This document shows positions 1 to 64,000 of a stretch of DNA of 64,000 nt, in pieces (the first letter of the stretch is position 1; each line of letters opens with the position of its first letter). The stretch is from Catellatospora bangladeshensis. Lineage in GTDB: Bacteria > Actinomycetota > Actinomycetes > Mycobacteriales > Micromonosporaceae. A program made the position numbers and the translations under genes. The stretch covers positions 1-64,000 of the forward strand of contig NZ_BONF01000019.1 in NCBI RefSeq assembly GCF_016862575.1. Reading direction: 5' to 3'. The notes under the pieces are model-generated. The model did not search any database. It worked only from the letters and a program-made list of their open reading frames with translations, and was not told the origin of the DNA.

Positions 1-1
1 G

Positions 2-184
2 GCCGCCGCCTACGTACTCATGCTCGCCGTACTCGGCCCACTGTTCGCCCGCGGCGTCGAACCACTCATCAACCGCATCAGCCGACGCCGCCTCGGCACC
101 GGTGCATCCACCGCCCCGGAAACCGTGCACCTGCCCGGCCAGCTGGGCGCACCCGACCCCGACGGCACCCCTGCCAAGGCCTGA
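2..184 (+). CDS. C-terminal end of a membrane protein, probably a cation:proton antiporter
   Basis: Only the last 60 codons lie in the window; the start is off the left edge. The visible part is one hydrophobic helix (AAAYVLMLAVLGPLFARGVE) followed by a short basic stretch (NRISRRR) and a Pro/Gly-rich hydrophilic tail ending in PAKA. The helix with LGP followed by an Arg resembles the last membrane segment of CPA2-type (KefB/NapA-like) cation:proton antiporters, and the basic residues after it suggest a cytoplasmic C-terminus. The family call is inferred from this short tail alone. A strong hairpin follows 29 bases after the stop. Confidence 0.5.
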   Translation, partial: AAAYVLMLAVLGPLFARGVEPLINRISRRRLGTGASTAPETVHLPGQLGAPDPDGTPAKA

Positions 185-212
185 CCGGCTCGCGGCACGC
201 GCCCCAACCACG

Positions 213-255
213 ACGTCGGCCCGCCTGGAACGAAACAGTCCAGGCGGGCCGACGT
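213..255. terminator. Bidirectional hairpin terminator
   Basis: A 17-bp perfect inverted repeat, ACGTCGGCCCGCCTGGA and its complement, surrounds a 9-base loop (acgaaacag). It sits between the converging ends of the membrane protein gene and the DinB gene, so it can serve both. There is no clear U-tract, as is usual in high-GC actinobacteria. Confidence 0.8.
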
Positions 256-270
256 ATGCGTGAAGCGGGA

Positions 271-786
271 TCACTCCCAGAGGTAGGCCTGCCAGGGGCC
301 GACCTCGGTGGTGTAGCGGCTGCCCAGGGCCTGGGTGACCTGGCCGAGGTGCACGTGGTCGTGGGTGGTCCAGGTGGCGAGCAGCTGGCCGAGGGTGACC
401 GGGCCGAAGGCGGGGTGGGTGCCCTCGCGGGCCAGGTCGTCGGGGGTCAGGCCGAAACCGCGCAGCGCGGCCAGGTTCTCCGCGCGCAGGGTGCGGAACA
501 GGTCCAGCAGCTCGGCGGTGGTGCGCCCGGCCGCGATCGGGGCATGGCCCTCCCGGTCGAACGGCGTGAACGGGCGCTCGGTGCCGTGCTCCAGGATGAT
601 CCGGGCGCGCGGGATCCAGTCGGTCTGCTCGCCGTGGATGAAGTGGGCCAGCACCTCGTGCGCGCTCCACTCGCCCGCGGCGGGGCGGTGCCGGGTCCAG
701 CCGTCGTCGAGCTCGCCGAGCAGTGCGTCGAGGGTGTCGGGCGTGCGGCTCAGCGCGGCGACCGCGTCAGGGAGCTGGAACGTCAT
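271..786 (-). CDS. DinB-superfamily protein
   Basis: 171 aa, the usual length for a DinB_2 four-helix bundle. The family's metal-site histidines fit here: WSAHEVLAHFIHGE at about residues 40-53, and a C-terminal TTHDHVHLGQVTQAL at about 140-154. Members are cytosolic, often bind Ni or Zn, and include thiol-dependent S-transferases (mycothiol or bacillithiol), but most are uncharacterised; the substrate here cannot be told from sequence. Monocistronic as far as can be seen, convergent with the antiporter fragment. Confidence 0.85.
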   Translation of the reverse strand: MTFQLPDAVAALSRTPDTLDALLGELDDGWTRHRPAAGEWSAHEVLAHFIHGEQTDWIPRARIILEHGTERPFTPFDREGHAPIAAGRTTAELLDLFRTLRAENLAALRGFGLTPDDLAREGTHPAFGPVTLGQLLATWTTHDHVHLGQVTQALGSRYTTEVGPWQAYLWE

Positions 787-900
787 GACGTTCAGCCTAG
801 GCCGACCGCTGATCGAAACCGTCCCACCTCCCCGTGGCGGCGGTGCCCGGCGCGAGCCGAGCCGCGCGTCCCGAGGCAGGTGGGACGGTGGCGCACGGTG

Positions 901-1116
901 TCAGTCCACCGAGGCCAGCACCTTCTCGATCTTGGCGACGCGGGTCTGCAGCTCGGTGAGCTGCGCGCTGATCGCGGCCAGCTGCTCGCGCTCGCCGGAC
1001 AGGCCGGACCTGGCCTTGGTCTCCTCGCGGCGGTGCCACAGGAACATCCCGGCGATGGCCAGCACCAGCATGCCGCCCGTCCAGATGGCGCCCATGCTCA
1101 TCGTGTACGAACTCAT
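901..1116 (-). CDS. Small membrane protein with a coiled-coil tail
   Basis: 71 aa. One transmembrane helix at about residues 8-27 (IWTGGMLVLAIAGMFLW) is followed by a charged linker and a heptad-patterned helix (LAAISAQLTELQTRVAKIEKVL). The layout (N-terminal anchor plus short cytoplasmic coiled coil) is like PspB, but I see no specific PspB motif. The start ATG overlaps the stop of the upstream ArsR gene as ATGA, so the two are probably translationally coupled. That suggests a role in the membrane response controlled by the regulator. No function can be assigned. Confidence 0.75.
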   Translation of the reverse strand: MSSYTMSMGAIWTGGMLVLAIAGMFLWHRREETKARSGLSGEREQLAAISAQLTELQTRVAKIEKVLASVD

Positions 1117-1442
1117 GACGTCTTCTCTCCGTCCTCGAGGGTGAGCGTGCGCGCGGCGAGCGCGATGCTCTGCGGGGTGAGCGTCACGGTGAACGGCACC
1201 GTGTCGTAGAACTTCATCGCCTTGCCGTCGGCCGACAGCTCGAACGTGGCGGTGACCAGCCCGGCCGCCTCCAGCCGGGCCAGGTGCAGCTGCAGCAGCG
1301 GCCGGCTGATGCCCAGCTCGCGGGCGAGCGCGCTGACGTAGTTGCGCCCGCTCGCCAGCGCCGCGATCACCCGCATGCGGTGCGGGTTGGCCAGCGTGGC
1401 CAGCATCCGCGCCAGCTCGTCGCCGCTGTGCGAGGTCTCCAC
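1113..1442 (-). CDS. ArsR-type winged-helix transcriptional regulator
   Basis: 109 aa from a GTG start preceded by GGAGCTGGGAGG. Residues 8-75 form a winged helix: LARMLATLANPHRMRVIAAL, then recognition helix region ARELGISRPLLQLHLARLEA and a wing GLVTATFELS. No cysteine metal site is visible, so it is more like the metal-independent ArsR/PadR-like regulators. The reading frame stays open far upstream, but the Shine-Dalgarno and domain start decide for GTG. It overlaps the small membrane protein gene downstream and lies 110 bases behind an MFS transporter gene on the same strand; regulation of that transporter is plausible. Confidence 0.8.
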   Translation of the reverse strand: METSHSGDELARMLATLANPHRMRVIAALASGRNYVSALARELGISRPLLQLHLARLEAAGLVTATFELSADGKAMKFYDTVPFTVTLTPQSIALAARTLTLEDGEKTS

Positions 1443-1466
1443 TCGGTGCCTCCCAGCTCCTTCTTT

Positions 1467-1492
1467 CACCTGCAAGAGAAAGCTAGCAGGTG
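1467..1492. promoter_or_regulatory. Candidate ArsR operator
   Basis: Inverted repeat CACCTGC at 1467-1473 and GCAGGTG at 1486-1492 with a 12-base spacer, 25 bases upstream of the ArsR GTG. The size and position fit an autoregulatory dimer-binding site. Inferred from symmetry only. Confidence 0.4.
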
Positions 1493-1552
1493 CCCGCAAG
1501 AGCTGTCGAGTGCAATAAGCGACAGTGGTTCCGCGACCGACGGAAGACCAGG

Positions 1553-2782
1553 TCAGAGGGCCGCCGGTGCGGCCGCGGGGCGCGGGCTGCGGCGGGCCCA
1601 GGCGACGGTGTACGGGATCGCCGCTCCGATCAGTGCGAACAGGACCGCCATCACCGCCCAGCCGAGCACCCCGTGGCTCAGCGCGAGCCAGGTCAGCAGG
1701 ACCGGGGCGAGCATCCGGCCGAACTGCGCCCCCATCGAGTACGTGGCCTGGTACTGGCCCTGCGCGCCGTCCGGGGCGAGCCCGAACGAGATGCCCCACC
1801 CGGCCGCCGACTGGCGCAGCTCGCCGATCACGTGCACCAGGGCGCCGAGGACGAGCACCGCGACCGCGGCCCAGCCGGGCACCCCGGCGCTCGCCGCGAA
1901 CAGCAGGCAGGCCGCGGCGACGAACAGCCCCGCGGTGCGGGCGGCGCGGGCGGCGCCGTCCAGCCCTTCGGTGCCCCGGGCAGCCCGCACCTGCAGCAGC
2001 ACCACCATGCTGGTGTTGACCAGCAGCAGTACGGCGATCAGCCAGTGCGGCGCGTCCGTGCGGGTGGCGATCCACAGCGGCAGCACCACGTTGAGGATGT
2101 CGAAGTGCATCGCCAGCAGCCCGTCCAGCGCCACGAAGGCCAGGTACGGCCGGTCGCGCAGGGCCACCAGGCGCGGACCGCCGGTCGCGGGCACCGGCGC
2201 GACCGCGGGCAGCCGGAGGCCGAGCAGCGCCGCGCCGAGGAAGCTGACCGCGTTCCCGACGATCATCAGCCGGTACGCCGTGGGAGTGTCCGCGGCGATG
2301 GCGAGGCCGGCCAGCGCGGCGCCGAGCGAGATGCCGACGTTGGTGGTGGCGCGCAGGTAGGCGCGCCCGCGCACCCGGCGCTCGGCGGGCAGCGCCCCGG
2401 CGATCAGCGCGCCGCGCGCACCTCGGGCCGCCGCGTCGGCCAGCGCGGTCACCGCCGACAGTGCGACGAAGGCCGGGAAGGACGCCACCAGCAGCATCGC
2501 CGCGGCGAGCACAGCCTGCAGCGCGTACGCGAACAGCTGGACGCCCCGCGGGCCGCGGCGGTCGGCCAGGTAACCCATCGGCGTGCTCGCCACCACGCAG
2601 ACCAGGGACGCGGCGGTGAGGCCGAGGCCGTACTGCGCCGGGGACAGCCCGACCACCTGGGTGAGGTAGAGGGCGCTCGACGTCACCCACAGTCCCTGTC
2701 CGACGGTGTTGACGAGGGTGACGGCGGCGAGCGCGCGCAGGGGTCCGGAATCGGGCAGCAGTCGCTTCAGCACGGCTTTCAC
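1553..2782 (-). CDS. MFS transporter
   Basis: 409 aa with about 12 hydrophobic segments. The loop between helices 2 and 3 carries the MFS signature in the form GYLADRRGPRG (residues about 67-77). The protein resembles drug/H+ antiporters of actinobacteria; the substrate is unknown. The GTG start has no Shine-Dalgarno before it (the upstream bases are a GTAC repeat), so the mRNA may be leaderless or the start may lie slightly downstream. The ArsR regulator and its partner follow on the same strand, so the three genes may form one unit. Confidence 0.85.
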   Translation of the reverse strand: MKAVLKRLLPDSGPLRALAAVTLVNTVGQGLWVTSSALYLTQVVGLSPAQYGLGLTAASLVCVVASTPMGYLADRRGPRGVQLFAYALQAVLAAAMLLVASFPAFVALSAVTALADAAARGARGALIAGALPAERRVRGRAYLRATTNVGISLGAALAGLAIAADTPTAYRLMIVGNAVSFLGAALLGLRLPAVAPVPATGGPRLVALRDRPYLAFVALDGLLAMHFDILNVVLPLWIATRTDAPHWLIAVLLLVNTSMVVLLQVRAARGTEGLDGAARAARTAGLFVAAACLLFAASAGVPGWAAVAVLVLGALVHVIGELRQSAAGWGISFGLAPDGAQGQYQATYSMGAQFGRMLAPVLLTWLALSHGVLGWAVMAVLFALIGAAIPYTVAWARRSPRPAAAPAAL

Positions 2783-2788
2783 TTAACA

Positions 2789-2800
2789 GTACGTACGTAC
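2789..2800. promoter_or_regulatory. GTACGTACGTAC palindrome upstream of the MFS gene
   Basis: A perfect 12-bp palindrome sits 7 bases upstream of the GTG of the MFS gene and is followed (on the minus strand, upstream) by TTTACA, which could be a -35 element. TetR-type operators often look like this. No TetR gene is visible in the window, so the controlling protein is unknown. Confidence 0.4.
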
Positions 2801-2905
2801 GGTTTGTAAAGCGGTGTGATCACGATCTCGCCGGGCCGGTCCGGCGCTCCGGGTGGTGTTAGCGTGACCCGCCCCTGATGACCGATACGTGCCCGGAAAC
2901 GAACG

Positions 2906-3532
2906 ATGCTGGCGCTGCTGCACACCTCGCAGGCTCACGTGCTGACCTTCGACCGCCTCCGCGGCGAGGTCGCCCCGACGCTCACGCTCTACCACATCGT
3001 CGCCGAGCACCTGCTCGACGAAGCCCGCCGGCGCGGCGTACCGGCCGTCGCCGACCAGGTCACGCAGCAGGTCCAGCTGGCCGCCGAAGCCGGGGCGCGC
3101 GCCGTGCTGTGCACCTGCTCCACCATCGGCGCGCTCGCCGAGAGCGCCGCCGCCGCGGCGGGCATCCCGGTGCTGCGCGTGGACCGGCCCATGGCCGCCG
3201 CCGCGGTCGAGGCCGGGACGCGGATCACGGTGCTGGCCGCGCTCGCCACCACCCTCGCGCCCACCAGCTCGCTGATCGAGCAGGAAGCCGCCCGCGCGGG
3301 CCGCGCCGTCGAGGTGCGCGCGCAGGTGATCTGCGGGGCGTGGGACCGCTTCGAGGCCGGTGACCTCGACGGGTACCTCGACCGGGTCACCGCCGCGCTG
3401 GCCGCGGTGACCGATGCGGACGTGATCGTGCTGGCACAGGCGTCGATGGCCCCGGCCGCCGAGCGCGGCGCGACCGCGATCCCGGTGCTCGCCTCCCCGC
3501 GCCTCGGTTTGCGCGCCGCCGCGGCCCTCTGA
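2906..3532 (+). CDS. Asp/Glu/hydantoin racemase-superfamily protein
   Basis: 208 aa, divergent from the MFS gene. The N-terminal half has the first conserved cysteine of the family in AVLCTCSTIGALAE (residues about 67-80). In the C-terminal half, where racemases carry a second catalytic Cys, the sequence reads VIVLAQASMAP, with Ala/Ser instead. Canonical two-base racemisation therefore looks unlikely; single-Cys members include maleate isomerases, decarboxylases and proteins of unknown role. Small, cytosolic, no signal peptide. Substrate unknown. Confidence 0.75.
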   Translation: MLALLHTSQAHVLTFDRLRGEVAPTLTLYHIVAEHLLDEARRRGVPAVADQVTQQVQLAAEAGARAVLCTCSTIGALAESAAAAAGIPVLRVDRPMAAAAVEAGTRITVLAALATTLAPTSSLIEQEAARAGRAVEVRAQVICGAWDRFEAGDLDGYLDRVTAALAAVTDADVIVLAQASMAPAAERGATAIPVLASPRLGLRAAAAL

Positions 3533-3595
3533 CCGGCACCCCCTCGACCGCCCGCTGTCACGCGCCGCCGCGTGGGTGGTCCGGCGGCCGAGCCG

Positions 3596-4396
3596 TCAGG
3601 CGCCGAAGACCTTGGCGAAGGCCGCGTGCACGGGGGTGCCGGACACGCGGTCGTACACGGCGAAGATGACGTGGTCGAAGCGGTCCACGGTGCGCAGCGC
3701 CTCGGCGAACGCGCCCGCGACGACCGCCGGGTCGTTGCGGAACACGCCGCAGCCCCAGGCGCCGAGCACCAGCGTGCGGTGGCCGTGCGCGGCCGCGATC
3801 GCCAGCACGCGCGTCGCCCGGCGCAGCAGCACGGCGGGCACGTCGGCGGTGTGCTCGGGCTGGTTGCGGACGATCGCGCCCAGGTTGGGGGCGGCGGCGG
3901 TCAGGAACGAGGTCAGGTAGGGCTCGGCGAGCAGGTTGCCCTTGTCGTCACGGAACACCGGGACGGCGGGTGAGTAGACGACCCGGTCGCTGTAGCGCAG
4001 GTCGCGCTGTGCGCGGTGGTACGCGTAGAAGTCCGGTGCGGTGAGCAGCGCGGGGTAGAGCGCCGAGGCGCGGGCGAGGCTCTCCTCCTGCGCCTGGGCG
4101 CCGCCGAGGAAGCCGCCGCCCGGGTTCTTCGCCGAGGCGAACACCAGGGACGCCGCTTCCGGTCCGGCCCGGCGCGCGGCGACCAGGGTGGACTCGCGGG
4201 TCACCTCGATCACGGGGTGCGCCGCACGCTCACCCGGCGGGTCCAGCGGGTCCTCCGGCTGGTAGTGCCGGGTTCCCTCTACCGCGGCGCGTACCGCCGC
4301 TCCGATCTCGACGGTCCTGCCCGCGGCGTCGCGGTAGCCGCCCGCCTCGGCGATCGCCACCGTCTGCCGCGCGATCTCGCGCAACCGGCCGCTCAC
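3596..4396 (-). CDS. Bacterial-type PARG (TIGR02452 / DUF2263) macrodomain protein
   Basis: 266 aa, typical length. The catalytic poly(ADP-ribose) glycohydrolase signature GGG-X6-8-QEE is present as PGGGFLGGAQAQEESL at about residues 89-104. The C-terminal LGAWGCGVFRNDP (about 212-224) is the macrodomain phosphate loop. Family members hydrolyse ADP-ribose polymers or ADP-ribosyl adducts, in DNA repair or in defence against ADP-ribosylating toxins. No ADP-ribosyltransferase gene is seen nearby. The gene lies alone and convergent with the racemase-like gene. Confidence 0.88.
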   Translation of the reverse strand: MSGRLREIARQTVAIAEAGGYRDAAGRTVEIGAAVRAAVEGTRHYQPEDPLDPPGERAAHPVIEVTRESTLVAARRAGPEAASLVFASAKNPGGGFLGGAQAQEESLARASALYPALLTAPDFYAYHRAQRDLRYSDRVVYSPAVPVFRDDKGNLLAEPYLTSFLTAAAPNLGAIVRNQPEHTADVPAVLLRRATRVLAIAAAHGHRTLVLGAWGCGVFRNDPAVVAGAFAEALRTVDRFDHVIFAVYDRVSGTPVHAAFAKVFGA

Positions 4397-4501
4397 CGCC
4401 GCCCCCTCACGTCACTTTCCACGCCCGCAAGGTAGGCAGTCCAGCCCACCCCCGGCAACCGCTTTGCACCACCCCCACCCCCGCAGCCACCCCCTCCCCA
4501 A

Positions 4502-4562
4502 GATCGCCATCTCGTGTCGAAAAGTGCAGCCACACCACACTTCTCGACACGAGACCGCGATC
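4502..4562. repeat. 61-bp palindromic element, family A, copy 1
   Basis: Conserved arms GATCGCxxTCTCGTGTCG and CGACACGAGACCGCGATC enclose a variable 25-base centre. Copies 2 (4596-4656) and 3 (10391-10451) have exactly the same length. The arms pair almost completely. Confidence 0.85.
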
Positions 4563-4595
4563 AACCCACAGCCCGCACCCCGACCGCCCCACGGA

Positions 4596-4656
4596 GATCG
4601 CGGTCTCGTGTCGGAAGGTGGGGCCACACCGCACATTTCGACACGAGACCGCGATC
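4596..4656. repeat. 61-bp palindromic element, family A, copy 2
   Basis: Same arms as copy 1, which lies 33 bases away in the same orientation; the centre differs slightly (GGTGGGGCCACACCGCAC type). Too few units and too palindromic for a CRISPR; more like a REP or MITE-like element. Confidence 0.85.
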
Positions 4657-4740
4657 AACCGTGGAAGCCCGCAAGCCGCGGAAGCCGCCCGGCGGACCGG
4701 CCGGTGAAGGCAGCCGGCTGCCGCCCGGGAGGCCGCCGGG

Positions 4741-5736
4741 TCAGGCGCGGAGGTCGGCCAGGAGGGACTCGACCTCGGTGAAGGCGTCGGCGGGCAGCGG
4801 GGTGAGGGCGAGCGGGGCGAAGTTCTCCTCCGCCTGCGCGACCGTGCGGCACCCGGGGATGGGCAGGTTGTGCGGGCTGCGGGCGAGCAGCCAGCCCAGC
4901 GCGCCCTGCGCGAGGGTGCGGCCGTCGCTGGTCAGCGCCTCGCGCACCCGGTCCACCCGCGCCGCCCACGCCGGAGTGGGCACCCCGTCGTCGAACCACT
5001 GCAGCCACTCGGGGCTGCGCCCGCGCACGTCGTCGCCGCCGATGAGCCCGGCGGTGCCGTGGTACTTGCCGGTGAGCAGCCCCATCGCGAGCGGCCCCCG
5101 GTTGAGCCCGCCCAGGTCGCAGGCGGCCAGCACCTCGACCATCGCCGCGTTGTCGTTGAGCACCGAGGAGTCGTACTGCACCGTCGCGCAGTGCGCACCG
5201 GCCTTGGCGAACGCGGCGGCCCGCTCGGCGTCGTCGGTGCTCCACCCGTACGCCCGGATGCGGCCCTGCGCGACCAGGTCCTCCAGCGTCGCGACCAGGT
5301 CCAGGGCCTGGCTGATCGGCAGCCCGCCGAGGTGCAGCTGGTACAGGTCGAGGTAGTCGGTGCCGAGCCGGCGCAGGATGCCGTCCAGGCAGCTGACCGC
5401 GTACTCGGGCGTCGCGTCCTCGCCGGTGGCCAGGCGCGTCTCCTCGACGGTCGTGTAGCCGAACTTGCTGGCGAGGACCACGTCGTCCCGCCGCCCGGCC
5501 AGGGCCCGGCCGAGCACCCGCTCGCTGTGCCCGGCGCCGTAGTTGCTGGAGGTGTCGAACAGGGTGATGCCGAGGTCGAGGGCGCGGTGCACGGTGCGGA
5601 TCGACTCGTCGTCGTCGACCTCGCCCCAGCCGTAGGGCTGGCCGTCCTCGCCCCAGAACGGGCCGCCGATGGCCCAGCAGCCCATGCCCAGCGCGCTGAC
5701 CTCGATGCCGCTGCGGCCCAGTGTCCGTGTCGTCAT
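4741..5736 (-). CDS. Aldo/keto reductase
   Basis: 331 aa TIM-barrel oxidoreductase using NAD(P)H. The AKR tetrad is visible: Asp in FDTSSNYG (about residue 60), Tyr in NYG (about 65), Lys in ASKFGY (about 91) and His in QLHLGG (about 135). The C-terminal IPGCRTVAQAEENF is the cofactor phosphate-binding loop. Likely reduces small aldehydes or ketones. Divergent from a MerR regulator, with a MerR-type promoter between them, so its expression is probably induced through that regulator. Confidence 0.9.
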   Translation of the reverse strand: MTTRTLGRSGIEVSALGMGCWAIGGPFWGEDGQPYGWGEVDDDESIRTVHRALDLGITLFDTSSNYGAGHSERVLGRALAGRRDDVVLASKFGYTTVEETRLATGEDATPEYAVSCLDGILRRLGTDYLDLYQLHLGGLPISQALDLVATLEDLVAQGRIRAYGWSTDDAERAAAFAKAGAHCATVQYDSSVLNDNAAMVEVLAACDLGGLNRGPLAMGLLTGKYHGTAGLIGGDDVRGRSPEWLQWFDDGVPTPAWAARVDRVREALTSDGRTLAQGALGWLLARSPHNLPIPGCRTVAQAEENFAPLALTPLPADAFTEVESLLADLRA

Positions 5737-5745
5737 GCCAACGAG

Positions 5746-5776
5746 CCTGGCACCTGGAGCGCGCTCCAGGTCAAGC
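5746..5776 (-). promoter_or_regulatory. MerR-type promoter and operator for the aldo/keto reductase
   Basis: A perfect 20-bp palindrome, ACCTGGAGCG and its complement, at 5752-5771 lies between -35 TTGACC and a -10 candidate CAGGCT on the minus strand. The spacer is 19 bases, the overlong spacing typical of MerR-activated promoters. It also sits 17 bases before the MerR start codon, so autorepression is expected. Confidence 0.75.
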
Positions 5777-5788
5777 TATCGTCGGGCC

Positions 5789-6160
5789 ATGACCGCGTAC
5801 ACCCCCTCCGAAACGTCCCGGCGCAGCGGCTTCAGCATCGACACGCTGCGGTACTACGAGCGCATCGGCCTGCTCAGCGAGGTGGACCGCACGCCGGGCG
5901 GGCAGCGCGTCTTCACCGACGACGACCTGGGCTGGCTCGGCATGCTGCGCTGCCTGCGCGATACCGGCATGCCCATCAACCAGATGTGCCGCTTCGCGGA
6001 GCTGTCGCGCAGCGGCGACCAGACCATCGCCGACCGGGTCGAGCTGCTGCGCGCCCACGCCGAGGCGGTCGAGGAGCAGATGGCGCTGCTGGAGAAGCAG
6101 TACGGCCACCTGCGCGACAAGATCCGCTACTACGAGCGGGAGCTGTCCGGTCAGCGCTGA
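5789..6160 (+). CDS. MerR-family transcriptional regulator
   Basis: 123 aa. The N-terminal winged helix is shortened but carries the family signature FSIDTLRYYERIGLL (about residues 14-28) and RVFTDDDLGWLGMLRCLRDTGMPI. The C-terminal antiparallel coiled coil (ERVELLRAHAEAVEEQMALLEKQ region) is the dimerisation helix. No conserved Cys sensor is seen, so it is not a metal sensor; it resembles regulators that control aldo/keto reductases and dehydrogenases. The open frame extends upstream, but ATG at 5789 fits the domain. Its last 10 bases overlap the end of the convergent GntR gene. Confidence 0.88.
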   Translation: MTAYTPSETSRRSGFSIDTLRYYERIGLLSEVDRTPGGQRVFTDDDLGWLGMLRCLRDTGMPINQMCRFAELSRSGDQTIADRVELLRAHAEAVEEQMALLEKQYGHLRDKIRYYERELSGQR

Positions 6161-6900
6161 CCGGGGCCGCCCCACTGCACGGACACCTGGTGCACGGTGC
6201 GCTCGGCGCGCACCTGCATCAGCTCGCCCGCGATGACGGCGCGGTCCACCACCCCGGCCGCGCCGTCGCGGGTGCGGGTGACCCGCTCGCTGACCAGCAC
6301 CGGGCTGCCCTCGGGCCGGTGCAGCAGGCCCGCGCTCGCGGCGGTGAGCGCGGCGGCGGTGATGCGCTCGGTCGCCGAGACGATGTCCATGCCCGCGTCG
6401 GCGAGCGCGGCGTAGAGGGCGACGGCGGTGAAGTCGGTGCCGCGCAGGCGGCTCGCGTACGGTTCGTCCACCCAGGACACCTGGTGGATGGCCGGTACGC
6501 CGTCGACCAGGCGCAGCCGCTCCAGCCGCAGCGCGCGGGCGGCCGTGTCCCGTTCGCCCCACAGCGCGGCGGCCCAGGCGGGCATGGTGCGCAGCGAGTG
6601 CGACACCACCTCGGTGCTGACCCGGTGGCCCTGCTCGCGCAGGTCGTCGACGAAGCTGCGCAGGGTGTCCAGCCGGTACGCCGGGCGCGCCGGGGCGACG
6701 AAGGTGCCACGTCCTGCCTCGACCACGATCAGCCCGTCGTCGATCAGGGCCTGCAGCGCCTGCCGTGCCGTCGCCAGCGCCACCTCGTAGTGGACGCTCA
6801 GCTCCCGCTGGGCGGGCAGCGCGGTGCCGGGCGGGTACTCCCCGCGCCGGATGCGCTCGGCGAGGTCCGCGGCGATGGCCCGATACCGAGGGCTGGGCAT
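6151..6900 (-). CDS. GntR/HutC-family transcriptional regulator
   Basis: 249 aa from ATG preceded by AGGAG. The N-terminal GntR winged helix spans about 1-70 (RYRAIAADLAERIRRGEYPPG, then LSVHYEVALATARQALQAL and a wing GTFV). The C-terminal half is a UTRA ligand-binding domain of the HutC subfamily, with LRLERLRLVDGVPAIHQVSWV and SATERITAAALTA. The ligand is unknown. An upstream-extended frame runs into a hairpin repeat and is not the real start. It could control genes elsewhere; the adjacent trp genes are separated from it by a terminator-like repeat. Confidence 0.88.
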   Translation of the reverse strand: MPSPRYRAIAADLAERIRRGEYPPGTALPAQRELSVHYEVALATARQALQALIDDGLIVVEAGRGTFVAPARPAYRLDTLRSFVDDLREQGHRVSTEVVSHSLRTMPAWAAALWGERDTAARALRLERLRLVDGVPAIHQVSWVDEPYASRLRGTDFTAVALYAALADAGMDIVSATERITAAALTAASAGLLHRPEGSPVLVSERVTRTRDGAAGVVDRAVIAGELMQVRAERTVHQVSVQWGGPGQR

Positions 6901-7019
6901 GGCGGCGCTCCTGTCGTCGGACGGCGAGGATGCCAGCAAGTATCCCCGGCATCCCGCGCGCCGATCGACGCCGCCGCCCGCGTCTGCCCGCCGCGTCAAG
7001 ACCACGCCTTCCCGCCGCG

Positions 7020-7070
7020 TTAAGAAGGGCACCTTCTTCTACGCAAAGCGTTAAGAAGGTGCCCTTCCTT
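7020..7070. repeat. Hairpin repeat family C, copy 1 (also acts as trpA terminator)
   Basis: Arms AAGAAGGGCACCTTCTT at 7022-7038 and AAGAAGGTGCCCTTCCTT at 7053-7070 flank a 14-base loop. The repeat touches the trpA stop codon directly. A second copy lies in the same position relative to the chitinase gene at 58031-58084. Confidence 0.85.
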
Positions 7071-7865
7071 TCAGGTATCCAGGGTGGTGCGGAGGGAGGT
7101 GACGAAGGCGGCGGTGTCGGCGGGGGTGGCGCCGTCGAGGATGCGGCGCATGAGGGCCGAGCCGACCACGACGCCGTCGGCGGAGCGGGCCCCGGCGGCG
7201 GCGTGGTCCGGGGTGGAGATGCCGAAGCCGAGGAGTACGGGCAGGTCGGTGTGCTGTTTGAGGGTCGCGGCGTAGGCGCCGGCCGTGGCGGGCAGGGCGG
7301 TGCGCTCGCCGGTGGTGGCCATGGCGGTGACCGCGTAGACGAAGCCCCGGCTGCGCTGCGCGATCTCGCGGAGCCGGGCGGGGCTGCTGCTGGGTGCGGC
7401 GACCAGGATCAGGTCGATCCCGGCCCCGGCGGCGGCCTGCTCCAGCCCGGCCGACTCGTCCAGCGGCAGGTCGGGCACGATGAGGCCGCGTACGCCGGCC
7501 TCGGCCAGCGCGGCGCAGACCGCGGCGAGGCCCTCCCGCGCGACGAGGTGGTAGTACGTCATCACGATCAGCGGCACGTCCACGCGGACCGTACGCAGAT
7601 CGGCGAGCAGGATGCGCAGGCTGGTGCCCCGGTGCAGCGCCCGGTCGGACGCCTCCTGCACCGTGGGGCCGTCGACGGTCGGCTCGGAGAACGGCAGCCC
7701 GATCTCGATGGCGTCCGCGCCCGCCTCGGCGCAGGCGCGCAGGTGGGCGGTCCAGTCGTCGCACACGCCCGCGGTGACGTACGGCACGAGCAGCTTGCGG
7801 CCGGCGTCGCGGCGAGCGCGCAGGTGGGTCTCGACGGGCACGCCCGTCACGGTCGGCGTCGTCAC
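7071..7865 (-). CDS. trpA: Tryptophan synthase alpha chain
   Basis: 264 aa (beta/alpha)8 barrel that cleaves indole-3-glycerol phosphate to indole and glyceraldehyde-3-phosphate. The catalytic Glu is in EIGLPFSEP (about residue 48) and the catalytic Asp in VDGPTVQ (about 59); the phosphate-binding GFGIS loop is near 210. Several conserved positions differ from typical TrpA: FSEPTVDG instead of FSDPxADG, and AMATTGERT in the loop that usually reads GVTG. It starts at GTG, overlapping the trpB stop as GTGA, so the subunits are coupled. No other trp genes are nearby. Confidence 0.9.
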   Translation of the reverse strand: MTTPTVTGVPVETHLRARRDAGRKLLVPYVTAGVCDDWTAHLRACAEAGADAIEIGLPFSEPTVDGPTVQEASDRALHRGTSLRILLADLRTVRVDVPLIVMTYYHLVAREGLAAVCAALAEAGVRGLIVPDLPLDESAGLEQAAAGAGIDLILVAAPSSSPARLREIAQRSRGFVYAVTAMATTGERTALPATAGAYAATLKQHTDLPVLLGFGISTPDHAAAGARSADGVVVGSALMRRILDGATPADTAAFVTSLRTTLDT

Positions 7866-9073
7866 TGTATCTCCATCAGGCTGTTCGAGTCCTTGTCACC
7901 GCGCCCGGACAGGGTGATCAGCACGGTGCTGCCGGCGGGCAGCTCGGCGGTGCCCGCGGCGCGCAGCACCCAGGCCACCGCGTGGGCGGATTCGAGTGCG
8001 GGCAGGATGCCCTCGCTGCGGGCCAGCCGCTTGACCGCGTCGACCACCTCGGCGTCGGTGACGGTGACGTACCGGGCCCGGCCGAGTTCGTGCAGGTGCG
8101 CGTGCTCGGGGCCGATGCCGGGGTAGTCCAGGCCCGCGGCGATCGACTCGGCCTCCAGGATCTGCCCGTCGCCGTCCTGGATGGCGTACGAGCGGTGGCC
8201 GTGCATGACCGCGACCGCGCCGTTCGAGATCGCCGCGCCGCCCGCCGCCTCGACGCCGACGAGCTGCGCGCCCGTGTCGGCGAAGCCCGCGAAGGTGCCC
8301 GCGGCGTTGGAGCCGCCGCCGACGCAGGCGACCACGTAGTCGGGCACGGCCCTGGGCAGCTCGGCGGCGCACTGGGCGCGCGCCTCGGCGCCGATGACCC
8401 GCTGGAACTCGCGCACCATCCACGGGTAGGGGTGCGGGCCCATCACCGAGCCGATGCAGTAGTACGCCTCGTCGACGCAGGTCACCCAGTGGCGCATGGC
8501 CTCGCTGGTGGCGTCCTTGAGGGTGCGGCTGCCGCTGGTGACCTCGACGACCTCGGCGCCGAGCAGCCGCATGCGGTGCACGTTGAGCGCCTGGCGGGCC
8601 ATGTCCTTGCTGCCCATGAAGACGGTGGCGGACAGGCCGAGCAGCGCGGCGGCGGTGGCGGTGGCGACGCCGTGCTGGCCCGCACCGGTCTCGGCGATGA
8701 GACGGGTACGGCCCATGCGCACGGCGAGCAGCGCCTGCCCCAGCACGTTATTGATCTTGTGGGAGCCCGTGTGCGCCAGGTCCTCCCGCTTGAGGAGCAC
8801 GTCCACGCCCAGCTCGGCGGACAGCCGCCAGGCCGGGGTGACCGGGGTGGGCCGACCGGCGTACACGGTGAGCAGGCGGTCCAGGTCGCGGCGGAAGCCG
8901 GCGTCGGCCCAGGCGTCGCGGAAGGCCTCCTCGACCTCGGCGCAGGCCGGGATGAGCGACTCGGGCACGAAGCGCCCGCCGAACTCGCCGAAGCGGCCGT
9001 TCGCGCCGGGTTCGCGCATCAGCCCGGCGGCGGGCAGCAGCGCGGGCAGGCCCTGAGCAGTGATGGCACCCAC
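7862..9073 (-). CDS. trpB: Tryptophan synthase beta chain
   Basis: 403 aa PLP enzyme that joins indole with serine. The PLP lysine is in HTGSHKINN (about residue 98), the phosphate-binding GGGSNAAGTF loop is near 245, and the catalytic Glu is in ETGAGQHG (about 120). The GTG start at 9073 has GGAGG four bases upstream; an ATG at 9106 lacks a ribosome site, and a downstream ATG at 9019 is also possible. First gene of the trpBA pair. A palindrome around CTAG lies just before the start. Confidence 0.92.
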   Translation of the reverse strand: MGAITAQGLPALLPAAGLMREPGANGRFGEFGGRFVPESLIPACAEVEEAFRDAWADAGFRRDLDRLLTVYAGRPTPVTPAWRLSAELGVDVLLKREDLAHTGSHKINNVLGQALLAVRMGRTRLIAETGAGQHGVATATAAALLGLSATVFMGSKDMARQALNVHRMRLLGAEVVEVTSGSRTLKDATSEAMRHWVTCVDEAYYCIGSVMGPHPYPWMVREFQRVIGAEARAQCAAELPRAVPDYVVACVGGGSNAAGTFAGFADTGAQLVGVEAAGGAAISNGAVAVMHGHRSYAIQDGDGQILEAESIAAGLDYPGIGPEHAHLHELGRARYVTVTDAEVVDAVKRLARSEGILPALESAHAVAWVLRAAGTAELPAGSTVLITLSGRGDKDSNSLMEIQ

Positions 9074-9079
9074 AGTTCC

Positions 9080-9100
9080 TCCAACTGTTCTAGAACTGTT
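9080..9100. promoter_or_regulatory. Repeat around CTAG just upstream of trpB
   Basis: AACTGTT-CTAG-AACTGTT: two identical heptamers around a CTAG core, with the inner 10 bases (GTTCTAGAAC) a perfect palindrome. It overlaps the region just before the trpB ribosome site, a suitable place for a repressor. Confidence 0.4.
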
Positions 9101-9115
9101 GCCCATACTGACATG

Positions 9116-9157
9116 CCGAGGGGCCGCCGCGCCACTTTCGGCGCGACGGCCCCTCGG
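9116..9157 (-). terminator. Hairpin terminator
   Basis: CCGAGGGGCCG and CCGCGCC pair with GGCGCG and CGGCCCCTCGG around a short ACTTTC loop, 35 bases after the stop of the winged-helix-like gene and before the trpB leader. Confidence 0.75.
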
Positions 9158-9192
9158 CCGGGTCGGGCATCGGCGGCCCGCGTTCGCCGGAT

Positions 9193-9855
9193 TCAGGCGA
9201 CCGCCTCGATGGAGAGCAGGTGCTTGTCCTCCCCGCCGATGTGAATGGCGGCCGCATGGTCCGCGGCGGTGAGCGTCCGCTGGTCCTCCTCCGGCACCAG
9301 CACGATGGTGCGCGCCACGGCCATCTTCATCAGCACGTGGTTGACGTCCTCGAAGCTGTCCCCGGCCAGCTCGGCACGCAGGTCGGTCAGGCTGACCCAC
9401 GCGTTGGGCATGTCCGAGAGCCTGTCGTACGCGGCCAGCAGGCGTTTCTCCAGCCCGCGCTTGACCACCGGCTTCACCTTGACGGCCGGCCGCGGGGCGG
9501 GCGGCGCGGTGCTGGCGGTGAACATGTCCGCCAGGGCGACCCCGCTGCGGCTCAGGTGCCGGTCCACCGCGCCCAGCAGCGCGTGCAGCGCCGGGAACGC
9601 CGGGCCGGCGCCCCGCACGTACTCGGCCCCCAGCTCCCGCTTGCACTGTGCCCAGCCCTCGTCGGTCAGCTCGTGCACCAGCGCACCGTTGGCGCCCTTG
9701 CGCCTGGTGACAAGCTTGGCCTCGACCAGTGCGCGGCTGTCCGCGCCGGCGATCGCGACGCCGTAGCGCGCCAGCAGCTCGCTGTTGGAGACCTCGCGGG
9801 CCTCGGCCATCAGCAGCATCAGGAACGCCTTCTGCGAGGGCTTGAGGTTGACCAT
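9193..9855 (-). CDS. Winged-helix-like protein of unknown function
   Basis: 220 aa from ATG with AAGGAG upstream. Residues 1-75 look like a MarR/PadR-like winged helix (KPSQKAFLMLLMAEAREVSNSELL, ADSRALVEAKLVTRRKG, HELTDEGWAQCKREL). A Pro/Ala/Lys-rich linker at about 115-130 leads to a second helical domain (KRGLEKRLLAAYDRL, WVSLTDLRAEL, VNHVLMKMAV), possibly a second winged helix. I do not recognise a named family. The reading frame continues upstream into a degraded gene, but ribosome site and domain fit ATG at 9855. Confidence 0.65.
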   Translation of the reverse strand: MVNLKPSQKAFLMLLMAEAREVSNSELLARYGVAIAGADSRALVEAKLVTRRKGANGALVHELTDEGWAQCKRELGAEYVRGAGPAFPALHALLGAVDRHLSRSGVALADMFTASTAPPAPRPAVKVKPVVKRGLEKRLLAAYDRLSDMPNAWVSLTDLRAELAGDSFEDVNHVLMKMAVARTIVLVPEEDQRTLTAADHAAAIHIGGEDKHLLSIEAVA

Positions 9856-9857
9856 CT

Positions 9858-10241
9858 TCACTCCTTGTGCGCATCGATGCGGCGGGGTCGGAGGTACTGC
9901 TCCAGGTGTGTCGGCACCTCGCCGGGGCTCGGTGAGGACCTGGTCGTCGGTGAAGCGCAGCACGGCGAAGCCGTCGAGCCACCACAGCTCGTCCCGGCGG
10001 CGATCGTGCTCGAACCGGTGGCGGGCAGCCAGGCCGGGAACAGGCGCAGCACGGCGCGCTCCAGCTCGTCGAGCGCGCAGGCGACGAGCGGCGCGGCGGT
10101 GCAGGCGGGCGCCGAAGGGAGGGTGAGGAAAGCGAGCGCGGACGCAGGCAGCGGGCTCGGGGCCGCCTCGACGGCCTCGGTGGACGCACCCCGCAGCCGG
10201 GCGACCCGGCCTGCCGACGGCGGCGTCCAACCTGCTGTCAT
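9858..10241 (-). pseudogene. Probable frameshifted remnant with a DUF559-like tail
   Basis: From ATG 10241 (GGGAGA upstream) one frame reads coding-like sequence up to LERAVLRLFPAWLP near 10025. The coding-like sequence then continues in another frame with RFEHDRRRDELWWLDGFAVL and RFTDDQVLTEP. That tail resembles the end of DUF559/very-short-patch-repair-like nuclease domains, where a D-RR-D helix precedes VLRFT. The switch near 10020 suggests a frameshift or internal deletion. After it the frame runs in phase into the neighbouring winged-helix-like gene. A sequencing error cannot be excluded. Confidence 0.35.
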
Positions 10242-10390
10242 CCCTAGGCTCTCCCCAGCTGCGACTCCTGGTGATTCTGTCGCTGCACTGGGTAGACGGC
10301 AACCCGACAAACGTTCCATGACAACGTTTTCAGGTCACGAAGAATGCCGGATCGTCCAATCCCGAAGCCCGCTGGTCGCCTAAAGGCGAA

Positions 10391-10451
10391 GATCGCCGTC
10401 TCGTGTCAGAACCTGCGGCAGGACCACGCCAATCGACACGAAACCGCGATC
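10391..10451. repeat. 61-bp palindromic element, family A, copy 3
   Basis: Arms GATCGCCGTCTCGTGTC and TCGACACGAAACCGCGATC match the elements at 4502 and 4596; the centre (CTGCGGCAGGACCACGCC) is unrelated. It lies 20 bases after the stop of the M23 peptidase gene. Confidence 0.8.
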
Positions 10452-10471
10452 ATGCCCCGGGCGGCACGGAC

Positions 10472-11179
10472 TCAGGCGCCGTATACCTCTTCGACTTCCA
10501 GCTCGAAGTCGACGCCGTGCTTCTTGAACCAGGTCAGGGGGTCGTGCGCGACGCCGTCGACGTGGATCTCCAGGTGCAGGTGGTTGCCGAACGAGTAGCC
10601 GGTGTTGCCGACCAGGCCGATGACGTCCCCGGCCTGGATCCGGTCGCCGACCCGGACCAGCACCCGGCTGGAGTGCCCGTACAGCGTCTGCAGGCCGTCG
10701 CCGTGGTCGATGATGATCGAGTTGCCGTAGCCGCCGTTCCAGCCGGCCTGCACCACGGTCCCACCTCGCACCGCCATGTAAGGCGTGCCCTCCGGCAGCC
10801 CGGCCAGGTCGAGCCCGCGGTGCGGGCTGCCCCAGCGCATGCCGAAGCGGGAGCTCAGCGTGTAGTCGTGCAGGGGCAGCACCCACGCGTCGGGGGCGCC
10901 CTGGTTGATGGAGGTGCTCAGCGGCCGCTCGCCGCGGTCGGCCCGCTCGGCGATCTCGGCGCGGGCGCTGTCGGAGAACGACGTCATGTGCCCGTATCCC
11001 TTGGCGTCCGGCACCATCGCACCGGCGCCGAAGGCCACGATCCCGGCTCCCGCGGCCGCCGTGGCGACCACGGTGGCGTACCTGCTCCGCGAGGGCACGC
11101 CCGCACGGCGCCGGCCGCAGTAGCGGTCGGCCTCCCTGACCAGCTCCGGCCGATAGCGCACGACCACACCCTCCGTCAT
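10472..11179 (-). CDS. Membrane-anchored M23 family metallopeptidase
   Basis: 235 aa. A cytoplasmic, Arg-rich N-terminus is followed by one membrane helix (about residues 37-58, TVVATAAAGAGIVAFGAGAM), a linker, and a C-terminal LytM/peptidase M23 domain. Zn ligands are the His and Asp of HRGLDLAG (H-x-x-x-D) and the HLHLEIH motif near the end. The full set suggests an active endopeptidase cutting peptidoglycan cross-bridges outside the membrane. The start at 11179 has a weak ribosome site; the frame is also open further upstream, so the N-terminus is uncertain. Confidence 0.85.
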   Translation of the reverse strand: MTEGVVVRYRPELVREADRYCGRRRAGVPSRSRYATVVATAAAGAGIVAFGAGAMVPDAKGYGHMTSFSDSARAEIAERADRGERPLSTSINQGAPDAWVLPLHDYTLSSRFGMRWGSPHRGLDLAGLPEGTPYMAVRGGTVVQAGWNGGYGNSIIIDHGDGLQTLYGHSSRVLVRVGDRIQAGDVIGLVGNTGYSFGNHLHLEIHVDGVAHDPLTWFKKHGVDFELEVEEVYGA

Positions 11180-11276
11180 GTCGGACCCCGGTCCGTCCGG
11201 GGCCCCGTTGCGGCGAGTCGCCCTCGCCCGGGATGGCACTGCTGGACAACCTAACAAATCAGGCATTGGATACAAG

Positions 11277-11353
11277 CCACTTGGTATGACAAAAATTGGC
11301 CAAAAGGCTCGAAATCATGTTCACGTTTCACGTTCCCGGTCATACCTAAGTGG
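11277..11353. promoter_or_regulatory. AT-rich leader with a long inverted repeat upstream of the M23 gene
   Basis: CCACTTGGTATGAC (11277-11290) and GTCATACCTAAGTGG (11339-11353) are complementary with one extra base, 48 bases apart, in an unusually AT-rich stretch. On the minus strand TTGTAT near 11270 could be a -35 box. It may be an operator pair or a leader RNA stem. I looked for a c-di-AMP (ydaO) riboswitch and did not recognise one. Confidence 0.4.
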
Positions 11354-11692
11354 ACGGTCACGCGGCGGCCGGGCGCTCAGTGGGGAGCGTCACGCGGCAG
11401 CCCGGTGCACCGCCGCCGGAGGATGCTCCGGCCCTCGGCCACCTTCCGGATTGATCGGGCAATTCGCCCCACCCGGCGCGGTTGTCCAGCGCCCGTGCGA
11501 CCGGCGGCGGGCAGGATAACGCCCCCGCGCCAGTGCTCCGCCACACGTTCAGCGAAAGCTCAGACATCCGGCGCACCATGGCTGCGCCCGACCCGAAACC
11601 GCCCGGCGCGCGATCCGTTGTCTCGCTTGAGGCGATGGAGGTTTCGCCGCCGGTGGCATCGGGAAGCACCGTTGCACCGAGACAGTGGAGGC
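11354..11692. other. Intergenic region before the DksA/TraR gene
   Basis: 339 bases without a convincing gene between the divergently transcribed M23 and TraR/DksA genes. It must hold at least the promoter of the plus-strand gene, but I see no clear -35/-10 pair. Confidence 0.5.
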
Positions 11693-11695
11693 ATG

Positions 11696-12067
11696 ATGAC
11701 AACGCTGGAAGGCACGCTCGACATGGCACAGCTGGGCGTGCTGCTGCGGGCCCGCTACGAGGAGGCCGCCGAGCAGGTGCGTGTGCAGACCGAGGCCGTC
11801 GCGCAGCTGCGCCGGTCCGGGGACCAGGGTCCCGGCGACGTCGCGGACGCGGGCACGATGGTGTCGGACACCGAGCAGCAGGACCTGCTGACGGCCGCGC
11901 TCGACGACCACATGCGCAAGCTGGGCGAGGCGCTGACCCGCCTGGAGGCCGGCACCCTGGGCACCTGCAACGGCTGCGGCCTGCCGATCCCGCCCGCCCG
12001 CATGGAGATCATGCCCTGGGTCACCCACTGCGTGAAGTGCCAGGCCGCCGCCGAGCGCTGGCGCTGA
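11696..12067 (+). CDS. TraR/DksA C4-type zinc-finger protein
   Basis: 123 aa. An N-terminal helical hairpin (RARYEEAAEQVRVQTEAVAQ and TEQQDLLTAALDDHMRKLGEAL) leads to a four-Cys zinc finger, CNGCG-x16-CVKC, at about residues 92-115. Family members bind the RNA polymerase secondary channel and modulate initiation; actinobacterial short versions are often linked to stress responses. Two adjacent ATG codons are possible; the second has better spacing to GGAGG. Ends before a hairpin. Confidence 0.85.
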   Translation: MTTLEGTLDMAQLGVLLRARYEEAAEQVRVQTEAVAQLRRSGDQGPGDVADAGTMVSDTEQQDLLTAALDDHMRKLGEALTRLEAGTLGTCNGCGLPIPPARMEIMPWVTHCVKCQAAAERWR

Positions 12068-12085
12068 ACACCTCTCCCCCATGCC

Positions 12086-12131
12086 CGAAGGCTCCCGTCA
12101 CGCCGCTCCGGCAGCAGGACGGGAGCTTTCG
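12086..12131. terminator. Hairpin terminator between converging genes
   Basis: GGCTCCCGTC and GACGGGAGCTTTC form a 9-bp stem with a large GC-rich loop, between the ends of the TraR/DksA and sugar ABC ATPase genes. Confidence 0.65.
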
Positions 12132-12139
12132 AGCATCGG

Positions 12140-13645
12140 TCACGCGGCGGCGGGCGCGGCGTGGATGAGGCGGATGACGCGCTGGCTGACGGCGTCGTAG
12201 TCGTGGTCGTTGGCCAGCTCGCCGCGCACCGCGCCCTCGCCCAGCACCACGATGCGGTCGGCCAGGGTCACCACCTCGGGCAGGTCCGAGGAGATGAGCA
12301 GGATCGCCATGCCCTGCCCGGCCAGCCGCGCGATCAGCTCGTGGAACGCCGCCTTGGTGCGCACGTCGATGCCGACGGTCGGCTCGTCCACGATGAGGAT
12401 GTCGCACTCGGCGGCCAGCCACTTGGCGAGGCTGACCTTCTGCTGGTTGCCGCCGGACAGCTGACCGGCCAGCTGCTGCGGTGAGGCCAGCCGGATGCCG
12501 AGCAGCTCGGTGTACTCGTCGACCACGCGCCGCTCGCCCCGGTCGGGGATGAGGCCGAGCCTGGCCAGCCGCCGCCACACGGTCACCCCGACGTTGCGGG
12601 CGATCGGCTGCTCCAGGAACAGCCCCTCGCCCTTGCGGTCCTCGGGCACGTAGCCGATGCGGTACTGGCGCAGCGCCTGCCCGACGTCGCGGATGCGCAC
12701 CGGCGTGCCGTGCACGCGTACCTCGCCGCCGGTGATCTCGCCGAGGCCGAGCAGCGCCTTGGCCAGCTCGGTGCGGCCCGCGCCGACCAGGCCGTAGAGG
12801 CCGAGGATCTCGCCGCGGGCCACGGACAGCGACACGTCGCGGTGGCCGTGCCCGGTGCTGACCCCGGTCAGCTCCAGCGCGGGCACCGCGGCCCGGTCGA
12901 CGGTGCGGTCCGCGAGCCGCACGGAGGCGTACGCCCGGCCGACCATCAGGTCCACGATGCCGTCGCGGGTGTACCCGGACAGCGGCTGCGCCTGCGCGAC
13001 GCTGTGCCCGTCGCGCAGCACGGTGACCGTGTCGGCGACCGCGAACACCTCTTCCAGCTTGTGGCTGACCAGCACCACGGCGTGCCCGGCGGCGGTCAGC
13101 TTGCGCACGATGGCGTAGAGCCGGTCGGCCTCCTCGCCGGTGAGCGAGGCGGTGGGCTCGTCGAGCAGCAGCACCCGGGTGTCCACCGACAGCGCCTTGG
13201 CGATCTCGACGAGCTGCGCCTGGGCCACCGACAGCTCGGCGACCCGGGTGTCCGGGTCCAGGTCCAGGTCGAGCAGGCCGAGGCAGCGGCGGGCCTCGGC
13301 CCGCATACGCGTCCGGTCGACCACGCCGCCCCGGTGCGGCAGGTGCTGCAGGGCGATGTTCTCCGCGATGGAGAACTCCGGCACCAGGTTGCGTTCCTGG
13401 TGCACCACGCCGATGCCGGCCCGCAGCGCCTCCAGCGGGCTGCCGAAGTGGACCTCGGCGCCGTCGAGCAGCACCCGGCCGCCGTCGGGCCGGTACACCC
13501 CGGTCAGGATCTTCACCAGGGTGCTCTTGCCCGCGCCGTTCTCGCCGAGCAGGGCGTGCACGCTGCCCGCGGCCAGTTTCAGGGTCGCGCCGTCCAAAGC
13601 GCGTACGCCCGGGAAGCTCTTGATCAGGCCCTCGGCCAGCAGCAT
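12140..13645 (-). CDS. Sugar ABC transporter ATP-binding protein (CUT2)
   Basis: 501 aa with two ABC domains in tandem, the hallmark of CUT2 (ribose/xylose-type) importers. The first has Walker A GENGAGKST (about 35-43) and Walker B LLLDEPTAS (about 157). The second has the usual degenerate Walker A GLVGAGRTE and an intact signature LSGGNQQKVSLAKWL with DEPTVGID. Powers import of a monosaccharide or small sugar derivative together with the two permeases and binding protein encoded upstream. Its ATG overlaps the permease stop as TGATG. Confidence 0.92.
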   Translation of the reverse strand: MLLAEGLIKSFPGVRALDGATLKLAAGSVHALLGENGAGKSTLVKILTGVYRPDGGRVLLDGAEVHFGSPLEALRAGIGVVHQERNLVPEFSIAENIALQHLPHRGGVVDRTRMRAEARRCLGLLDLDLDPDTRVAELSVAQAQLVEIAKALSVDTRVLLLDEPTASLTGEEADRLYAIVRKLTAAGHAVVLVSHKLEEVFAVADTVTVLRDGHSVAQAQPLSGYTRDGIVDLMVGRAYASVRLADRTVDRAAVPALELTGVSTGHGHRDVSLSVARGEILGLYGLVGAGRTELAKALLGLGEITGGEVRVHGTPVRIRDVGQALRQYRIGYVPEDRKGEGLFLEQPIARNVGVTVWRRLARLGLIPDRGERRVVDEYTELLGIRLASPQQLAGQLSGGNQQKVSLAKWLAAECDILIVDEPTVGIDVRTKAAFHELIARLAGQGMAILLISSDLPEVVTLADRIVVLGEGAVRGELANDHDYDAVSQRVIRLIHAAPAAA

Positions 13646-14664
13646 CACGACGACCTCCGGGACAGCTTCTGCCGGATCGCGCCGGACAGCACCACGCCGA
13701 GCACGACCGCGCCGACGATCAGGTCGACCCAGCGCCGGTTGATGGCGAACTGGGCCTGGGTGACGTCGACCAGCCGAACGATGAACGCGGCCAGGCAGGT
13801 GCCCAGCACGCTGACCACGCCGCCCGCCAGCGCGACGCCGCCGATGATGGGCGCGGCGAAGCTGGGCAGCAGCAGGTCGTCGCCGATGCTGGCGTTCACC
13901 GAGCCGGACTGGGCCAGGGTGAGCACCGCGGCGACCCCGGCCAGCAGGCCGGAGAGGGTGTGCGCGAGCAGGATGGACCGGTCGTTGGACACGCCGGACA
14001 GCCGCGCCGCGAACGGGCTGCCGCCGCTGGCCAGCAGGTGCCGGCCGGGCACGGTGCGGGCGAAGAAGAACCACACCCCCGCGGCGACCACACAGGCCAG
14101 CAGGAACACCACGGGGAAGCCGAGCAGGGAGGCCTGGCCCAGCTCCTGCAGCCCGGCCGAGTAGTCCTGGTAGGTGCCCGGCCCGTTCACGCCGTAACGC
14201 AGGCCGTCGATGATGGTCATCGTGGCCAGGGTGACGATGAACGCGTTGATCCTGGTGAACACGACCAGCAGCCCGTTGCCGAGGCCGACGGCCGCGCCGA
14301 GCAGCATCGCGCCGGGCACGGCGAGCGGCGCGGGCAGTCCGGCCTCCAGCATGGCCCAGGCGGCGACCATGGCGCAGAAGCCGGTGAGCACGCCGACGGA
14401 CAGGTTCATCTGCCCGATGGCCAGCACCACCATCTGCGCCAACCCGATGATCATGGGTACGGCCAGGAACCGGAAGAACGCGGCCAGCGTGCCTGAGGAC
14501 AGCATGTTGCCGTCGGTGGTCAGGGTGAGCGCGACGAAGCCGATGACGGCGATCGCGACCAGCGTGAACTCCGAGGAGCGCACGGTGCGCCGCAGCCGCA
14601 CGCCCGGAGCGCTCGCAGCGGTCGCGGTGGGCCGCTCGGTGGGGGTCTCGATGGTGCTGGTCAT
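13645..14664 (-). CDS. Sugar ABC transporter permease (CUT2), second
   Basis: 339 aa RbsC-like permease with 8-10 hydrophobic segments after a hydrophilic N-terminal tail of about 30 residues. The family motif NAFIVTLATMTIIDGLRYG lies near residues 138-156, and a second ABC-contact region includes ASGGSPFAARLSGV. Probably forms a heterodimer channel with the upstream permease. Its ATG overlaps the stop of that permease (ATGA) and its stop overlaps the ATPase start (TGATG), so translation is coupled along the operon. Confidence 0.9.
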   Translation of the reverse strand: MTSTIETPTERPTATAASAPGVRLRRTVRSSEFTLVAIAVIGFVALTLTTDGNMLSSGTLAAFFRFLAVPMIIGLAQMVVLAIGQMNLSVGVLTGFCAMVAAWAMLEAGLPAPLAVPGAMLLGAAVGLGNGLLVVFTRINAFIVTLATMTIIDGLRYGVNGPGTYQDYSAGLQELGQASLLGFPVVFLLACVVAAGVWFFFARTVPGRHLLASGGSPFAARLSGVSNDRSILLAHTLSGLLAGVAAVLTLAQSGSVNASIGDDLLLPSFAAPIIGGVALAGGVVSVLGTCLAAFIVRLVDVTQAQFAINRRWVDLIVGAVVLGVVLSGAIRQKLSRRSS

Positions 14665-15713
14665 GCCGGTACTCCCCTGCGTTCGGCGAGGACGTGGCGC
14701 AGCCGGTCCAGCGACAGCGCGGCCAGCAGCACCAGCCCGATGTAGAGCTTCAGCTCGTCGACCTGGAACTGCAGCAGGTTCAGCCCCTTGTAGATGACCT
14801 GGGTGATGCCGGTGCCGAGCACCGTGCCGAGCACGCTCACCGCGCCGCCGACCAGCAGCGTGCCGCCGAGCACCGGCGCGAGGAAGGACGGCAGCAGGAA
14901 GCCGTCGCCGACCCCGGCGGAGAACGAGCCGTTGTTGGCCGACAGCAGGAACCCGGCCAGCCCGGCCAGCAGCCCGGACAGCGCGTGCGCCTGGACGACC
15001 CGCAGGTTCACCGGGATGCCGGACAGCAGCGCGGCCTTGGCGTTGGCGCCGGTCATCAGCACTTCCCGGCCGATCCGCGACCAGCGGAACAGCAGCCCTA
15101 CGCCGAGCGCCGCGACCAGCGCGATCGGGGCCAGCAGCGGGATCTCCGGGCCGCACACGTCCCCGGCGCAGTAGTCGGCGAACGTGTCGGTGCGCAGCGC
15201 GGACATGCCCGCGGGCAGCCCGCCGAACGCGACCCCGTCGGTGAACGTGGCGTAGAGCAGCGACACCAGGCCGATCAGGGCGAAGTCGAGGGCGAGGGTG
15301 ACCACGAACGAGTTGACGCCGGTGCGGGCGATGATGAGCCCGGCGAGCGCGCCGAGCAGCGCGCCGGTGGCCAGGCCGCCGAGCAGGCAGACGATGAGGG
15401 GCGCGTCCAGCCGGTCGTGCAGCAGGCCGGCGGCGAAGGCGCTCATCGCGGCCATCCGGCCCACGGCCATGTTCATGTGGCCCAGCGACAGCACGGCCAG
15501 CTGGGAGAGCCCGACCACGGCGTACACGCTGATGTCGGACTGCATGGGGACGAGGGTGAGCTGCGTGTTGAGGAACGCGGGGCGCAGCGTGGTGAACAGC
15601 GCGATGAGCGCGATCAGCAGCACCACGAGGCCGATGCGGGGATTGGCCCACAGCGGCAGCCGCGCCGCCTGGCGCGCCGCCTCCGGTGGGGAGGGATTGT
15701 CGTCTTGCTTCAC
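14661..15713 (-). CDS. Sugar ABC transporter permease (CUT2), first
   Basis: 350 aa RbsC-like permease, GTG start with GGAGA upstream. Family features: SLGHMNMAVGRMAAMSAFAAG near residues 79-99, NSFVVTLALDFALIGLVSLLY near 132-152, and GANAKAALLSGIPV. The long extracellular segment with two Cys (ADYCAGDVCGPE, about 180-191) is less common in the family. Second gene of the transporter operon, behind a stem-loop that separates it from the binding-protein gene. Confidence 0.9.
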   Translation of the reverse strand: MKQDDNPSPPEAARQAARLPLWANPRIGLVVLLIALIALFTTLRPAFLNTQLTLVPMQSDISVYAVVGLSQLAVLSLGHMNMAVGRMAAMSAFAAGLLHDRLDAPLIVCLLGGLATGALLGALAGLIIARTGVNSFVVTLALDFALIGLVSLLYATFTDGVAFGGLPAGMSALRTDTFADYCAGDVCGPEIPLLAPIALVAALGVGLLFRWSRIGREVLMTGANAKAALLSGIPVNLRVVQAHALSGLLAGLAGFLLSANNGSFSAGVGDGFLLPSFLAPVLGGTLLVGGAVSVLGTVLGTGITQVIYKGLNLLQFQVDELKLYIGLVLLAALSLDRLRHVLAERRGVPA

Positions 15714-15751
15714 TGCACTCTCCGGGGGTGTGACGCGTCGCGATGCGCAAA

Positions 15752-15788
15752 CGCGCCCCGGCCGCGTTGGGGGTGAGGCCGGGGCGCG
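15752..15788 (-). terminator. Intercistronic stem-loop in the ABC operon
   Basis: CGCGCCCCGGCC pairs with GGCCGGGGCGCG around a 13-base loop, between the binding-protein stop and the permease start. Such hairpins usually give partial termination or stabilise the 5' message, which yields more binding protein than permease. Confidence 0.6.
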
Positions 15789-15834
15789 TCGCCGGCGGCC
15801 GGAGCGGGTGCGGCGCACCCCGGCCGTCAGCGGA

Positions 15835-16884
15835 TCACTTGGCGCAGGTCAGGTACTTTTCGTCGAAGTCCTTCTTGAGGAAGTCCGTCTTGGCCTGGCG
15901 GTCGTTCTCGTACGTGGTGGCGTTGGCGGCGTTGACCACGAAGGAGCCGGAGTCGATGATGACACCGGGCGTGGCCATGGTGCAGCCCTCGGCGAGCTTC
16001 AGCAGCGCGTACGAGCCGACGTAGGCCTGGCCGACCGGGTTCTGCAGCACGGTCGCGGCGACCTCGCCGTTCTTGATGCCCTGGATGATGGTCGGGTCGT
16101 CGTCGATCGCGATCACCTTGATCGGCAGCTTGGCCTGCTTGACGCCGCCCGCCGCGGCCACGGCCGGGTTGTAGGCGGTGGTGACGATCGCGTTGACCTG
16201 GCTGCCCTTGGCGGCGAGCAGGTCGGCGACGGCCTTCTGCGCGGTCTGCAGGTCCTTGTCGATGTCGGTGATGGTGTCGAGCAGCTTCACCTTGCCGCCG
16301 GTCTCGTCGACGGCCTTCTGCACGCCCGCGATGCGGCGCTGGGTGTTGGAGTCGACCTTGTTGCCGGTGAGGTGGACCAGGTTGCCCTGGCCGCCCATGG
16401 CCTCGACCGCCGCCTTGGCCGCCTTGTACGCCGCCTCCTGCACGTCGGTGGAGAGGCAGAAGTCGGCGAGGTTCTTGTCGCCGGCCGGGCAGGAGGCCAG
16501 CGAGCCGACCTTGAAGCCCTGCTTCTTGAGGTTCTCGAAGGTCGAGTTGATGCTCTCCGGCGCGACGCCGAAGATGCCGAAGGCGTTGTAGCCCTGCGCG
16601 GCCAGCGAGGTGAGCACGTCGTTCTGCTTGGTCTGGTCCCAGCCGGCGGTCTCGTTGAAGGTGACGTCGCCGAAGGCGAAGTCGGCCTTGGCCTTGGTGC
16701 CGGCGTCCTTCCACGGCTGGAAGTACGGGTGCGCCCCGCCGGGCACCAGCGCCACCTTGACCTGAGCCGCGGTGAGCGCACCGGCCGCGCCCTCGGGCTC
16801 CTCTTCCTTCTTGGTGCAGGCCGACGCCGTGATCATCAGCGCGAGCACGCCGACGGCCGAGCCCAGTCGAACAAGCGGTCGCAT
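15835..16884 (-). CDS. Sugar ABC transporter substrate-binding lipoprotein
   Basis: 349 aa. Signal peptide with lipobox ITASAC (Cys about residue 23), so the mature protein is a membrane-anchored lipoprotein. The body is a type I periplasmic binding fold (Peripla_BP_4, RbsB-like): VKVALVPGGAHPYFQPWKDAG near 43-63 and AYNPAVAAAGGVKQA near 216. It captures the sugar for the CUT2 permeases. First gene of the transporter operon, preceded by GGGAAGGGA. A clear promoter and a TCCTATAGGA operator lie upstream. Confidence 0.92.
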   Translation of the reverse strand: MRPLVRLGSAVGVLALMITASACTKKEEEPEGAAGALTAAQVKVALVPGGAHPYFQPWKDAGTKAKADFAFGDVTFNETAGWDQTKQNDVLTSLAAQGYNAFGIFGVAPESINSTFENLKKQGFKVGSLASCPAGDKNLADFCLSTDVQEAAYKAAKAAVEAMGGQGNLVHLTGNKVDSNTQRRIAGVQKAVDETGGKVKLLDTITDIDKDLQTAQKAVADLLAAKGSQVNAIVTTAYNPAVAAAGGVKQAKLPIKVIAIDDDPTIIQGIKNGEVAATVLQNPVGQAYVGSYALLKLAEGCTMATPGVIIDSGSFVVNAANATTYENDRQAKTDFLKKDFDEKYLTCAK

Positions 16885-16909
16885 GACCGAGTCCCTTCCC
16901 TAGTCAGGC

Positions 16910-16979
16910 ACTTTCGGTTGTCGAAATCCTATAGGATATTTCCTAGATGTTGTTTACTCGGCTCGACGACCGTAGTCAA
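16910..16979 (-). promoter_or_regulatory. Promoter of the sugar ABC operon with TCCTATAGGA operator
   Basis: On the minus strand, -35 TTGACT (16974-16979) and -10 TAAACA (16951-16956) are separated by exactly 17 bases. The palindrome ATCCTATAGGAT (16926-16937) lies just downstream of the expected start point, a position suited to repression. The same core palindrome occurs at 30627-30638 and 38908-38920 near two other sugar-island genes. Confidence 0.75.
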
Positions 16980-17017
16980 CCCCCGTTGGTAACGAACACG
17001 ATCGAATACTGAAACCT

Positions 17018-17030
17018 GGAAACGCTTTCC
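17018..17030. promoter_or_regulatory. LacI-type operator candidate
   Basis: GGAAACGCTTTCC: GGAAA and TTTCC arms around a CGC centre, the classical form of LacI/CcpA-family operators. It lies about 40 bases upstream of the -35 box of the ABC operon promoter, so it could be a second control input. Confidence 0.45.
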
Positions 17031-17038
17031 TTGCAAGG

Positions 17039-17079
17039 CTTCGCCGTGATCGCGCTCGGCGTGCGCGATCACGGCGAAG
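17039..17079 (-). terminator. Hairpin terminator after the GH99-like gene
   Basis: A perfect 16-bp stem, CTTCGCCGTGATCGCG at 17039-17054 and its complement at 17064-17079, with a 9-base loop, 16 bases after the stop codon. Confidence 0.8.
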
Positions 17080-17095
17080 TGGACGGAACGGATGT

Positions 17096-18586
17096 TCAGT
17101 TAGGGATGATGTCGAATCGCTCCCAGCCGCCGATGGCGGTGCGGTTGGCGATCAGCGGGGCGGCGCCCGCGTTCTCGGCGGCTACGTAGCGGTTGTTGGC
17201 GGTGGCCAGGAGGCTGACGCTGCCGTCGGTGTTGCTGACGACGCGGAAGGTCTCCCAGGTGCCCGACGACGCCGCGTTGGCGATGAGCGGGGCGGTGTTG
17301 TCCGCGTGGACGAAGCGGCTGTTGATCCGGGCGCGCAGGGCGATGAGGCCGCCGCCCAGGTCGACGCGGTCGAACTGCTCCCACGGGCCGACGGAGGTGC
17401 GGTTGGCGATGAGCGGGGACGCGCCCGCGCTCTCCGCCGCCACGTACCGGCCGTTGACCCGGGCGCGCAGGCTCACCACCGTGGGGGTCGGGGCCGGCGG
17501 GTTCAGCCGGTCCACCCAGTACTTCGTGCGGGTCAGGTACGCCGTCTCGGACGCGGTGCCGGTCAGGCCGTACGCGCCGGAGAAGGTCTGATACCCGAAC
17601 CCGCCCGGCGGGGACGCGCTCGCCGGTTCGATGACCGAGCCCTCGTGCCACTCGTTGAACGAGGTGATCGACACCCAGCTCGGCGGGCCGCCATTGGCCG
17701 CCGCGAGGACGTTGCCCCACTGGTGGTCGTAGGTCGCCCCGTTCTCGCGGGACAGGGTCGGCGTCGTGTTGCCCGGCACCGCCCGGTCGTCGATGTAGCC
17801 GGGGCCGATCGACGGCGCCCAGACCAGGCCGTTCGCCTTGCAGTACGCGTGCGCGTTCGCCCAGCCGGGCGCGGTGTTCCCGGCGATCGCGTCGTACGTG
17901 TACATCCCGCCGAAGTGGGCCACCTTCGAGGTGTCCGTGGTCTGCGCCAGGATGATGTTGTTCGCCCGCAGCGGCCCGATGGGTGCCCAGTCGGTGATGC
18001 GCAGGCTCTCGAACACGTAGAACGCGGGCCGGTTGCCGTGCGCGGTGTCGCGGTAGTACGCCGCGTGCGACCCGTACCGGCTGTTGAGGTAGTTGACGTC
18101 GGCGACGGTGGACGCGGCGGTGCGCCCGCTGTAGGGCTCCAGGTGCCAGGCGACCTTGATCCCCGCTGCCGCGGCGGCGTCGAGCACCCGCGGGACCAGC
18201 CGGTCCTCGTAGGAGTTCTGCCCCCACCAGCTGTACACGATCACGCCGACCCCGGCCTGGGCGATCCAGGCCAGGTGCTGGTTGATCGCGTTGACGTCGC
18301 CGGAGTCGTAGGCGCCGAGCTTCGGGTACAGGTTCGCCCCGATGCCGGTGGGCGGGGTGTGCCCGCCCTGCTGCCAGTGCCGGTACGACCCGTTCACGGC
18401 CGGGCTGCCGTACCACGAGTAGTAGAAGATGTGCACGTTGGACGCGAGTGGTGCGGCGGCCGCGGCCTGTGCCGCGAGAGGAGCCGCCGCCGGCGGGGGC
18501 GCCGACGCCCGCGCGGGAGTCCCCGCGAGCGCCAGCAGCCCCACCGCCAGGAGCAGGGCGGACCAGGTCCGCCGTAGTCGGTTCAT
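17096..18586 (-). CDS. Secreted GH99-like glycosidase with fascin-like beta-trefoil
   Basis: 496 aa. Signal peptide about 1-28 (ALLLAVGLLALAGTPARASA). Residues about 50-365 resemble the GH99-like (endo-alpha-mannosidase-type) TIM barrel: HIFYYSWYGSP near the start, VIVYSWWGQNSYEDRLVPRVL, and the late motif ITSFNEWHEGSVIEP, whose NEWHEG is typical. A short PAPTPT linker leads to a C-terminal trefoil of about 120 residues with three repeats of the LRARVNGRYVAAES type. Probably cleaves alpha-mannoside-like linkages outside the cell. Its ribosome site overlaps the stop of the preceding dehydrogenase-like gene, so the two are one transcript. Confidence 0.8.
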   Translation of the reverse strand: MNRLRRTWSALLLAVGLLALAGTPARASAPPPAAAPLAAQAAAAAPLASNVHIFYYSWYGSPAVNGSYRHWQQGGHTPPTGIGANLYPKLGAYDSGDVNAINQHLAWIAQAGVGVIVYSWWGQNSYEDRLVPRVLDAAAAAGIKVAWHLEPYSGRTAASTVADVNYLNSRYGSHAAYYRDTAHGNRPAFYVFESLRITDWAPIGPLRANNIILAQTTDTSKVAHFGGMYTYDAIAGNTAPGWANAHAYCKANGLVWAPSIGPGYIDDRAVPGNTTPTLSRENGATYDHQWGNVLAAANGGPPSWVSITSFNEWHEGSVIEPASASPPGGFGYQTFSGAYGLTGTASETAYLTRTKYWVDRLNPPAPTPTVVSLRARVNGRYVAAESAGASPLIANRTSVGPWEQFDRVDLGGGLIALRARINSRFVHADNTAPLIANAASSGTWETFRVVSNTDGSVSLLATANNRYVAAENAGAAPLIANRTAIGGWERFDIIPN

Positions 18587-18596
18587 GGTCAGCCTC

Positions 18597-21431
18597 CTAC
18601 TGGGTGATGAGGTCGAACTTCTCCCACGGGCCGATGGCCGTGCGGTTGGCGATGAGCGGGTTGGCGCCGGAGTTCTCCGCGGCGACGTACATGCCGTTGA
18701 CCGTGGCGCGCAGGCTGACGCTGCCGTCGGAGTTGTTGACCAGCGTGAACGTCTCCCAGGAGCCGGCGGTGGCCCGGTTGGCGATCAGGTTGCCCGCGCC
18801 CGCGTTCTCGGCGCAGACGAACATGTTGTTGGCCTTCGAGCGCAGCGCGTAGTTGCCGCCGCCCAGGCTGACCAGGTCGTAGCGCTGGGTCGCGCCGATC
18901 GTGGTGGAGTTGGCGATCAGCGCCGTGGTGGCGTTGGCCGCGGTGACGTACTGGTTGTTGACCCGCGCCCGCCACGCGACCACCGGGGTGGTCGGCGCGC
19001 TGCCCGTGGTGAGGGTGAACGAGTCGACGTCGAACAGGTTGCCCGCGCCGCCCTTGAACACCAGGTACAGCGTGGTCGCCCCGGCCGGCAGCGCGGTCAG
19101 GTTGGCGCTGACGCTGGTGAACGTCTCCCAGCTGCCGGTCACCGGCACGGTCACCGTACCGTGCAGGGTGCCGGTCGCCGAGCCGGTGCGCACCTCGATG
19201 GTGCCGCCCGCGCCCGCCGAAGCGGCCCGCACGCTGATCTGGGTCGCGTTGGACACGTTGTACGGCGTGTACGCGATCCAGTCGTTGTTCTCGATGAAGC
19301 CGGCGGTGCGCCCGCCCTCGGCCGCCGCGTGGTCGGCCAGCTGCACGCCCGACTGCGAGCTGAAGTGCTCGCCCTGCCGCTTCTTCGGCTGCAGGGTGCG
19401 GGTGCTGCGCGAGGTGAGCCCGCCGTTGTCGGTGTAGCCGGCGTCGAAGACGCCGAAGATGTTCGCCGCCGCGTCGTGCTCACCGTCGACCGGGATGGTG
19501 ATGGTGCCGGAGCAGCCGGTCTTCGAGGTGATCTGGTGGGCGTGGCTGTCGTGGCCCAGCGAGTACGTCACGGTCACCCGCGAGCAGTCGATGGTGCCGT
19601 CCTCCGGGTCGCTGACGGTGACCGTGAACGGCACCGTGTCGCCGAAGTTGAACAGCTGCCCGTTGCCGGGCGTGGTCAGGTTGATCGTCGGCGCCGCGTT
19701 GCCGACCGTGATCACCAGGCTCGCCGTGCCGGTCAGGCCGCCGGGGTCGGTCACCCGCAGGGTCGGGGTGTAGGTGCCGTTGGTGGTGTACGTCTTCGTC
19801 GGGTTCGCGGCCGTCGACGTGGTGCCGTCGCCGAAGGTCCACAGGTAGCTCAGCGCCCCGCCCTCCGGGTCGGAGCTGCCCGCCGAGGAGAAGTTCACGG
19901 TCAGCGGGTTCGGGCCGGACGTACGGTCGGCGGTGGCCCGCGCGACCGGGCTGCGGTTGCCGCCGCCGATGTACTCGATGCGCCACAGGCCCTGGTTGTT
20001 GGAGCCGGTGCCGTAGTCGAGCACGTACAGCGCGCCGTCCGGGCCGAAGGCCATGTCCATGACCTGGGTGCCGGTCCACGGGAACGCCGAGATCTCGCCG
20101 GGCGTGCCGTCGGCGTTGAGCGCGATCGCCTTGATCCAGCGGCGGCCGTACTCACCGGCGAAGTAGCGCCCGTCCATCGACTGCGGGAACTTGATCGCCG
20201 AGGTGGACGAGGCGTTGTACCGGTAGACCGGGCCGCCCATCGGCGACTCCGAGCCGGTGCCGAACTCGGGCGGGGTGCCCGCGTCACCGGCGTAGCGGAT
20301 CCAGGCCGGCTTGGCGGCGGGCAGCGTGGCCTGACCGGTGTTGCGGAAAGAGTTGTTGGCCGGGCCGCCCGCGCAGTTGTACTTGGCCTGCGACGGGCCG
20401 GACGGGAACGTGTACTCGTTGTAGGTCTCGGTGCTGGTGTTGGTGCCGGTGCAGTACGGCCAGCCGTAGTTGCCCGGCGCGGTGATCCGGTTGAACTCGA
20501 CCTGCCCCTGCGGGCCGCGGGTGGAGCTGGTGGTGCCCGCGTCCGGGCCGTAGTCGCCGAGGTAGACGATGCCGGTGGCCTTGTCCACGCTCATCCGGAA
20601 CGGGTTGCGGAAGCCCATCGCGTAGATCTCGGGCCGGGTGTTCGCCGTCCCGGGCGCGAACAGGTTGCCCGCCGGGATGGTGTAGCTGCCGTCGGCCTGC
20701 GGCTTGATGCGCAGCACCTTGCCGCGCAGGTCGTTGGTGTTGCCCGAGGTGCGCTGCGCGTCGAACTGCGGGTTGCGGTCGGTGCGTTCGTCGATCGGGG
20801 TGTAGCCGCTGGACTCGAACGGGTTCGTGTCGTCGCCGGTGGTCAGGTAGAGGTTGCCCGCCGCATCGAAGTCGATGTCGCCGCCGACGTGGCAGCACTG
20901 GCCGCGGTCGTTGTCGACCTGGAGGGTGATCCGCTCGCTGGCCAGGTTGACGGTGTCGTCGGAGTTGAGCGTGAACCGGGACAGGCGCAGGTGGCCCTTC
21001 CAGGTGTTCCAGGTCGCGGTGGTGCCGGTGACCGGGGCGTCGCCGGCCGGGGTGCTCAGCGGCGGCGAGTAGTAGACCCAGATGAAGCGGTTGGTGGCGA
21101 AGCCCGGGTCGACCGCGATGCCCTGCAGGCCCTCCTCGTCATGGGTGTATACCGACAGCTTGGCCGCCTGCCGGGTGTTGCCGTTGACGTCGGTGACCCG
21201 GATCGTGCCGTCCCGGGCGGTGTGCAGCACCGACCGGTTCGGCAGCACGGCCAGTGACATCGGCTCGCCCAGCTCGGCCGAGCCGGTGGCCAGCGACACC
21301 TGCTGGTAGTCGGCGGCCGGGATCGGTGCCGCCGTCGCGGCGGGCGCTCCCGCCGCGACGGAGACCGCGAAGCTCGCGGCCAGGGTGGCGACGGCTGTGG
21401 ACCACAGCCGCCACCGGGGGACGTGTCTCAT
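18597..21431 (-). CDS. Secreted PQQ-type sugar dehydrogenase-like protein with PKD, CBM6-like and trefoil domains
   Basis: 944 aa. Signal peptide about 1-35. A six-bladed propeller of the soluble glucose/sorbosone dehydrogenase family fills about 40-490: EEGLQGIAVDPGF, CCHVGGDIDFDAAGNLYLTTGD, and SGNTNDLRGKVLRI. Then a PKD domain (about 493-575, SSDPEGGALSYLWTFGDG), an Ig-like domain with DPEDGTIDC, a CBM6-like domain (about 685-805, AEGGRTAGFIENNDWIAY), and a fascin-like trefoil (about 815-944). Likely oxidises a sugar or binds polysaccharide outside the cell; PQQ synthesis genes are not in the window. Co-transcribed with the GH99-like gene downstream. Confidence 0.85.
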   Translation of the reverse strand: MRHVPRWRLWSTAVATLAASFAVSVAAGAPAATAAPIPAADYQQVSLATGSAELGEPMSLAVLPNRSVLHTARDGTIRVTDVNGNTRQAAKLSVYTHDEEGLQGIAVDPGFATNRFIWVYYSPPLSTPAGDAPVTGTTATWNTWKGHLRLSRFTLNSDDTVNLASERITLQVDNDRGQCCHVGGDIDFDAAGNLYLTTGDDTNPFESSGYTPIDERTDRNPQFDAQRTSGNTNDLRGKVLRIKPQADGSYTIPAGNLFAPGTANTRPEIYAMGFRNPFRMSVDKATGIVYLGDYGPDAGTTSSTRGPQGQVEFNRITAPGNYGWPYCTGTNTSTETYNEYTFPSGPSQAKYNCAGGPANNSFRNTGQATLPAAKPAWIRYAGDAGTPPEFGTGSESPMGGPVYRYNASSTSAIKFPQSMDGRYFAGEYGRRWIKAIALNADGTPGEISAFPWTGTQVMDMAFGPDGALYVLDYGTGSNNQGLWRIEYIGGGNRSPVARATADRTSGPNPLTVNFSSAGSSDPEGGALSYLWTFGDGTTSTAANPTKTYTTNGTYTPTLRVTDPGGLTGTASLVITVGNAAPTINLTTPGNGQLFNFGDTVPFTVTVSDPEDGTIDCSRVTVTYSLGHDSHAHQITSKTGCSGTITIPVDGEHDAAANIFGVFDAGYTDNGGLTSRSTRTLQPKKRQGEHFSSQSGVQLADHAAAEGGRTAGFIENNDWIAYTPYNVSNATQISVRAASAGAGGTIEVRTGSATGTLHGTVTVPVTGSWETFTSVSANLTALPAGATTLYLVFKGGAGNLFDVDSFTLTTGSAPTTPVVAWRARVNNQYVTAANATTALIANSTTIGATQRYDLVSLGGGNYALRSKANNMFVCAENAGAGNLIANRATAGSWETFTLVNNSDGSVSLRATVNGMYVAAENSGANPLIANRTAIGPWEKFDLITQ

Positions 21432-21505
21432 CGAGGGGTTTCCTTCCGGGGGTGAGAACCCGGCGCGCGGGGCACGCGCCGGGGCGGGACGGGGAAGGTC
21501 AGTTG

Positions 21506-21594
21506 CGTTCGGCCGTCGGCGTCACCCGCCACCAAGGAGGTAAGCGAAGCGAAGCCGACGACCGGCGGGTGACGCCGACTGCAGAGGCCGAACG
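21506..21594 (-). repeat. Long inverted repeat between ThuA and dehydrogenase-like genes
   Basis: CGTTCGGCC plus GTCGGCGTCACCCGCC (21506-21530) is complementary to GGCGGGTGACGCCGAC plus GGCCGAACG (21564-21594), with a small bulge TGCAGA. The 25-bp stem and 33-base loop, including AAGCGAAGCGAAGC, would form a stable mRNA hairpin, probably a terminator or processing site. Confidence 0.75.
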
Positions 21595-21627
21595 CCGCAC
21601 GCGCGGAGCGTGTGCCAGCAGCTCAGC

Positions 21628-23739
21628 TCAGCTGCCGTAGATGTCGAGCTCCCAGAGGGAGTAGCCCCACTGGGTGGCGCGCTGGGTGCCGTTGATCCGC
21701 ACGTAGCGGCCGTTGCCGGAGACGGTCAGGTCGTCGACGCCGCCGTCACCGGTGGTGGTGGAGTAGATCGAGGTCCAGGTGCTGTTGTCGTTGGAGACCT
21801 GCACCTGGTACGCCCGGCCGTAGGCCGTCTCCCAGCTGAGCCGGACCCGGCTGATCACCTTCGCCGCGCCGAGGTCGACGGTGATCCACTGCGGGTCGCT
21901 GTAGGCGCTGCCCCAGCGGGTGCCGGTGTTGCCGTCCACGGCGTTGGCGCCGTTGTGCGCGCTGCCGGGCTCCACGCTGGAGACCGTCACCGGGCGGTTG
22001 CGCGACAGCAACTGGGGGCCGCTGGCCGGGGTGCCGTAGACGTTCAGGTCCCACAGCGAGTAGCCGTACTGGGTGAGGCCGCGCTGGGTGCCGTTGACCC
22101 GCACGTACCGGCCGGTGCCGGACACCGTCAGGTCGTCCACGCCGCCGTCGCCGGTGGTCGTGGTGTAGACGTTCGTCCAGGTGGCGTTGTCGGGCGAGGT
22201 CTGCACCTGGTACGCCCGCGCGAAAGCGGCCTCCCAGTTCAGCCGGACCCGGTTGATGGTGTACGAGCCGCCGAGGTCCACGGTGATCCACTGCGGGTCG
22301 GCGTACGCGCTCCCCCAGCGGGTCGCCGCGTTCCCGTCCACGGCGTTCGCGGCGACGTGCGCGCTGCCGGGCTCCACGCTGGACGCCGTGGCGGTCTTGC
22401 CCTGGGCGATGTCCGTGGCGGGCGGCGTGCCGCCGTCGGTCTTGATGCGGATGTTGCGGTAGTTGATGTCCGCGCCGGTGCCGTCGTTCTGCACGCCGAT
22501 GTACCCGTTGGCGATCGCCCGCGAGCTGGTGTAGTCGTTGATCTTCACGCCGTTGAGCCAGATCTCGACCCGCTGGCCGTGCAGCCCGATCTCGTAGGTG
22601 TTCCACTGGCCGGGCGGGTTGAGCGCGGCGGCGCGGGCGGTGGTGTTCGGCGCCTGGAAGCTGTACACGCTGCCCGTGGTGCGGCTCGGGTCGGCGTCGG
22701 TGGCGTCGATCTGGATCTCGTGCCCGGCGTTGACCGGCCCCCACGGGTCGTTGCCCGGGTCGGGGAAGCCGATGAACACGCCGCCGTTGTCGTCGCCCGG
22801 CATCATCCAGTCGACCTTGAGCGAGTAGTTGGCGTAGGTGCGCACCGGGAACCACAGCAGACCCATGCCGCCGAACGAGGTCAGCGTCTCGTTGGCCAGC
22901 GTGAACCCGCCAGGTCCGGCCATGCGCCACTGGTTCAGGCTCGCCTGGGTGCCGTCGAAGATCGCGGTGTAGCCGGTCTCCGGGCGGCAGTCGGCGGGCT
23001 TGGCCCCGGCCGCGATCTGGATGCCGCCGAGCAGCATGGTGCGGAAGTTCGCGTCGGCGTAGGTCTCCTCGGTGTGCCCGAGGCCGGTGTACCAGGATCG
23101 GCCGCCGCCGTAGTTCTGGCACCAGGTGATCGGGTGGTCGCCCATGGTCCCGCCCGAGTACGACGACTCGACCAGGCTGGACAGCACCTTCACGTTGCCG
23201 CGCGGGTTGGCGCGGTAGTTGTACCACTCGTCGGTGCGGGTCCAGGTCGGCGGCAGGTGCGCGGTGGAGATGTTCGCGCGGTCCTCGACCCGGATGGTGG
23301 CCTGCTGCGTGGCCGGGTGCGAGGCGAAGTACGCCCCGACCAGGCCGCCGTACCAGGACCAGTCGTACTCGGTGTCGGCGGCGGCGTGGATGCCGACGTA
23401 GCCGCCGCCGGAGGCGATGTAGCTCTGGAACGCGGCCTCCTGCGTCGTGTTGAGCACGTCGCCGGTGGTGGAGAGCCAGATGACGGCCTGGTACTGGGCC
23501 AGGTTGGCGGTGGTGAACTGGGCGGCGTCCTCGGTCGCGGTGACCGTGAAGCCGTTGGCGGTGCCGAGTGCCTGGATGGCGGCAATGCCGTTGGGGATGG
23601 ACGAGTGGCGGAAGCCGGCCGTCTTGGAGAAGACCAGCACCTTCGTCAGCGGTGCGGCGGACGCGGGCAGCGGCGCCGCCAGCGCCGTGCCGGCCGCCAG
23701 CGCGAGGCCGGCGACCACGGACAGAAACCTTCTGCGCAT
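21628..23739 (-). CDS. Secreted ThuA / DUF1080 protein with two F5/8C domains
   Basis: 703 aa, ATG with AAGGAG upstream. Signal peptide about 1-28. ThuA domain about 30-255 (KVLVFSKTAGFRHSSIPNGI, GGGYVGIHAAADTEYDW, GDHPITWCQNYGGGRSWYTGLGHTEE). DUF1080 / 3-keto-disaccharide hydrolase-like beta-sandwich about 262-430 (FDGTQASLNQWRM, VFIGFPDPGNDPWGP). Two F5/8 type C discoidin domains close the protein (about 440-570 and 575-703), each with NAVDGNxxTRWGSAYxDPQW. ThuA proteins are linked to trehalose or keto-sugar catabolism; with DUF1080 an activity on 3-keto-glycosides is plausible. The ThuA part is almost identical in DNA to the gene at 39146. Confidence 0.85.
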   Translation of the reverse strand: MRRRFLSVVAGLALAAGTALAAPLPASAAPLTKVLVFSKTAGFRHSSIPNGIAAIQALGTANGFTVTATEDAAQFTTANLAQYQAVIWLSTTGDVLNTTQEAAFQSYIASGGGYVGIHAAADTEYDWSWYGGLVGAYFASHPATQQATIRVEDRANISTAHLPPTWTRTDEWYNYRANPRGNVKVLSSLVESSYSGGTMGDHPITWCQNYGGGRSWYTGLGHTEETYADANFRTMLLGGIQIAAGAKPADCRPETGYTAIFDGTQASLNQWRMAGPGGFTLANETLTSFGGMGLLWFPVRTYANYSLKVDWMMPGDDNGGVFIGFPDPGNDPWGPVNAGHEIQIDATDADPSRTTGSVYSFQAPNTTARAAALNPPGQWNTYEIGLHGQRVEIWLNGVKINDYTSSRAIANGYIGVQNDGTGADINYRNIRIKTDGGTPPATDIAQGKTATASSVEPGSAHVAANAVDGNAATRWGSAYADPQWITVDLGGSYTINRVRLNWEAAFARAYQVQTSPDNATWTNVYTTTTGDGGVDDLTVSGTGRYVRVNGTQRGLTQYGYSLWDLNVYGTPASGPQLLSRNRPVTVSSVEPGSAHNGANAVDGNTGTRWGSAYSDPQWITVDLGAAKVISRVRLSWETAYGRAYQVQVSNDNSTWTSIYSTTTGDGGVDDLTVSGNGRYVRINGTQRATQWGYSLWELDIYGS

Positions 23740-23789
23740 CAGTGCTCCTTGGATCGGGTGGTCCAGGTCGGGGAGGTGCCTGTGCGGGG

Positions 23790-23820
23790 CGGGGAGGCGG
23801 TCGCACACGCCGCCTCCCCG
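23790..23820 (-). terminator. Stem-loop after the second dehydrogenase-like gene
   Basis: GGGGAGGCGG pairs with CCGCCTCCCC around a 9-base loop, 8 bases beyond the stop codon of the 23828 gene and before the ThuA gene on the same strand. Confidence 0.65.
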
Positions 23821-23827
23821 CGTCGGG

Positions 23828-26800
23828 TCAGGACCCGTAGACGTCGAACTCCCACAGCGAGTAGCCCCACTGGGTGGCGCGCGCCGTGCCGTTGATCCGG
23901 ACATAGCGGCCGGAGCCGGAGACCGTGAGGTCGTCGGTGCCGCCGTTGCCGGTGGTGGTCGACGAGACCGTGGTCCAGCTGCTGTTGTCGTTCGAGACCT
24001 GCACCTGGTAGGCGGTGGCGTACGCGGCCTCCCAGTTCAGGACCACGCGGCTGATCGACCGGTTCTGGCCGAGGTCCACGGTGATCCACTGCGGGTCGCT
24101 GTAGAGGCTGCTCCAGCGGGTGGCCGTGTTGCCGTCCACCGCGTTGGCCGCGACGTTCGTACCGGCCTCGGTGCTGGACACGGTGACCGGGCGGCCGCGC
24201 GACAGCAGGGTCGTGCCGCTGACCGGGGACCCGTAGACGTTCAGGTCCCAGATCGAGTAGCCGTACTGGGTCAGGCCGCGCTGGGTGCCGTAGACGCGCA
24301 CGTAGCGGCCGGTGCCGGTGACGTTGAGGTCGTCCACGCCGCCGTCGCCGGTGGCGGTGGAGAAGACCGACGTCCAGGCGCTGTTGTCACTGGACACCTC
24401 GACCCGGTAGGCGCGCCCGAAGGCGGCCTCCCAGTTGATCCGGACCCGGTTGAGCGTGTACTGCTGGCCCAGGTCCACGGTGATCCACTGCGGGTCGGCG
24501 TAGAGGCTGCTCCAGCGGGTGGCGGAGTTGCCGTCGACCGCGTTGGCGGCGACGTTGGCCCCGGCCTCGGTGCTGGACGCGGTCACCGGGCGGCCCTGCG
24601 CCAGGTCGCTGCCGCCGCCCGGCGGGGTGGTGCCCACGCCGCTGCCGATGAACGTGTAGCTGTCCACGTCGTACAGCGCGCCGGTGCCCGAGCCGGTGAA
24701 CACCAGGTACAGGTCGTGCGTGCCGTCGTCGGGCTTCGTCACCGGGGCGGTCAGCTCGGTGTAGTTGTCCCAGCCGCCGGTGCTCGGCACGGTGATCCGG
24801 GCCACCTCGGGGCCGGTCGTCGAGTCGTACCGGAAGGACAGCACGCCGCCCGCGTTGGCCGAGGAGACCCGGGCCTTGACGCTGGTGATGCCCTTCAGGC
24901 TGACCGCGTGGTGCCGGACCGACTCGCCGTTCTGGATGTCGCCGAGCCGCTGGCCGCCCTCGGCGGCGGCCTGGGCGACCACGCGCGGCCCGTTCAGGGT
25001 CACGTAGTGCTCGGCCTGCCACTGCTTGGGCCACAGGGTGAGCTGCTGCTCGCCGGTCAGCGGCACGGTGCCGGTGGCGCCGCGGTCGGTGTAGCTGCCG
25101 CGGACCACGAAGAACTGCACCGCGTCGAGCCCGGCGTGGATCGGGCCGGTGTTGAAGGTGAAGCCGCAGCCGGTGCCCTGGCCCTCCTCGTGCGCGTGCT
25201 CCTGGTGGCCCAGGGCCACCCGGACCACCACGTTGCCGCAGGCGATGGTGCCGTCCTGCGCGTCGGTGGAGGAGGCCGTGGCGGTGATGTTGTCGCCCCA
25301 GCCGTAGACGCCGCCGTTCGGGATGGACCCGACGGTGGTGACCGGCCGGTTGTTGCCGACCACGATCGGCAGCACGGTGGTGCCGGAGCGGCCGGTGCCG
25401 TCGTTGACGGTCAGCCGGGCGCGCTTGTCGCCCACGGTGGTGTACGTGTACGACGGGTTCGCCGCGGTGGAGTCCGTGGTCCCGTTGTTGTCGAAGTCCC
25501 AGGCGTAGGTCAGCGGGTCGCCGTCGGGGTCGCTGCTGCCCGCGCTGGAGAAGGTCACCGCGAGCGGCGCGAGGCCGTTGTCCCGGTTGGCCGTGGCCAC
25601 GGCGATCGGCGAGCGCCCGCCCGCCACATAGTTGATTTTGTACAGGCCCGCCGCGACGTCGCCGGAGAAGTATCCGTTGCCGTACTCGAGCAGGTAGAGC
25701 GAGCCGTCCGGCCCGAACTCCATGTCGATCGGGTGCACCAGCTGCATCCCGGCCACGACCGGCTCGATGACCGTCGGGTTGCCGGTCGCCGCGTTGCCGT
25801 TGCTGAACTGGACCTCCTTGATCCAGTTACGGCAGTACTCGGTGATGATCAGCTTGTTGTCGTAGTACTGCGGCCACTTCACGTCCGAGACCAGGTTCGG
25901 GTTGTAGTGGTAGACCTCGGCGTGGTTGGGCGAGCCGCAGCCGCCGGGGTTGTCCAGGGCGGGCCAGTCGACGCTGCCGCCGTGCTGCTCCCACACCAGC
26001 GCGCCCTTGGTCGCCGGGAGCTGCTGCAGGCCGGTGTTGCGGGGCGAGTTGTTGACCGGGCCGGTGCTGCCGCCGCACGGGAACCAGCCGCGCGGGCTGT
26101 TGGTGGCGAAGTCCCAGTCGTTGTAGGCGACGTTCGGGCCGCCGCAGTACGGCCAGCCGTAGTTGCCGGGCCCGCTCGCGCGGTTGTACTCGTCGTAGGC
26201 GGCCGGGCCCCGGTTGGGGATGGTGGCGCCCGCGTCCGGGCCGACCTCGCCCCAGTAGAGGGTGTTGTTGGCCTGCTTGTCGACCCAGATGCGGTACGGG
26301 TTGCGTACGCCCATGATGTAGATCTCGGGCCGGGTGCCGGCCGTGCCCTGGGCGAACAGGTTGCCCGGCGGGATGGTGTAGGTCCCGTTGCTCTCCGGGT
26401 GGATCCGGTTGATCTTGCCGCGCAGGTCGTTGGTGTTGCCCGAGGTGCGCTGCGCGTCGTACTGCGCGTCCCGGCTGGTCCGCTCGTCGATCGGGGCCAT
26501 GCCCGCCGAGTCGCCGCCGGAGTTGGTGTTGTCGCCCACCGCGAAGTAGAGGTTGCCGGCCGAGTCCCAGGTCATCGAGCCCGCGGAGTGGCAGCACAGC
26601 CGCCGCTCGGTGGGCCACTCGATGAGCTTGGTCTCGCTGGCCGCGTCCAGCACCAGCGTGCCGGTGTTGAAGGTGAACCGGCTGATCCGGTTGACCAGCG
26701 GCGTGGCCACCGGCGAGTAGAACAGGTACACCCAGCGGTTCGTGGCGAACTGCGGGTGCAGCGTGATGCCGATCAGGCCGTCCTCGAACCGGGCGTCGAG

Positions 26801-27103
26801 CTGCAGGGTCAGCGCCACGGTGGTCGAGTTGGTGGCCGGGTTGAACAGGCGCACCTGGCCACCGCCGGAGCTGGTGCCCCGGTTGATGTAGAGGACCTTG
26901 CCGTCGGGCAGCACGGACAGCTCGATCGGCTCGCCCATGGACAGCCCGCCGTCCAGCTTCACCTTCTCGAAGCTGCTGGTCGGGGGCGGTGCGGCGGCCG
27001 CCGGGGCGGGTGCGGCGGTGACGCTGACGGCGCTGGCCGTGAGGCTGGCCAGCAGCAGCATGGCCAGGCCCGCGGCGAGGCGGGGTCGGGTACTTCGTGG
27101 CAT
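23828..27103 (-). CDS. Secreted sugar-dehydrogenase-like propeller with PKD, CBM6-like and two F5/8C domains
   Basis: 1091 aa from ATG 27103, which gives a typical signal peptide (LAAGLAMLLLASLTASAVS). The frame is open further upstream, with another possible ATG at 27228, but that would bury the signal peptide. Propeller about 45-500 (CCHSAGSMTWDSAGNLYFAVGD, SGNTNDLRGKINRIHPES), PKD about 505-585, an Ig-like domain with DAQDGTIACGNV, a CBM6-like domain about 690-815 (AEGGQRLGDIQNGESVRHHAV), then two F5/8C domains with NAVDGNxATRWSSLYxDPQW. Same first domains as the 18597 gene but with discoidin domains instead of the trefoil, an example of module swapping. Confidence 0.82.
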   Translation of the reverse strand: MPRSTRPRLAAGLAMLLLASLTASAVSVTAAPAPAAAAPPPTSSFEKVKLDGGLSMGEPIELSVLPDGKVLYINRGTSSGGGQVRLFNPATNSTTVALTLQLDARFEDGLIGITLHPQFATNRWVYLFYSPVATPLVNRISRFTFNTGTLVLDAASETKLIEWPTERRLCCHSAGSMTWDSAGNLYFAVGDNTNSGGDSAGMAPIDERTSRDAQYDAQRTSGNTNDLRGKINRIHPESNGTYTIPPGNLFAQGTAGTRPEIYIMGVRNPYRIWVDKQANNTLYWGEVGPDAGATIPNRGPAAYDEYNRASGPGNYGWPYCGGPNVAYNDWDFATNSPRGWFPCGGSTGPVNNSPRNTGLQQLPATKGALVWEQHGGSVDWPALDNPGGCGSPNHAEVYHYNPNLVSDVKWPQYYDNKLIITEYCRNWIKEVQFSNGNAATGNPTVIEPVVAGMQLVHPIDMEFGPDGSLYLLEYGNGYFSGDVAAGLYKINYVAGGRSPIAVATANRDNGLAPLAVTFSSAGSSDPDGDPLTYAWDFDNNGTTDSTAANPSYTYTTVGDKRARLTVNDGTGRSGTTVLPIVVGNNRPVTTVGSIPNGGVYGWGDNITATASSTDAQDGTIACGNVVVRVALGHQEHAHEEGQGTGCGFTFNTGPIHAGLDAVQFFVVRGSYTDRGATGTVPLTGEQQLTLWPKQWQAEHYVTLNGPRVVAQAAAEGGQRLGDIQNGESVRHHAVSLKGITSVKARVSSANAGGVLSFRYDSTTGPEVARITVPSTGGWDNYTELTAPVTKPDDGTHDLYLVFTGSGTGALYDVDSYTFIGSGVGTTPPGGGSDLAQGRPVTASSTEAGANVAANAVDGNSATRWSSLYADPQWITVDLGQQYTLNRVRINWEAAFGRAYRVEVSSDNSAWTSVFSTATGDGGVDDLNVTGTGRYVRVYGTQRGLTQYGYSIWDLNVYGSPVSGTTLLSRGRPVTVSSTEAGTNVAANAVDGNTATRWSSLYSDPQWITVDLGQNRSISRVVLNWEAAYATAYQVQVSNDNSSWTTVSSTTTGNGGTDDLTVSGSGRYVRINGTARATQWGYSLWEFDVYGS

Positions 27104-27424
27104 GGCGACGCTCCGGTGGGGGTCGGCGGGGATCGGGCGGGCGACCTCGGGGGTGCGCACGGCCCATCGGCCGACCTGCCACCGCGACTGCGGCGCAGGA
27201 GGTGGTGCTTCGGCGACGGGTGCGGCCATGACGCGTTCCCTCGGGTCGGGACCCGGACGGTGCCCCGTGCCGCCCGTGGAGGCGGTGCGCGGAGAGCGGC
27301 CGGGCCACCGGGCCGCCGCGGTGGTGCCGCGAGGACCCGGACGTCGGTCCGGAGCCGGGTCGCCGAATGACCGGCTCCGAGATGGCGGTGCGGGGGGCCG
27401 GACGGACGCGGCCCCCCGCACGAA
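27104..27424. other. Intergenic region with terminator, no gene seen
   Basis: 321 bases between the GH95-like gene and the downstream propeller gene. It holds a hairpin at 27388-27421 and, presumably, the promoter of the propeller gene, but I found no copy of the TCCTATAGGA operator here. Confidence 0.5.
27388..27421 (-). terminator. Hairpin terminator after the GH95-like gene
   Basis: GTGCGGGGGGCC pairs with GGCCCCCCGCAC around a 10-base loop, 3 bases after the stop codon of the minus-strand gene. Confidence 0.85.
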
Positions 27425-30400
27425 TCAGAGTGTGATCATGTCGAACTTCTCCCACGGCCCGATGGCCGTGCGATTGGCGATGAGCGAGCCCGCACCGGCG
27501 TTCTCGGCCACCACGTAGAGGTTGTTGACCGTGGCCCGCAGGCTCACCGTGTTGTCGGAGTTGCGGACCAGCGCGAACGTCTCCCAGGAGCCGGCCGAGG
27601 CGCGGTTGGCCAGCAGCGGGTTGGCGCCCGCGTTCTCGGCGCAGACGAACTGGCCGTTGCTGCGAGCCTTGAGCGCGACGTTTCCGCCGCCGAGGTCGAC
27701 CACCTCGAACTGCTGGGCGGTGCCGGTGGTCGTGGAGTTGGCGATCAGCGCCGTGGTGGCGTTGGCCGCGGTGACGTACTGGCCGTTGGCCAGGGCGCGC
27801 AGCGCGACATAACCCGTGGGCTGCGGGTTGCCGCCGCCGGTGGTGACGCGCAGCGCGTCCACGATCGCCACCGAGGTGGTCTTGTTGACGATGCGGATCG
27901 TGTGCTGCGCGTTGGCCAGGCCGGTCTTCGACCAGACCACCACCTGCGCCTGCCGCGCGCCGGACACGTTCAGGTTGACGTTGGCCTGGAACACGCCGTC
28001 GAGGTACACGTCGACGTTGCCCATGTCGCTGAACCGCTCAGACAGGTACTCGATGCCGGTGCCGGTGAAGGTGTAGCTGGCCGCGGCGTTGACGGTGTTG
28101 GTGTGGTGGGTGTCGTCGTTGTAGTCGCCGTAGCCCCGGCCGGTGGTGTGGTACCACCCGGCGTCGTAGGTCAGCTCGGTGTTGTTGACCAGCCCGCCTC
28201 CGCCGCCGGTGCCCAGGCCCAGCGTCGAGGCGGTGTTGCGCAGCGACTTGGCGTCGTTGTTCTGCGTGCCGGTCAGCGTGGCCGTGGTGTAGTTGGCCAG
28301 CGGCTTGGCGGTGCGCTCGACCACGTACACCGTGTTCGCGGCGGTGGCGAAGCTGATCTCCGCCGCGCTGGACGTCGTGATGATCGCGTTGTCGCTGGTG
28401 CGGCGCACCCGGACCTGCTGGGTGCCCCACGGGTTGACCACCGTGGCGTTCTTGCCGAACTGGCTGCGCAGGCCCACGTACTTGATCTCGCCGGCCTCGC
28501 GCTCCGAGCTGACCAGGAAGCCGTCCTTGGCCAGCAGCGTGAACTTGCCGACGAAGGACGAGTCGGTCGGCACCGCCGGGAACACCCTGATCTTGTCGTT
28601 GTAGCTCTGCATCAGCGACTCGTTCATGGCGACCAGGTGGATGCCCAGGTACTCGAACACCCCGTTGGTGTTGTTGGTCATGCCGTTGGGGTAGTTCTGG
28701 TAGCGCTGCAGCATCAGCTTCATGCCGTTGAACGCCTGGTCGCCCAGGCCCAGCCGGGCCGCCTGCGCGTGGTCGTTCGCCCACACGTTGCTGTACGGGT
28801 TGGGCCGCACGTTCCAGGTGTTCAGCGCGGTGCCGTAGTCGGCGTAGCCGATGCCGGTGCGGTCGTAGGGCCAGATCAGCTCGGCCGACACGTTCTCACC
28901 GTTGCGCGTGGGCGACGTCGGCGGGTCGTGCGGCAGCCAGGCGTTGTTGGAGATCTGGTACGGCCACAGGTTGTCGACCAGGTTCTGCCAGCCGGCGCGC
29001 AGCCCGCTGTCGAGGCCGAGCTGCGTGCTGACCTGGATGGTCAGCGGGGCCAGCAGCCGCACCGCGGCCAGGTCCGTGATCGCGTTGCGCACGTCCCAGT
29101 AGGTCTCGTGCGCGTTGCTGTTGACCATCTGGTACTTGCCGTTGATCAGCTGGAACCGGTTCTGGTAGAAGCGCAGCGCGTCCTTCAGGTACGGGTACAC
29201 CGTGTTCTGCAGGTACGCGGTGTCGTTGGTGTACCGGTACTGCAGGTACATGTTGTACGCGGCCTCGGTGCCGGTGGAGTAGATGTCGTTGACGTAGTCG
29301 CTGTTGATGGTGCCGCGGGCGTTGCCGTCCCAGCCCATCGTCTCCGGCACCCACAGCGAGTCCGTGCCGTACCTGGTCTGCGTGTACGCCTTGAGCGCGG
29401 CGTAGTTGCGGCTGTAGAGCCGGTTGAACACCGCCATCATGTCGGCGTGGTTGCTGGCCAGGAACGAGTTGTAGACGTCGCGCTGGTTCCAGTACCAGTA
29501 CCCGTTGCTCCACTTGGTCTGGTCGCCGGTCGCCCGGAACACGCCGTTGATGAAGTGCACCGGGTAGTTGCCGAACCCGCCCGCCGCGATCATGTACGTG
29601 GACAGGTAGTACACGTTCTCCAGGTAGTCGGCCTCGCCGTTGGAGTTCGAGTACTGCACGAACGACTTGCCCCAGAAGTTGTGCCACCAGTTCTTGTAGT
29701 TGGTGAACGTCGTGCTGTAACCAGTGGACTTCGCCGAGTTCAGCTGGTTCTTGGCCTGGGCGACCGAGTCGAGGTTCGGGGAGTTGATCCGGCTGGCCGC
29801 GGTGAACCAGATGGTGTAGCTCGACGTCGGCGTGATGCTCAGCCGCACCCGGGTCCCGTTGACCACCGACGCCGTGTACGACGCACCCTCGACCGTGGCG
29901 GCGAAGGTGTAGCCGAAGTTGTTCGGGTCGGCCTGGCCCCGGCTGAACCACGCGGCCGAGGAGTCGCTGCCGGTGGACACGGTGCGCCAGGTGGTCAGGT
30001 TGGGCACGTCGGCGCTGTTGGAGACCCCGTTCGGGTCCCACAGGCTCAGCTCCAGCGTCGCGCTCGACACCCCGCCACGGGCGTCGTCGACGTGGATGCC
30101 CATCACCTCGGAGCCGGGCGAGCCCATCATGGTGACAGTGCGGTTGCTGTCGTACTTCGTGGTCAGCGTGCCGTCGTACAGCGACAGGCGCTGCTGGAAG
30201 GTGCTGGAACCGGAGTCCAGGGCCGGGCTGGTGTTGAAGTTGAGCATGCCGGCCGCGAACGCCGACTGCTGCGACAGGTCCACGCCGGACACCTGGGCGG
30301 TGATCCCGTTGGCGGACCAGACCATGGCGCCGGTCTTGCCGTTGCCGACGGTGAGGCCGTGCAGCGGGTTGGTGTTCTGGCGGTTGTAGACGACGTCGTG

Positions 30401-30562
30401 CTTGGACAGGTATCCGGCGTAGTTGACGTTGAGCGCGCCGGTGGAGCTGTTGAACGCGGCGTCGGTCGGCGACGCCAGGGCGGGAGCGGCGGGGGCGGCC
30501 GCGCCCAGGCCGGCGGCGACGAGCGCCGCGACGGCCAGTCGTAGCGACTTGCTGAGGTTCAT
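27425..30562 (-). CDS. Secreted GH95-like (alpha/alpha)6-barrel protein with trefoil domain
   Basis: 1045 aa. Signal peptide about 1-30. N-terminal beta-sandwich with HGLTVGNGKTGAMVW (about 68-82), the substrate-side motif of GH95-like enzymes, then a helical barrel about 270-620 (YWYWNQRDVYNSFLASNHAD, VPETMGWDG, NSNAHETYWDVRNAITDLAA, NGENVSAELIWPYDRTG) and a C-terminal beta region to about 770. Then a small beta-sandwich (about 800-905, YLDGVFQANVNLN) and a fascin-like trefoil (about 915-1045). Related proteins are annotated as DUF5703 or GH95 alpha-L-fucosidase-like; the sugar specificity is not clear. A TCCTATAGGA operator overlaps its promoter. Confidence 0.78.
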   Translation of the reverse strand: MNLSKSLRLAVAALVAAGLGAAAPAAPALASPTDAAFNSSTGALNVNYAGYLSKHDVVYNRQNTNPLHGLTVGNGKTGAMVWSANGITAQVSGVDLSQQSAFAAGMLNFNTSPALDSGSSTFQQRLSLYDGTLTTKYDSNRTVTMMGSPGSEVMGIHVDDARGGVSSATLELSLWDPNGVSNSADVPNLTTWRTVSTGSDSSAAWFSRGQADPNNFGYTFAATVEGASYTASVVNGTRVRLSITPTSSYTIWFTAASRINSPNLDSVAQAKNQLNSAKSTGYSTTFTNYKNWWHNFWGKSFVQYSNSNGEADYLENVYYLSTYMIAAGGFGNYPVHFINGVFRATGDQTKWSNGYWYWNQRDVYNSFLASNHADMMAVFNRLYSRNYAALKAYTQTRYGTDSLWVPETMGWDGNARGTINSDYVNDIYSTGTEAAYNMYLQYRYTNDTAYLQNTVYPYLKDALRFYQNRFQLINGKYQMVNSNAHETYWDVRNAITDLAAVRLLAPLTIQVSTQLGLDSGLRAGWQNLVDNLWPYQISNNAWLPHDPPTSPTRNGENVSAELIWPYDRTGIGYADYGTALNTWNVRPNPYSNVWANDHAQAARLGLGDQAFNGMKLMLQRYQNYPNGMTNNTNGVFEYLGIHLVAMNESLMQSYNDKIRVFPAVPTDSSFVGKFTLLAKDGFLVSSEREAGEIKYVGLRSQFGKNATVVNPWGTQQVRVRRTSDNAIITTSSAAEISFATAANTVYVVERTAKPLANYTTATLTGTQNNDAKSLRNTASTLGLGTGGGGGLVNNTELTYDAGWYHTTGRGYGDYNDDTHHTNTVNAAASYTFTGTGIEYLSERFSDMGNVDVYLDGVFQANVNLNVSGARQAQVVVWSKTGLANAQHTIRIVNKTTSVAIVDALRVTTGGGNPQPTGYVALRALANGQYVTAANATTALIANSTTTGTAQQFEVVDLGGGNVALKARSNGQFVCAENAGANPLLANRASAGSWETFALVRNSDNTVSLRATVNNLYVVAENAGAGSLIANRTAIGPWEKFDMITL

Positions 30563-30619
30563 GGGGGTATGACCTCCGCGAGATGGGGGCAGAGTTTCCG
30601 GCCTGTTACCGGACCGTGT

Positions 30620-30652
30620 ATGAAATATCCTATAGGATAGAGGAAGATCAGG
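30620..30652 (-). promoter_or_regulatory. Promoter/operator of the GH95-like gene
   Basis: ATCCTATAGGAT at 30627-30638. On the minus strand TTAACC about 16 bases before TATAGG gives a possible -35/-10 pair, so the palindrome would cover the -10 box. The gene start is about 65 bases away, with GGAGG before its ATG. Confidence 0.65.
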
Positions 30653-30718
30653 TTAAGACATGTCGCTGTTTATATGGAAATTGGTGGGCTCAGTGGATTC
30701 CTGAGCGATCCTGTTGCC

Positions 30719-31801
30719 TCAGGCCGATCTGCTCGCCACGAATTCCGCCAGCCCCGCCAGCGCCTGCCGCGCGTCCGGCGCGAGATCCAGGAAGTCCAGC
30801 GCACGCAGCGACTCCGCCCGCGCCGCCGCGATCCGCTCCTCCACCGCCGCCAGCGCCCCACTGCCGGCCACCGCCTCCCGCACCAGCCGTGCCCCCGGCT
30901 CGTCCAGCTGCGGATCCCCCACGTGCGCCGACAGCACCGCACGCGATCGCACGTCGGCGCGCGCGTACGCCTCCGCCAGCAGCTGCGTCGGCTTGCCCTG
31001 GCGCAGGTCGTCCAGGGTGGACTTGCCCGTGCGCGCCGGGTCGCCGAACACCCCCAGCACGTCGTCGCGCAGCTGGAACGCCTCGCCCAGCGGCTCGCCG
31101 TACGCGGCCAGCCCGTCCAGCACCGCGTCCGGCGCCCCGGCCAGCGTCGCCCCGATCTGCAGCGGCCGCACCACCGAGTAGCGCCCCGTCTTCAGCTGCA
31201 CCACCCGCGCCGCGCGGGCCGGCGCGCCCGGCCCGAAGTCGGCCATCGCCTGCGCGACGACCTCCAGATACTCCCCCGCCACCGCCTCGGTGCGCATCAC
31301 CGCGAACAGGCGCCGCGCCTGCGCCAGCCGCACCGGCTCCACCGGGCACCCGGCCAGCAGCTCCTCGGCCCACATCGCGCACAGGTCGCCGCAGAGCAGC
31401 GCGGTGTTGCGCCCGAACGCCCGCGCGTCCCCGCGCCAGCCCGCGCGCGCGTGCGCCGCCGCGAACTCCTCGTGCAGCGACGGCGCGCCCCGGCGGCGGG
31501 TGCCGTCGTCGATCAGGTCGTCGTGGATCAGCGCGAAGCAGTGGAACAGCTCCAGCGCCGCGCCCGCGGTCACCGCGCGCTGGTCGTCGGCCTGCTCCGC
31601 CGGGGCCGCCGTGCCGCGCCAGGCCCAGTAGCAGAACGCCGGCCGCAGCCGCTTCCCCCCGCTCAGGATGAACCGCCGCAGCGAATCCAGCATCGGCCGC
31701 AGGTCCTCGTCGGGCCACAGCAGCCGCTGCCCGTCCACGAACCCGGCCAGCACCGCGTCGATCCGCGCGGCCAGCGGCGTCGGCGCGGGCGCGAGCGTCA
31801 C
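30719..31801 (-). CDS. Polyprenyl (isoprenoid) diphosphate synthase
   Basis: 360 aa from GTG with GGGGAG upstream. First aspartate-rich motif LIHDDLIDDGTRRRG (about residues 92-106, DDxxD) and second motif LRDDVLGVFGD (about 245-255, DDxxGD-like), plus GGKRLRP near 48. Small residues precede the first motif, so the chain length (C15-C30) cannot be read safely. It is the last gene of the ebo-type operon, after a 235-base spacer with repeats. It probably supplies the prenyl donor for the UbiA-like EboC encoded in the same operon. Confidence 0.9.
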   Translation of the reverse strand: MTLAPAPTPLAARIDAVLAGFVDGQRLLWPDEDLRPMLDSLRRFILSGGKRLRPAFCYWAWRGTAAPAEQADDQRAVTAGAALELFHCFALIHDDLIDDGTRRRGAPSLHEEFAAAHARAGWRGDARAFGRNTALLCGDLCAMWAEELLAGCPVEPVRLAQARRLFAVMRTEAVAGEYLEVVAQAMADFGPGAPARAARVVQLKTGRYSVVRPLQIGATLAGAPDAVLDGLAAYGEPLGEAFQLRDDVLGVFGDPARTGKSTLDDLRQGKPTQLLAEAYARADVRSRAVLSAHVGDPQLDEPGARLVREAVAGSGALAAVEERIAAARAESLRALDFLDLAPDARQALAGLAEFVASRSA

Positions 31802-31830
31802 GGCGCGCTCCCCACACCCGCGGGTCCGGA

Positions 31831-31893
31831 GTGCAGTTTCGGGGAAACTGCACGAATCCTCACCCCAGACCCTGTACTTTCCCCGAAACTGAC
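31831..31893. repeat. Palindromic element, family B, copy 1
   Basis: GTGCAGTTTCGGGGAAACTG hairpin, then GAATCC, a 10-base variable centre, CCCTG and the complementary TTTCCCCGAAACTG arm. The whole unit (about 62 bp) folds on itself. It lies in the spacer between EboF and the polyprenyl synthase genes. Confidence 0.8.
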
Positions 31894-31962
31894 GCGCCCA
31901 CCGGCGTGGGCCCCCACCCGCGTAGCGAGCGCCCACCCCACGGGCGTGCCCGCGCGGCCGCC

Positions 31963-32025
31963 CTGCAGTTTCGGGGAAACTGCACGAATCCCAGCGACCC
32001 ACCCTGCAGTTTCCCGGAAACTGCC
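31963..32025. repeat. Palindromic element, family B, copy 2
   Basis: Same organisation as the copy at 31831: TGCAGTTTCGGGGAAACTGC, then GAATCC, a variable centre, CCCTG and GCAGTTTCCCGGAAACTGC. Same length and orientation. It lies 11 bases after the EboF stop codon. Confidence 0.8.
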
Positions 32026-32036
32026 ACACCCCGGCG

Positions 32037-33416
32037 TCATGGCGTGCTCCCGGCGAGGCGGAGGAGGAGGGCCTTGACGTCGGTGGCGGCGATGCGGTCG
32101 ACGGCGGGGCCGGGGTCGGAGCACAGGAGCAGGGGTGCGTCGTCGGGACCGGGTGGGAGCAGGCCGTGGGAGCCCCGGATCGCCGACGCGCCCGCGTCCA
32201 GGCCGATCACGTTCATGCGGTAGCGCATGCCGAGCTTCTTGCGGACCAGCGCCTTCGCGGCACGGGCCTTGGCGGCGCCGGGGCTCGCCGGGTCGAAGAA
32301 CAGCTCGGCGGGGTCGTAGCCGGGCTTGCGGTGGATCTCGACGTGGGTGGCGAAGTCGGGGGCGCGCTTGTCGTCGAGCCAGTAGTAGTACGTGAACCAG
32401 GCGTCGGGCTCGGCGAGCAGCACCAGCTCGCCGCTGCGGGCGTGGTCCAGCCCCTGCTCGGCCTTGCCGGACTCGTCGAGCACCTGCCCGACGCCGGGCA
32501 GCTCCGCGCAGATCTTCGCGACGGCGGCCAGGTCGGCGGGGTCGCGTACGTACACATGCGCGATTTGATGATCGGCGACGGCGAACGCGCGCGAGGTGAA
32601 CGGGTCCAGGTACTCCATTCCGTCCTGGGTGTGCACGTGCAGCAGCCCGGCGGCGCGCAGCGCCCGGTTGACGTGCACGGGGCGGGACACGTCGGTGATG
32701 CCGTACTCCGAGAGCGCGACCAGCGTCGCCCCGCGCGCGGCGGCGGCGTCGAGCAGCGGGCCGAGGACCTCGTCCAGCGCGGCGGCGGCCTGGGCCGAGC
32801 GCGGGTCGGCCGGGCCGAAGCGCTGCAGGTCGTAGTCGAGATGCGGCACGTACACCAGGGTCAGGTCCGGGTCGCGGGTCTGCATGACGTGCACCGCCGC
32901 CTCGGCGATCCACTTCGACGAAGGCAGGCCCGCGCCCGGACCCCAGTACGTGAACAGCGGGAACTCGGGCAGCTCGTCGTGCAGCTCGGCCGGGATCGTG
33001 TAGCAGTCCGGCTCCTTGCGGCCGTCGGCGCGGTAGATCGGGCGCGGCGTGATCGTCCAGTCGACGTCCGCGCCCATGGCGTACCACCAGCAGATGTTCG
33101 CCACGGTGTAGCCGGGGCGGTCCCTGCGGATCGCGTCCCAGACCCGCTCGCCCTCGATGAGCGCGTGGCTCTGCCGCCACAGCAGCACCTCGCCGAGGTC
33201 GCGGAAGTACCACCCGTTGCCGACGATGCCGTGCTGCGCCGGGGTGCTCCCGGTCAGGAACGTCGCCTGCACCGAGCAGGTCACGGCCGGCACGACCGGG
33301 TCGAGGCGCGCAGTGAAGCCGTCCGCGCACGCGGCGCGCAGCCGGGGCATGCGCGCGAGCAGCCGTGGCGTCAGCCCGACGACGTCCAGCACCACCAGCG
33401 GATTGATCCGGTCCAT
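32037..33416 (-). CDS. eboF: EboF-like alkaline phosphatase-superfamily protein
   Basis: 459 aa, nucleotide pyrophosphatase/phosphodiesterase fold. The nucleophile is the Thr of VPAVTCSVQATFLTG (about residues 43-57). Metal ligands appear in VYVPHLDYDLQRFG (about 158-171), ALSEYGITDV (about 207-216) and ADHQIAHVYV (about 248-257). No signal peptide, so it acts in the cytoplasm unless carried out. Members of this family are part of ebo clusters, where they are thought to remove phosphate or nucleotide groups from an intermediate. Its start overlaps the eboE stop as TGATG. Confidence 0.85.
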   Translation of the reverse strand: MDRINPLVVLDVVGLTPRLLARMPRLRAACADGFTARLDPVVPAVTCSVQATFLTGSTPAQHGIVGNGWYFRDLGEVLLWRQSHALIEGERVWDAIRRDRPGYTVANICWWYAMGADVDWTITPRPIYRADGRKEPDCYTIPAELHDELPEFPLFTYWGPGAGLPSSKWIAEAAVHVMQTRDPDLTLVYVPHLDYDLQRFGPADPRSAQAAAALDEVLGPLLDAAAARGATLVALSEYGITDVSRPVHVNRALRAAGLLHVHTQDGMEYLDPFTSRAFAVADHQIAHVYVRDPADLAAVAKICAELPGVGQVLDESGKAEQGLDHARSGELVLLAEPDAWFTYYYWLDDKRAPDFATHVEIHRKPGYDPAELFFDPASPGAAKARAAKALVRKKLGMRYRMNVIGLDAGASAIRGSHGLLPPGPDDAPLLLCSDPGPAVDRIAATDVKALLLRLAGSTP

Positions 33417-34534
33417 CACGACACTCCCAACGCGGCGAACTGTTCCCGGGCGAAGGCAAGCTCGGCGGCGATGCCCGCGGCCAGCCCCGCGTCGTCGGCG
33501 GGGCGGGCCGCCGACGGCAGCACGTCCCAGGTGTAGGTCTCGACCTCGAAGTGGTCGCAGTCGGAGTTGGTGAGCAGCGCGGCCAGGCCCTCCTGCAGCA
33601 CCTGGGTGCTGGTGCGCAGCGGTTCGAGGGCGGCGGCGTGCAGCGGCGCGTGGAAGTGGATGCGCCACGGGCCGGGCGCCTCCGAGGCCAGCGCGAGCGG
33701 CAGGTCGTCGAAGCGCTCCCCCGCCGAGCTGCGGGTCTGGTGCAGGAAACGCGGCTCGGCGTATGCCGCGAGCACCTCCCGGGCCGCCTGCGGGTCCTCG
33801 ACCTCCAGCGCCTGGGACACCTGCACCTTGACCACGGGCACCCCGGCCGACTTGAGCTTGGCGACCGCGTCGGCCGGGTCCTCCCAGCCGCAGGCCAGGT
33901 GCGCGAGGTCGACGCATACCCCCAGATGCTCGTCGGCGACGGCGGACAGCGCCGCGACGGCCTGGTCGGTGGACTCGACCACGCAGCCCGGCTCGGGCTC
34001 CAGCGCGACCCGGACCGTCCGGTCCAGGCGGGCGAGTCCGGCCGCCAGCTCGCCGAACTGGGCGCGGGCGGCGCCGAAGCGCCGCTTGTCCCAGGGCTCG
34101 CGCCAGGCCAGCGGCAGCGTCGAGATCGAGCCGCGGGCGGCGTCGTCGGGCAGCAGCTCGGCCAGCACCAGGGCCAGGTCGAGGGTGTACCGCAGCCGCC
34201 GCGGGTCGGTCCAGTCCGGCAGGTAGACGTCGTGCTTGACCACCGGGGCCTGGAACGCCTGGTAGGGGAAGCCGTTGAGGGTGACCGTCTCCAGGCCGCG
34301 CGCCGACAGCTCGGTCCGCAGCCGCCGGCGCAGCTCGGGCTGCTCGGCCAGGGCGCGGGCGACCGGGGCGGCCAGCCACAGGCCCAGCCCCAGCACGTCG
34401 GCGCCCAGGCGCTCGCGCACCGGCACCGCGAACCGGTCCAGCTGCGACAGCACCCCGTCGAAGTCCTCGGCCGCATGCACGTTCGTGCAGTACGCCAGGT
34501 GGACGGTGGTGCCGTCGGCGTCGCGCAGCCGCAT
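33416..34534 (-). CDS. eboE: EboE-like metabolite traffic protein (TIM-barrel)
   Basis: 372 aa, xylose-isomerase-like TIM barrel. Characteristic stretches are HLAYCTNVHAAEDFDGVLSQ near the start, NGFPYQAFQAPVVKHDVYLP (about 92-111), VALEPEPGCVVESTDQA (about 170-186), GVCVDLAHLACGWEDP (about 200-215) and THTW-like ETYTWDVLP near the end. These are shared with proteins annotated as metabolite traffic protein EboE. The substrate is unknown. Coupled to both neighbours by TGATG overlaps. Confidence 0.87.
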   Translation of the reverse strand: MRLRDADGTTVHLAYCTNVHAAEDFDGVLSQLDRFAVPVRERLGADVLGLGLWLAAPVARALAEQPELRRRLRTELSARGLETVTLNGFPYQAFQAPVVKHDVYLPDWTDPRRLRYTLDLALVLAELLPDDAARGSISTLPLAWREPWDKRRFGAARAQFGELAAGLARLDRTVRVALEPEPGCVVESTDQAVAALSAVADEHLGVCVDLAHLACGWEDPADAVAKLKSAGVPVVKVQVSQALEVEDPQAAREVLAAYAEPRFLHQTRSSAGERFDDLPLALASEAPGPWRIHFHAPLHAAALEPLRTSTQVLQEGLAALLTNSDCDHFEVETYTWDVLPSAARPADDAGLAAGIAAELAFAREQFAALGVS

Positions 34535-35385
34535 CACGAACCCCCGCGCAGGATCGAGTTCCCGGCGAACGTCGCCTCGGCGGCGGCGTCCTCGTCGAGG
34601 TCGAGCCGGCCGGACTGCCCGTAGAACTCGACGGGGTTGCGCCAGAGCACGCGGTCCACGTCGTCGGCGCTGAACCCGGCCGCGAGCATCGCCTCGCCGG
34701 TGCGCAGGGTGAGCAGCGGATCGGACTTGCCCCAGTCGGCGGCGGAGTTGACGAGCATGCGCTCCAGGCCGTACTCGCGCAGGATGGCGACCATGCGCTC
34801 GGGCGACATCTTGGTGTCGGGGTAGATGGAGAAGCCCATCCAGCAGCCCGTCCCGGCGACCTCGCCGACGGTCGGCTCGTTGAGGTGGTCCAGCACCACC
34901 ATGCCCGGGTCGATGCCGGACTCCTTGACCACATCGAGGCTGCGCCGGGTGCCGGTGACCTTGTCCCGGTGCGGGGTGTGCACCAGCGCGGGCAGCCCGT
35001 GCTCGCGGGCGAGCTGCAACTGGACCGCGAAGACCTCGTCCTCCTCGGCGGTCATCGAGTCGTAGCCGGTCTCGCCGACCGCGACGACCCGGTCCTTGGC
35101 CAGGTAGCGCGGCAGCAGCGGCAGCACCTCCCGGCAGCGCGGGTCGTTGGCCTCCTTCGGGTTCAGCGCGATGGTGCAGTGGTGCCGGATGCCGTACTGG
35201 CTCGCCCGGAACGGCTCCCACCCGATCAGCGCGTCGAAGTAGTCGGTGAACGAACCCGGGTTGGTGCGGGGCTGGCCGAGCCAGAAAGCCGGCTCGACCA
35301 GCGCTCGCACACCCGCCGCCGCCATCCGCTCATAGTCGTCGGTGGTGCGCGAGGTCATGTGGATGTGCGGGTCGAAGATGCGCAT
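34534..35385 (-). CDS. eboB: EboB-like TatD-family hydrolase
   Basis: 283 aa amidohydrolase-fold protein. Metal-site residues: DPHIHM (residues 5-10), VGETGYDSM with Glu (about 113), LVHTPH with His (about 142-147), and HLNEPT (about 178). It is closest to the EboB/TatD-like hydrolases found in ebo clusters rather than to the DNase TatD. Probably hydrolyses an amide, ester or phosphoester in the unknown pathway. Translation coupled to the EboA fusion upstream and EboE downstream. Confidence 0.87.
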   Translation of the reverse strand: MRIFDPHIHMTSRTTDDYERMAAAGVRALVEPAFWLGQPRTNPGSFTDYFDALIGWEPFRASQYGIRHHCTIALNPKEANDPRCREVLPLLPRYLAKDRVVAVGETGYDSMTAEEDEVFAVQLQLAREHGLPALVHTPHRDKVTGTRRSLDVVKESGIDPGMVVLDHLNEPTVGEVAGTGCWMGFSIYPDTKMSPERMVAILREYGLERMLVNSAADWGKSDPLLTLRTGEAMLAAGFSADDVDRVLWRNPVEFYGQSGRLDLDEDAAAEATFAGNSILRGGS

Positions 35386-36689
35386 CAATGCAGCCTCTCC
35401 AGGAGTTCGACGGCGTCGGCGGGCATGGTGCGGCCGGCCGCTTCCCGCTCGTGGCGCAGGGCCGCGAGCATGCGGCCCAGCTCGGTGTCGGCGCGTTCGG
35501 CCAGCCCGTCCACCCCGGACAGCGGCAGGCCCATGAACACGCTCTTGAGCACGCCCTGGCGCCACTCGGCGGCGGGCAGGTCCCGCGCGCCGGGGCCGAG
35601 CGCGGCGGCGACCAGGCGGGTGTCGTTGCTGCGCAGCGCGTCGCGGACCAGGTCCGGAGCGGGGCAGGCCAGCAGCACGGCACGCTTCTCGTCGTTGTCG
35701 CCGTAGCGGTACAGCTCGGCGGCGGCGTCCGCGCCGGGCGCGGCGGCGTGCAGCAGGCGCACCCGGGCGTCCTCGGCGGCGGCGCGGCCCACGCCCCGGC
35801 GTGCGGCGGGCAGCAGCGTGGCGATCGCGGCCGGGTCGCGGGCGATCTTGTCGAGGGCGTCGCCGAGCCACTGCGCGGCGCGCAGGAAGGTCAGCGAGCG
35901 GGCCGCGACCTCGGGTGCGGCGTGCGAGTGCCGGGGCAGCTCGACGGCGACCAGGCCGGTGTATCCGGTGTCGGCCAGCGCGCGCAGCACCGGCGGGAAG
36001 TCGATCTCGCCCGTGCCGAACTCCAGGTGCTCGTGCACGCCGCGGCGCATGTCGTCGATCTGCACGTTGACCAGGTGCGGCCCGGCGATCCGGACGCACT
36101 CCTCGACGCCGACGGGCTCGTTGGCGCAGCAGTGGCCGATGTCGAGGGTGAGCTTGAGCTGCTCGCCGACGAGGTCGCGCAGCCGCTGCCAGTCGGCGAG
36201 GGTCTCGACGAGCATGCCGGGCTCGGGCTCGAAGCCGGGCGCGACACCGCGCTCGGCCGCGTAGGCGACGACCTCGGCGCAGCCTTCGGCCAGCAGCTGC
36301 CAGGCCACGTCGGCGGATACGTGCGCGGGACGGACCCCGGCCCAGAACGACACGGCTTCGGCGTTCAGCTCGGCGGCGATGTCGACGGCCCGTTTGAGGA
36401 AGTCGACGCGGCGGGGCGCGTCCTCGTGCAGGAAGGTGGGCGCGTGCTTGCGCCGGGGGTCGAGCAGGTAACGCGCGCCGGTCTCCACGACCACCGCCAG
36501 CTCCCGCTCCGCGAGCAGCCGTGCGGTCCGTGCCACCTGGTCTTTCACATCGATGGCGTACGGATCCACGTGCGCGTGGTCCAGCGTCAGCGCGACGCCG
36601 GTGTAGCCGAGTTCGGCGATCACGTCGAGGGCGTCGGCGAGCCGGTGGTTGGCGAATCCGTTGGTGCCGTAGCCGAAGCGCAGGCTCAT
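35385..36689 (-). CDS. Sugar phosphate isomerase/epimerase fused to an EboA domain
   Basis: 434 aa with two domains. Residues 1-270 form an AP-endonuclease/xylose-isomerase-like TIM barrel: FGYGTNGFANHRLADAL, GFEPEPGMLVE, KLTLDIGHCCANEP and LVNVQIDDMRRGVHEHLEFG, with metal ligands Glu, Asp, His and Glu. Residues about 320-434 match the EboA domain: YRYGDNDEKRAVLLA, LRSNDTRLVAAALGPGA and WRQGVLKSVFMGLPL. In cyanobacterial ebo operons EboA is a separate protein. ATGA overlap with eboC upstream, TGATG overlap with eboB downstream. Confidence 0.87.
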   Translation of the reverse strand: MSLRFGYGTNGFANHRLADALDVIAELGYTGVALTLDHAHVDPYAIDVKDQVARTARLLAERELAVVVETGARYLLDPRRKHAPTFLHEDAPRRVDFLKRAVDIAAELNAEAVSFWAGVRPAHVSADVAWQLLAEGCAEVVAYAAERGVAPGFEPEPGMLVETLADWQRLRDLVGEQLKLTLDIGHCCANEPVGVEECVRIAGPHLVNVQIDDMRRGVHEHLEFGTGEIDFPPVLRALADTGYTGLVAVELPRHSHAAPEVAARSLTFLRAAQWLGDALDKIARDPAAIATLLPAARRGVGRAAAEDARVRLLHAAAPGADAAAELYRYGDNDEKRAVLLACPAPDLVRDALRSNDTRLVAAALGPGARDLPAAEWRQGVLKSVFMGLPLSGVDGLAERADTELGRMLAALRHEREAAGRTMPADAVELLERLH

Positions 36690-37528
36690 GTCGGGGACAC
36701 CTTTCTCGCGAGCTTCGCCCCGGCGGGGGCGGCGGTGGCGATCGCGGCCCCGAGCAGCGGCCGGCCGTCCCTGGCGATGAGCGCGCCCTGCAGCGCGGGC
36801 AGCGAGGTGATCCCGGCCCCGACCGCGGCGCGCACCCGCGGCGCGTCGGGCTGGCGCAGCACCTCGCGCTGGGCCCGGCCGAAGCGCACCGCATACCACG
36901 CCGCCAGCAGCACCGGCAGCGGCCCGCCGGACCGGCCCGCGGCCTGCGTGGCCACCGCGGCGGTCGCGCCCAGCGTCAGCGCGGGCAGCGTGCGGTCGGC
37001 GCCGGACACCTCCCGCCGCGACAGTGCGGTGACGGCGTACGTGTGCGCGGCGACGGCCAGCGCGGGCCGGGCGGCGCGGCGCAGGTCGCCGCCGCTGCCG
37101 CCCATGAGCACGTCCAGCCCCCGGCACAGCGCCATGCCCGCCGGACCCGCCGGGCTGTTCTTCCACTTCACGTCGTAGGTCCAGATGGCGCCCGCGAGCA
37201 GCGCGGCGGTGGCCAGGGTGCGCCGCCCGCCGCTGGCCCCGGCCAGCACCAGGCCCGCCGCGGTCAGGCCGCCCGCCACGGCCAGCGCCGTGTTCGGGCT
37301 GATCCGGCCGGACGGGATGGGGCGCTCGGGGCGCTCCTTCGCGTCCAGCTCGCGGTCGGCCCAGTCGTTGGCGGCCATGCCGCCCCAGTAGAGGCAGACC
37401 GAGGCGGCGGCGACCCCGGCGGTGCGGGCGCTGAGGCTGCCCGCCGCGACCGCGCCCGCCACGGCGTCACCCGGCACCGACAGCGCGGCGGGAGCGCGCA
37501 CGAGCTGGGCGAGGTCGCGGAGTCTCAT
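36686..37528 (-). CDS. eboC: EboC-like UbiA prenyltransferase
   Basis: 280 aa with about eight membrane helices. The first UbiA aspartate-rich motif is NDWADRELDAKERPERPIPS (about residues 54-73, NDxxDxxxD). The second conserved region (where the family has DxxxD) appears as TYDVKWKNSPAG near 118-129, so only part of the motif is kept. It would prenylate a soluble acceptor at the membrane, using diphosphate from the polyprenyl synthase of the same operon. Second gene of the operon, ATGA-coupled to the gene before it. Confidence 0.87.
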   Translation of the reverse strand: MRLRDLAQLVRAPAALSVPGDAVAGAVAAGSLSARTAGVAAASVCLYWGGMAANDWADRELDAKERPERPIPSGRISPNTALAVAGGLTAAGLVLAGASGGRRTLATAALLAGAIWTYDVKWKNSPAGPAGMALCRGLDVLMGGSGGDLRRAARPALAVAAHTYAVTALSRREVSGADRTLPALTLGATAAVATQAAGRSGGPLPVLLAAWYAVRFGRAQREVLRQPDAPRVRAAVGAGITSLPALQGALIARDGRPLLGAAIATAAPAGAKLARKVSPT

Positions 37529-38748
37529 CGCGGCTGCGCCCCGTCCTGGTCCGCGACCCGGTCCGCGTGCTCGTCCGCCGCACCGCCGGGCCCGCCGGAG
37601 CCCGAGTCCGCTGCCGCGAGCGGCCACCCGTGCACCCAGCGGCAGAGCAGCTCCCACTGCTCGGCCAGGCCGTGCGGGACGTCGCCGAGCGGGTCTTTGA
37701 AGAAGTAGGCGAGCTGCGGCAGCGCCCCGTGCTCCCCCTGTGCGTGGGCGGCGGCGGTGAGCCGGGCCAGATCCAGCACCAGCGGGGCGGCCAGCGCGGA
37801 GTCGCAGCCGTGCCAGGTGAACTCCAGCCGCATCCGGCTGCCCAGGAAGCCGCTGAAGGTGATCAGGTCCCAGGCGGTCTTCAGGTCGCCGATGTCGGGC
37901 ACGTAGTCGATGCGGGTGTGGCCCTCCGGCTCGTAGCCCAGCGTCTCCTTGAGCACCCGCTGCTTGCTGGCGACCTTGGCCGCGTTGGCGTCCGGCCGGG
38001 CCAGGGTCGCGCCGTCGCCGCCGCCGAGCAGGTTGGTGCCCGACCAGGAGCGCACCCGCAGGTTGCGCATCGCGAACATGGGCGCGAGCACCGACTTGAG
38101 CAGCGTCTCGCCGGTCTTGCCGTCGTGCCCGGCGTAGGGCACCCGGTGGTGGGCGGCGAGCTGGTCCAGCGCGGGCAGCCGTGCTCCGGTCGACGGGGTG
38201 AAGTCGACGTACGCGCAGCCCGTGGTGAACGCCGCGTACGCATACCGCGAGCTGGGCGGCAGCACCTGCTCGGTGTGCAGGGCGGCGGCCAGCGCGGCGG
38301 CGTCGGCGTGCGCGGGGTGCGGGGCGGCGAGCGGCTCGGTCGAGGACACGTTGACCACGACGACCCGCTCCAGACGGTGCCGGGCCCGGAAGTCGGCCAG
38401 ATCGGCGGTGATCCGGGCGACGGTGTCGTGCTGCGTGCGGCCCTCGGGGGCCGCTCGGACCTCGGGTTCCATCGCGGACAGCTCGTCGGCGACGGCGGCG
38501 ACCACCGCGGCGGGCAGCACGCCCGCGGCCACGAGCGCCTGTGCCTTCTTGACCAGGCCGACGCAGGACACGTCGTGTCCGCCGAAGACCAGTTCGGACA
38601 GCGCCGGCAGCGCCGGGTGGCGCAGCGCGGGCAGCTCGGTGACGCAGCCGACGGGCTCGGCGAGGGAGGCCCGGATCGCCAGCGCACCCACCATGCTGGT
38701 CACCGCGACCGATCCGCGGGCGCCGACGAGCCATATACCAGTACGCAC
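37525..38748 (-). CDS. Inositol-1-phosphate synthase-like protein heading the ebo-type operon
   Basis: 407 aa, GTG start with AGGAGGT upstream. An N-terminal NAD-binding fold starts at WLVGARGSVAVTSMVGALA (residues 6-24). The central part has NVSSTEP (about 125), FTPSTGARLPAL (about 175), AGHDGKTGETLLKSVLAPMF (about 198-217), SWSGTNLLGGGDGATL and FSGFLGSRMRLEFTWHGCDS, typical of the inositol-3-phosphate synthase superfamily. This enzyme cyclises glucose-6-phosphate; the position of an EboD-type sugar cyclase is thus taken by a different cyclase. First gene of a seven-gene transcript running down to 30719. Confidence 0.87.
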   Translation of the reverse strand: MRTGIWLVGARGSVAVTSMVGALAIRASLAEPVGCVTELPALRHPALPALSELVFGGHDVSCVGLVKKAQALVAAGVLPAAVVAAVADELSAMEPEVRAAPEGRTQHDTVARITADLADFRARHRLERVVVVNVSSTEPLAAPHPAHADAAALAAALHTEQVLPPSSRYAYAAFTTGCAYVDFTPSTGARLPALDQLAAHHRVPYAGHDGKTGETLLKSVLAPMFAMRNLRVRSWSGTNLLGGGDGATLARPDANAAKVASKQRVLKETLGYEPEGHTRIDYVPDIGDLKTAWDLITFSGFLGSRMRLEFTWHGCDSALAAPLVLDLARLTAAAHAQGEHGALPQLAYFFKDPLGDVPHGLAEQWELLCRWVHGWPLAAADSGSGGPGGAADEHADRVADQDGAQPR

Positions 38749-38778
38749 AGGACCTCCTGTAACGCGTTCGTGGCGGCC

Positions 38779-38846
38779 ATATTAAATCCACGCCAGCAAA
38801 AGTTTCTAGATAGAGATGCATACTTTTTTCTGATCTAGCAAAAGTT
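38779..38846 (-). promoter_or_regulatory. ebo operon promoter with two AGCAAAAGTT repeats
   Basis: AGCAAAAGTT occurs at 38795-38804 and again at 38837-38846, 42 bases apart, about four helical turns. On the minus strand TAATAT (38779-38784) is a good -10 box about 31 bases before the GTG, and the nearer repeat would lie between the -35 and -10 elements. A repressor dimer pair is a reasonable reading. Confidence 0.55.
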
Positions 38847-38907
38847 CGGCTGCTGTTGACAAATCGGAGGGCTGGATCGGACGGAAGGGACTTCCCCCGG
38901 CCGGACG

Positions 38908-38920
38908 ATTCCTATAGGAT
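38908..38920. promoter_or_regulatory. TCCTATAGGA operator upstream of the second ThuA gene
   Basis: ATTCCTATAGGAT, same 10-bp palindrome core as at 16926 and 30627. About 226 bases before the ThuA start; the TATAGG inside may also serve as a -10 box. Confidence 0.6.
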
Positions 38921-39145
38921 TCGATGCCGATAGATATCGGATCCGTGTTCGGCGACCGGCTCCGGTTCGCGGGTGACCTCCGCGAACGCCGTCCAGGGGC
39001 GTGCCCGCGCCCCGGGGGCGCTGTCCCGGTCGCCGCCCGCGCCCCGCTTCCCCGCTCGCGCCCGCGGCCGACCGGCCCGGCGTGCCGCGGCGTACGCCGG
39101 TCGCCGCCCGCTCACCGCGCTAACCTCAGGCAAGGAGCGAGCCAC

Positions 39146-40312
39146 ATGCGAAAACGCGTACTGTCCCTGGTCGCCGGCCTCATCACGGTGCTGGCCACGA
39201 CCCTGCTGGCCCCGGCCCCGGCCTCCGCGGCGCCGCTGACGAAGGTGCTGGTCTTCTCCAAGACGGCCGGCTTCCGCCACTCGTCCATCCCCAACGGCAT
39301 CGCCGCCATCCAGGCACTCGGCACCGCCAACGGCTTCACCGTCACCGCCACCGAGGACGCCGCCCAGTTCACCACCGCCAACCTGGCCCAGTACCAGGCC
39401 GTCATCTGGCTCTCCACCACCGGCGACGTGCTGGACGCGACTCAGCAGACCGCGTTCCAGAGCTACATCGCCTCCGGCGGCGGCTACGTCGGCATCCACG
39501 CCGCAGCCGACACCGAGTACGACTGGTCCTGGTACGGCGGGCTGGTCGGGGCGTACTTCCACTCCCACCCCGCGATCCAGAACGCCCAGCTGCGGGTGGA
39601 GGCGCCGGTCAACGCCTCGACCGCGCACCTGCCGTCCACCTGGACCCGCAGCGACGAGTGGTACAACTACCGCACCAACCCGCGTGCCAACGTCCGCGTG
39701 CTGATGAACCTCAACGAGGCCAGCTACACCGGCGGCAACATGGGCGACCACCCGATCACCTGGTGCCAGGCGTACGGCGGCGGCCGGGCCTGGTACACCG
39801 GCCTCGGCCACACCGAGGCCAGCTACACCGACACCAACTTCACCCGGATGCTGCTCGGCGGCATCCAGATCGCGGCCGGGGCGGTCGCCGCCGACTGCAG
39901 CAAGCCCACCCCCGGCCCGGCCGGGACCAGCCTGCGCGCCCGCGCCAACGGCAGGTTCGTCACCGCCCCCAACGGCGGGGCGTCGGCGCTGATCGCCAGC
40001 GCGACCACCATCGGCACCGCCGAGCGCTTCGAGATCATCGACCGCGGCAGCGGCAACGTCGCCATCCGCGCGCTGGTGAACTCGCGGTACGTCTGCGCCG
40101 ACAACGCCGGGGCCAACCCGCTCATCGCCAACCGCACCGCGATCGGCGGCTGGGAGACGTTCGCGCTGATCCGCAACAGCAACGGCAGCATCAGCCTGCG
40201 CGCCCAGGCCAACGGCCGGTATGTCGTCGCGGAGAACGGCGGCGCCGCCCCGCTGATCGCCAACCGCACCTCCATCGGCCCGTGGGAGCAGTTCGACCTG
40301 GTCACCTCGTAA
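39146..40312 (+). CDS. Secreted ThuA-domain protein with fascin-like trefoil
   Basis: 388 aa, ATG with AAGGAG. Signal peptide about 1-28. ThuA domain about 30-255 is nearly identical to that of the 21628 gene (KVLVFSKTAGFRHSSIPNGI; GGGYVGIHAAADTEYDWSWY). Instead of DUF1080 and discoidin domains it ends with a fascin-like trefoil (about 262-388) containing LRARANGRFVTAPNGG, IRALVNSRYVCADNAG and LRAQANGRYVVAENGG. The ThuA fold is a glutamine-amidotransferase-like domain; in this secreted context its role is unknown, probably tied to glycan breakdown. It is the only plus-strand member of the secreted set. Confidence 0.85.
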   Translation: MRKRVLSLVAGLITVLATTLLAPAPASAAPLTKVLVFSKTAGFRHSSIPNGIAAIQALGTANGFTVTATEDAAQFTTANLAQYQAVIWLSTTGDVLDATQQTAFQSYIASGGGYVGIHAAADTEYDWSWYGGLVGAYFHSHPAIQNAQLRVEAPVNASTAHLPSTWTRSDEWYNYRTNPRANVRVLMNLNEASYTGGNMGDHPITWCQAYGGGRAWYTGLGHTEASYTDTNFTRMLLGGIQIAAGAVAADCSKPTPGPAGTSLRARANGRFVTAPNGGASALIASATTIGTAERFEIIDRGSGNVAIRALVNSRYVCADNAGANPLIANRTAIGGWETFALIRNSNGSISLRAQANGRYVVAENGGAAPLIANRTSIGPWEQFDLVTS

Positions 40313-40325
40313 CGGGCACCGAGCA

Positions 40326-40361
40326 GGCCGGCCGGTGGCGACAGGGCGCCACCGGCCGGCC
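40326..40361 (+). terminator. Hairpin terminator after the second ThuA gene
   Basis: GGCCGGCCGGTGGCG pairs with CGCCACCGGCCGGCC, a 15-bp stem with a 6-base loop, starting 13 bases beyond the stop codon. Confidence 0.85.
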
Positions 40362-40461
40362 CATACCTCGTGGGTGGGTTGTCACAAAACTGTCATGCTT
40401 TCGAGGGTTAGCTCCGCACCGGACCGGGCATAGGGACCTCCGCCGGTAAGGAGGTAGCCAG

Positions 40462-40803
40462 GTGAACGAAACGGTCGCGACGGCCACGGCACAGGCGGTG
40501 CCGCTGGTGGAGGTGCAGGTCAAGGGCGTATTCGACGCGCAAGCGGCGCCCGGGGTGAACCGTCTCCTGGAGGAGGCGCTGGAGCTGCGCCCGCAGCAGA
40601 TCGTGATCGACCTGGCCGAGTGCGAGACGATCGACGCGGCGGGCATCCTGCTGCTGCTCGACGCGCACCGGCGTGCCGTGCGCGACGGCGGGACCGTCGC
40701 CCTGCGCTCGCCCAACGCGAGCACCCGCCGCAGCCTGCGGCTGGCCCGGCTCGACCGCATGTTGCAGATCCTGCCGTACCAGCAGGGCCGGGTGGTCGCG
40801 TGA
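40462..40803 (+). CDS. STAS-domain anti-sigma-factor-antagonist-like protein lacking the phospho-serine
   Basis: 113 aa, GTG start with AAGGAGGT upstream. SpoIIAA-type STAS fold: EVQVKGVFDAQAAPGVNRLL (about 16-35) and QIVIDLAECETIDAAGILLLL (about 46-66). In classical antagonists the loop reads D-S-S-G, with a Ser phosphorylated by the anti-sigma kinase; here it reads DAAG, so this control cannot operate. It would be permanently in the unphosphorylated-like state or act as a non-sigma binding module. Its TGA overlaps the GTG of the next gene (GTGA), so the two products are coupled. Confidence 0.85.
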   Translation: MNETVATATAQAVPLVEVQVKGVFDAQAAPGVNRLLEEALELRPQQIVIDLAECETIDAAGILLLLDAHRRAVRDGGTVALRSPNASTRRSLRLARLDRMLQILPYQQGRVVA

Positions 40804-42230
40804 GCAGGGGCGAGCAGCCTGCCTCGGCGCGGGACGAGCGCGCCTACGACCTGATCGTGGCGGGTGACCGGGTGCCCGCCGCCGATCCCGACGACAGCAG
40901 CGACCACGTCGACGTCGCGCTGGCCTCGCTGCGCCCGTTCGTCGCCGCGCGCCGCGGGACCTGGACGGCGGTGCCGGACGGCGCCGCGGCCCGGCTCGGC
41001 TCGGGCCTGCTGCGCTCGCTCTACCACCACCAGCGGGCCGAGTTCCCGGACGGCTGGTTCGAGCCGTACGAGCAGGCCAACCATGCGCTCGCGCACTCCG
41101 TCGCCAGTTCCGCGGGCTCTGGCGGCATCGTCTGGCTGCACGGGCACCAGCTGCAGCTGCTGCCCCGGATGCTGCGCCGGATGCGGCCCGACCTGGCCTC
41201 CGCGGTGCACCTGCACAGCGCGTTCCCGCCCGCCGAGGCGTTCGGGCGGCTGCCCGAGCACCGCGAGCTGCTGTCCGGGCTGCTCGGTGCCGACGTGGTG
41301 GCGCTGCCGCACCGCCGCGCCGTGGACAACCTGCTCGACCTGGCCGGGCGGGTGCACGGGCTGCCGGTGCGCGACGGCCAGATCGCCGTCGGCAACCGGC
41401 GGGTCCGGGTGCTGGCCTGCGCGCTGCCCGCCGACACCGGCGGCATGCGGCGGCTGTCCCGGCTGCCGCAGGTCCGGGCGCGGGCGGCCGAGATCCGGGC
41501 CGCGTTGCGAGTGGACGGGCCGGTGCTGCTGTCCATCGCCGGCTGGGACCCGGCCGACGCGGTCGAGCAGCGGCTGCACGCCTTCGACCGCTTCCTCGCC
41601 GAGCACCGGCCGGAGCCGGGCACGGTGGCGCTGCTGCACGTCGCCTGCGGCGAGCCGCGCACCCCTGAGGAGCAGGAGCAGCGTGAGCTGGTCGACCGCC
41701 TGATCGCGAAACTCAACGGCACACACGCCAGCGTCGGCCAGGCCGTGGTGCACTACGTGCGCACCAGCCCGGACCGGCGCGAGCTGGCCGCGCTGTACCT
41801 GGCCTGCGACGGCCTGCTGGCCACCCCGGTGCACCACGGCACGCTGCACGCCGCGCACGAGTTCGCCGCGGCCCGCGGCGCGCGCGGGGCCACGGTCGTG
41901 GTCAGCGAGCTGACCAGCGGCGCCGCCGAGCTACCGGGCGCGATCACGGTGAACCCGCACGACACGGCCGGGTACGCCGAGGCGATCGCCCTCGCGGCGG
42001 GCTGCCACGGCCCGGCGCCGCTGGCCGGTGTCCGGCCGGACCAGCCCGCACTCGACACCTGGGCCGAGCACGTGCTCACCGCGGTGCGTGCCCGCGCCGC
42101 CGCCGGACCGGTCCCCCGGCCCCGGCGGCAGCCGACCATGCCCGGCCACACCCGGCCCGCGCTGCCGGAGCGGGCCGCGCCCCGGCCCGCCGCCGGACCG
42201 GAGCCGGCCCGCCGCACGGACGTGCACTGA
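40800..42230 (+). CDS. Trehalose-6-phosphate synthase (GT20)-like protein, probably catalytically dead
   Basis: 476 aa, GTG start. GT20 landmarks align along the chain: YHHQRAEFPDGWFEPYEQAN (about 73-92), WLHGHQLQLLPRMLR (about 112, for WVHDYHL), HLHSAFPPAEAFGRLPEHRE (about 137), LLGADVVALPHRRAVDNLL and ALYLACDGLLATPVHHGTLH (for the DGMNLVAKE region). The residues that bind UDP-glucose and phosphate are altered: the R-x-D-x-x-KG segment is GWDPADA, and DGMNL is HHGTL. It may be a regulatory or scaffold pseudoenzyme. Coupled to the STAS gene; a Pro/Arg-rich tail of about 45 residues ends it. Confidence 0.75.
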   Translation: MSRGEQPASARDERAYDLIVAGDRVPAADPDDSSDHVDVALASLRPFVAARRGTWTAVPDGAAARLGSGLLRSLYHHQRAEFPDGWFEPYEQANHALAHSVASSAGSGGIVWLHGHQLQLLPRMLRRMRPDLASAVHLHSAFPPAEAFGRLPEHRELLSGLLGADVVALPHRRAVDNLLDLAGRVHGLPVRDGQIAVGNRRVRVLACALPADTGGMRRLSRLPQVRARAAEIRAALRVDGPVLLSIAGWDPADAVEQRLHAFDRFLAEHRPEPGTVALLHVACGEPRTPEEQEQRELVDRLIAKLNGTHASVGQAVVHYVRTSPDRRELAALYLACDGLLATPVHHGTLHAAHEFAAARGARGATVVVSELTSGAAELPGAITVNPHDTAGYAEAIALAAGCHGPAPLAGVRPDQPALDTWAEHVLTAVRARAAAGPVPRPRRQPTMPGHTRPALPERAAPRPAAGPEPARRTDVH

Positions 42231-42242
42231 CGCCACCGGGTC

Positions 42243-42283
42243 ACCGGGGCTCCGCCCGCCGTCGGCATGGGCGCAGCCCCGGT
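42243..42283. terminator. Hairpin terminator between converging genes
   Basis: ACCGGGGCT pairs with AGCCCCGGT around a long GC-rich loop, between the ends of the GT20-like and CMD genes. Confidence 0.6.
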
Positions 42284-42289
42284 TGACCG

Positions 42290-42748
42290 TCAGCCCCAGT
42301 GCTGCGGGGCCGGCTGGCGGGTGGTCACGTTCATCCGGTTGAACAGGTTCGTGGTCGCGATCCACAGCACGATCGCGGCCAGCTCGTTCTCGCCGAAGTG
42401 CTTGGCCGCCGCCTCCCAGACGTGGTCCGGCACCGGGTCGGGCCGGTCGGCCAGCCGGGTCGCGTACTCGGCCAGCTCCAGCGCGGCCCGCTCGGCGTCG
42501 GTGAAGTACGGCGTCTCGCGCCAGGTGGCGACCGAGAACAGCCGGTCGTCGGTCTCCCCCGCCTTGCGCATGGCGCGGGCGCCGGAGTCGGCGCAGGCGC
42601 CGCAGCCGTTGATCTGGCTGCTGCGCAGGTGCACCAGCTCCAGCGTCGAGGTGGGCACCCCGGCCGAGTGGGCGGCCTTGTAGAGGGCGTTGATGCCCTT
42701 CACAGCCTCCGGCAGCAGCGTGGCGGGGTTGGTCATCCGTGCCTGCAT
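42290..42748 (-). CDS. Carboxymuconolactone decarboxylase (CMD/AhpD)-family protein
   Basis: 152 aa from ATG with GGAGG five bases upstream. The AhpD-like redox motif CxxC is in NGCGACADSGARAMRKAGE (about residues 48-66). The His that usually follows the second Cys by three residues is not present, so peroxidase-partner activity would be modified. The C-terminal AIVLWIATTNLFNRMNV is the common helix. Genes of this family sit next to ECF41 sigma factors and are their known targets; a matching ECF41 promoter is found upstream here. Confidence 0.88.
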   Translation of the reverse strand: MQARMTNPATLLPEAVKGINALYKAAHSAGVPTSTLELVHLRSSQINGCGACADSGARAMRKAGETDDRLFSVATWRETPYFTDAERAALELAEYATRLADRPDPVPDHVWEAAAKHFGENELAAIVLWIATTNLFNRMNVTTRQPAPQHWG

Positions 42749-42780
42749 GGGTTCCTCCATAGGATCTTGGTCGTCCGGGC

Positions 42781-42807
42781 TGTCACATCGGCCCGTTCTC
42801 GTTCGTC
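42781..42807 (+). promoter_or_regulatory. ECF41-type promoter for the sigma factor gene
   Basis: TGTCACA (42781-42787), exactly 16 bases, then CGTC (42804-42807). This is the known ECF41 recognition pattern. It points toward the sigma factor gene, so autoregulation is expected. Confidence 0.8.
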
Positions 42808-42815
42808 ATCGGTAT

Positions 42816-42842
42816 GACGGGCCGCTCGACGAAGATGTGACA
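42816..42842 (-). promoter_or_regulatory. ECF41-type promoter for the CMD gene
   Basis: On the minus strand TGTCACA (42842-42836), 16 bases, CGTC (42819-42816). It faces the plus-strand promoter head-on; the two -10 elements are only 8 bases apart. Confidence 0.8.
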
Positions 42843-42891
42843 GATATGGCCTGGATCACATTTGATGGCGATTCATGGAGGTATGCAGGAG

Positions 42892-43773
42892 ATGCGGGAT
42901 CAGGACCGGCTGGCGGAACGCTTCGAGCAGGACCGGGGACGGCTGCGCGGCGTCGCGTTGCGGATGCTGGGCTCCACCGCCGAGGCCGACGACGCGGTGC
43001 AGGAGGCCTGGCTGCGGCTGTCCCGCACCGACGTCAGCGAGGTGGGCAACCTCAGCGGCTGGCTGACCACCGTCGTCGGCCGCATCTGCCTGGACATGCT
43101 CCGCTCGCGTACCACCCGCCGGGAGGACTCGCTGGACGACGCCGCCGAGACCGGCCTCGTCCCCGCGGAGGGCGCCACGCCCGACCCGGAGCAGGAGGCG
43201 CTGCTGGCCGACTCCGTCGGGCTGGCCCTGCTGGTGGTGCTGGACACGCTCGCCCCCGCCGAGCGGCTGGCCTTCGTGCTGCACGACATGTTCGCGGTGC
43301 CGTTCGACGAGGTGGCCCCCGTCATCGGGAAGTCGCCGGACGCCGCGCGGCAGCTGGCCAGCCGCGCCCGCCGCCGGGTGCAGGGCCTGGCGCCCGACGC
43401 GGCCGAGGCCGACCAGGCCCGCCGCCGCGAGGTGGTCGAGGCGTTCCTGTCCGCCGCCCGCGAGGGCCGCTTCGAGGCCCTGCTGGCCGTGCTGGACCCG
43501 GACGTGGTGATGCGCTCCGACGCGCTGGCGGTGAAGATGGGTTCGGCCGCCGAGGCCCACGGCTCCCGGACGGTGGCCGGCTACTGGTCCGGCAAGGCCG
43601 CCGAGGCGCGCGCCGCGCTGCTCGACAGCGTCGTCGGCGCGGTGTGGGCACCGGGCGGCAAGGTCCGCGTCGCGCTCTCCTTCACCGTCGTGGACGGCCG
43701 GATCACCGCCATCGACCTCACCGCCGACCGCGCCGCGCTGGCCGACCTGGACGTGGAAATCCTCTCCGCCTGA
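42892..43773 (+). CDS. ECF41-family RNA polymerase sigma factor (SigJ-like)
   Basis: 293 aa. Region 2: LAERFEQDRGRLRGVALRMLG and EADDAVQEAWLRLSRTD (about 5-45). Region 4: LDTLAPAERLAFVLHDMF and FDEVAPVIGKSPDAARQLASRARRRV (about 113-160). The C-terminal extension (about 170-293) is SnoaL/NTF2-like, with VVEAFLSAAREGRFEALLAVLDP and WAPGGKVRVAL, characteristic of ECF41 factors, which lack a separate anti-sigma factor and are controlled by this extension. Start: ATG at 42892 has GGAGG ten bases before; ATG at 42883 and 42865 are in frame and possible. Confidence 0.9.
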   Translation: MRDQDRLAERFEQDRGRLRGVALRMLGSTAEADDAVQEAWLRLSRTDVSEVGNLSGWLTTVVGRICLDMLRSRTTRREDSLDDAAETGLVPAEGATPDPEQEALLADSVGLALLVVLDTLAPAERLAFVLHDMFAVPFDEVAPVIGKSPDAARQLASRARRRVQGLAPDAAEADQARRREVVEAFLSAAREGRFEALLAVLDPDVVMRSDALAVKMGSAAEAHGSRTVAGYWSGKAAEARAALLDSVVGAVWAPGGKVRVALSFTVVDGRITAIDLTADRAALADLDVEILSA

Positions 43774-44232
43774 CCGCCGCGACGGCTCCGTGGCGCGCCC
43801 ACCGGCCCAGGTGCCCGAGCCCGGTCGCCGAGCCTGGTGGACGAGCCTGGCGGACGGGTCCGGACGACCCGACCGGACCCGGCCAACCACGGGCCCGGCG
43901 TCCGGCACCCGCCTGCCGACCACCGGCAGCACAGGCCACCCGGCGAGGCCACAACTTCTGGGTTGTAGCTACAACCCAGAAGTTGTGGCGCCGCCACCAA
44001 GACATTGCGGCGGGCGCTCCCAGGCACAACTCGTCCCGGCGAGGCAACTCGGGTGTTGCCGTGGCAACTTCTGGGTTGCCTTCCCGCCGGGGCACGTCCA
44101 CCCTCCCCAGCATCTCAGCGTGACCGCATGCCGACAGTGCTCGTGGCCGACCGGCGGCTGGTGCCCGCCGGTCCGCACCGAGCAGGCTCGCAGGCAAGCG
44201 CATCGATGCGCACTGTCGTGAGAGGACTCCTG
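43774..44232. other. Intergenic region with large palindromes
   Basis: 459 bases between the sigma factor gene and the beta-helix protein gene. Contains a 40-bp perfect palindrome at 43949-43988 and related GGCAAC...GTTGCC hairpins at about 44043-44082. No gene with reasonable coding character was found; short open frames here run through the palindromes. Confidence 0.6.
43949..43988. repeat. 40-bp perfect palindrome
   Basis: CCACAACTTCTGGGTTGTAG followed directly by its exact complement, with no loop. The hairpin at about 44065-44082 (GGCAACTTCTGGGTTGCC) shares the core CAACTTCTGGGTTG, so this is another interspersed family (family D). Confidence 0.85.
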
Positions 44233-46104
44233 ATGCGGCGCACCTTCGCCCTGCTCCTCGTAATCCCGGCCCTGGTGGTGCTGCCCGCGGCACCGGCCTT
44301 GGCCGCCACCGTCACCGTGACCACCACCGCCGACGTGGTGAACGGCGGGGACGGCCTGGTCTCGCTGCGCGAGGCCGTCGACGCGGCCAACGCCGCGGCC
44401 GGGCCGACCACCATCGAACTGGCCGCCGGGGCGTACACCCTGAGCCTGTGCGCCGACGACGACACCAACGCGGGCGGCGACCTCGACGTCACCACCGCGC
44501 AGCCGGTGACCGTCGACGGCGGCGGCGCGACGGTGACCCAGACCTGCGCGAACGAGCGCCTGCTGCACACGCTCGACACCGCCGGCACGGTCATCGTGCA
44601 GGACGTGACCCTCACCGGCGGCGAGGGCCCCGGCGCGGCCGCGCAGTACGCCGGCGACCTGGACGTGGTGGACAGCACCGTGTCCGGCAACGACGCGGGC
44701 GGGGGCGCGGTGCTCAACAGCGAGGACGGCATCTCCGGGGCGAGCCTGGACCTGACCGGCTCGACGCTCGGGCCGAACACCGGCACCGGCATCCGCGTCT
44801 CGTTCGGCACCGTGCACGTCACCGACTCGGTGATCTGGCAGCACACGCTGCGCGGCGTCGGGCTGATCGACGGCGCGCTGACCGTCACCGGCTCCACGGT
44901 CACCCAGAACGGCACCGGCGGCCTGAGCACCACCGGACAGGGCTCGGGCCTGTTCGCGCTGACCGACTCGACCGTCTCCGACAACGACGGCACCGGCGTG
45001 ACCTGCTCGGCCTGCGGCCACCTGGAGGTCACCGGCTCCACCATCAGCGGCAACAGCCCCGGTCCGTCGTCGCCGGGCGGCGGCATCGTGGTCAACGCCG
45101 ACCAGGACACCCCCACCGACGAGCTGCACGTGTACGTCACGAACAGCACGGTCAGCGGCAACACGCGCGAGGGCGCCGGGGGCGGGCTGGGCGTGTTCAT
45201 CCTGGAGAACACCGACGGGCCGCCGCCCGCGCAGATCGTGCTGACCGGCTCCACGTTCAGCGCCAACGGGGCGCTCGGGGCGAACGGCCGCGGCGGCGGC
45301 GTGTACGCCGAGACCGGCGAGACCCGGGTCGACAACTCCACGCTGACCGGCAACAACGCCAACGTCTCCGGCGGCGCGCTGTTCGGGGCCGGCGGCGACG
45401 TGTTCCTGCGGCACGCCACCGTGTACGGCAACTTCGGCCCCGCCGCGTCCAACGTGGCCACCGGCGCGGACCTGCACGCCTTCGCCTCGGTGGTGGCGCT
45501 GGGCACCGGCGGCGCCGACGAGTGCGCGATCGCGGGCACCACCACGTCCACCGGGTACAACGTCGGCGGTGACGGCTCGTGCGCGTTCGTGGCCGGGCCG
45601 GGCGACCTCAACACCACGCCCGACGCGGGCCTGCTGAGCCTGGCCACCAACGGCGGGCCGACGCAGACGCTGCTGCCCACCGCGGCCAGCCCGGTCAACG
45701 GCCGGGTGCCCGCCGGGGCGTGCACCGTGCTCACCACCGACCAGCGGGGCACCGCCCGGCCGCAGGGAGCCGCGTGTGAGACCGGCGCGGTCGAGGTCAG
45801 CGAGGTCCCGCCCGCGCCCGTCTGCACGAAGACCGGCACGCCCGGCCCTGATGTGCTGATCGGCACCCCGGGCGCGGACGTGCTGTGCGGGCTCGGCGGC
45901 GCGGACACGCTGCTCGGCCTGGGCGGTGACGACGAGCTGCGCGGCGGCGACGGCAACGACCTGCTGATCGGCGGCGCAGGCGACGACACCCTGCGCGGCG
46001 GGGCGGGTGCGGACCTGCTCATCGGCGCGCCCGGCACGGACGTCTACGACGGCGGACCAGGCGGCGACCTGTGCGTACGGCCGAGCGGCACGCCGTTCTG
46101 CTGA
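44233..46104 (+). CDS. Secreted beta-helix protein with CSLREA-like start and RTX calcium-binding repeats
   Basis: 623 aa. Signal peptide about 1-25. Right after it comes a CSLREA-type motif (VTTTADVVNGGDGLVSLREA, Cys replaced by Val). A right-handed beta-helix with many S-T-V-S-G-N turns (about 75-460, e.g. DSTVSGNDAGGG, GSTISGNSPG) is of the kind seen in adhesins and polysaccharide-active proteins. The tail (about 540-615) has RTX nonapeptides GGxGxDxLx such as GGDGNDLLIGGAGDDTLRGG, which bind Ca2+. Probably a cell-surface or secreted structural protein; no catalytic residues could be identified. Confidence 0.82.
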   Translation: MRRTFALLLVIPALVVLPAAPALAATVTVTTTADVVNGGDGLVSLREAVDAANAAAGPTTIELAAGAYTLSLCADDDTNAGGDLDVTTAQPVTVDGGGATVTQTCANERLLHTLDTAGTVIVQDVTLTGGEGPGAAAQYAGDLDVVDSTVSGNDAGGGAVLNSEDGISGASLDLTGSTLGPNTGTGIRVSFGTVHVTDSVIWQHTLRGVGLIDGALTVTGSTVTQNGTGGLSTTGQGSGLFALTDSTVSDNDGTGVTCSACGHLEVTGSTISGNSPGPSSPGGGIVVNADQDTPTDELHVYVTNSTVSGNTREGAGGGLGVFILENTDGPPPAQIVLTGSTFSANGALGANGRGGGVYAETGETRVDNSTLTGNNANVSGGALFGAGGDVFLRHATVYGNFGPAASNVATGADLHAFASVVALGTGGADECAIAGTTTSTGYNVGGDGSCAFVAGPGDLNTTPDAGLLSLATNGGPTQTLLPTAASPVNGRVPAGACTVLTTDQRGTARPQGAACETGAVEVSEVPPAPVCTKTGTPGPDVLIGTPGADVLCGLGGADTLLGLGGDDELRGGDGNDLLIGGAGDDTLRGGAGADLLIGAPGTDVYDGGPGGDLCVRPSGTPFC

Positions 46105-46110
46105 GCTGAA

Positions 46111-46149
46111 CCCGGCCGGGGCCCGCGGTGCGGACGGGCCCCGGCCGGG
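46111..46149. terminator. Bidirectional hairpin terminator
   Basis: A 15-bp perfect stem, CCCGGCCGGGGCCCG and its complement, with a 9-base loop between converging genes. Confidence 0.85.
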
Positions 46150-46166
46150 CGATGTGCGCCGTGCGG

Positions 46167-47096
46167 TCAGCCGACGCGCACGGCGAGCTTGCCGATGGTG
46201 CCCCCGGCGAAGTCGGCGAACGCCTGCGGCACCTCGTCGAGTTCGTACACACGCTGCACCGGCACGGACACCCGGCCCGCGCGCACCTCGCCCGCCAGCC
46301 GTTCCATCGCGGCGGGCGCCAGATCGGCGTTCACCGGCACGGCGACCAGGTCACGGCCGACCAGCTGGTCCGCCCCGACGCCGAGCAGGCTGGTGAACCG
46401 GCCGCCGGGCGCGAGCAGATCGGCCAGCTCGAACGGGTCCCCGGCCAGGTGCACCACGGCCCGCACCCCGCCCGGCGCCACGGCGGCGACCTGCGGGATG
46501 AACTCGTGCCGGTAGTCGATCACGTGCGCGGCGCCGAGGCGGCGCACCAGCTCGGCGCCCTGCGGCGACGAGGCGGTGGCCAGCACGACCGCGCCGCGCG
46601 CGGCGGCCAGCTGCACCACGATGCTGCCCACGCCGCCGGTCGCACCCGCGACCAGCACGGTGTCGCCGGGCCGCGGGTCGATCGCGTTGACCGCGGTCTC
46701 CGCGGCGGCCCCGGCCAGGCCCAGCACGCCCGCCGTGGTGAGGTCGAGCCCGTCGGGCACCCGGGCCAGGCTCGCCGCCGGGACCACCACGTACTCGCCG
46801 AAGGCGCCGGCCTGCAGCGGGTGGCCCAGCACCACGCCGAAGACGCGCTCACCCTCGGCGTACCCGCCGACCCCGGGGCCGACCTGGTCGATCGTGCCCG
46901 CGAAGTCGCGGCCGAGCACCACCGGGAACCGGTGCTCCATGAATGAGGCCATGTAGCCGCTGACCACAGCGGTGTCGAATCCGTTCAGTGACGACGAGGC
47001 GACCTTGACCCGCACCTCGTCCGGCCCGGCGGACGGCGTCTCCAGCTCCGCCAGCCGCGCCGCTCCCCCGAGTTCCGCGCTGATGACCGCGCGCAT
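46167..47096 (-). CDS. NADP-dependent quinone-oxidoreductase-like MDR protein
   Basis: 309 aa medium-chain dehydrogenase without structural zinc. N-terminal GroES-like domain with VVLGRDFAGTIDQVG (about 60-74). The nucleotide-binding motif VLVAGATGGVGSIVVQLAAARG (about 147-168, AxxGxxG) and LGAAHVIDYR follow. Resembles NADPH:quinone reductases and zeta-crystallin-like proteins. ATG with GAGGAGAGAGG upstream. Single gene, convergent with the beta-helix gene. Confidence 0.9.
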   Translation of the reverse strand: MRAVISAELGGAARLAELETPSAGPDEVRVKVASSSLNGFDTAVVSGYMASFMEHRFPVVLGRDFAGTIDQVGPGVGGYAEGERVFGVVLGHPLQAGAFGEYVVVPAASLARVPDGLDLTTAGVLGLAGAAAETAVNAIDPRPGDTVLVAGATGGVGSIVVQLAAARGAVVLATASSPQGAELVRRLGAAHVIDYRHEFIPQVAAVAPGGVRAVVHLAGDPFELADLLAPGGRFTSLLGVGADQLVGRDLVAVPVNADLAPAAMERLAGEVRAGRVSVPVQRVYELDEVPQAFADFAGGTIGKLAVRVG

Positions 47097-47505
47097 CCTC
47101 TCTCCTCACTGTCTGTCCATGGTGGATCCCGCGACGTTACGGCTCCGGCCAGGCGCGTCGATACCGTCCGTGACGACGGGGTACGGCGGCTCTCCGGCCA
47201 TCGGGAGCGCCGCAACGGCGACCACCACTCGTCCGGCGCATGTCCTCACGCGGCGCACCGCTCGTCGATCGGCCGCCGGGCTCGCCGTAAGCGATGACGA
47301 CAGCACCCCATCGACCTGGTAGAGGATGATCCACTGTGGACGCTCACGCGCTGTCCCCGGCCGTGCACGTAGAGAGCGCTCTCTTGACGCCGCCGTCACA
47401 CCGATTTAACGTGACGCGTATCGATTTATTAAGAGTGCTTACCGAAAAGGTGTCCCGCTCGACCGCCTGGTAGCACGCTCCGCCCGCTCCCTGGAGGTAG
47501 GTCCC
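47097..47505. other. Intergenic region upstream of the GH16 gene
   Basis: 409 bases. The first 250 have no supported gene (short open frames only). The last part holds the glucanase promoter and operator and a ribosome site GGAGGTAGG. Confidence 0.6.
47371..47412 (+). promoter_or_regulatory. Promoter and LacI-type operator of the GH16 glucanase
   Basis: The palindrome AGAGAGCGCTCTCT (47371-47384) runs directly into the -35 box TTGACG (47384-47389), which is 17 bases from TAACGT (47407-47412). The operator resembles the GGGAGCGCTCCC site of CebR/CelR-type repressors that control cellulase and glucanase genes in actinomycetes, with changed outer bases. Confidence 0.65.
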
Positions 47506-48762
47506 ATGCGCAGAGCAACACGGCTCATGGCCCGCGTCACCGTGGCCGCGCTCGCCGCCGCCACGCTCACCGTGCCCGCCACCGTCATGACCGCCAGCCC
47601 CGCCCTCGCCGTCGGCCCGCAGACCTGGTCCGACGAGTTCAACGCCGCCGCCGGCACGCCCGTCAACGGCAGCAAGTGGAAGTTCGACATCGGCGGCGGC
47701 GGCTGGGGCAACAACGAGCTGCAGTACTACACCAACAGCACCAGCAACGCCGTGCACGACGGCGCCGGCAACCTGGTCATCACCGCCCGCCGGGAGAACC
47801 CGGCCGGCTACGGCTGCTGGTACGGCAGCTGCCAGTACACCTCGGCGCGGCTGCTCACCGCGGACCGGTTCACCCAGACCTACGGCCGGTTCGAGGCGCG
47901 CATCAAGATCCCGCGCGGCAACGGCATCTGGCCCGCGTTCTGGATGCTCGGCAGCGACATCGCCACCAACCCGTGGCCGAACTCCGGCGAGATCGACATC
48001 ATGGAGAACATCGGCCGCGAGCCCGGCACCGTCCACGGCAGCCTGCACGGCCCCGGCTACTCGGGCTGCTGCGCGCTCACCGGCCAGTACACCCTGCCCG
48101 GCGGGGCGCGGCTGGCCGACGCGTTCCACACGTACGCCGTCGACTGGGCGCCGGACTCGGTGACCTGGTACATCGACGGCATCCAGTACCTGCGCAAGAC
48201 CCGCGCCGACGCCGGCAGCAACCGCTGGGTTTTCGACCACCCGTTCTTCATGCTGCTGAACGTCGCCGTGGGCGGCAACTGGCCCGGCTCGCCCGACGGC
48301 AGCACCATCTTCCCGCAGCAGATGCTGGTCGACTACGTGCGCGTGTTCGCGTACGACGGCGGCACCACCCCGCCGTCCGGCGCGACCTCGCTCATCGGCC
48401 AGAGCAGCAACCGCTGCATCGACATCCCCAGCTCCAACACCGCCAACGGCACCCGGCTGCAGATCTGGGACTGCAACGGCACCGGCGCGCAGAAGTGGAG
48501 CTTCGAGGCCGACGGCAGCCTGCGGGCGCTGGGCAAGTGCATGGACGTGGCGGCCGGCTCCACCGCCGACGGCGCGGCCATCCAGCTCTACGACTGCAAC
48601 GGCACCGGGGCGCAGAAGTTCGTCCTCAGCGGCGCCGGTGACCTGGTCAACATCCAGGCCAACAAGTGCGTGGACGTGACCGCCAACGGCACCGCCAACG
48701 GCACCAAGCTGCAGCTTTACACCTGCAACGGCACCGGCGCCCAGAAGTGGCGCAAGGGCTGA
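47506..48762 (+). CDS. Secreted GH16 endo-beta-1,3-glucanase with CBM13
   Basis: 418 aa. Signal peptide about 1-36. GH16 domain about 38-285 with the catalytic motif GEIDIMENIG (E-x-D-x-x-E, about residue 164) and the laminarinase-type WWxxE region GIWPAFWMLGSD. C-terminal ricin-type beta-trefoil CBM13 (about 292-418) with three QKW/QKF repeats and Cys pairs (NRCIDIPSSNTANGT, GKCMDVAAGST, NKCVDVTANGT). Hydrolyses laminarin or fungal beta-1,3-glucan outside the cell. Preceded by GGAGGTAGG and a regulated promoter, followed by a strong terminator. Confidence 0.93.
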   Translation: MRRATRLMARVTVAALAAATLTVPATVMTASPALAVGPQTWSDEFNAAAGTPVNGSKWKFDIGGGGWGNNELQYYTNSTSNAVHDGAGNLVITARRENPAGYGCWYGSCQYTSARLLTADRFTQTYGRFEARIKIPRGNGIWPAFWMLGSDIATNPWPNSGEIDIMENIGREPGTVHGSLHGPGYSGCCALTGQYTLPGGARLADAFHTYAVDWAPDSVTWYIDGIQYLRKTRADAGSNRWVFDHPFFMLLNVAVGGNWPGSPDGSTIFPQQMLVDYVRVFAYDGGTTPPSGATSLIGQSSNRCIDIPSSNTANGTRLQIWDCNGTGAQKWSFEADGSLRALGKCMDVAAGSTADGAAIQLYDCNGTGAQKFVLSGAGDLVNIQANKCVDVTANGTANGTKLQLYTCNGTGAQKWRKG

Positions 48763-48777
48763 GCACCTCCTCAACCC

Positions 48778-48812
48778 GGTGCGCCCCGTGCCCTCGCGGC
48801 ACGGGGCGCACC
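48778..48812 (+). terminator. Hairpin terminator after the GH16 gene
   Basis: GGTGCGCCCCGTGCC pairs perfectly with GGCACGGGGCGCACC around a 5-base loop and is followed by GTTTCTT. Confidence 0.9.
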
Positions 48813-48821
48813 GTTTCTTGA

Positions 48822-49016
48822 CGTCCCCTTACGACAGCCGGGGAGGCGTTCCTCAGCGTGCTCGCGCCGCGCTTCAGCGACTACGTGCTGGCCTACACCG
48901 TCGCGCCGGGCGTGCTCGCCGACGGCGAATACCGCTGGCGGGTGCGCGCCGAGGACGGCACGCAGGTGTCGGCGTGGGCGCCGTGGTGCTCCTTCACGGT
49001 TCGCGCCACGGCCTGA
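48822..49016 (+). pseudogene. Remnant of a secreted Ig/FN3-like domain
   Basis: An open frame with no start codon at a suitable place encodes SDYVLAYTVAPG, LADGEYRWRVRAEDG and SAWAPWCSFTVRATA before a TGA. The ending, with YRWRVRA and WxPWCxFTV, is characteristic of beta-sandwich repeats at the end of large secreted actinobacterial proteins. The rest of the gene is missing: the terminator of the GH16 gene lies directly upstream. It is most likely the 3' scar of a deleted gene. Confidence 0.5.
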
Positions 49017-49045
49017 CCGTCGGCGGCGAGCGGTAGCCTGTCCCG

Positions 49046-49705
49046 GTGGTGCGCAGGGTGCGGCACATCCTGGACGCCCCGGGCAGGCTCAGCCCGCGGG
49101 CCCGCGCCTACCTGGCCGCCCACGGCGTACGCCACCAGGTGTGGACCGCCGACCAGCACCGCCGCCACTGGCACCGGCAGGGCCGCCCGGACGCCGCGAT
49201 CGAGCCGCTGGCCGAGTTCCAGATGCGCTGGGGCGGCCTGGCCCTGCCGCCCACCGCCGAGTACGACGGCGGCCCGCGGCTGCTCGACGCGGCCGCGCTC
49301 ACCGAGCACGACGGCTTCGCCGCCGGACCGGCGCGCGGGGCGAACGCGTACACGTTCCGGGTCGACGGCCAGGGCCGCTTCGGCATCCACGGCGGGGACG
49401 CCTGGGTGCCGCTGCACGGCTCGGTGGACGGCTGGGTCGAGGCCGCCGCCCTGGGCCACCTCGCCGCCGCCCTGCCCGCCGACGTCGGCCTGGCCACCGG
49501 CCCCCGCGTCGACGAGCTGCCGGAGCGGTACGGCCTGCGGCGCGTACGCGAGGTGGACGGCCTGGCCGACGAGTGGTGGCACGGCGATCGCACGCTGCTC
49601 GCGGTCCATCGCGGCGAGGCCCGCCTGTTCGGCAACCCCGCCTACCAGACCGCCTACCTCTACACCGGCATCGACGACCTGGCCGGCCACCTGCGCGCCG
49701 GGTGA
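49046..49705 (+). CDS. Hypothetical protein, possibly SUKH-like
   Basis: 219 aa from GTG (second codon also GTG). I do not recognise the family with confidence. EFQMRWGGLALPPT (about 54-67), YDGGPRLLDA and VPLHGSVDGWVEAAALGHLA resemble the arrangement in SUKH/SMI1-type proteins, with W-G-G near the start and a late W-x-E helix. SUKH proteins are often immunity proteins for secreted toxins, but no toxin gene is next to it. Cytosolic, no signal peptide. Ribosome site weak. Confidence 0.55.
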   Translation: MVRRVRHILDAPGRLSPRARAYLAAHGVRHQVWTADQHRRHWHRQGRPDAAIEPLAEFQMRWGGLALPPTAEYDGGPRLLDAAALTEHDGFAAGPARGANAYTFRVDGQGRFGIHGGDAWVPLHGSVDGWVEAAALGHLAAALPADVGLATGPRVDELPERYGLRRVREVDGLADEWWHGDRTLLAVHRGEARLFGNPAYQTAYLYTGIDDLAGHLRAG

Positions 49706-49735
49706 GCAGGTGCGCCCGGCTACTACGCTCGGCGC

Positions 49736-50305
49736 GTGACTCCCGCTGAACCGCTGCCCTCGCGGATCCTGATCTACGGGGTGTACGGCTCCGGCAAGAC
49801 CACCCTGGCCGCGCGCCTGTCCCGGCTGCTCGGCATCGCCTGGCGGCCCGTCGACGACCTGACCTGGGAGCCGGGCTGGCGCGAGGTGCCGATGCGGGTC
49901 CAGCGCGAGCGCATCGCCGAGCTGTGCCGCCGGAAGTCCTGGATCCTCGACGGGGCGTACCGCGACTGGCTCGACATCCCGATGGCCTCGGCCGACCTGA
50001 TCGTCGGGCTGGACTTCGGGCGCTGGCTGACGCTGCGGCGGCTGCTGCGCCGGACCGCGCGCCTGGTGTCCACCGGCGAGACGATCTGCAACGGCAACCG
50101 CGAGACGCTGAGCAGCGTGCTGTCCTCCGAGTCGATCATCCTGTGGCATCTCGGCTCGTTCGGCCGCAAGCGCCGCCGGATGCGGCAGTGGGCGGCCGCC
50201 TCGCCTGGCCCCCGGGTGCTGCTGTTCAGCACGCCCGAGGAGCTGGACGCGTGGGTCGCCGGGCTGCCGGTCAGCTCGCCGGAGGCTGGACCACGGCGAA
50301 GGTGA
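49736..50305 (+). CDS. P-loop nucleotide kinase-like protein (topology-modulation/adenylate kinase type)
   Basis: 189 aa from GTG. Walker A GVYGSGKTT (about residues 15-23) followed by LSRLLGIAWRPVDDLTWEPGW, then SWILDGAYRDWLDIPMASADLIVGLDFGRW, which matches the small P-loop proteins annotated as topology modulation protein or FlaR. Substrate unknown. The 3' end overlaps the convergent GNAT gene by 35 bases. Confidence 0.8.
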   Translation: MTPAEPLPSRILIYGVYGSGKTTLAARLSRLLGIAWRPVDDLTWEPGWREVPMRVQRERIAELCRRKSWILDGAYRDWLDIPMASADLIVGLDFGRWLTLRRLLRRTARLVSTGETICNGNRETLSSVLSSESIILWHLGSFGRKRRRMRQWAAASPGPRVLLFSTPEELDAWVAGLPVSSPEAGPRRR

Positions 50306-50966
50306 GGCTGCGCCGCACCGCGAAGCCCATCGCCTCGTAGAGCCGGATCGCGCCGGTGTTGTCGCTGGCCGCGTGCAGGTACGGCGTCTCGCCGCGCTCG
50401 CGCACCCCGGCCGCGACGGCCCGGATCAGCCGGGTCGCCAGGCCCTGGCCGCGGTACTCCGGATCGGTGCAGACCGCGCTCAGCTCGGTGAACCCCGGCG
50501 GGTGCATGCGCTCGCCCGCCATCGCCACGAGCCTGCCGTCGCGGCGTACGCCCAGGTAGGTGCCCATCTCGATGGTGCGGGGCAGGAAGGGTCCGGGCCG
50601 GGTGCGGGAGACCAGGTCCAGCATCTCCGGCACGTCGGCGGGGCCGAGCCGCACCGCCTCGGGCTCACCGACGACCTCGACCCCGGCGTCGACGAGCTGC
50701 ACGACCTCGTCCTGCCAGCCGACCTGCCAGCCGTCCGGCACCGGGTGGTCGCCGATGACCACGGCCCGGCCGTCGGCGCCGATCAGCGCCGCCAGATCAG
50801 CCCAGTCCTGCGCTTGCGCGCCCTGGGGCAGCGCGGCGAACGGCGTCACCTCCGGGTCGTAGCAGGCGGCCCGGCCCCGCCTGCGGACGAAGCCCGCGTG
50901 CGGCCCGGCCAGCGCCGCTCCGGCGGGGTCGTCGAGCACCCCGGTGTCGACCGCGAACGAACCCAC
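50271..50966 (-). CDS. GNAT-family N-acetyltransferase
   Basis: 231 aa from GTG. The C-terminal half is an FR47-like GNAT domain: MAGERMHPPGFTELSAVCTD (about 148-167), acetyl-CoA loop PEYRGQGLATRLIRAVAAGV (about 168-187) with Q/R-x-x-G-x-A, and YLHAASDNTGAIRLYEAMGF. The N-terminal 100 residues have no clear motif. Acetyl acceptor unknown. No operon partner visible. Confidence 0.87.
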   Translation of the reverse strand: MGSFAVDTGVLDDPAGAALAGPHAGFVRRRGRAACYDPEVTPFAALPQGAQAQDWADLAALIGADGRAVVIGDHPVPDGWQVGWQDEVVQLVDAGVEVVGEPEAVRLGPADVPEMLDLVSRTRPGPFLPRTIEMGTYLGVRRDGRLVAMAGERMHPPGFTELSAVCTDPEYRGQGLATRLIRAVAAGVRERGETPYLHAASDNTGAIRLYEAMGFAVRRSLTFAVVQPPAS

Positions 50967-51109
50967 CGCGCGCCCCTCCCCCGTGTCGGCCTTTGCCCTG
51001 CTGAGCAGCAGACGTCATCGTAGCCAGCGGGCCGTCCGGGCATGGTGGCAGCCGGACGCCGGCCGAAGCGATACGTCCCGGCGCCCGCCGTGACGGTCGG
51101 GGAGCCGGG

Positions 51110-51679
51110 TCAGGACCAGTTGGTGAGCCAGCGGTCGATGCGGCGCAGCTGGCGCGGCGTCAGGCCGGCTTCCACCGGCGGGGCGACCACCAGTGCGCTG
51201 GCGCCCCACGGGCGGGTGTCCGCCGCCCGCAGCTGGCGGCGTGCGTCGTCGTCGGTCCACAGCAGCGGCCGTCCCTGCGCGAGCACCCGCTGTGCGGCGG
51301 GCAGCTTCCACCAGGTCTGCCGGGTCCGGGCCAGCGGGGTGGCCAGCTCGGTCTCCTGGGTGCCGAACTCGGGGCTTTCCCGCACCGGCCACACCGGCAG
51401 GCCGAGCGCGGTGCCCACGTTGACCGAGTTGTGCTGCCACGTGCTGTGCCACCAGATCTCGGCCCGGCCCTGCTCGTGGACCCGGCGCAGGAAGTCCAGG
51501 ACCGGGGTCGCGGCCAGGATGGGCCACTCGAGGTCGTGGTTGCTGGGTGCGGTGGTCCGGATCCACTCCTGCTCGGGCCACACCCGCCGGTCCGGCTCGT
51601 CGGTCACCGCGTTGATGACACCGTCGATGTCCAGCAGCCAGATCGGCACCCCCGACACGGCCGGCCGTCGTCGCAGCAC
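51110..51679 (-). CDS. HAD-like hydrolase domain protein
   Basis: 189 aa. The GTG start has AAGGAGG seven bases upstream; an ATG twenty bases further up is less likely. The HAD motif I LLDIDGVIN (about residues 13-21) lies early; WHSTWQHNSVN (about 73-83) corresponds to motif II, and LLWTDDDA (about 140) to motif IV. Similar small actinobacterial proteins are annotated as HAD domain proteins related to RNA-repair polynucleotide phosphatases. The substrate is unknown. Confidence 0.78.
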   Translation of the reverse strand: MLRRRPAVSGVPIWLLDIDGVINAVTDEPDRRVWPEQEWIRTTAPSNHDLEWPILAATPVLDFLRRVHEQGRAEIWWHSTWQHNSVNVGTALGLPVWPVRESPEFGTQETELATPLARTRQTWWKLPAAQRVLAQGRPLLWTDDDARRQLRAADTRPWGASALVVAPPVEAGLTPRQLRRIDRWLTNWS

Positions 51680-52051
51680 CTCACACCCTCCTTCCATGGA
51701 CGACGAGCAGTGCCGCCGCGTCCGGCGGACCTGGCAGGCATACCCGGACGCCGCACCGCGCGACCAGGAAAAGATAAATCGATTGCGCCACGAACCGGTA
51801 CGCCGATAGCTTCTCCCGCACACCTCCCGGTGCGCTGGTGACGGCTACTTCCTCGAACAAAGACGCCGTCGCCCACCTTGTCTCGGGAGGTGCCGTCACG
51901 CCGCAATCCCGTCCGTGGGCGAGCCGTCCACCGGGCCAGGGGCCGGGGTCCGTAGACCGCCGGTCCGCGCCGCTCAGGCGACAGAGCAGCACAGTGTCGC
52001 CGTCGATCGTGATTTCGGGTGTGTGGTGCGCCGTGACCGTTCCGGCGCCGG
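51680..52051. other. Intergenic leader of the Ro60 gene
   Basis: 372 bases between divergent genes. No supported gene. It contains a strong two-helix stem-loop (51821-51892) and a smaller hairpin with GGCGACA and TGTCGCC arms (51977-52001), so much of the space may be transcribed as structured RNA. Confidence 0.55.
51821..51892 (+). ncRNA. Candidate structured RNA upstream of the Ro60 gene
   Basis: CACCTCCCG (51821-51829) pairs with CGGGAGGTG (51884-51892), 9 of 9. Inside, GGTGACGGC (51837-51845) pairs with GCCGTCGCC (51865-51873), 9 pairs including one G-U. The helices are separated by a 7/10-base internal loop, with a 19-base apical loop. A base-closed two-helix rod next to a Ro60 gene is what a Y RNA would look like, but it might also be a 5' leader structure. 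Strand is uncertain since the fold is symmetrical. Confidence 0.25.
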
Positions 52052-53659
52052 ATGGGGGACGTCCTTTTGGCCCGGTTCAACTTCAAGGTGCGCGAGAACC
52101 GTCACGAGCTCGAAGAGGTCACCGTGGTGCCGCTGCGGACGGCGGCGGGCGGCGCACGGCGGATCGTCCCGCAGTGGGTGACCGAGGAGGGCGCGCCGGG
52201 CTTCGTCCGCACGCCCCGCCTGGAGCTGTACCTGCTCGCGGTGTCGTACATGGTGGGCGAGGACGCCTTCTACGAGCGGGCGGGCGGCCGTCACGAGCGC
52301 TTCCGCGAGCTGGTGCGCACCGTCGCGGTCACCGACGCCGAATGGTTCGCCCGGTTCGTGCCGTGGCTGCGGCTCGGCGCGATGCTGCGCTCGGCGTCGG
52401 TCGTGGCGGCGCTGGAGGGCGCGTACGCGCAGGTGCAGGCGGGCATCCCGGGTTCGCGTGCGCTGGTGGACGCCGCGCTGCAGCGGGCCGACGAGCCCGG
52501 CGAGGCGCTGGCGTACTGGCTGTCCCGGCACGGCCGGACCATCCCGAAGCCGGTGAAGCGGGGCGTCGCCGACGCCGTGCGCCGCCTCTACACGGAGAAG
52601 AACCTGCTCAAGTACGACAGCGCGGGGGCCGCGGTGCGTTTCGGGGACGTGGTCCGGCTGACCCACCCGGTCGCGGTCGCGCCGTGGCAGGGTGACCTGT
52701 TCCGCCACGCCGTCGACCGGTGCCTGGGCCGTGACCGCGGTGTGCCCGACACGCTGCCGGTGGTCCGGGCGCGGGCCGAGCTGATGGCCACGCCGGTCGA
52801 GCAGCGGCGTGCGGTCACCGACCCGGCGGTGCTGGCCCGTGCCGGCATGACCTGGGAGGCGCTGGCGGGCTGGCGGCAGTCCACGATGGACGCGGCGGCC
52901 TGGACGTCGATGATCCCGAACATGGGCTACTTCGCGCTGCTGCGCAACCTGCGCAACTTCGACGAGGCCGGGGTCGGCGACGACACGGCCGCGGTGGTCG
53001 CCGCGCGTCTGTCGGACCCGGCCGAGGTGGCCCGCGCCCGGGTGCTGCCGATGCGCTTCCTGTCGGCGTACCGGGCGGCGCCGAGCCCGCGCTGGGCGGA
53101 GCCGCTCGCGTCCGCGTTGCAGCATGCTCTGGTCAACGTGCCCGCGCTGGACGGGCGGGTGCTGATCCTCATCGACACCTCGGGCTCCATGTCGATGCCG
53201 TTCAGCAAGGACGGCTCGCTGCTGTTCTGGGACGCCGCGGCGGTGTTCGGCCTGGCCGTGGCCGCGCGGGCGGCCGAGCCGACGGTGGTGTCGTTCTCCA
53301 CGGGCAGCCGGGCCTTCCCGGAGGTGGCGGGCGAGTCGCTACTGTCCGGGCTGGACCGGTTCAAGGACGGCTACTTCCTCGGGCAGGGCACCGAGACCCG
53401 GGCGGCGGTCCAGCGGCACTACGACGGGCACGACCGGGTGGTCATCCTGACCGACGAGCAGGCGTCCTGGCACGGCGACCGCAACGTGGCGGCCTCGGTG
53501 CCGGGCCGGGTGCCCGTGTACACGTGGAACCTGGCCGGTTACCGCCTCGGCCACGCGCCGTCGGGCGCGCACCGGCACACGTTCGGCGGGCTGAGCGACG
53601 CCGCCTTCCGGATGATCCCGCTGGTCGAGGCGGGTGACAGCGACTGCTGGCCGTTCTAG
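52052..53659 (+). CDS. TROVE-domain protein (Ro60 / Rsr homologue)
   Basis: 535 aa. The TROVE HEAT-repeat ring covers about 20-350 (EDAFYERAGGRHERFRELVR, MLRSASVVAALEGAYA, YWLSRHGRTIPKPVKRGVAD, WTSMIPNMGYFALLRNLRNF). The C-terminal von Willebrand A domain has a MIDAS motif DTSGSMSMPF (about residue 374) and VVILTDEQAS. Bacterial Ro60 binds misfolded RNA and Y RNAs and works with exonucleases in rRNA maturation and stress. The ATG at 52052 lacks a ribosome site; a TTG at 52067 has GGGGGA eight bases upstream and gives the common start MARFN, so the true start may be there. Confidence 0.9.
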   Translation: MGDVLLARFNFKVRENRHELEEVTVVPLRTAAGGARRIVPQWVTEEGAPGFVRTPRLELYLLAVSYMVGEDAFYERAGGRHERFRELVRTVAVTDAEWFARFVPWLRLGAMLRSASVVAALEGAYAQVQAGIPGSRALVDAALQRADEPGEALAYWLSRHGRTIPKPVKRGVADAVRRLYTEKNLLKYDSAGAAVRFGDVVRLTHPVAVAPWQGDLFRHAVDRCLGRDRGVPDTLPVVRARAELMATPVEQRRAVTDPAVLARAGMTWEALAGWRQSTMDAAAWTSMIPNMGYFALLRNLRNFDEAGVGDDTAAVVAARLSDPAEVARARVLPMRFLSAYRAAPSPRWAEPLASALQHALVNVPALDGRVLILIDTSGSMSMPFSKDGSLLFWDAAAVFGLAVAARAAEPTVVSFSTGSRAFPEVAGESLLSGLDRFKDGYFLGQGTETRAAVQRHYDGHDRVVILTDEQASWHGDRNVAASVPGRVPVYTWNLAGYRLGHAPSGAHRHTFGGLSDAAFRMIPLVEAGDSDCWPF

Positions 53660-53774
53660 GCGGCCGCTGCGGCACGGCGTGCACCGCGCGGCCGGTCGTT
53701 GCCGACCGGTGGGTCACCGGCTAGTGTCCGCGGCGCACGGCGGCCGCACCGGCCGGCGAAGGAGGCGCAGCAGC

Positions 53775-55244
53775 ATGGCATCGTCCGGGGTGGTTTTCCC
53801 CGTCAGCAGCGGCACCGGCCGCAGCACGTCCGCGCTGGGGCGGGCGGTGGTCGCCGACGCCCTGCGCGAGATCGACCCGATCGGCGCGCGGGCGGCCGAG
53901 CACGAGACCAACTGGCGCGCCGACTACCTGGTGCACTTCCGGCGGCTGGTGGAGGCGGGCCTGGCCGACGGCGGGGCCGCGCGGCGCAGCGCGGCCGCGG
54001 GCCTGGCGTCCCTGCACGACCGGATGCGGGTGGTGTACGCCGACGGCGAGGTGGGCCTGCGCGACGCCTTCGCCCGCGCGCCGGAGCCCGGCGAGCGGCT
54101 GGACACGGTGACGGTGACCGGCGACGGCGAGGTGGAGCGCGAGCTGTCCGTGCCGTACCGCGGCGAGCGGCTGCGCGGCGACGCGCTGGCCCGCCGGCTC
54201 GACGCCTGGGTGACGGCCGGGGTGATCGAGCCGGGCTGCGCCGAGGCGGTGCGCGCGGTGCTGGCGAACCCGGACTGGCTGGACCTGTCCGATGTGCGCG
54301 TGGTGGCGCTGGGCGCGGGCGCGGAGATGGGCCCGACCCATTCGCTGCTGCGCTGGGGCGGCGACGTGGTCGCGGTGGACCTGCCCCGGCCGGGGCTGTG
54401 GCGCAACCTGCTGCAGACCGCGTCGCGCTACGGCGGGCGGCTGCACGTGCCGGTCGCGGCGGCGAAGCAGAACCGTGCCGACCTGGCCGAGGTGGCGGGA
54501 GCGGATCTCCTGCACGACCTGCCCGTCGTGGCCGAGTGGCTGCTCGGGGTCGAGGGCAGGCTCGCCGTCGGCAACTACGTCTACGCCGACGGCGCGACCA
54601 ATCTCCGGGTGTGCACCGCGGTGGACGCGCTGACCGAGCACCTGCGCGCGAGCCGGCCGGACACGGCGCTGGCGTTCCTGGCCACGCCGACGGACGTGTT
54701 CGCCGTGCCGGCCGAGGCGGTGGCGCACGCGGACGCGAAGTACCGGGAGGCGGGCGGCGTGCTGCGGACGCTGCGCGGCCCGCTGCGGATGGTGTCGGCG
54801 GGGCGGCTGCTGCGGCGCAACTACCCGCCGGACGCCGATCCGGGCGTGTGCGACAGCCTCGTGGCGCAGCAGGGGCCGAACTACGCGCTGGCCAAGCGCC
54901 TGCAGCGGTGGCGGGCCGCGACGGCGCGGGAGCAGGGCGCGACGGTGAGCTTCACGGTGGCGCCGCCGACGCGTACCCGATCGGTGGTGAAGAACCGGGT
55001 GCTGGCCGCGGCCTACGCGGGAGCCCCGGCGTTCGGGGTGGAGGTGTTCGACCCGGCTGCCAGCAACACGCTGATGGCCGCGCTGCTCGTGCACGACCTG
55101 CGCAATCCCCCGCCGGTGCGCGAGCACGTGTGGCAGGAGGAGGCGGCGGGCGCCGCGCACGGCGGGCTGTGGACGATGCCGTACGCCCCGCGCAGCGCCC
55201 TGGGCCTGGCCGCCCTGCTCGGCTTCGGCGGCGCGCGCAACTGA
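53775..55244 (+). CDS. Unknown protein with Rossmann-like glycine motif, downstream of Ro60
   Basis: 489 aa, ATG with AAGGAGG upstream. The middle contains VRVVALGAGAEMGPTHSLLR and GGDVVAVDLPRPGLWRNLL (about residues 177-215), which look like a dinucleotide- or SAM-binding Rossmann fold with an acidic residue at the end of strand 2 (VAVD). ADLLHDLPVVAEWLLGVEG follows, with NYVYADGATNLRVCTAVDAL. The N-terminal 100 residues are helical. I do not recognise a named family. It follows the Ro60 gene after 115 bases on the same strand, so a link with RNA handling is possible but unproven. Confidence 0.65.
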   Translation: MASSGVVFPVSSGTGRSTSALGRAVVADALREIDPIGARAAEHETNWRADYLVHFRRLVEAGLADGGAARRSAAAGLASLHDRMRVVYADGEVGLRDAFARAPEPGERLDTVTVTGDGEVERELSVPYRGERLRGDALARRLDAWVTAGVIEPGCAEAVRAVLANPDWLDLSDVRVVALGAGAEMGPTHSLLRWGGDVVAVDLPRPGLWRNLLQTASRYGGRLHVPVAAAKQNRADLAEVAGADLLHDLPVVAEWLLGVEGRLAVGNYVYADGATNLRVCTAVDALTEHLRASRPDTALAFLATPTDVFAVPAEAVAHADAKYREAGGVLRTLRGPLRMVSAGRLLRRNYPPDADPGVCDSLVAQQGPNYALAKRLQRWRAATAREQGATVSFTVAPPTRTRSVVKNRVLAAAYAGAPAFGVEVFDPAASNTLMAALLVHDLRNPPPVREHVWQEEAAGAAHGGLWTMPYAPRSALGLAALLGFGGARN

Positions 55245-55266
55245 CCGCGCCGCCACCTGATACGGC

Positions 55267-55304
55267 GCGGCCCCGCCGGCGGCGGGTGCCGTCGGCGGGG
55301 CCGC
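55267..55304. terminator. Bidirectional hairpin terminator
   Basis: GCGGCCCCGCCG pairs with CGGCGGGGCCGC around a 14-base loop, between converging genes. Confidence 0.8.
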
Positions 55305-55314
55305 CGCGCCGGGC

Positions 55315-55791
55315 TCAGGCCAGCGTCTTCAGGTACGCGTCCAGGGCCTGGTAGGACTCGTTGGCGCCGCCCTCCATGCCGGAGGCGACCATGCCGTCGC
55401 GGTCCTCCCTGTTGGCGAAGGTGGACGTGCCGGTCAGCACGGTCTTGCCGTCCTTGTACTCGAAGACGAGCCGCTCGACCGAGATGTGGCCGGGCATGCC
55501 CTCGAACTCGAAGGTCTGCACGATCAGCTCCAGCGGGACGATCTCGCGGATCTCGCCGCGGAAGGCCCACTCCTCGCCGTTGTCGCCGTGCTCGACGATG
55601 CGCCACTTGCCGCCGGGCCGGAAGTCGTGCTCGGTGATGTCGGCCTCGTGCCCGCGCGCCCACCACTTCTTCAGGTGCTCGGGCTTGGTGTGCACCTCCC
55701 AGACCAGCTCCAGCGGCGCGTCGAAGCTGCGCGTCATCACGATCTCCAGGTCGCCCTGCAGCTTGACGTCCAGGGTCTTGGCCTCGCCCAT
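55315..55791 (-). CDS. SRPBCC / AHSA1-like protein
   Basis: 158 aa START-like fold: LEIVMTRSFDAPLELVWEVHTKPEHLKKWW (residues about 15-44, in pieces), FRPGGKWRIVEHG, and the C-terminal helix GANESYQALDAYLKTL. Such small proteins bind hydrophobic ligands and are commonly paired with an ArsR regulator, as here: the ArsR gene ends one base before the ATG. Ligand unknown. Confidence 0.9.
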   Translation of the reverse strand: MGEAKTLDVKLQGDLEIVMTRSFDAPLELVWEVHTKPEHLKKWWARGHEADITEHDFRPGGKWRIVEHGDNGEEWAFRGEIREIVPLELIVQTFEFEGMPGHISVERLVFEYKDGKTVLTGTSTFANREDRDGMVASGMEGGANESYQALDAYLKTLA

Positions 55792-55792
55792 C

Positions 55793-56134
55793 TCACTTCT
55801 CCTCGGTGTCGGGACCCTGTTCCTGCAGGGTCCGCAGGTACTCGTCCAGCCTGTCGTAGCGCTCATCCCAGAAGCGCCGGTATTGGTCAGCCCAGTCCGC
55901 GATGTCGCGCAGCGGGGCCGCCTCCAGCCGGCAGGGGCGCCACTGCGCGTCCCGGCCGCGGGTGATCAGGCCCGCCTGCTCCAGCACCTTGAGGTGCTTG
56001 GAGACCGCCTGGAGGCTGATCGGGAACGGCTCGGCGAGCTGGTTCACGGTGGCCTCGCCGTCGGCCAGCCGGGCGAGGATCGCCCTGCGGGTCGGGTCGG
56101 CCAGCGCCGCGAAGACCAGGCTCAGTCGGTCCAT
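55793..56134 (-). CDS. ArsR-family regulator of the SRPBCC gene
   Basis: 113 aa. Winged helix with ALADPTRRAILARLADGEATV (about 10-30) and recognition helix ISLQAVSKHLKVLEQAGLI (about 39-57). No metal-binding Cys. ATG at 56134 preceded by GAGAGGCGG. First gene of a two-gene operon with the SRPBCC gene, with an operator-like repeat just upstream. Confidence 0.9.
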   Translation of the reverse strand: MDRLSLVFAALADPTRRAILARLADGEATVNQLAEPFPISLQAVSKHLKVLEQAGLITRGRDAQWRPCRLEAAPLRDIADWADQYRRFWDERYDRLDEYLRTLQEQGPDTEEK

Positions 56135-56147
56135 GACCGCCTCTCTA

Positions 56148-56175
56148 TTCAACCGTTCGGTTAATCAACCGACAA
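56148..56175. promoter_or_regulatory. Operator candidate for the ArsR/SRPBCC operon
   Basis: AACCG-TT-CGGTT (56151-56162), flanked by ATTC and AATC, about 17 bases before the ArsR start. A further half-site AATCAACCGAC follows at 56164. Fits an ArsR dimer site that represses its own operon. Confidence 0.5.
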
Positions 56176-56251
56176 GTTGAGTATGCACGTCGCGGGGTAC
56201 GCATGCAACCCATACCCCCGATGTCGGGAACCACCCGTAGATTGACCGCCC

Positions 56252-57292
56252 ATGACCGACGACGAGACCTACCCCGGTTGGGACGCCATCGACGCCGCGC
56301 TCGCCCCGCTCTACCCCGGCGTCGAGCCGCTGCACTACGGCACGATGATCAAGTGGCGGATAGGCGGGCCGGATCCGCTGGACGGCGTCAGCGTCTACCG
56401 CCGCGACGACCACTGGCACCTGGTCAGCTTCGGCATGTCCGAGCTTTACACCAAGGAGTGGGAGGATCCCGACCAGTCGGGCTGGGGCTTCGAGTTCACC
56501 TTCCGGGTGGCCCGCGCGCCCGGTGACGAGGACCCGCCGCTCTGGGCCGTCAGCCTGCTGCAGAACCTCGGGCGGTACGTGTTCAACTCGGGCAACGTCT
56601 TCGGCCCCGGGCACCACCTGAACCTGAACGGCCCGATCTCGCTCGCCCGGCCGGACACGGCGATCCAGGCGGCGGCCTTCGCCGAGGACCCCGAACTCGG
56701 CGCCATCGACACCCCGCACGGGCGGGTCGTGTTCCTGCAGGTCGTGGGCCTGACGCTGGAGGAGTACGCCGTCATCGAGCGCTGGGACACCGCCCGGCTG
56801 CTCGACGTGCTGCTGCCCCGGCTGCCGCTGCTCGTCACCGACCTCGACCGGGGCGACCTCACCGGCGAACCGGGCATCGCGGCCGCGATCGAGGAGGGGG
56901 TGCGCCGCGACGGCTCGTCGACCGGCGCGCTGTTCGTGTCGGACGTCGGCTGGCAGTCCGAAGGCGGGGTCACCACCGTCCGGTTCGGCGCCAACGCGGC
57001 GACGCGGCTCGCCGGGGTGCTGGGCGCGCGGCTGGCCTACGACCGGGGGCTGGTCGTCGACGGGCCCGACGGGGCCGTGCTGTTCCGGACCGGGGACGCG
57101 TACGGCGTCGCGGAGGTGGGCGACGGCGCGATCGAGGTGGTGCTGCCCGCCGGCGCGGCCGTGGCGCTGGCCGAGACGCTGCGCCCGGTCGCGGGCACGT
57201 ACACCGTGCCCGGGGCGCCGGGGCTGGTGGTGCGGATCGTGCGCTCGCAGATCCGCGACGCGGACGGCAACGTGGTCGCCGAGATCGGCTGA
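56252..57292 (+). CDS. Suppressor-of-fused (SUFU) domain protein
   Basis: 346 aa. SUFU domain at about 5-175: DAIDAALAPLYPGVEPLHYG, LDGVSVYRRDDHWHLVSFGMSELY, ESGWGFEFTFR-like SGWGFEFTFRVAR, and the late VVFLQVVGLTLEEYAVIERWD. The C-terminal 150 residues are a second alpha/beta region with no clear motif. Bacterial SUFU proteins are widespread in actinomycetes, often proposed as immunity proteins in toxin systems; no toxin gene is next to it here. Cytosolic. Confidence 0.88.
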   Translation: MTDDETYPGWDAIDAALAPLYPGVEPLHYGTMIKWRIGGPDPLDGVSVYRRDDHWHLVSFGMSELYTKEWEDPDQSGWGFEFTFRVARAPGDEDPPLWAVSLLQNLGRYVFNSGNVFGPGHHLNLNGPISLARPDTAIQAAAFAEDPELGAIDTPHGRVVFLQVVGLTLEEYAVIERWDTARLLDVLLPRLPLLVTDLDRGDLTGEPGIAAAIEEGVRRDGSSTGALFVSDVGWQSEGGVTTVRFGANAATRLAGVLGARLAYDRGLVVDGPDGAVLFRTGDAYGVAEVGDGAIEVVLPAGAAVALAETLRPVAGTYTVPGAPGLVVRIVRSQIRDADGNVVAEIG

Positions 57293-57303
57293 GGTCCGCC
57301 GAC

Positions 57304-57340
57304 GGCACCGGCCCGCCTGGATGACGGACGGGCCGGTGCC
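57304..57340. terminator. Bidirectional hairpin terminator
   Basis: GGCACCGGCCCG pairs with CGGGCCGGTGCC around a 13-base loop, between the SUFU and lipoprotein gene ends. Confidence 0.85.
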
Positions 57341-57353
57341 GGAGCGCGACGGA

Positions 57354-57962
57354 TCAGGAGATCTTCTTCAGCGGCATGGCGAAGAAGCCGTTGTTCAGCG
57401 TCGCCGTGCCACCCGAGCAGGTGTAGGCCAGGGTGCCCTTGGACAGGTCGAGGTTGCCGTCGTAGCCGCCCGTGGTCGTCGGCGTCTCGACGCCGTTGAG
57501 GACCACGACGGTCTTCGTGGAGATCTTCCCGCCGGGCATCACACCCGTGATCTTCCCGTCCTTGGCGTGGTACTCGGTGCTGGTCGCGGAGCCGTTCACG
57601 GTGTTCTTGCCGACGGCCTTCGAGCCGGAGATCTCCATGGTGAGCGAGAAGACCACGTCGTCGTACGTGATGGTCATCTGGTCGCCGAACTCCAGCGTGA
57701 GGTTGCCGGTGCCGGAGCCGGTCGCGTTCGTCATGCCGCCCATCTTGGACACGTTCTTGGCCATGGCGTCGACGTCGGCCGACCACTTGCCGGCCAGGCA
57801 GGCGTCGCGGTCGCCGGCGGCGGGCGGGTCGGCGGCGGCGATGGTCGCGCCCGTGGTGCCGCTGGGCGCCGGGGAGGTGGCGGAGGGGGTCTCGCCCGTG
57901 CAGGCGGCGGTGGCGAGCGCGGTCGCGAGGACCAGTGCGGCGAGGGGTGCCCGGAGCGTCAT
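57354..57962 (-). CDS. Lipoprotein of unknown function
   Basis: 202 aa. Signal peptide with lipobox ATAAC (Cys about residue 21), then a Ser/Thr/Pro-rich linker to about 50. The rest looks like a small beta-barrel: ACLAGKWSADVDAM, TLEFGDQMTITYDDV and TVVVLNGVETPTTTGGYDG, then a C-terminal ATLNNGFFAMPLKK. Reminiscent of lipocalin-like lipoproteins (ClxGxW start) but the family is not certain. An in-frame upstream start at 57998 would spoil the signal peptide. Confidence 0.75.
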   Translation of the reverse strand: MTLRAPLAALVLATALATAACTGETPSATSPAPSGTTGATIAAADPPAAGDRDACLAGKWSADVDAMAKNVSKMGGMTNATGSGTGNLTLEFGDQMTITYDDVVFSLTMEISGSKAVGKNTVNGSATSTEYHAKDGKITGVMPGGKISTKTVVVLNGVETPTTTGGYDGNLDLSKGTLAYTCSGGTATLNNGFFAMPLKKIS

Positions 57963-58030
57963 GGCCGAAATGCTGCCGACCACCCGCCACCAAATCAAGA
58001 TCCAGCACTGACAACTAGCCGACGACAGAA

Positions 58031-58084
58031 GGTTAGGAAGGGCACCTTCTTATACATATAGCGATAAGAAGGTGCCCTTCCTTT
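58031..58084. repeat. Hairpin repeat family C, copy 2 (also terminator of the chitinase gene)
   Basis: AGGAAGGGCACCTTCTTAT and ATAAGAAGGTGCCCTTCCTT surround a loop of about 10 bases. Nearly the same arms as at 7020-7070 with a different loop, and again right behind a stop codon of a minus-strand gene. Confidence 0.85.
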
Positions 58085-58086
58085 CG

Positions 58087-60012
58087 TCACGGCATGGTGA
58101 CGAGGTGGTTGTGGACGGTGTTGGCGAAGTTGTAGCCGTTGGACGCGTCCCAGTTGATCGACCACGTCATGGCGCCGCGGATGGAGGGCCAGCGCGCGGG
58201 CGGGACGAAGCTGCCGCAGTTGGTGCCGGCCGCCAGGCAGTTGAGCGCGTTGTTGACGACGGTCGGGCTGACGTAGCCGCCGCCTGCCGCCTGGGTGGTG
58301 GCGGGCAGGCCGAGCGCGATCTGGTCCGGCCGCAGCGCGCTCTGCAGCTGGATGCAGGCGAGCGCGGTGAGGAAGTTGATCGTGGCCTGCGAGTACGCGA
58401 ACTGCTGGTCACAGCCCAGCATGCTGCCCGAGTTGTAGAACTGGGTGTGCACGATGGTCAGGATGTCCTTGATGGCCAGCGCCAGGCTGAAGTAGCCCGC
58501 CCCGGTCGACTGCATGTCGATCGTCTGCGGCGCCATCGTGATGATCAGGCCGCTGCCCACGCGCGAGCGCAGGTTGCGCAGCGCCTGCTCCATGTACGTG
58601 GCGTTGAGGCCGTTCTCCAGGTCGATGTCGACGCCGTTGAAGCCGTACTCGGTGATCAGGTTGTAGAGGGTGTTGGCGAAGTTGGTCGCGGCCGCCGAGC
58701 TGCTGACCGAGACGCTGCCCAGCTCGCCGCCGACGGACAGGATCACCTTCTGGTTGCGCGACTTCAGCGTGGCCACGTCCGCCTTGAACTGCGCGGCGGT
58801 GTAGCCGCCCAGCGCGGAGGAGAGCCCCGCGTCCACGTGGAAGCTCACCGCGCCGGGCGTGCCGGCGACCGCGTCGGCGAAGGCGACCGCGACGATGTCG
58901 TACGTGGTCGGCACCGACGACAGGCGCAGCGGGGTGGCCCCGTTGACGAAGTTCTGCCAGTACCCGGTGAGCAGGTGCTTGGGCAGGGTGCCGGTGGTGC
59001 AGCCGGTGGTGGTGCCGGACACGGTCGCCGCGGCCGACTCGCCGGTGCCGTTGTAGGCGCGCACCGTGTACGTGTGGCTGGAGCAGGTGCCCAGGCCGGA
59101 CAGCGTGGCGGCCAGGCCGGTGACGGTGGTGCGCAGGGTGCTGCCCTCGTACACGCGGTAGCCGGTGACGGTGCCGGAAGAGGCGTTCCAGGCCAGCGAC
59201 AGCGAGGTGTCGGTGGCGCCGGTGACCCGGAAGTCGCCGGGCACGCCGGGCACGCCGGTGCCGCAGCCGGTGGTGGTCACCGTGACGGAGCCGGAGCGGG
59301 CCGACTCGCCCGCGCTGTTGTACGCGGCGACCGAGTACGTGTGCGTGGTGCATGCGCCCAGGCCGCTGATGGTGGCCGAGGTGCCGGTGGGCGAGGAGAC
59401 GACGGTGCTGCCCTCGTACACCCGGTAGCCGCTCACGGTGCCGGAGGAGGCGCCCCAGGACAGGGCGACCGAGGTGTTGGTGATCGAGCCGGCCGACGGG
59501 TTGCCGGGCGCGCCCGGGACCTGCGGCCCGGTGCCGCCCTGCCCCTGCAGCGAGATGTCGTCGGCGAAATAGGTGCCCTGGCCGTACCAGCCGTGCAGGT
59601 ACACCTGGATCGAGCTGCTGGCGGCGGTGAAGGTCAGGGTGAGCTGGGTCCAGTTGGCCGCGCTCGGGGTCCAGGTGGCAGTGCCGCCGTTCACGCCGAG
59701 GTAGACGTAGTTGCCCCGCACCCACGCCGACAGCGTGTACTGGGTGCCGGACACCACGGACACGGTCTGCGTGCACTTGGCGTTGTCGGCGGCGCTGGCG
59801 GCGCCCTGCAGCGCCTTGGTGCCGGTGCGGACCGGGGTCGACACCACGCTGCCGAGCCCGCCGGTGCAGCTCCACGGGGAGAGCGAACCCGACTCCAGAC
59901 CACCGTTGACGAGCACCTCGGCGGCGCTGGCGGGGGTCTGCAGGGCGGTGACGGCAAGGGCGGCGACCAGGGCGGTCGCGGCGGCCGCGGCGGCGGCGCG
60001 CAATCTGTTCAT
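58087..60012 (-). CDS. Secreted GH18 chitinase with CBM and two FN3 domains
   Basis: 641 aa. Signal peptide about 1-31. N-terminal carbohydrate-binding beta-sandwich (about 32-155, NGGLESGSLSPWSCTGG and GTYFADDISLQ). Two fibronectin III repeats (about 165-250 and 257-340; GYRVYEGSTVVSS and GYRVYEGSTLRTT). GH18 domain about 348-641 with KVILSVGGE and the catalytic motif FNGVDIDLEN (D-x-D-x-E, Glu acid), then ITMAPQT and the end MTWSINWDA. Endo-chitinase of the ChiC/bacterial class. No DasR-type operator (ACTGGTCTAGACCAGT) was seen; an AT-rich inverted repeat lies upstream instead. Confidence 0.93.
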   Translation of the reverse strand: MNRLRAAAAAAATALVAALAVTALQTPASAAEVLVNGGLESGSLSPWSCTGGLGSVVSTPVRTGTKALQGAASAADNAKCTQTVSVVSGTQYTLSAWVRGNYVYLGVNGGTATWTPSAANWTQLTLTFTAASSSIQVYLHGWYGQGTYFADDISLQGQGGTGPQVPGAPGNPSAGSITNTSVALSWGASSGTVSGYRVYEGSTVVSSPTGTSATISGLGACTTHTYSVAAYNSAGESARSGSVTVTTTGCGTGVPGVPGDFRVTGATDTSLSLAWNASSGTVTGYRVYEGSTLRTTVTGLAATLSGLGTCSSHTYTVRAYNGTGESAAATVSGTTTGCTTGTLPKHLLTGYWQNFVNGATPLRLSSVPTTYDIVAVAFADAVAGTPGAVSFHVDAGLSSALGGYTAAQFKADVATLKSRNQKVILSVGGELGSVSVSSSAAATNFANTLYNLITEYGFNGVDIDLENGLNATYMEQALRNLRSRVGSGLIITMAPQTIDMQSTGAGYFSLALAIKDILTIVHTQFYNSGSMLGCDQQFAYSQATINFLTALACIQLQSALRPDQIALGLPATTQAAGGGYVSPTVVNNALNCLAAGTNCGSFVPPARWPSIRGAMTWSINWDASNGYNFANTVHNHLVTMP

Positions 60013-60075
60013 ATCGAGCTGCTCCGTTCTGAGGACGGGGAGCATGGAGGGTTCCTGGATCGTCGCCGCTCGATA

Positions 60076-60104
60076 ATTAACAGTCAATAAGCCTTACTAT
60101 TAAT
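60076..60104. promoter_or_regulatory. AT-rich inverted repeat upstream of the chitinase gene
   Basis: ATTAACAGT (60076-60084) and ACTATTAAT (60096-60104) are complementary except for one position, with an 11-base spacer. On the minus strand TTGACT sits inside it. It lies 64-92 bases before the start codon and probably includes the promoter and a regulator site. Confidence 0.5.
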
Positions 60105-60132
60105 TCCCACATACCGAGAATCGGGGGTATGC

Positions 60133-60167
60133 CGAAGGCCCGCTCGCAGGAAGCGAACGGGCCTTCG
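60133..60167 (-). terminator. Hairpin terminator after the DivIVA-like gene
   Basis: CGAAGGCCCG(C/T)TCGC pairs with GCGAACGGGCCTTCG around a 5-base loop, 10 bases after the stop of the minus-strand gene. Confidence 0.85.
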
Positions 60168-60177
60168 TGAGCTGCTG

Positions 60178-61647
60178 CTACTCGGCGCCGACCCGCTCCT
60201 CCGCCGCGCGCTGCACGGGGATCGGGTGGCCGTTGTGGCGGCCGTTGTGCTCGGCGTGCCGCTGCTCCTCGTGCTCGGCGCCCTGACCCTGCTCGTACTC
60301 CTCGTGCTGCTCGGCGGCGGGCTCCTCGCGCTCGTCGTGCAGCGGGTGGCCGTCGTGCGGCTGGTGCGCCTCCGGCTCGTCCTGCTCCTCGTGGGCGGCG
60401 TCGAGCGCCTCGGCGACGATCTCGGCGGCGACGTGCTCGGCGATGTCCGGCACCACGGCCGCGGCCACGTCCTCGACGTCGACCTCCGCCGCGGAGTGCC
60501 GCGCGGAGCCCTGCTGGCGCACCTGCACCCGCGGGTACTCCCCCGTCTCCACGCCACCGACGGCGGCGGCCATCACGGCGGCGGCGGCCAGGTTGGCCAC
60601 CCGCTCGGCCTCACGCTGCACCCGGGCGCGCACCGCGACGGCGTGGCGCTCGGCCGACTCGGCCGCGCGGCGCGCCTCGTCCAGGCGCTGCATCTCGGTG
60701 TGCAGGTCCTTGTTGATCTCGGACAGGCGCTGCTGGAGCTGGGCCACCTCACGCTCGGCGACGGCGCCCTCCTGGCGCGACTGCACCAGGCGCTGCTGCG
60801 CGATGTCCAGCTCGGCCTGCAACTGGGCCAGCGCCTGGCGGCGGGCCCGGATCTCCTGCTGCACCACGGTCAGCTGCTGCTGGTGCGCGGCGTTCTGGTC
60901 GTCGGCGCGGCGGCGCAGGTCGGTGGCGTACTGCTGGGCCTCGGCCTGCAGCGCGGCGTTCTTCTGGTTGGTGGCGGTGCGCTGCCCGGCGATCTCCCGC
61001 TCGGCGCTGGACCGCAGCTCGCCGAGCTCGCGCTCGACATTGGCCTTCCACTGCGAGATCTCCTGCTGGGTCTGCGCCCGCGCCGCCTCGATCTCCTGCT
61101 GCATGCGCACCCGGGCCGCCTCGACCATCGCCTCGGCCTCGGCCTGGGCGTGCTCGGCCTGCTGGGCGTTTGCCTCCTGCACCCGCTTCAGCTCGTGCTC
61201 GGCGCGCTCCATGGCGGCCTCGCTGTCGGCCCGCATCCGGTCGGCCCGCTCCTGTGCCTCGGCGAGGATCTTCTCCGCCTCGGCCTTGTGGTGCTGCATC
61301 TGCTGCGCCGTGGTGGTGGTGATCTGCTCGGCCTGCTTCTCGGCCAGGTCGAGGATCTGGTCCACCATCGGGCCCAGGTGGCGGAACGAGGCCCGCTCCA
61401 CCTGCGGCGGGCGCTGGCGCAGCTCGGCCAGCTCGGCCAGGTCGGTGTGCTGCCGCTTGAGCCGCTCGGTCAGCTCGCGGACCTGCACTACGGCGCGCTC
61501 GCGCTCGGCCGACAGCGTCGACATCTCGCTGTCGAGCTGCGCGAGGTAGTGGTCGACCTGGCGCTTGTCGTACCCGCGCAGGGTGACCTCGAAGTTCGGC
61601 CGTGCGGCCAGGTCGTCACGCTGGCCGTGCTGCTCGCCCAGAGACAT
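60178..61647 (-). CDS. DivIVA-domain coiled-coil protein (Scy/FilP-like)
   Basis: 489 aa. The N-terminal DivIVA-like membrane-targeting segment is FEVTLRGYDKRQVDHYLAQL (about residues 19-38). A very long Glu/Gln/Ala-rich coiled coil runs from about 40 to 350 (heptads such as AEQITTTTAQQMQHHKAEAE), followed by an acidic His/Glu/Gln-rich disordered tail with HEEQDEPEAHQPHDGHPLHD. Such proteins organise polar growth and the cytoskeleton in mycelial actinobacteria. ATG preceded by GGAGGATGACGT. Transcribed alone, divergent from a ribbon-helix-helix regulator. Confidence 0.9.
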   Translation of the reverse strand: MSLGEQHGQRDDLAARPNFEVTLRGYDKRQVDHYLAQLDSEMSTLSAERERAVVQVRELTERLKRQHTDLAELAELRQRPPQVERASFRHLGPMVDQILDLAEKQAEQITTTTAQQMQHHKAEAEKILAEAQERADRMRADSEAAMERAEHELKRVQEANAQQAEHAQAEAEAMVEAARVRMQQEIEAARAQTQQEISQWKANVERELGELRSSAEREIAGQRTATNQKNAALQAEAQQYATDLRRRADDQNAAHQQQLTVVQQEIRARRQALAQLQAELDIAQQRLVQSRQEGAVAEREVAQLQQRLSEINKDLHTEMQRLDEARRAAESAERHAVAVRARVQREAERVANLAAAAVMAAAVGGVETGEYPRVQVRQQGSARHSAAEVDVEDVAAAVVPDIAEHVAAEIVAEALDAAHEEQDEPEAHQPHDGHPLHDEREEPAAEQHEEYEQGQGAEHEEQRHAEHNGRHNGHPIPVQRAAEERVGAE

Positions 61648-61837
61648 ACGTCATCCTCCATAGATCGCGAAAGCGATGCCGGCGGATGAGCCATGCCACG
61701 CGGGGGTACGCGGCATGGCCGACGGACCCACCGCCCGCCTGCACATCCGGAGAGGGTATCGGCGACCCCCGTGGCTCGTCACCCTGCCCCGGGTACCTCA
61801 ACCTCCGACGATCAGCTGAACCTGCGACGACGCCACC

Positions 61838-61901
61838 GATGACACCATGGCGCGCCATAATGGTTGCACGTGGTGCCATGATGATGCCATAGTGATGCCA
61901 T
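61838..61901 (+). promoter_or_regulatory. TGCCAT iterons before the ribbon-helix-helix gene
   Basis: TGCCAT occurs at 61874-61879, 61885-61890 and 61896-61901, exactly 11 bases apart, and a related ACCATGGCGCGCCAT lies at 61843-61857. The last copy covers the start codon. Evenly phased short repeats are typical of ribbon-helix-helix operators and suggest autorepression. Confidence 0.65.
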
Positions 61902-62403
61902 GGACCTGACGCCGTATGTCGAGAAGCTGCGCGCCGAGCTGGCCGTCGCCGCCGAGGCCGGTGGCGCGGAGGCCCGCGCGCTGGCCGAGCGCCTCACCGC
62001 CCCGCTGGAGTCGGCCATCCGGCTCACCCTGCTGGAGGCCCTGTCCGCCGCGGCCGACGAGATCACCCGGGACCTGGCTCCCGGCTCCGTCGACGTACGG
62101 CTGCGCGGGGTGAACCCCGGCTTCGTGGTGCACCTGCCGCAGGCCGAGCCCGAGACCGCGCCGGCCGCCCCGGCCCCCGCCTGGGACGAGGCCGCCGGCG
62201 GCGCCGCCACCTCGCGGATCAACCTGCGCCTGCCCGACGACCTGAAGACCCGCATCGAGGAGGCCGCCGGGCGCGAACGCCTGTCGGTCAACACCTGGCT
62301 GGTGCGGGCCGCCGCGGGCGCCCTGGACGGACCCGCCGAACGGCGCGGCACGGCCGAACGCGGCCCCGACCTCGGCCAGCGCTTCACGGGCTGGGTGCGC
62401 TAG
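61900..62403 (+). CDS. Ribbon-helix-helix (Arc/HicB-type) regulator
   Basis: 167 aa. The C-terminal RHH motif is SRINLRLPDDLKTRIEEAAG and RERLSVNTWLVRAAAGALDG (about residues 105-146), with the strand INLRLP that reads the major groove. The N-terminal 80 residues are helical followed by a strand VDVRLRGVNPGFVVHL and a Pro/Ala linker. It lies directly before a DUF4097 gene and a DrrA-type ABC ATPase on the same strand and probably controls them as well as itself. Confidence 0.85.
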   Translation: MDLTPYVEKLRAELAVAAEAGGAEARALAERLTAPLESAIRLTLLEALSAAADEITRDLAPGSVDVRLRGVNPGFVVHLPQAEPETAPAAPAPAWDEAAGGAATSRINLRLPDDLKTRIEEAAGRERLSVNTWLVRAAAGALDGPAERRGTAERGPDLGQRFTGWVR

Positions 62404-62493
62404 CCCGCCGCCCCGACACGCGCTCCGGCGCGCAGACGTACCCGCCGTCCGGCGGCCCCACCTGATCGACCAGACCCGAGGGAGGGCTCCACC

Positions 62494-63330
62494 ATGCCCG
62501 TTTTCGACACCCCGCAGCCCGTCGCCGTGACGCTGAGCCTGCTCGCCGCCGACGTGCGCATCACCGCGGGCGAGCGCACCGACACCGTGGTCGAGGTGCG
62601 CCCGGCCAACAACAGCACCAAGGCCGCCAAGGCCGCCGAGGAGACCCGCGTCGAGTACGCCGACGGCCGGCTGCTGATCCGCACCCCCAAGCACCTCAAC
62701 TCCATGTGGGGCCGCCCCGGCTCCATCGAGGTGGACATCGCGCTGCCCGCCGGTTCGTCGGTGGACGGCGACGCCGGGATCGGCGAGCTGACCGCCGAGG
62801 GCCCGCTCGGGTCGTGCCGCTACCAGAGCGGGTACGGCCGGATCCGGTTCGACGAGACCGGCCCGCTGCGCGCGGAGACCGGCGCGGGCGACATCAGCGC
62901 CGAGCACGTGCTCGGCGACGCCACGGTGTCCACCGGCACCGGGCGGATCCGGCTCGGCCGGGTCGACGGCGACGCCGTGGTCAAGAGCTCCAACGGGGAG
63001 AGCGTGCTCGGCGAGGTCACCGGCCTGGCCCGGATCAACGGCGCGAGCGGCTCCATCACCGTGGAGCGGGCGCTGGGCGGGGTCACCGCGCAGACCGCCC
63101 ACGGGGACATCCGCGTCGGGTCCGCCGTACGCGGCTCGGTGTCGCTGGTGACCGCCGCGGGCCGCCTGGAGATCGGCATCCCGCACGGCACCGCCGCCTG
63201 GCTCGACCTGCGCACCTCCGGCGCGGTCCGCAACTCCCTGGACAGCGCGGCCGGTCCCGCCGAAACCGACGAGCGCGTCGAGGTGCGGGCCCGCACCCAC
63301 TGGGGCGACATCACCATCCACCGATCCTGA
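62494..63330 (+). CDS. DUF4097 family beta-strand repeat protein
   Basis: 278 aa, ATG with GGGAGGG upstream. Made of short repeated strands in a right-handed beta-helix: AGIGELTAEGPLGS, TGAGDISAEHVLGDATVSTG, GRIRLGRVDGDAVVKSSNG and AHGDIRVGSAVRGSVSLVTA. No signal peptide or membrane segment. Proteins of this family often sit in operons with ABC transporters, as here, where a DrrA-type ATPase gene follows after 12 bases. Function unknown. Confidence 0.88.
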   Translation: MPVFDTPQPVAVTLSLLAADVRITAGERTDTVVEVRPANNSTKAAKAAEETRVEYADGRLLIRTPKHLNSMWGRPGSIEVDIALPAGSSVDGDAGIGELTAEGPLGSCRYQSGYGRIRFDETGPLRAETGAGDISAEHVLGDATVSTGTGRIRLGRVDGDAVVKSSNGESVLGEVTGLARINGASGSITVERALGGVTAQTAHGDIRVGSAVRGSVSLVTAAGRLEIGIPHGTAAWLDLRTSGAVRNSLDSAAGPAETDERVEVRARTHWGDITIHRS

Positions 63331-63342
63331 GAGGACACCGCC

Positions 63343-64000
63343 ATGCCCACCCCCGCCATCGAGGTACGCGGCCTGCGTAAGGCGTACGGCGCCAAGACCG
63401 TGCTGGCCGGCCTCGACCTGACCGTGCCCGCGGGCACCGTCTACGCCCTGCTCGGCCCGAACGGCGCCGGCAAGACCACCACCGTGCACATCCTGTCCAC
63501 CCTGCTGCGCGCCGACGCGGGCCAGCTGCGGGTGGCCGGGCACGACCCGGCGGCCGACCCCGACGCGGTGCGCGCCGCGATCGGCCTCACCGGCCAGTTC
63601 TCCGCCGTGGACGGCTACCTCACCGCCCGGGAGAACCTGGCCCTCATGGCCGACCTGAACCACCTGGACCGGCGGGAGGGCCGCCGCCGCGTCACCGAAC
63701 TGCTGGCCCGGTTCGACCTCACCGAGGCGGCCGACAAGCCGGTGGTGACCTACTCCGGCGGCATGCGCCGGCGGCTCGACCTGGCGATGACCCTGGTCGG
63801 CGACCCGCGCGTGGTGTTCCTCGACGAGCCGACCACCGGCCTGGACCCGCGCAGCCGCCGCACCATGTGGGACAGCATCCGCGAGCTGGTCGCCGGAGGC
63901 GTCACCATCCTGCTCACCACGCAGTACCTGGAGGAGGCCGACCAGCTCGCCGACCGGGTGGCGGTGCTCGACCACGGCCGCATCGTCGCCGAGGGCACCC
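63343..64000 (+). CDS. DrrA-type ABC transporter ATP-binding protein (3' end outside the window)
   Basis: 219 codons visible. Walker A GPNGAGKTTT (about residues 38-47), Q-loop LTGQFSAVDGYLTARENL (about 82-99), signature YSGGMRRRLDLAMTL (about 137-151) and Walker B VVFLDEPTTGLDPRSRR (about 157-173), H-loop replaced by Q in LTTQYLEEADQLAD. The pattern matches daunorubicin/efflux ATPases of the DrrA/CcmA type, which pair with a membrane protein that should lie just beyond the right edge. Operon with the DUF4097 gene and the RHH regulator. Confidence 0.93.
   Translation, partial: MPTPAIEVRGLRKAYGAKTVLAGLDLTVPAGTVYALLGPNGAGKTTTVHILSTLLRADAGQLRVAGHDPAADPDAVRAAIGLTGQFSAVDGYLTARENLALMADLNHLDRREGRRRVTELLARFDLTEAADKPVVTYSGGMRRRLDLAMTLVGDPRVVFLDEPTTGLDPRSRRTMWDSIRELVAGGVTILLTTQYLEEADQLADRVAVLDHGRIVAEGT

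Follow-up and report, generated by a model that had tools for sequence, protein, structure and literature searches.

An actinobacterial form of the ebo operon headed by an inositol-phosphate-synthase-like enzyme

The ebo genes (eboABCDEF) occur in Bacteroidota, Cyanobacteria, eustigmatophyte plastids, and Leptospira and are spread over many bacterial phyla and algal plastids; an isoprenoid-cyclitol product was proposed for them in 2016 (PMC5133447). In Nostoc punctiforme, ebo is required for the scytonemin sunscreen and takes part in moving a metabolite to the periplasm (PMC6282210). What such an operon may make if its first enzyme is a different one is the question raised by a locus of the soil actinobacterium Catellatospora bangladeshensis (GCF_016862575.1), analyzed here in a window of 64,000 nucleotides of contig NZ_BONF01000019.1.

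Composition of the operon

Seven minus-strand genes were found at positions 30719-38748 of the window (Table 1). From 5' to 3', they encode an inositol-1-phosphate-synthase-family protein (MIPS), EboC/UbiA, a fusion of a xylose-isomerase-fold (XI) domain with EboA, EboB, EboE, EboF, and, after a spacer, a polyprenyl synthase (PPS). The first six genes are coupled by overlaps of 1-4 bases, at 37525-37528 (MIPS/EboC), 36686-36689 (EboC/XI-EboA), and 33416-33419 (EboE/EboF; 1 base if EboF begins at codon 2, ATG), with a single common base at 35385 (XI-EboA/EboB) and at 34534 (EboB/EboE). The original prediction of an ebo-type seven-gene operon with overlapping junctions holds for all genes and overlaps. 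A second MIPS-type ebo operon is present in the same genome.

Table 1. Genes and other features of the ebo region in the window
Feature	Position	Strand	Basis
MIPS-type cyclase, operon head	37525..38748	-	PF07994 165 bits, PF01658 108 bits
EboC, UbiA-superfamily prenyltransferase (SCO3242 family)	36686..37528	-	PF01040, NF045897
XI (N-terminal)-EboA (C-terminal) fusion	35385..36689	-	PF01261 (residues 22-271), NF035938 (residues 306-429)
EboB, TatD-like metallohydrolase	34534..35385	-	PF01026
EboE, xylose-isomerase-like TIM barrel	33416..34534	-	PF01261, NF035939
EboF, phosphodiesterase/NPP fold, remodelled metal site	32037..33419	-	PF01663 215 bits
EboF-PPS spacer with palindromic repeats	31802..32036	none	TGCAGTTTCGGGGAAACTGCA
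PPS, short chain by similarity	30719..31801	-	PF00348
ThuA-domain protein, divergent to MIPS	39146..40312	+	PF06283 267.5 bits on open frame 38924-40312
Second ThuA domain near the operon	23017..23643	-	G000:C19:23017-23643
GSDH (glucose/sorbosone dehydrogenase-like) + PKD + CBM6 protein	18597..21431	-	PF07995, PF18911, PF03422
Sugar-type ABC transporter (ATPase, permease, RbsB-like binding protein)	12140..16884	-	PF00005, PF02653, PF13407

For comparison, 80 loci were used, the best 80 of 584 confirmed candidates, all belonging to Actinomycetota; their counts are not independent, some genomes standing under two identifiers (e.g., L054 and L129). The same gene order was found again across Actinomycetota, and MIPS immediately precedes EboC on the same strand in all 63 loci of this sample having both, so the arrangement is not a matter of chance. 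Locus L064 starts at a contig edge, and L048, L049, and L050 have EboE only, with no other ebo gene within 18.5 kb. Beyond this sample, EboB matched 54 plasmid records, and 13 loci from these were examined; the coverage of EboD-type operons in Bacteroidota and Cyanobacteria comes from plasmid records only.

EboA, EboB, an EboC-like protein, EboE, and EboF stand together both here and in the described eboABCDEF operon (PMC5133447), whereas the Catellatospora locus has no EboD, carries the MIPS and XI-like pair, with an XI-EboA fusion in this genus, and has PPS appended. Lacking EboD, the locus is by its sequences a variant of the standard six-gene ebo operon, namely its actinobacterial (MIPS-type) form.

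The predicted membership in the Ebo families stands for EboA (NF035938, 119.9 bits, cut-off 50) and EboE (NF035939, 408 bits, cut-off 250). EboB matched no Ebo-specific NCBIfam model at E<=0.01 and was counted as EboB by its 41% identity to EboB of the EboD-type locus L095 and by the same gene company. EboC falls below the cut-off of the EboC model NF035940 (126.6 bits, cut-off 250) and exceeds that of the sister SCO3242-family model NF045897 (358.9 bits, cut-off 260). In Streptomyces coelicolor, SCO3242, which names this family, and SCO3243, annotated as myo-inositol phosphate synthase, are counted as genes of the CDA cluster (PMC3610822); both were compared by description. An apparent absence of EboC from L047, L051, L059, and L060 was a tblastn miss, since frames and profiles reveal the gene.

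The isomerase-EboA fusion, already proposed for Actinobacteria in 2016 (PMC5133447), is real in the window, as predicted, but of the 77 loci with both domains (from the best 80 of 584 candidates), just 11 have them in a single frame. The best solved relatives of the XI domain are MJ1311 and IolE. The predicted structure of EboA is all-helical (pLDDT 97.9); a structure search with it gave 93 matches at E<=10 and none at E<=0.001.

PPS was found at 33 of the best 80 of 584 loci (30 times on the strand of EboF and downstream of it), and was not seen at 39 of the 70 loci with >2.5 kb downstream from the same sample. PPS is thus a frequent, optional partner of the ebo operon, in agreement with its predicted cluster membership: many relatives keep it, so it has not been lost from the cluster throughout. 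With PPS optional, the prenyl donor is probably ordinary FPP or GGPP. The best solved relatives of PPS score about equally (FPP synthase 8f8f, 210.8 bits; GGPP synthase 3lk5, 208.8 bits). The predicted spacer before PPS exists in the window, the EboF stop being at 32037 and the PPS start at approximately 31801 (about 235 bases). It is nevertheless a local insertion, as EboF and PPS overlap by 4 bases in seven relatives (L040, L045, L051, L052, L054, L055, L060; starts extrapolated from alignments). The spacer repeat TGCAGTTTCGGGGAAACTGCA has 78 matches at <=1 mismatch in its own genome vs 0 for the backward control. A chance neighborhood of PPS was rejected by the seven overlaps and by G029, where the ebo set is divided into {MIPS, A, B, F} at one locus and {C, XI, E} at another, unlinked one, with a PPS and a ThuA at both.

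Exchange of the first enzyme

MIPS was found at 61 of the 67 actinobacterial ebo loci with >2 kb readable upstream (from the best 80 of 584 candidates), which rejects a one-off insertion. The predicted MIPS-type cyclase indeed occupies the position held elsewhere by EboD. As an account of the replacement, the prediction was correct but too narrow, MIPS being the usual actinobacterial form and changing together with the XI-like gene.

The nearest solved relative of the operon MIPS is the enzyme of A. fulgidus (1u1i, 238.9 bits). Residues N239, K258, K262, K290, and K351 align with positions 255, 274, 278, 306, and 367 of the 1u1i chain and are identical across all 12 alignment rows; the family profile and these active-site residues both identify the protein as a MIPS. 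It resembles this archaeal type in sequence and active site and differs in genomic role. It is not the actinobacterial mycothiol-type INO1 (TIGR03450, 23.8 bits vs the curated cut-off of 638). A further MIPS lies on contig C38 of this genome, and a MIPS outside the ebo set was found in 24 of 25 genomes.

Among 139 loci with EboB, EboE, and EboF, 110 have MIPS, 8 have EboD, and 21 have neither, while no locus examined has both. PF01761 (EboD, a DHQS-family sugar phosphate cyclase) has no match among the seven operon proteins, and a profile search of the MIPS-less loci rejected a hidden EboD there. Across 25 genomes, the EboD profile reaches full strength (637 bits) only in G438, the sole EboD-type genome among them, which rejects an EboD elsewhere in the MIPS-type genomes. 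In the remaining 24, the top score per genome lies between 121 and 189 bits, as AroB-like relatives would give, and nothing in the whole Catellatospora genome exceeds 138 bits. The EboD-type plasmid operons (L209-L215, L220) share the core proteins and have a 3-dehydroquinate-synthase-like EboD, without MIPS, an ebo-type XI, or a PPS profile match; L213 has only EboB and EboD in the region examined.

In a tree of EboB, EboE, and EboF (57 of the 139 usable loci, hand-picked for spread; quick method, no bootstrap), the two types lie on opposite sides of one branch (SH-aLRT 100). On plasmids, the XI gene tracks MIPS, being present in 5 of 5 MIPS-type loci vs 0 of 8 EboD-type loci. Because of this split, this tracking, and the lack of loci with both cyclases, the simplest history is that EboD was replaced once by a pair of MIPS and an XI-like TIM barrel, the other Ebo proteins (A, B, C, E, F) being retained. 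In G336, one MIPS and one XI lie side by side, apart from the remaining ebo genes. One Streptomyces branch lacks MIPS at its ebo loci, and 3 of the 5 loci have a gene of the inositol monophosphatase family upstream; at L205, which belongs to this branch, none was found in the 7.4 kb upstream. Such a natural swap constrains the product, since the downstream steps must take an inositol-phosphate derivative after an XI-type step, and, being lineage-wide, it narrows the possible products of this little-understood gene set.

Conservation of the downstream proteins

EboB residues H7, H9, E105, H136, H167, and D217, which we take to be the TatD metal ligands, are invariant in 15 of 15 rows, and the EboC motif NDxxDxxxD is invariant in 120 of 120 sequences. 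The best solved relative of EboC, a weak match, is digeranylgeranylglyceryl phosphate synthase (6m31, E 2.8e-5).

EboF matches the PF01663 lineage (215 bits) but lacks the six-ligand set of its canonical phosphodiesterases and phosphatases. Four of six NPP positions, presumably all metal-binding, are changed in 137 of 137 sequences: the first Asp to Val8, His to Gln193, Asp to Glu232, and His to Tyr233. Asp189, His412 (from a low-scoring segment), and the nucleophile Thr41 are retained. T41, Q193, E232, and Y233 are common to all 137 sequences, including 8 of EboD type, so that the remodelled site is shared by both types. Judged by these residues, an ordinary phosphatase activity of EboF is improbable, which suggests that its usual label as a phosphatase is wrong.

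The conservation of active-site residues in MIPS, EboB, EboC, and EboE favors an enzyme pathway. It thereby argues against a transport module only, in which an Ebo membrane complex would export various metabolites and the cyclitol chemistry would make a small anchor or regulator of the complex. Such a module would fit the MIPS-type operons of Streptomyces plasmids, which adjoin NRPS, type II PKS, or multicopper-oxidase genes, but none of the seven operon proteins matches a transporter family, and we regard it as unlikely.

Possible product and neighboring genes

The reading favored here, to which we give about an even chance, is that the MIPS-type ebo operon makes a prenylated, inositol-derived membrane molecule serving extracytoplasmic enzymes through a MIPS and XI pathway. 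The dedicated MIPS would convert glucose-6-phosphate to inositol phosphate; from this ring, the XI-like enzyme would form an intermediate corresponding to what EboD makes, to be modified by EboE and EboB. Within the membrane, EboC would then attach to the ring intermediate a C15-C20 prenyl chain, which in many Micromonosporaceae would come from the operon's own PPS. The helical EboA might hold the enzymes together, and EboF might use a non-canonical mechanism to bind or process a partner that carries phosphate. From within the membrane, the final molecule would serve an extracytoplasmic enzyme whose gene lies close to the operon. It could do so as a lipid cofactor or by aiding the passage of a substrate, the part that ebo plays for the scytonemin monomer in Nostoc; of the two, transport is the better match to the Nostoc phenotype. 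The predicted phosphorylated, prenylated cyclitol at the membrane is thus retained as a prenylated, inositol-derived molecule, but its novelty is not, as such a product was already proposed in 2016 (PMC5133447). The BE-40644 pathway similarly combines a cyclitol ring with farnesylation by a UbiA-superfamily protein, yet its ring is of the 2-epi-5-epi-valiolone type, from sedoheptulose-7-phosphate, and its UbiA protein is not EboC (PMC5133447).

Against the inositol-prenyl reading were counted the loss of most phosphatase ligands in EboF, the L205 locus without an inositol monophosphatase, and the loci without visible PPS. The tested EboC relatives also count against it, as they farnesylate quinolines such as 8-HQA. 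Homologues from three genera, the sole tested EboC relatives found, did so in vitro (PMC9235831). EboC might accordingly accept an aromatic quinoline, while MIPS would provide a different component, such as an inositol head group. The acceptors described were, however, drawn from a panel of 14 aromatics, with cyclitols not mentioned in the parts of the report consulted (PMC9235831), and inspection of the Catellatospora locus brought up no recognizable quinoline genes. This chemistry seems highly improbable for ebo.

Genes with a ThuA domain are strongly overrepresented next to the operon, in line with the favored reading. They lie <=15 kb from ebo in 16 of 28 genomes vs 0.72 expected, and near other MIPS genes in 0 of 24 genomes (both among the matches listed; 150 listed ThuA places, genomes counted individually, kinship uncorrected). 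In 12 of the 28, some on short contigs, no ThuA lies within this distance among the matches listed, which was also counted against the favored reading. Sugar transporter, ROK, Gfo-Idh, ThuA, and GSDH genes recur around ebo operons.

An RbsB-type ABC transporter, a ROK regulator, Gfo/Idh/MocA, ThuA, and a ThuA + 3-keto-disaccharide-hydrolase protein adjoining the operon would suit sugar catabolism, MIPS, XI, and EboE acting on an imported sugar during degradation of an extracellular 3-keto-glycoside or inositol derivative. This is very unlikely: EboC and PPS would be left unexplained, MIPS normally runs in the synthetic direction, and the Streptomyces plasmid operons adjoin antibiotic-type genes, with none of these sugar genes annotated nearby.

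Alternatively, XI-fold enzymes could dehydrate and aromatize the inositol ring and EboC prenylate it, giving a prenylquinone for secreted beta-propeller dehydrogenases (GSDH, ScyD/E, PVC-type). GSDH and ThuA next to ebo, the match of XI to IolE, and a PVC-type dehydrogenase with cytochrome c near the Ketogulonicigenium EboD-type operon are consistent with such a redox cofactor. So is the gene of the ScyD/ScyE family that immediately precedes MIPS at 3 of 5 Streptomyces plasmid loci, which was counted for the favored reading as well. Yet the aromatization step is hypothetical and is not needed by the Nostoc localization phenotype, and no such dehydrogenase is annotated near the Azospirillum, Roseivivax, Deinococcus, and Salipiger plasmid loci (gene table incomplete). 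In 28 chromosomes, no ScyD/E-family gene above the cut-off stands beside ebo, the nearest match being weak (20.9 bits, 20 kb away, in G220). The family therefore failed as a general ebo partner in these chromosomes, which counts against the prenylated inositol derivative as well as against the redox cofactor; the latter we consider quite improbable. It is likewise doubtful that ebo in all phyla makes one class of prenylated-cyclitol cofactor or carrier with two entries, EboD from sedoheptulose-7-phosphate and MIPS with XI from glucose-6-phosphate, serving secreted beta-propeller enzymes (ScyD/E, GSDH/ThuA, PVC-type).

The single-linkage cluster of the GSDH protein stands next to ebo in 9 of 11 regions, with rough gene calls from codon-position G+C. 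By eye, the GSDH + PKD + CBM6 protein appears to be secreted, as does the ThuA protein divergent to MIPS, which has a signal-like start.

The operon in the window and its proteins

The seven genes of the predicted ebo-type operon were all found on the minus strand of the window at the places claimed, and profile searches assigned all seven proteins to the expected families. The six leading genes, from that for an inositol-1-phosphate-synthase-family cyclase (MIPS) to eboF, have 1-4 bases in common at every junction.

Genes of the MIPS-type ebo operon in the window (XI, xylose-isomerase-fold domain; PPS, polyprenyl diphosphate synthase)
Gene	Position	Strand	Assignment
MIPS	37525-38748	-	profile search
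EboC	36686-37528	-	passes the cut-off for SCO3242-family prenyltransferases; scores below the cut-off of the EboC-named model
XI-EboA fusion	35385-36689	-	EboA domain above curated cut-off
EboB	34534-35385	-	profile search
EboE	33416-34534	-	above curated cut-off
EboF	32037-33419	-	profile search
PPS	30719-31801	-	profile search

EboB is 94% identical to its counterparts in Catellatospora paridis and C. coxensis, which assigns the window to this genus. For the EboA domain (35388-35882), an all-helical fold was predicted with very high confidence, and a structure search with this fold found no significant match among solved structures. The nearest solved relative of the MIPS protein is the Archaeoglobus MIPS. 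Residues N239, K258, K262, K290, and K351 align with Archaeoglobus chain positions 255, 274, 278, 306, and 367, which we take to be catalytic, and are invariant across all 12 aligned homologues; in the separate alignment that gave the chain positions, one mutant entry has Ala for Lys at position 367. The protein is not the actinobacterial INO1 of the mycothiol type, for which it scores 23.8 of the 638 bits needed.

The original prediction had given EboF a phosphatase fold, but its metal site speaks against a normal phosphatase. In all 137 EboF sequences (the window protein and 136 others, including 8 from loci of the EboD type), four of six metal-ligand positions are altered: Asp of the SDHG motif to Glu, His of this motif to Tyr, His of DxxGH to Gln, and the first metal Asp to Val. 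Thr41, Asp189, and His412 are retained. These positions were taken from an alignment to the Xanthomonas phosphodiesterase NPP (2gsn), in which the His412 segment scores poorly, and the named NPP positions are presumed to be metal-binding. Thus, a normal two-metal phosphatase is unlikely from the sequence, and the phosphatase label of the published annotation runs against the altered metal site.

The interval between EboF and PPS (31802-32036) contains the palindromic element TGCAGTTTCGGGGAAACTGCA, which looks like a REP-type element. With at most one mismatch, it has 78 matches in the same genome (37 forward, 41 reverse), versus none for its backward control. Several copies form close pairs, 41 bases apart, and one (contig C6, 33413) is located within the MIPS-EboC gap of a second ebo operon.

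Distribution and exchange of the first enzyme

EboE was found in 28 of 61 relatives and in 19 of 396 genomes spread across Actinobacteria. Following the search across the phylum, 18 loci were retrieved: 14 have MIPS, one (L095) has EboD, the 3-dehydroquinate-synthase-like cyclase of standard ebo operons, two (L092 and L107) have neither, and L108 is a short stretch. Scanning genome contigs gave 584 candidate loci. The best 80 of these, partly repeating genomes already sampled, contain EboA (80), XI (77), EboC (74), MIPS (64), and PPS (33), with XI and EboA in a single frame in 11. Within the same best 80, MIPS directly precedes EboC in all 63 loci having both, and of the 33 loci with PPS, 30 carry it downstream of EboF and on the same strand. 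MIPS is present in 61 of the 67 loci with more than 2 kb readable upstream, and PPS in 31 of the 70 with more than 2.5 kb readable downstream. Of the 16 MIPS-less loci among the 80, 10 start less than 200 bases from a contig end.

EboB, EboE, and EboF are all present in 139 loci, of which 110 have MIPS, 8 have EboD, 21 have neither, and none has both. A tree of these three proteins was built for 57 of the 139 loci by a quick method without bootstrap; two of its rows are long-branched and one (L185) is 37% filled. In this tree, a single branch (SH-aLRT 100) splits the 8 EboD-type rows from all 42 MIPS-type rows. Seven loci without MIPS fall in three places, all within the MIPS side, and L095, from another actinobacterial family, clusters with Deinococcus on the EboD side. 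These results support well that the first enzymes were exchanged, and the simplest history is one exchange between EboD and MIPS followed by a few losses. Full-strength EboD was found only in the EboD-type genome G438 among 25 genomes searched with the EboD profile.

A second MIPS-type operon is located on contig C6 of the genome containing the window (8.83 Mb, 115 contigs); XI and EboA are likewise fused in it, and its proteins are, one by one, 55-80% identical to those of the first. No PPS was found there within the 18.7 kb read; the upstream gene is MiaB-like, as judged by reading the sequence. A further MIPS is located on contig C38. EboD is absent from the rest of this genome, where the EboD profile scores 138 bits at best, versus 637 for the EboD of G438. 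Full-length EboE matches number two or more in each of the 11 Catellatospora genomes searched, one match counted in genome G008 lying in two pieces.

The isomerase domain, the product and earlier work

The XI profile matched all five MIPS-type and none of the eight EboD-type plasmid loci; in Ketogulonicigenium, a different isomerase-fold gene adjoins EboB. In genome G336, MIPS (309.6 bits, below the other MIPS scores) and XI are adjacent, apart from its other ebo genes. Three (L092, L186, and L188) of the five loci in a MIPS-less Streptomyces branch have an upstream inositol-monophosphatase-family gene, called by Pfam for the L092 copy and by a profile built from that copy for the other two. 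No such gene was found in 7.4 kb upstream in L205, and in L198 only 2.2 kb upstream is readable. Taken together, the tracking of MIPS by XI, the G336 pair, and these Streptomyces genes suggest that the ring is inositol or its phosphate and that XI may be the enzyme adapting it.

The ebo operon was named in an earlier study, which also suggested an isoprenoid-cyclitol as the product and mentioned XI-EboA hybrids of Actinobacteria as "data not shown" (PMC5133447). An export phenotype was shown for Nostoc ebo (PMC6282210), EboC homologues farnesylate quinolines (PMC9235831), and SCO3242 and SCO3243 are listed among CDA-cluster genes (PMC3610822). The main text of PMC5133447 and of PMC9235831 does not mention inositol, and the Figure 3 legend of the latter includes Saccharomonospora; a Saccharomonospora locus (L201) among our best 80 of 584 candidates has MIPS. 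Searches of the open-access literature, subscription journals being outside the scope, listed no further paper in which an inositol synthase accompanies an ebo set. The MIPS-type operon is a real, conserved variant of a known yet unexplained gene set and, as far as these searches show, is unremarked in open-access literature; its product and the role of this product are what we infer.

Polyprenyl synthase and neighboring genes

PPS and the remaining ebo genes probably act as one system. EboF and PPS overlap by 4 bases in seven loci (L040, L045, L051, L052, L054, L055, and L060); L091 and L169 carry PPS upstream of MIPS, and L106, L133, and L137 carry it on the opposite strand. As to the chain length of its product, the FPP synthase 8f8f (210.8 bits) and the GGPP synthase 3lk5 (208.8 bits) match it about equally well among solved relatives. 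Genome G029 provides a natural split experiment, having one EboE and one EboB genome-wide, at unlinked places. One half (L222) reads ABC-Gfo-ThuA/GSDH-MIPS-EboA-EboB-EboF-PPS, where GSDH is a glucose/sorbosone dehydrogenase-like protein, and the other (L043) reads ROK-EboC-XI-EboE-PPS-ThuA; PPS and ThuA are thus retained in both. The pattern resembles a duplication with complementary losses afterwards and provides good evidence of a joint requirement for these genes. Beside the ebo genes of L043, one protein (6219-7553) joins a ThuA domain to a 3-keto-disaccharide hydrolase domain. EboE-family genes were also found in L048, L049, and L050, with no other ebo gene within the 18.5 kb read.

Eleven regions, each spanning about 57 kb, were compared. 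MIPS was found in 10 of them, a GSDH/PKD/CBM6/ThuA protein cluster in 9, ROK regulators in 7, and Gfo/Idh proteins in 4; ABC ATPases, a very common family anyway, are present in all 11. The ThuA and GSDH proteins of the window have signal-peptide-like starts, as judged by eye. Among the matches listed, 16 of 28 genomes have ThuA no more than 15 kb from ebo, versus 0.72 expected from ThuA number and genome size, and none of 100,000 simulations attained 16. Near MIPS outside ebo, ThuA was found in none of 24 genomes, among the matches listed.

In three (L216, L218, and L221) of five MIPS-type Streptomyces plasmid loci, the gene just upstream of MIPS belongs to the ScyD/ScyE family and a multicopper oxidase is annotated as well, both families being tested on L216 and resting on NCBI annotation for the other two. 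Of the remaining two loci, one adjoins NRPS and the other type II PKS genes. Two results speak against such a partner as a general rule: no ScyD/ScyE match above the cut-off was found beside ebo in 28 chromosomes, and several EboD-type plasmid loci have no such dehydrogenase among their listed genes.

Other neighbors were observed at EboD-type loci. On plasmid p1 of Ketogulonicigenium vulgare, a species employed for vitamin C production, the operon (L209) is located near two Gfo/Idh genes, an isomerase, a tripartite carboxylate transporter, cytochrome c, and a PVC-type dehydrogenase. The loci of Aureibacter, Gloeothece, and Mycetohabitans (L212, L213, and L215) have in common a ferritin-like gene (PF12902), which adjoins a hypothetical gene (587-675 aa) that matches no Pfam family.
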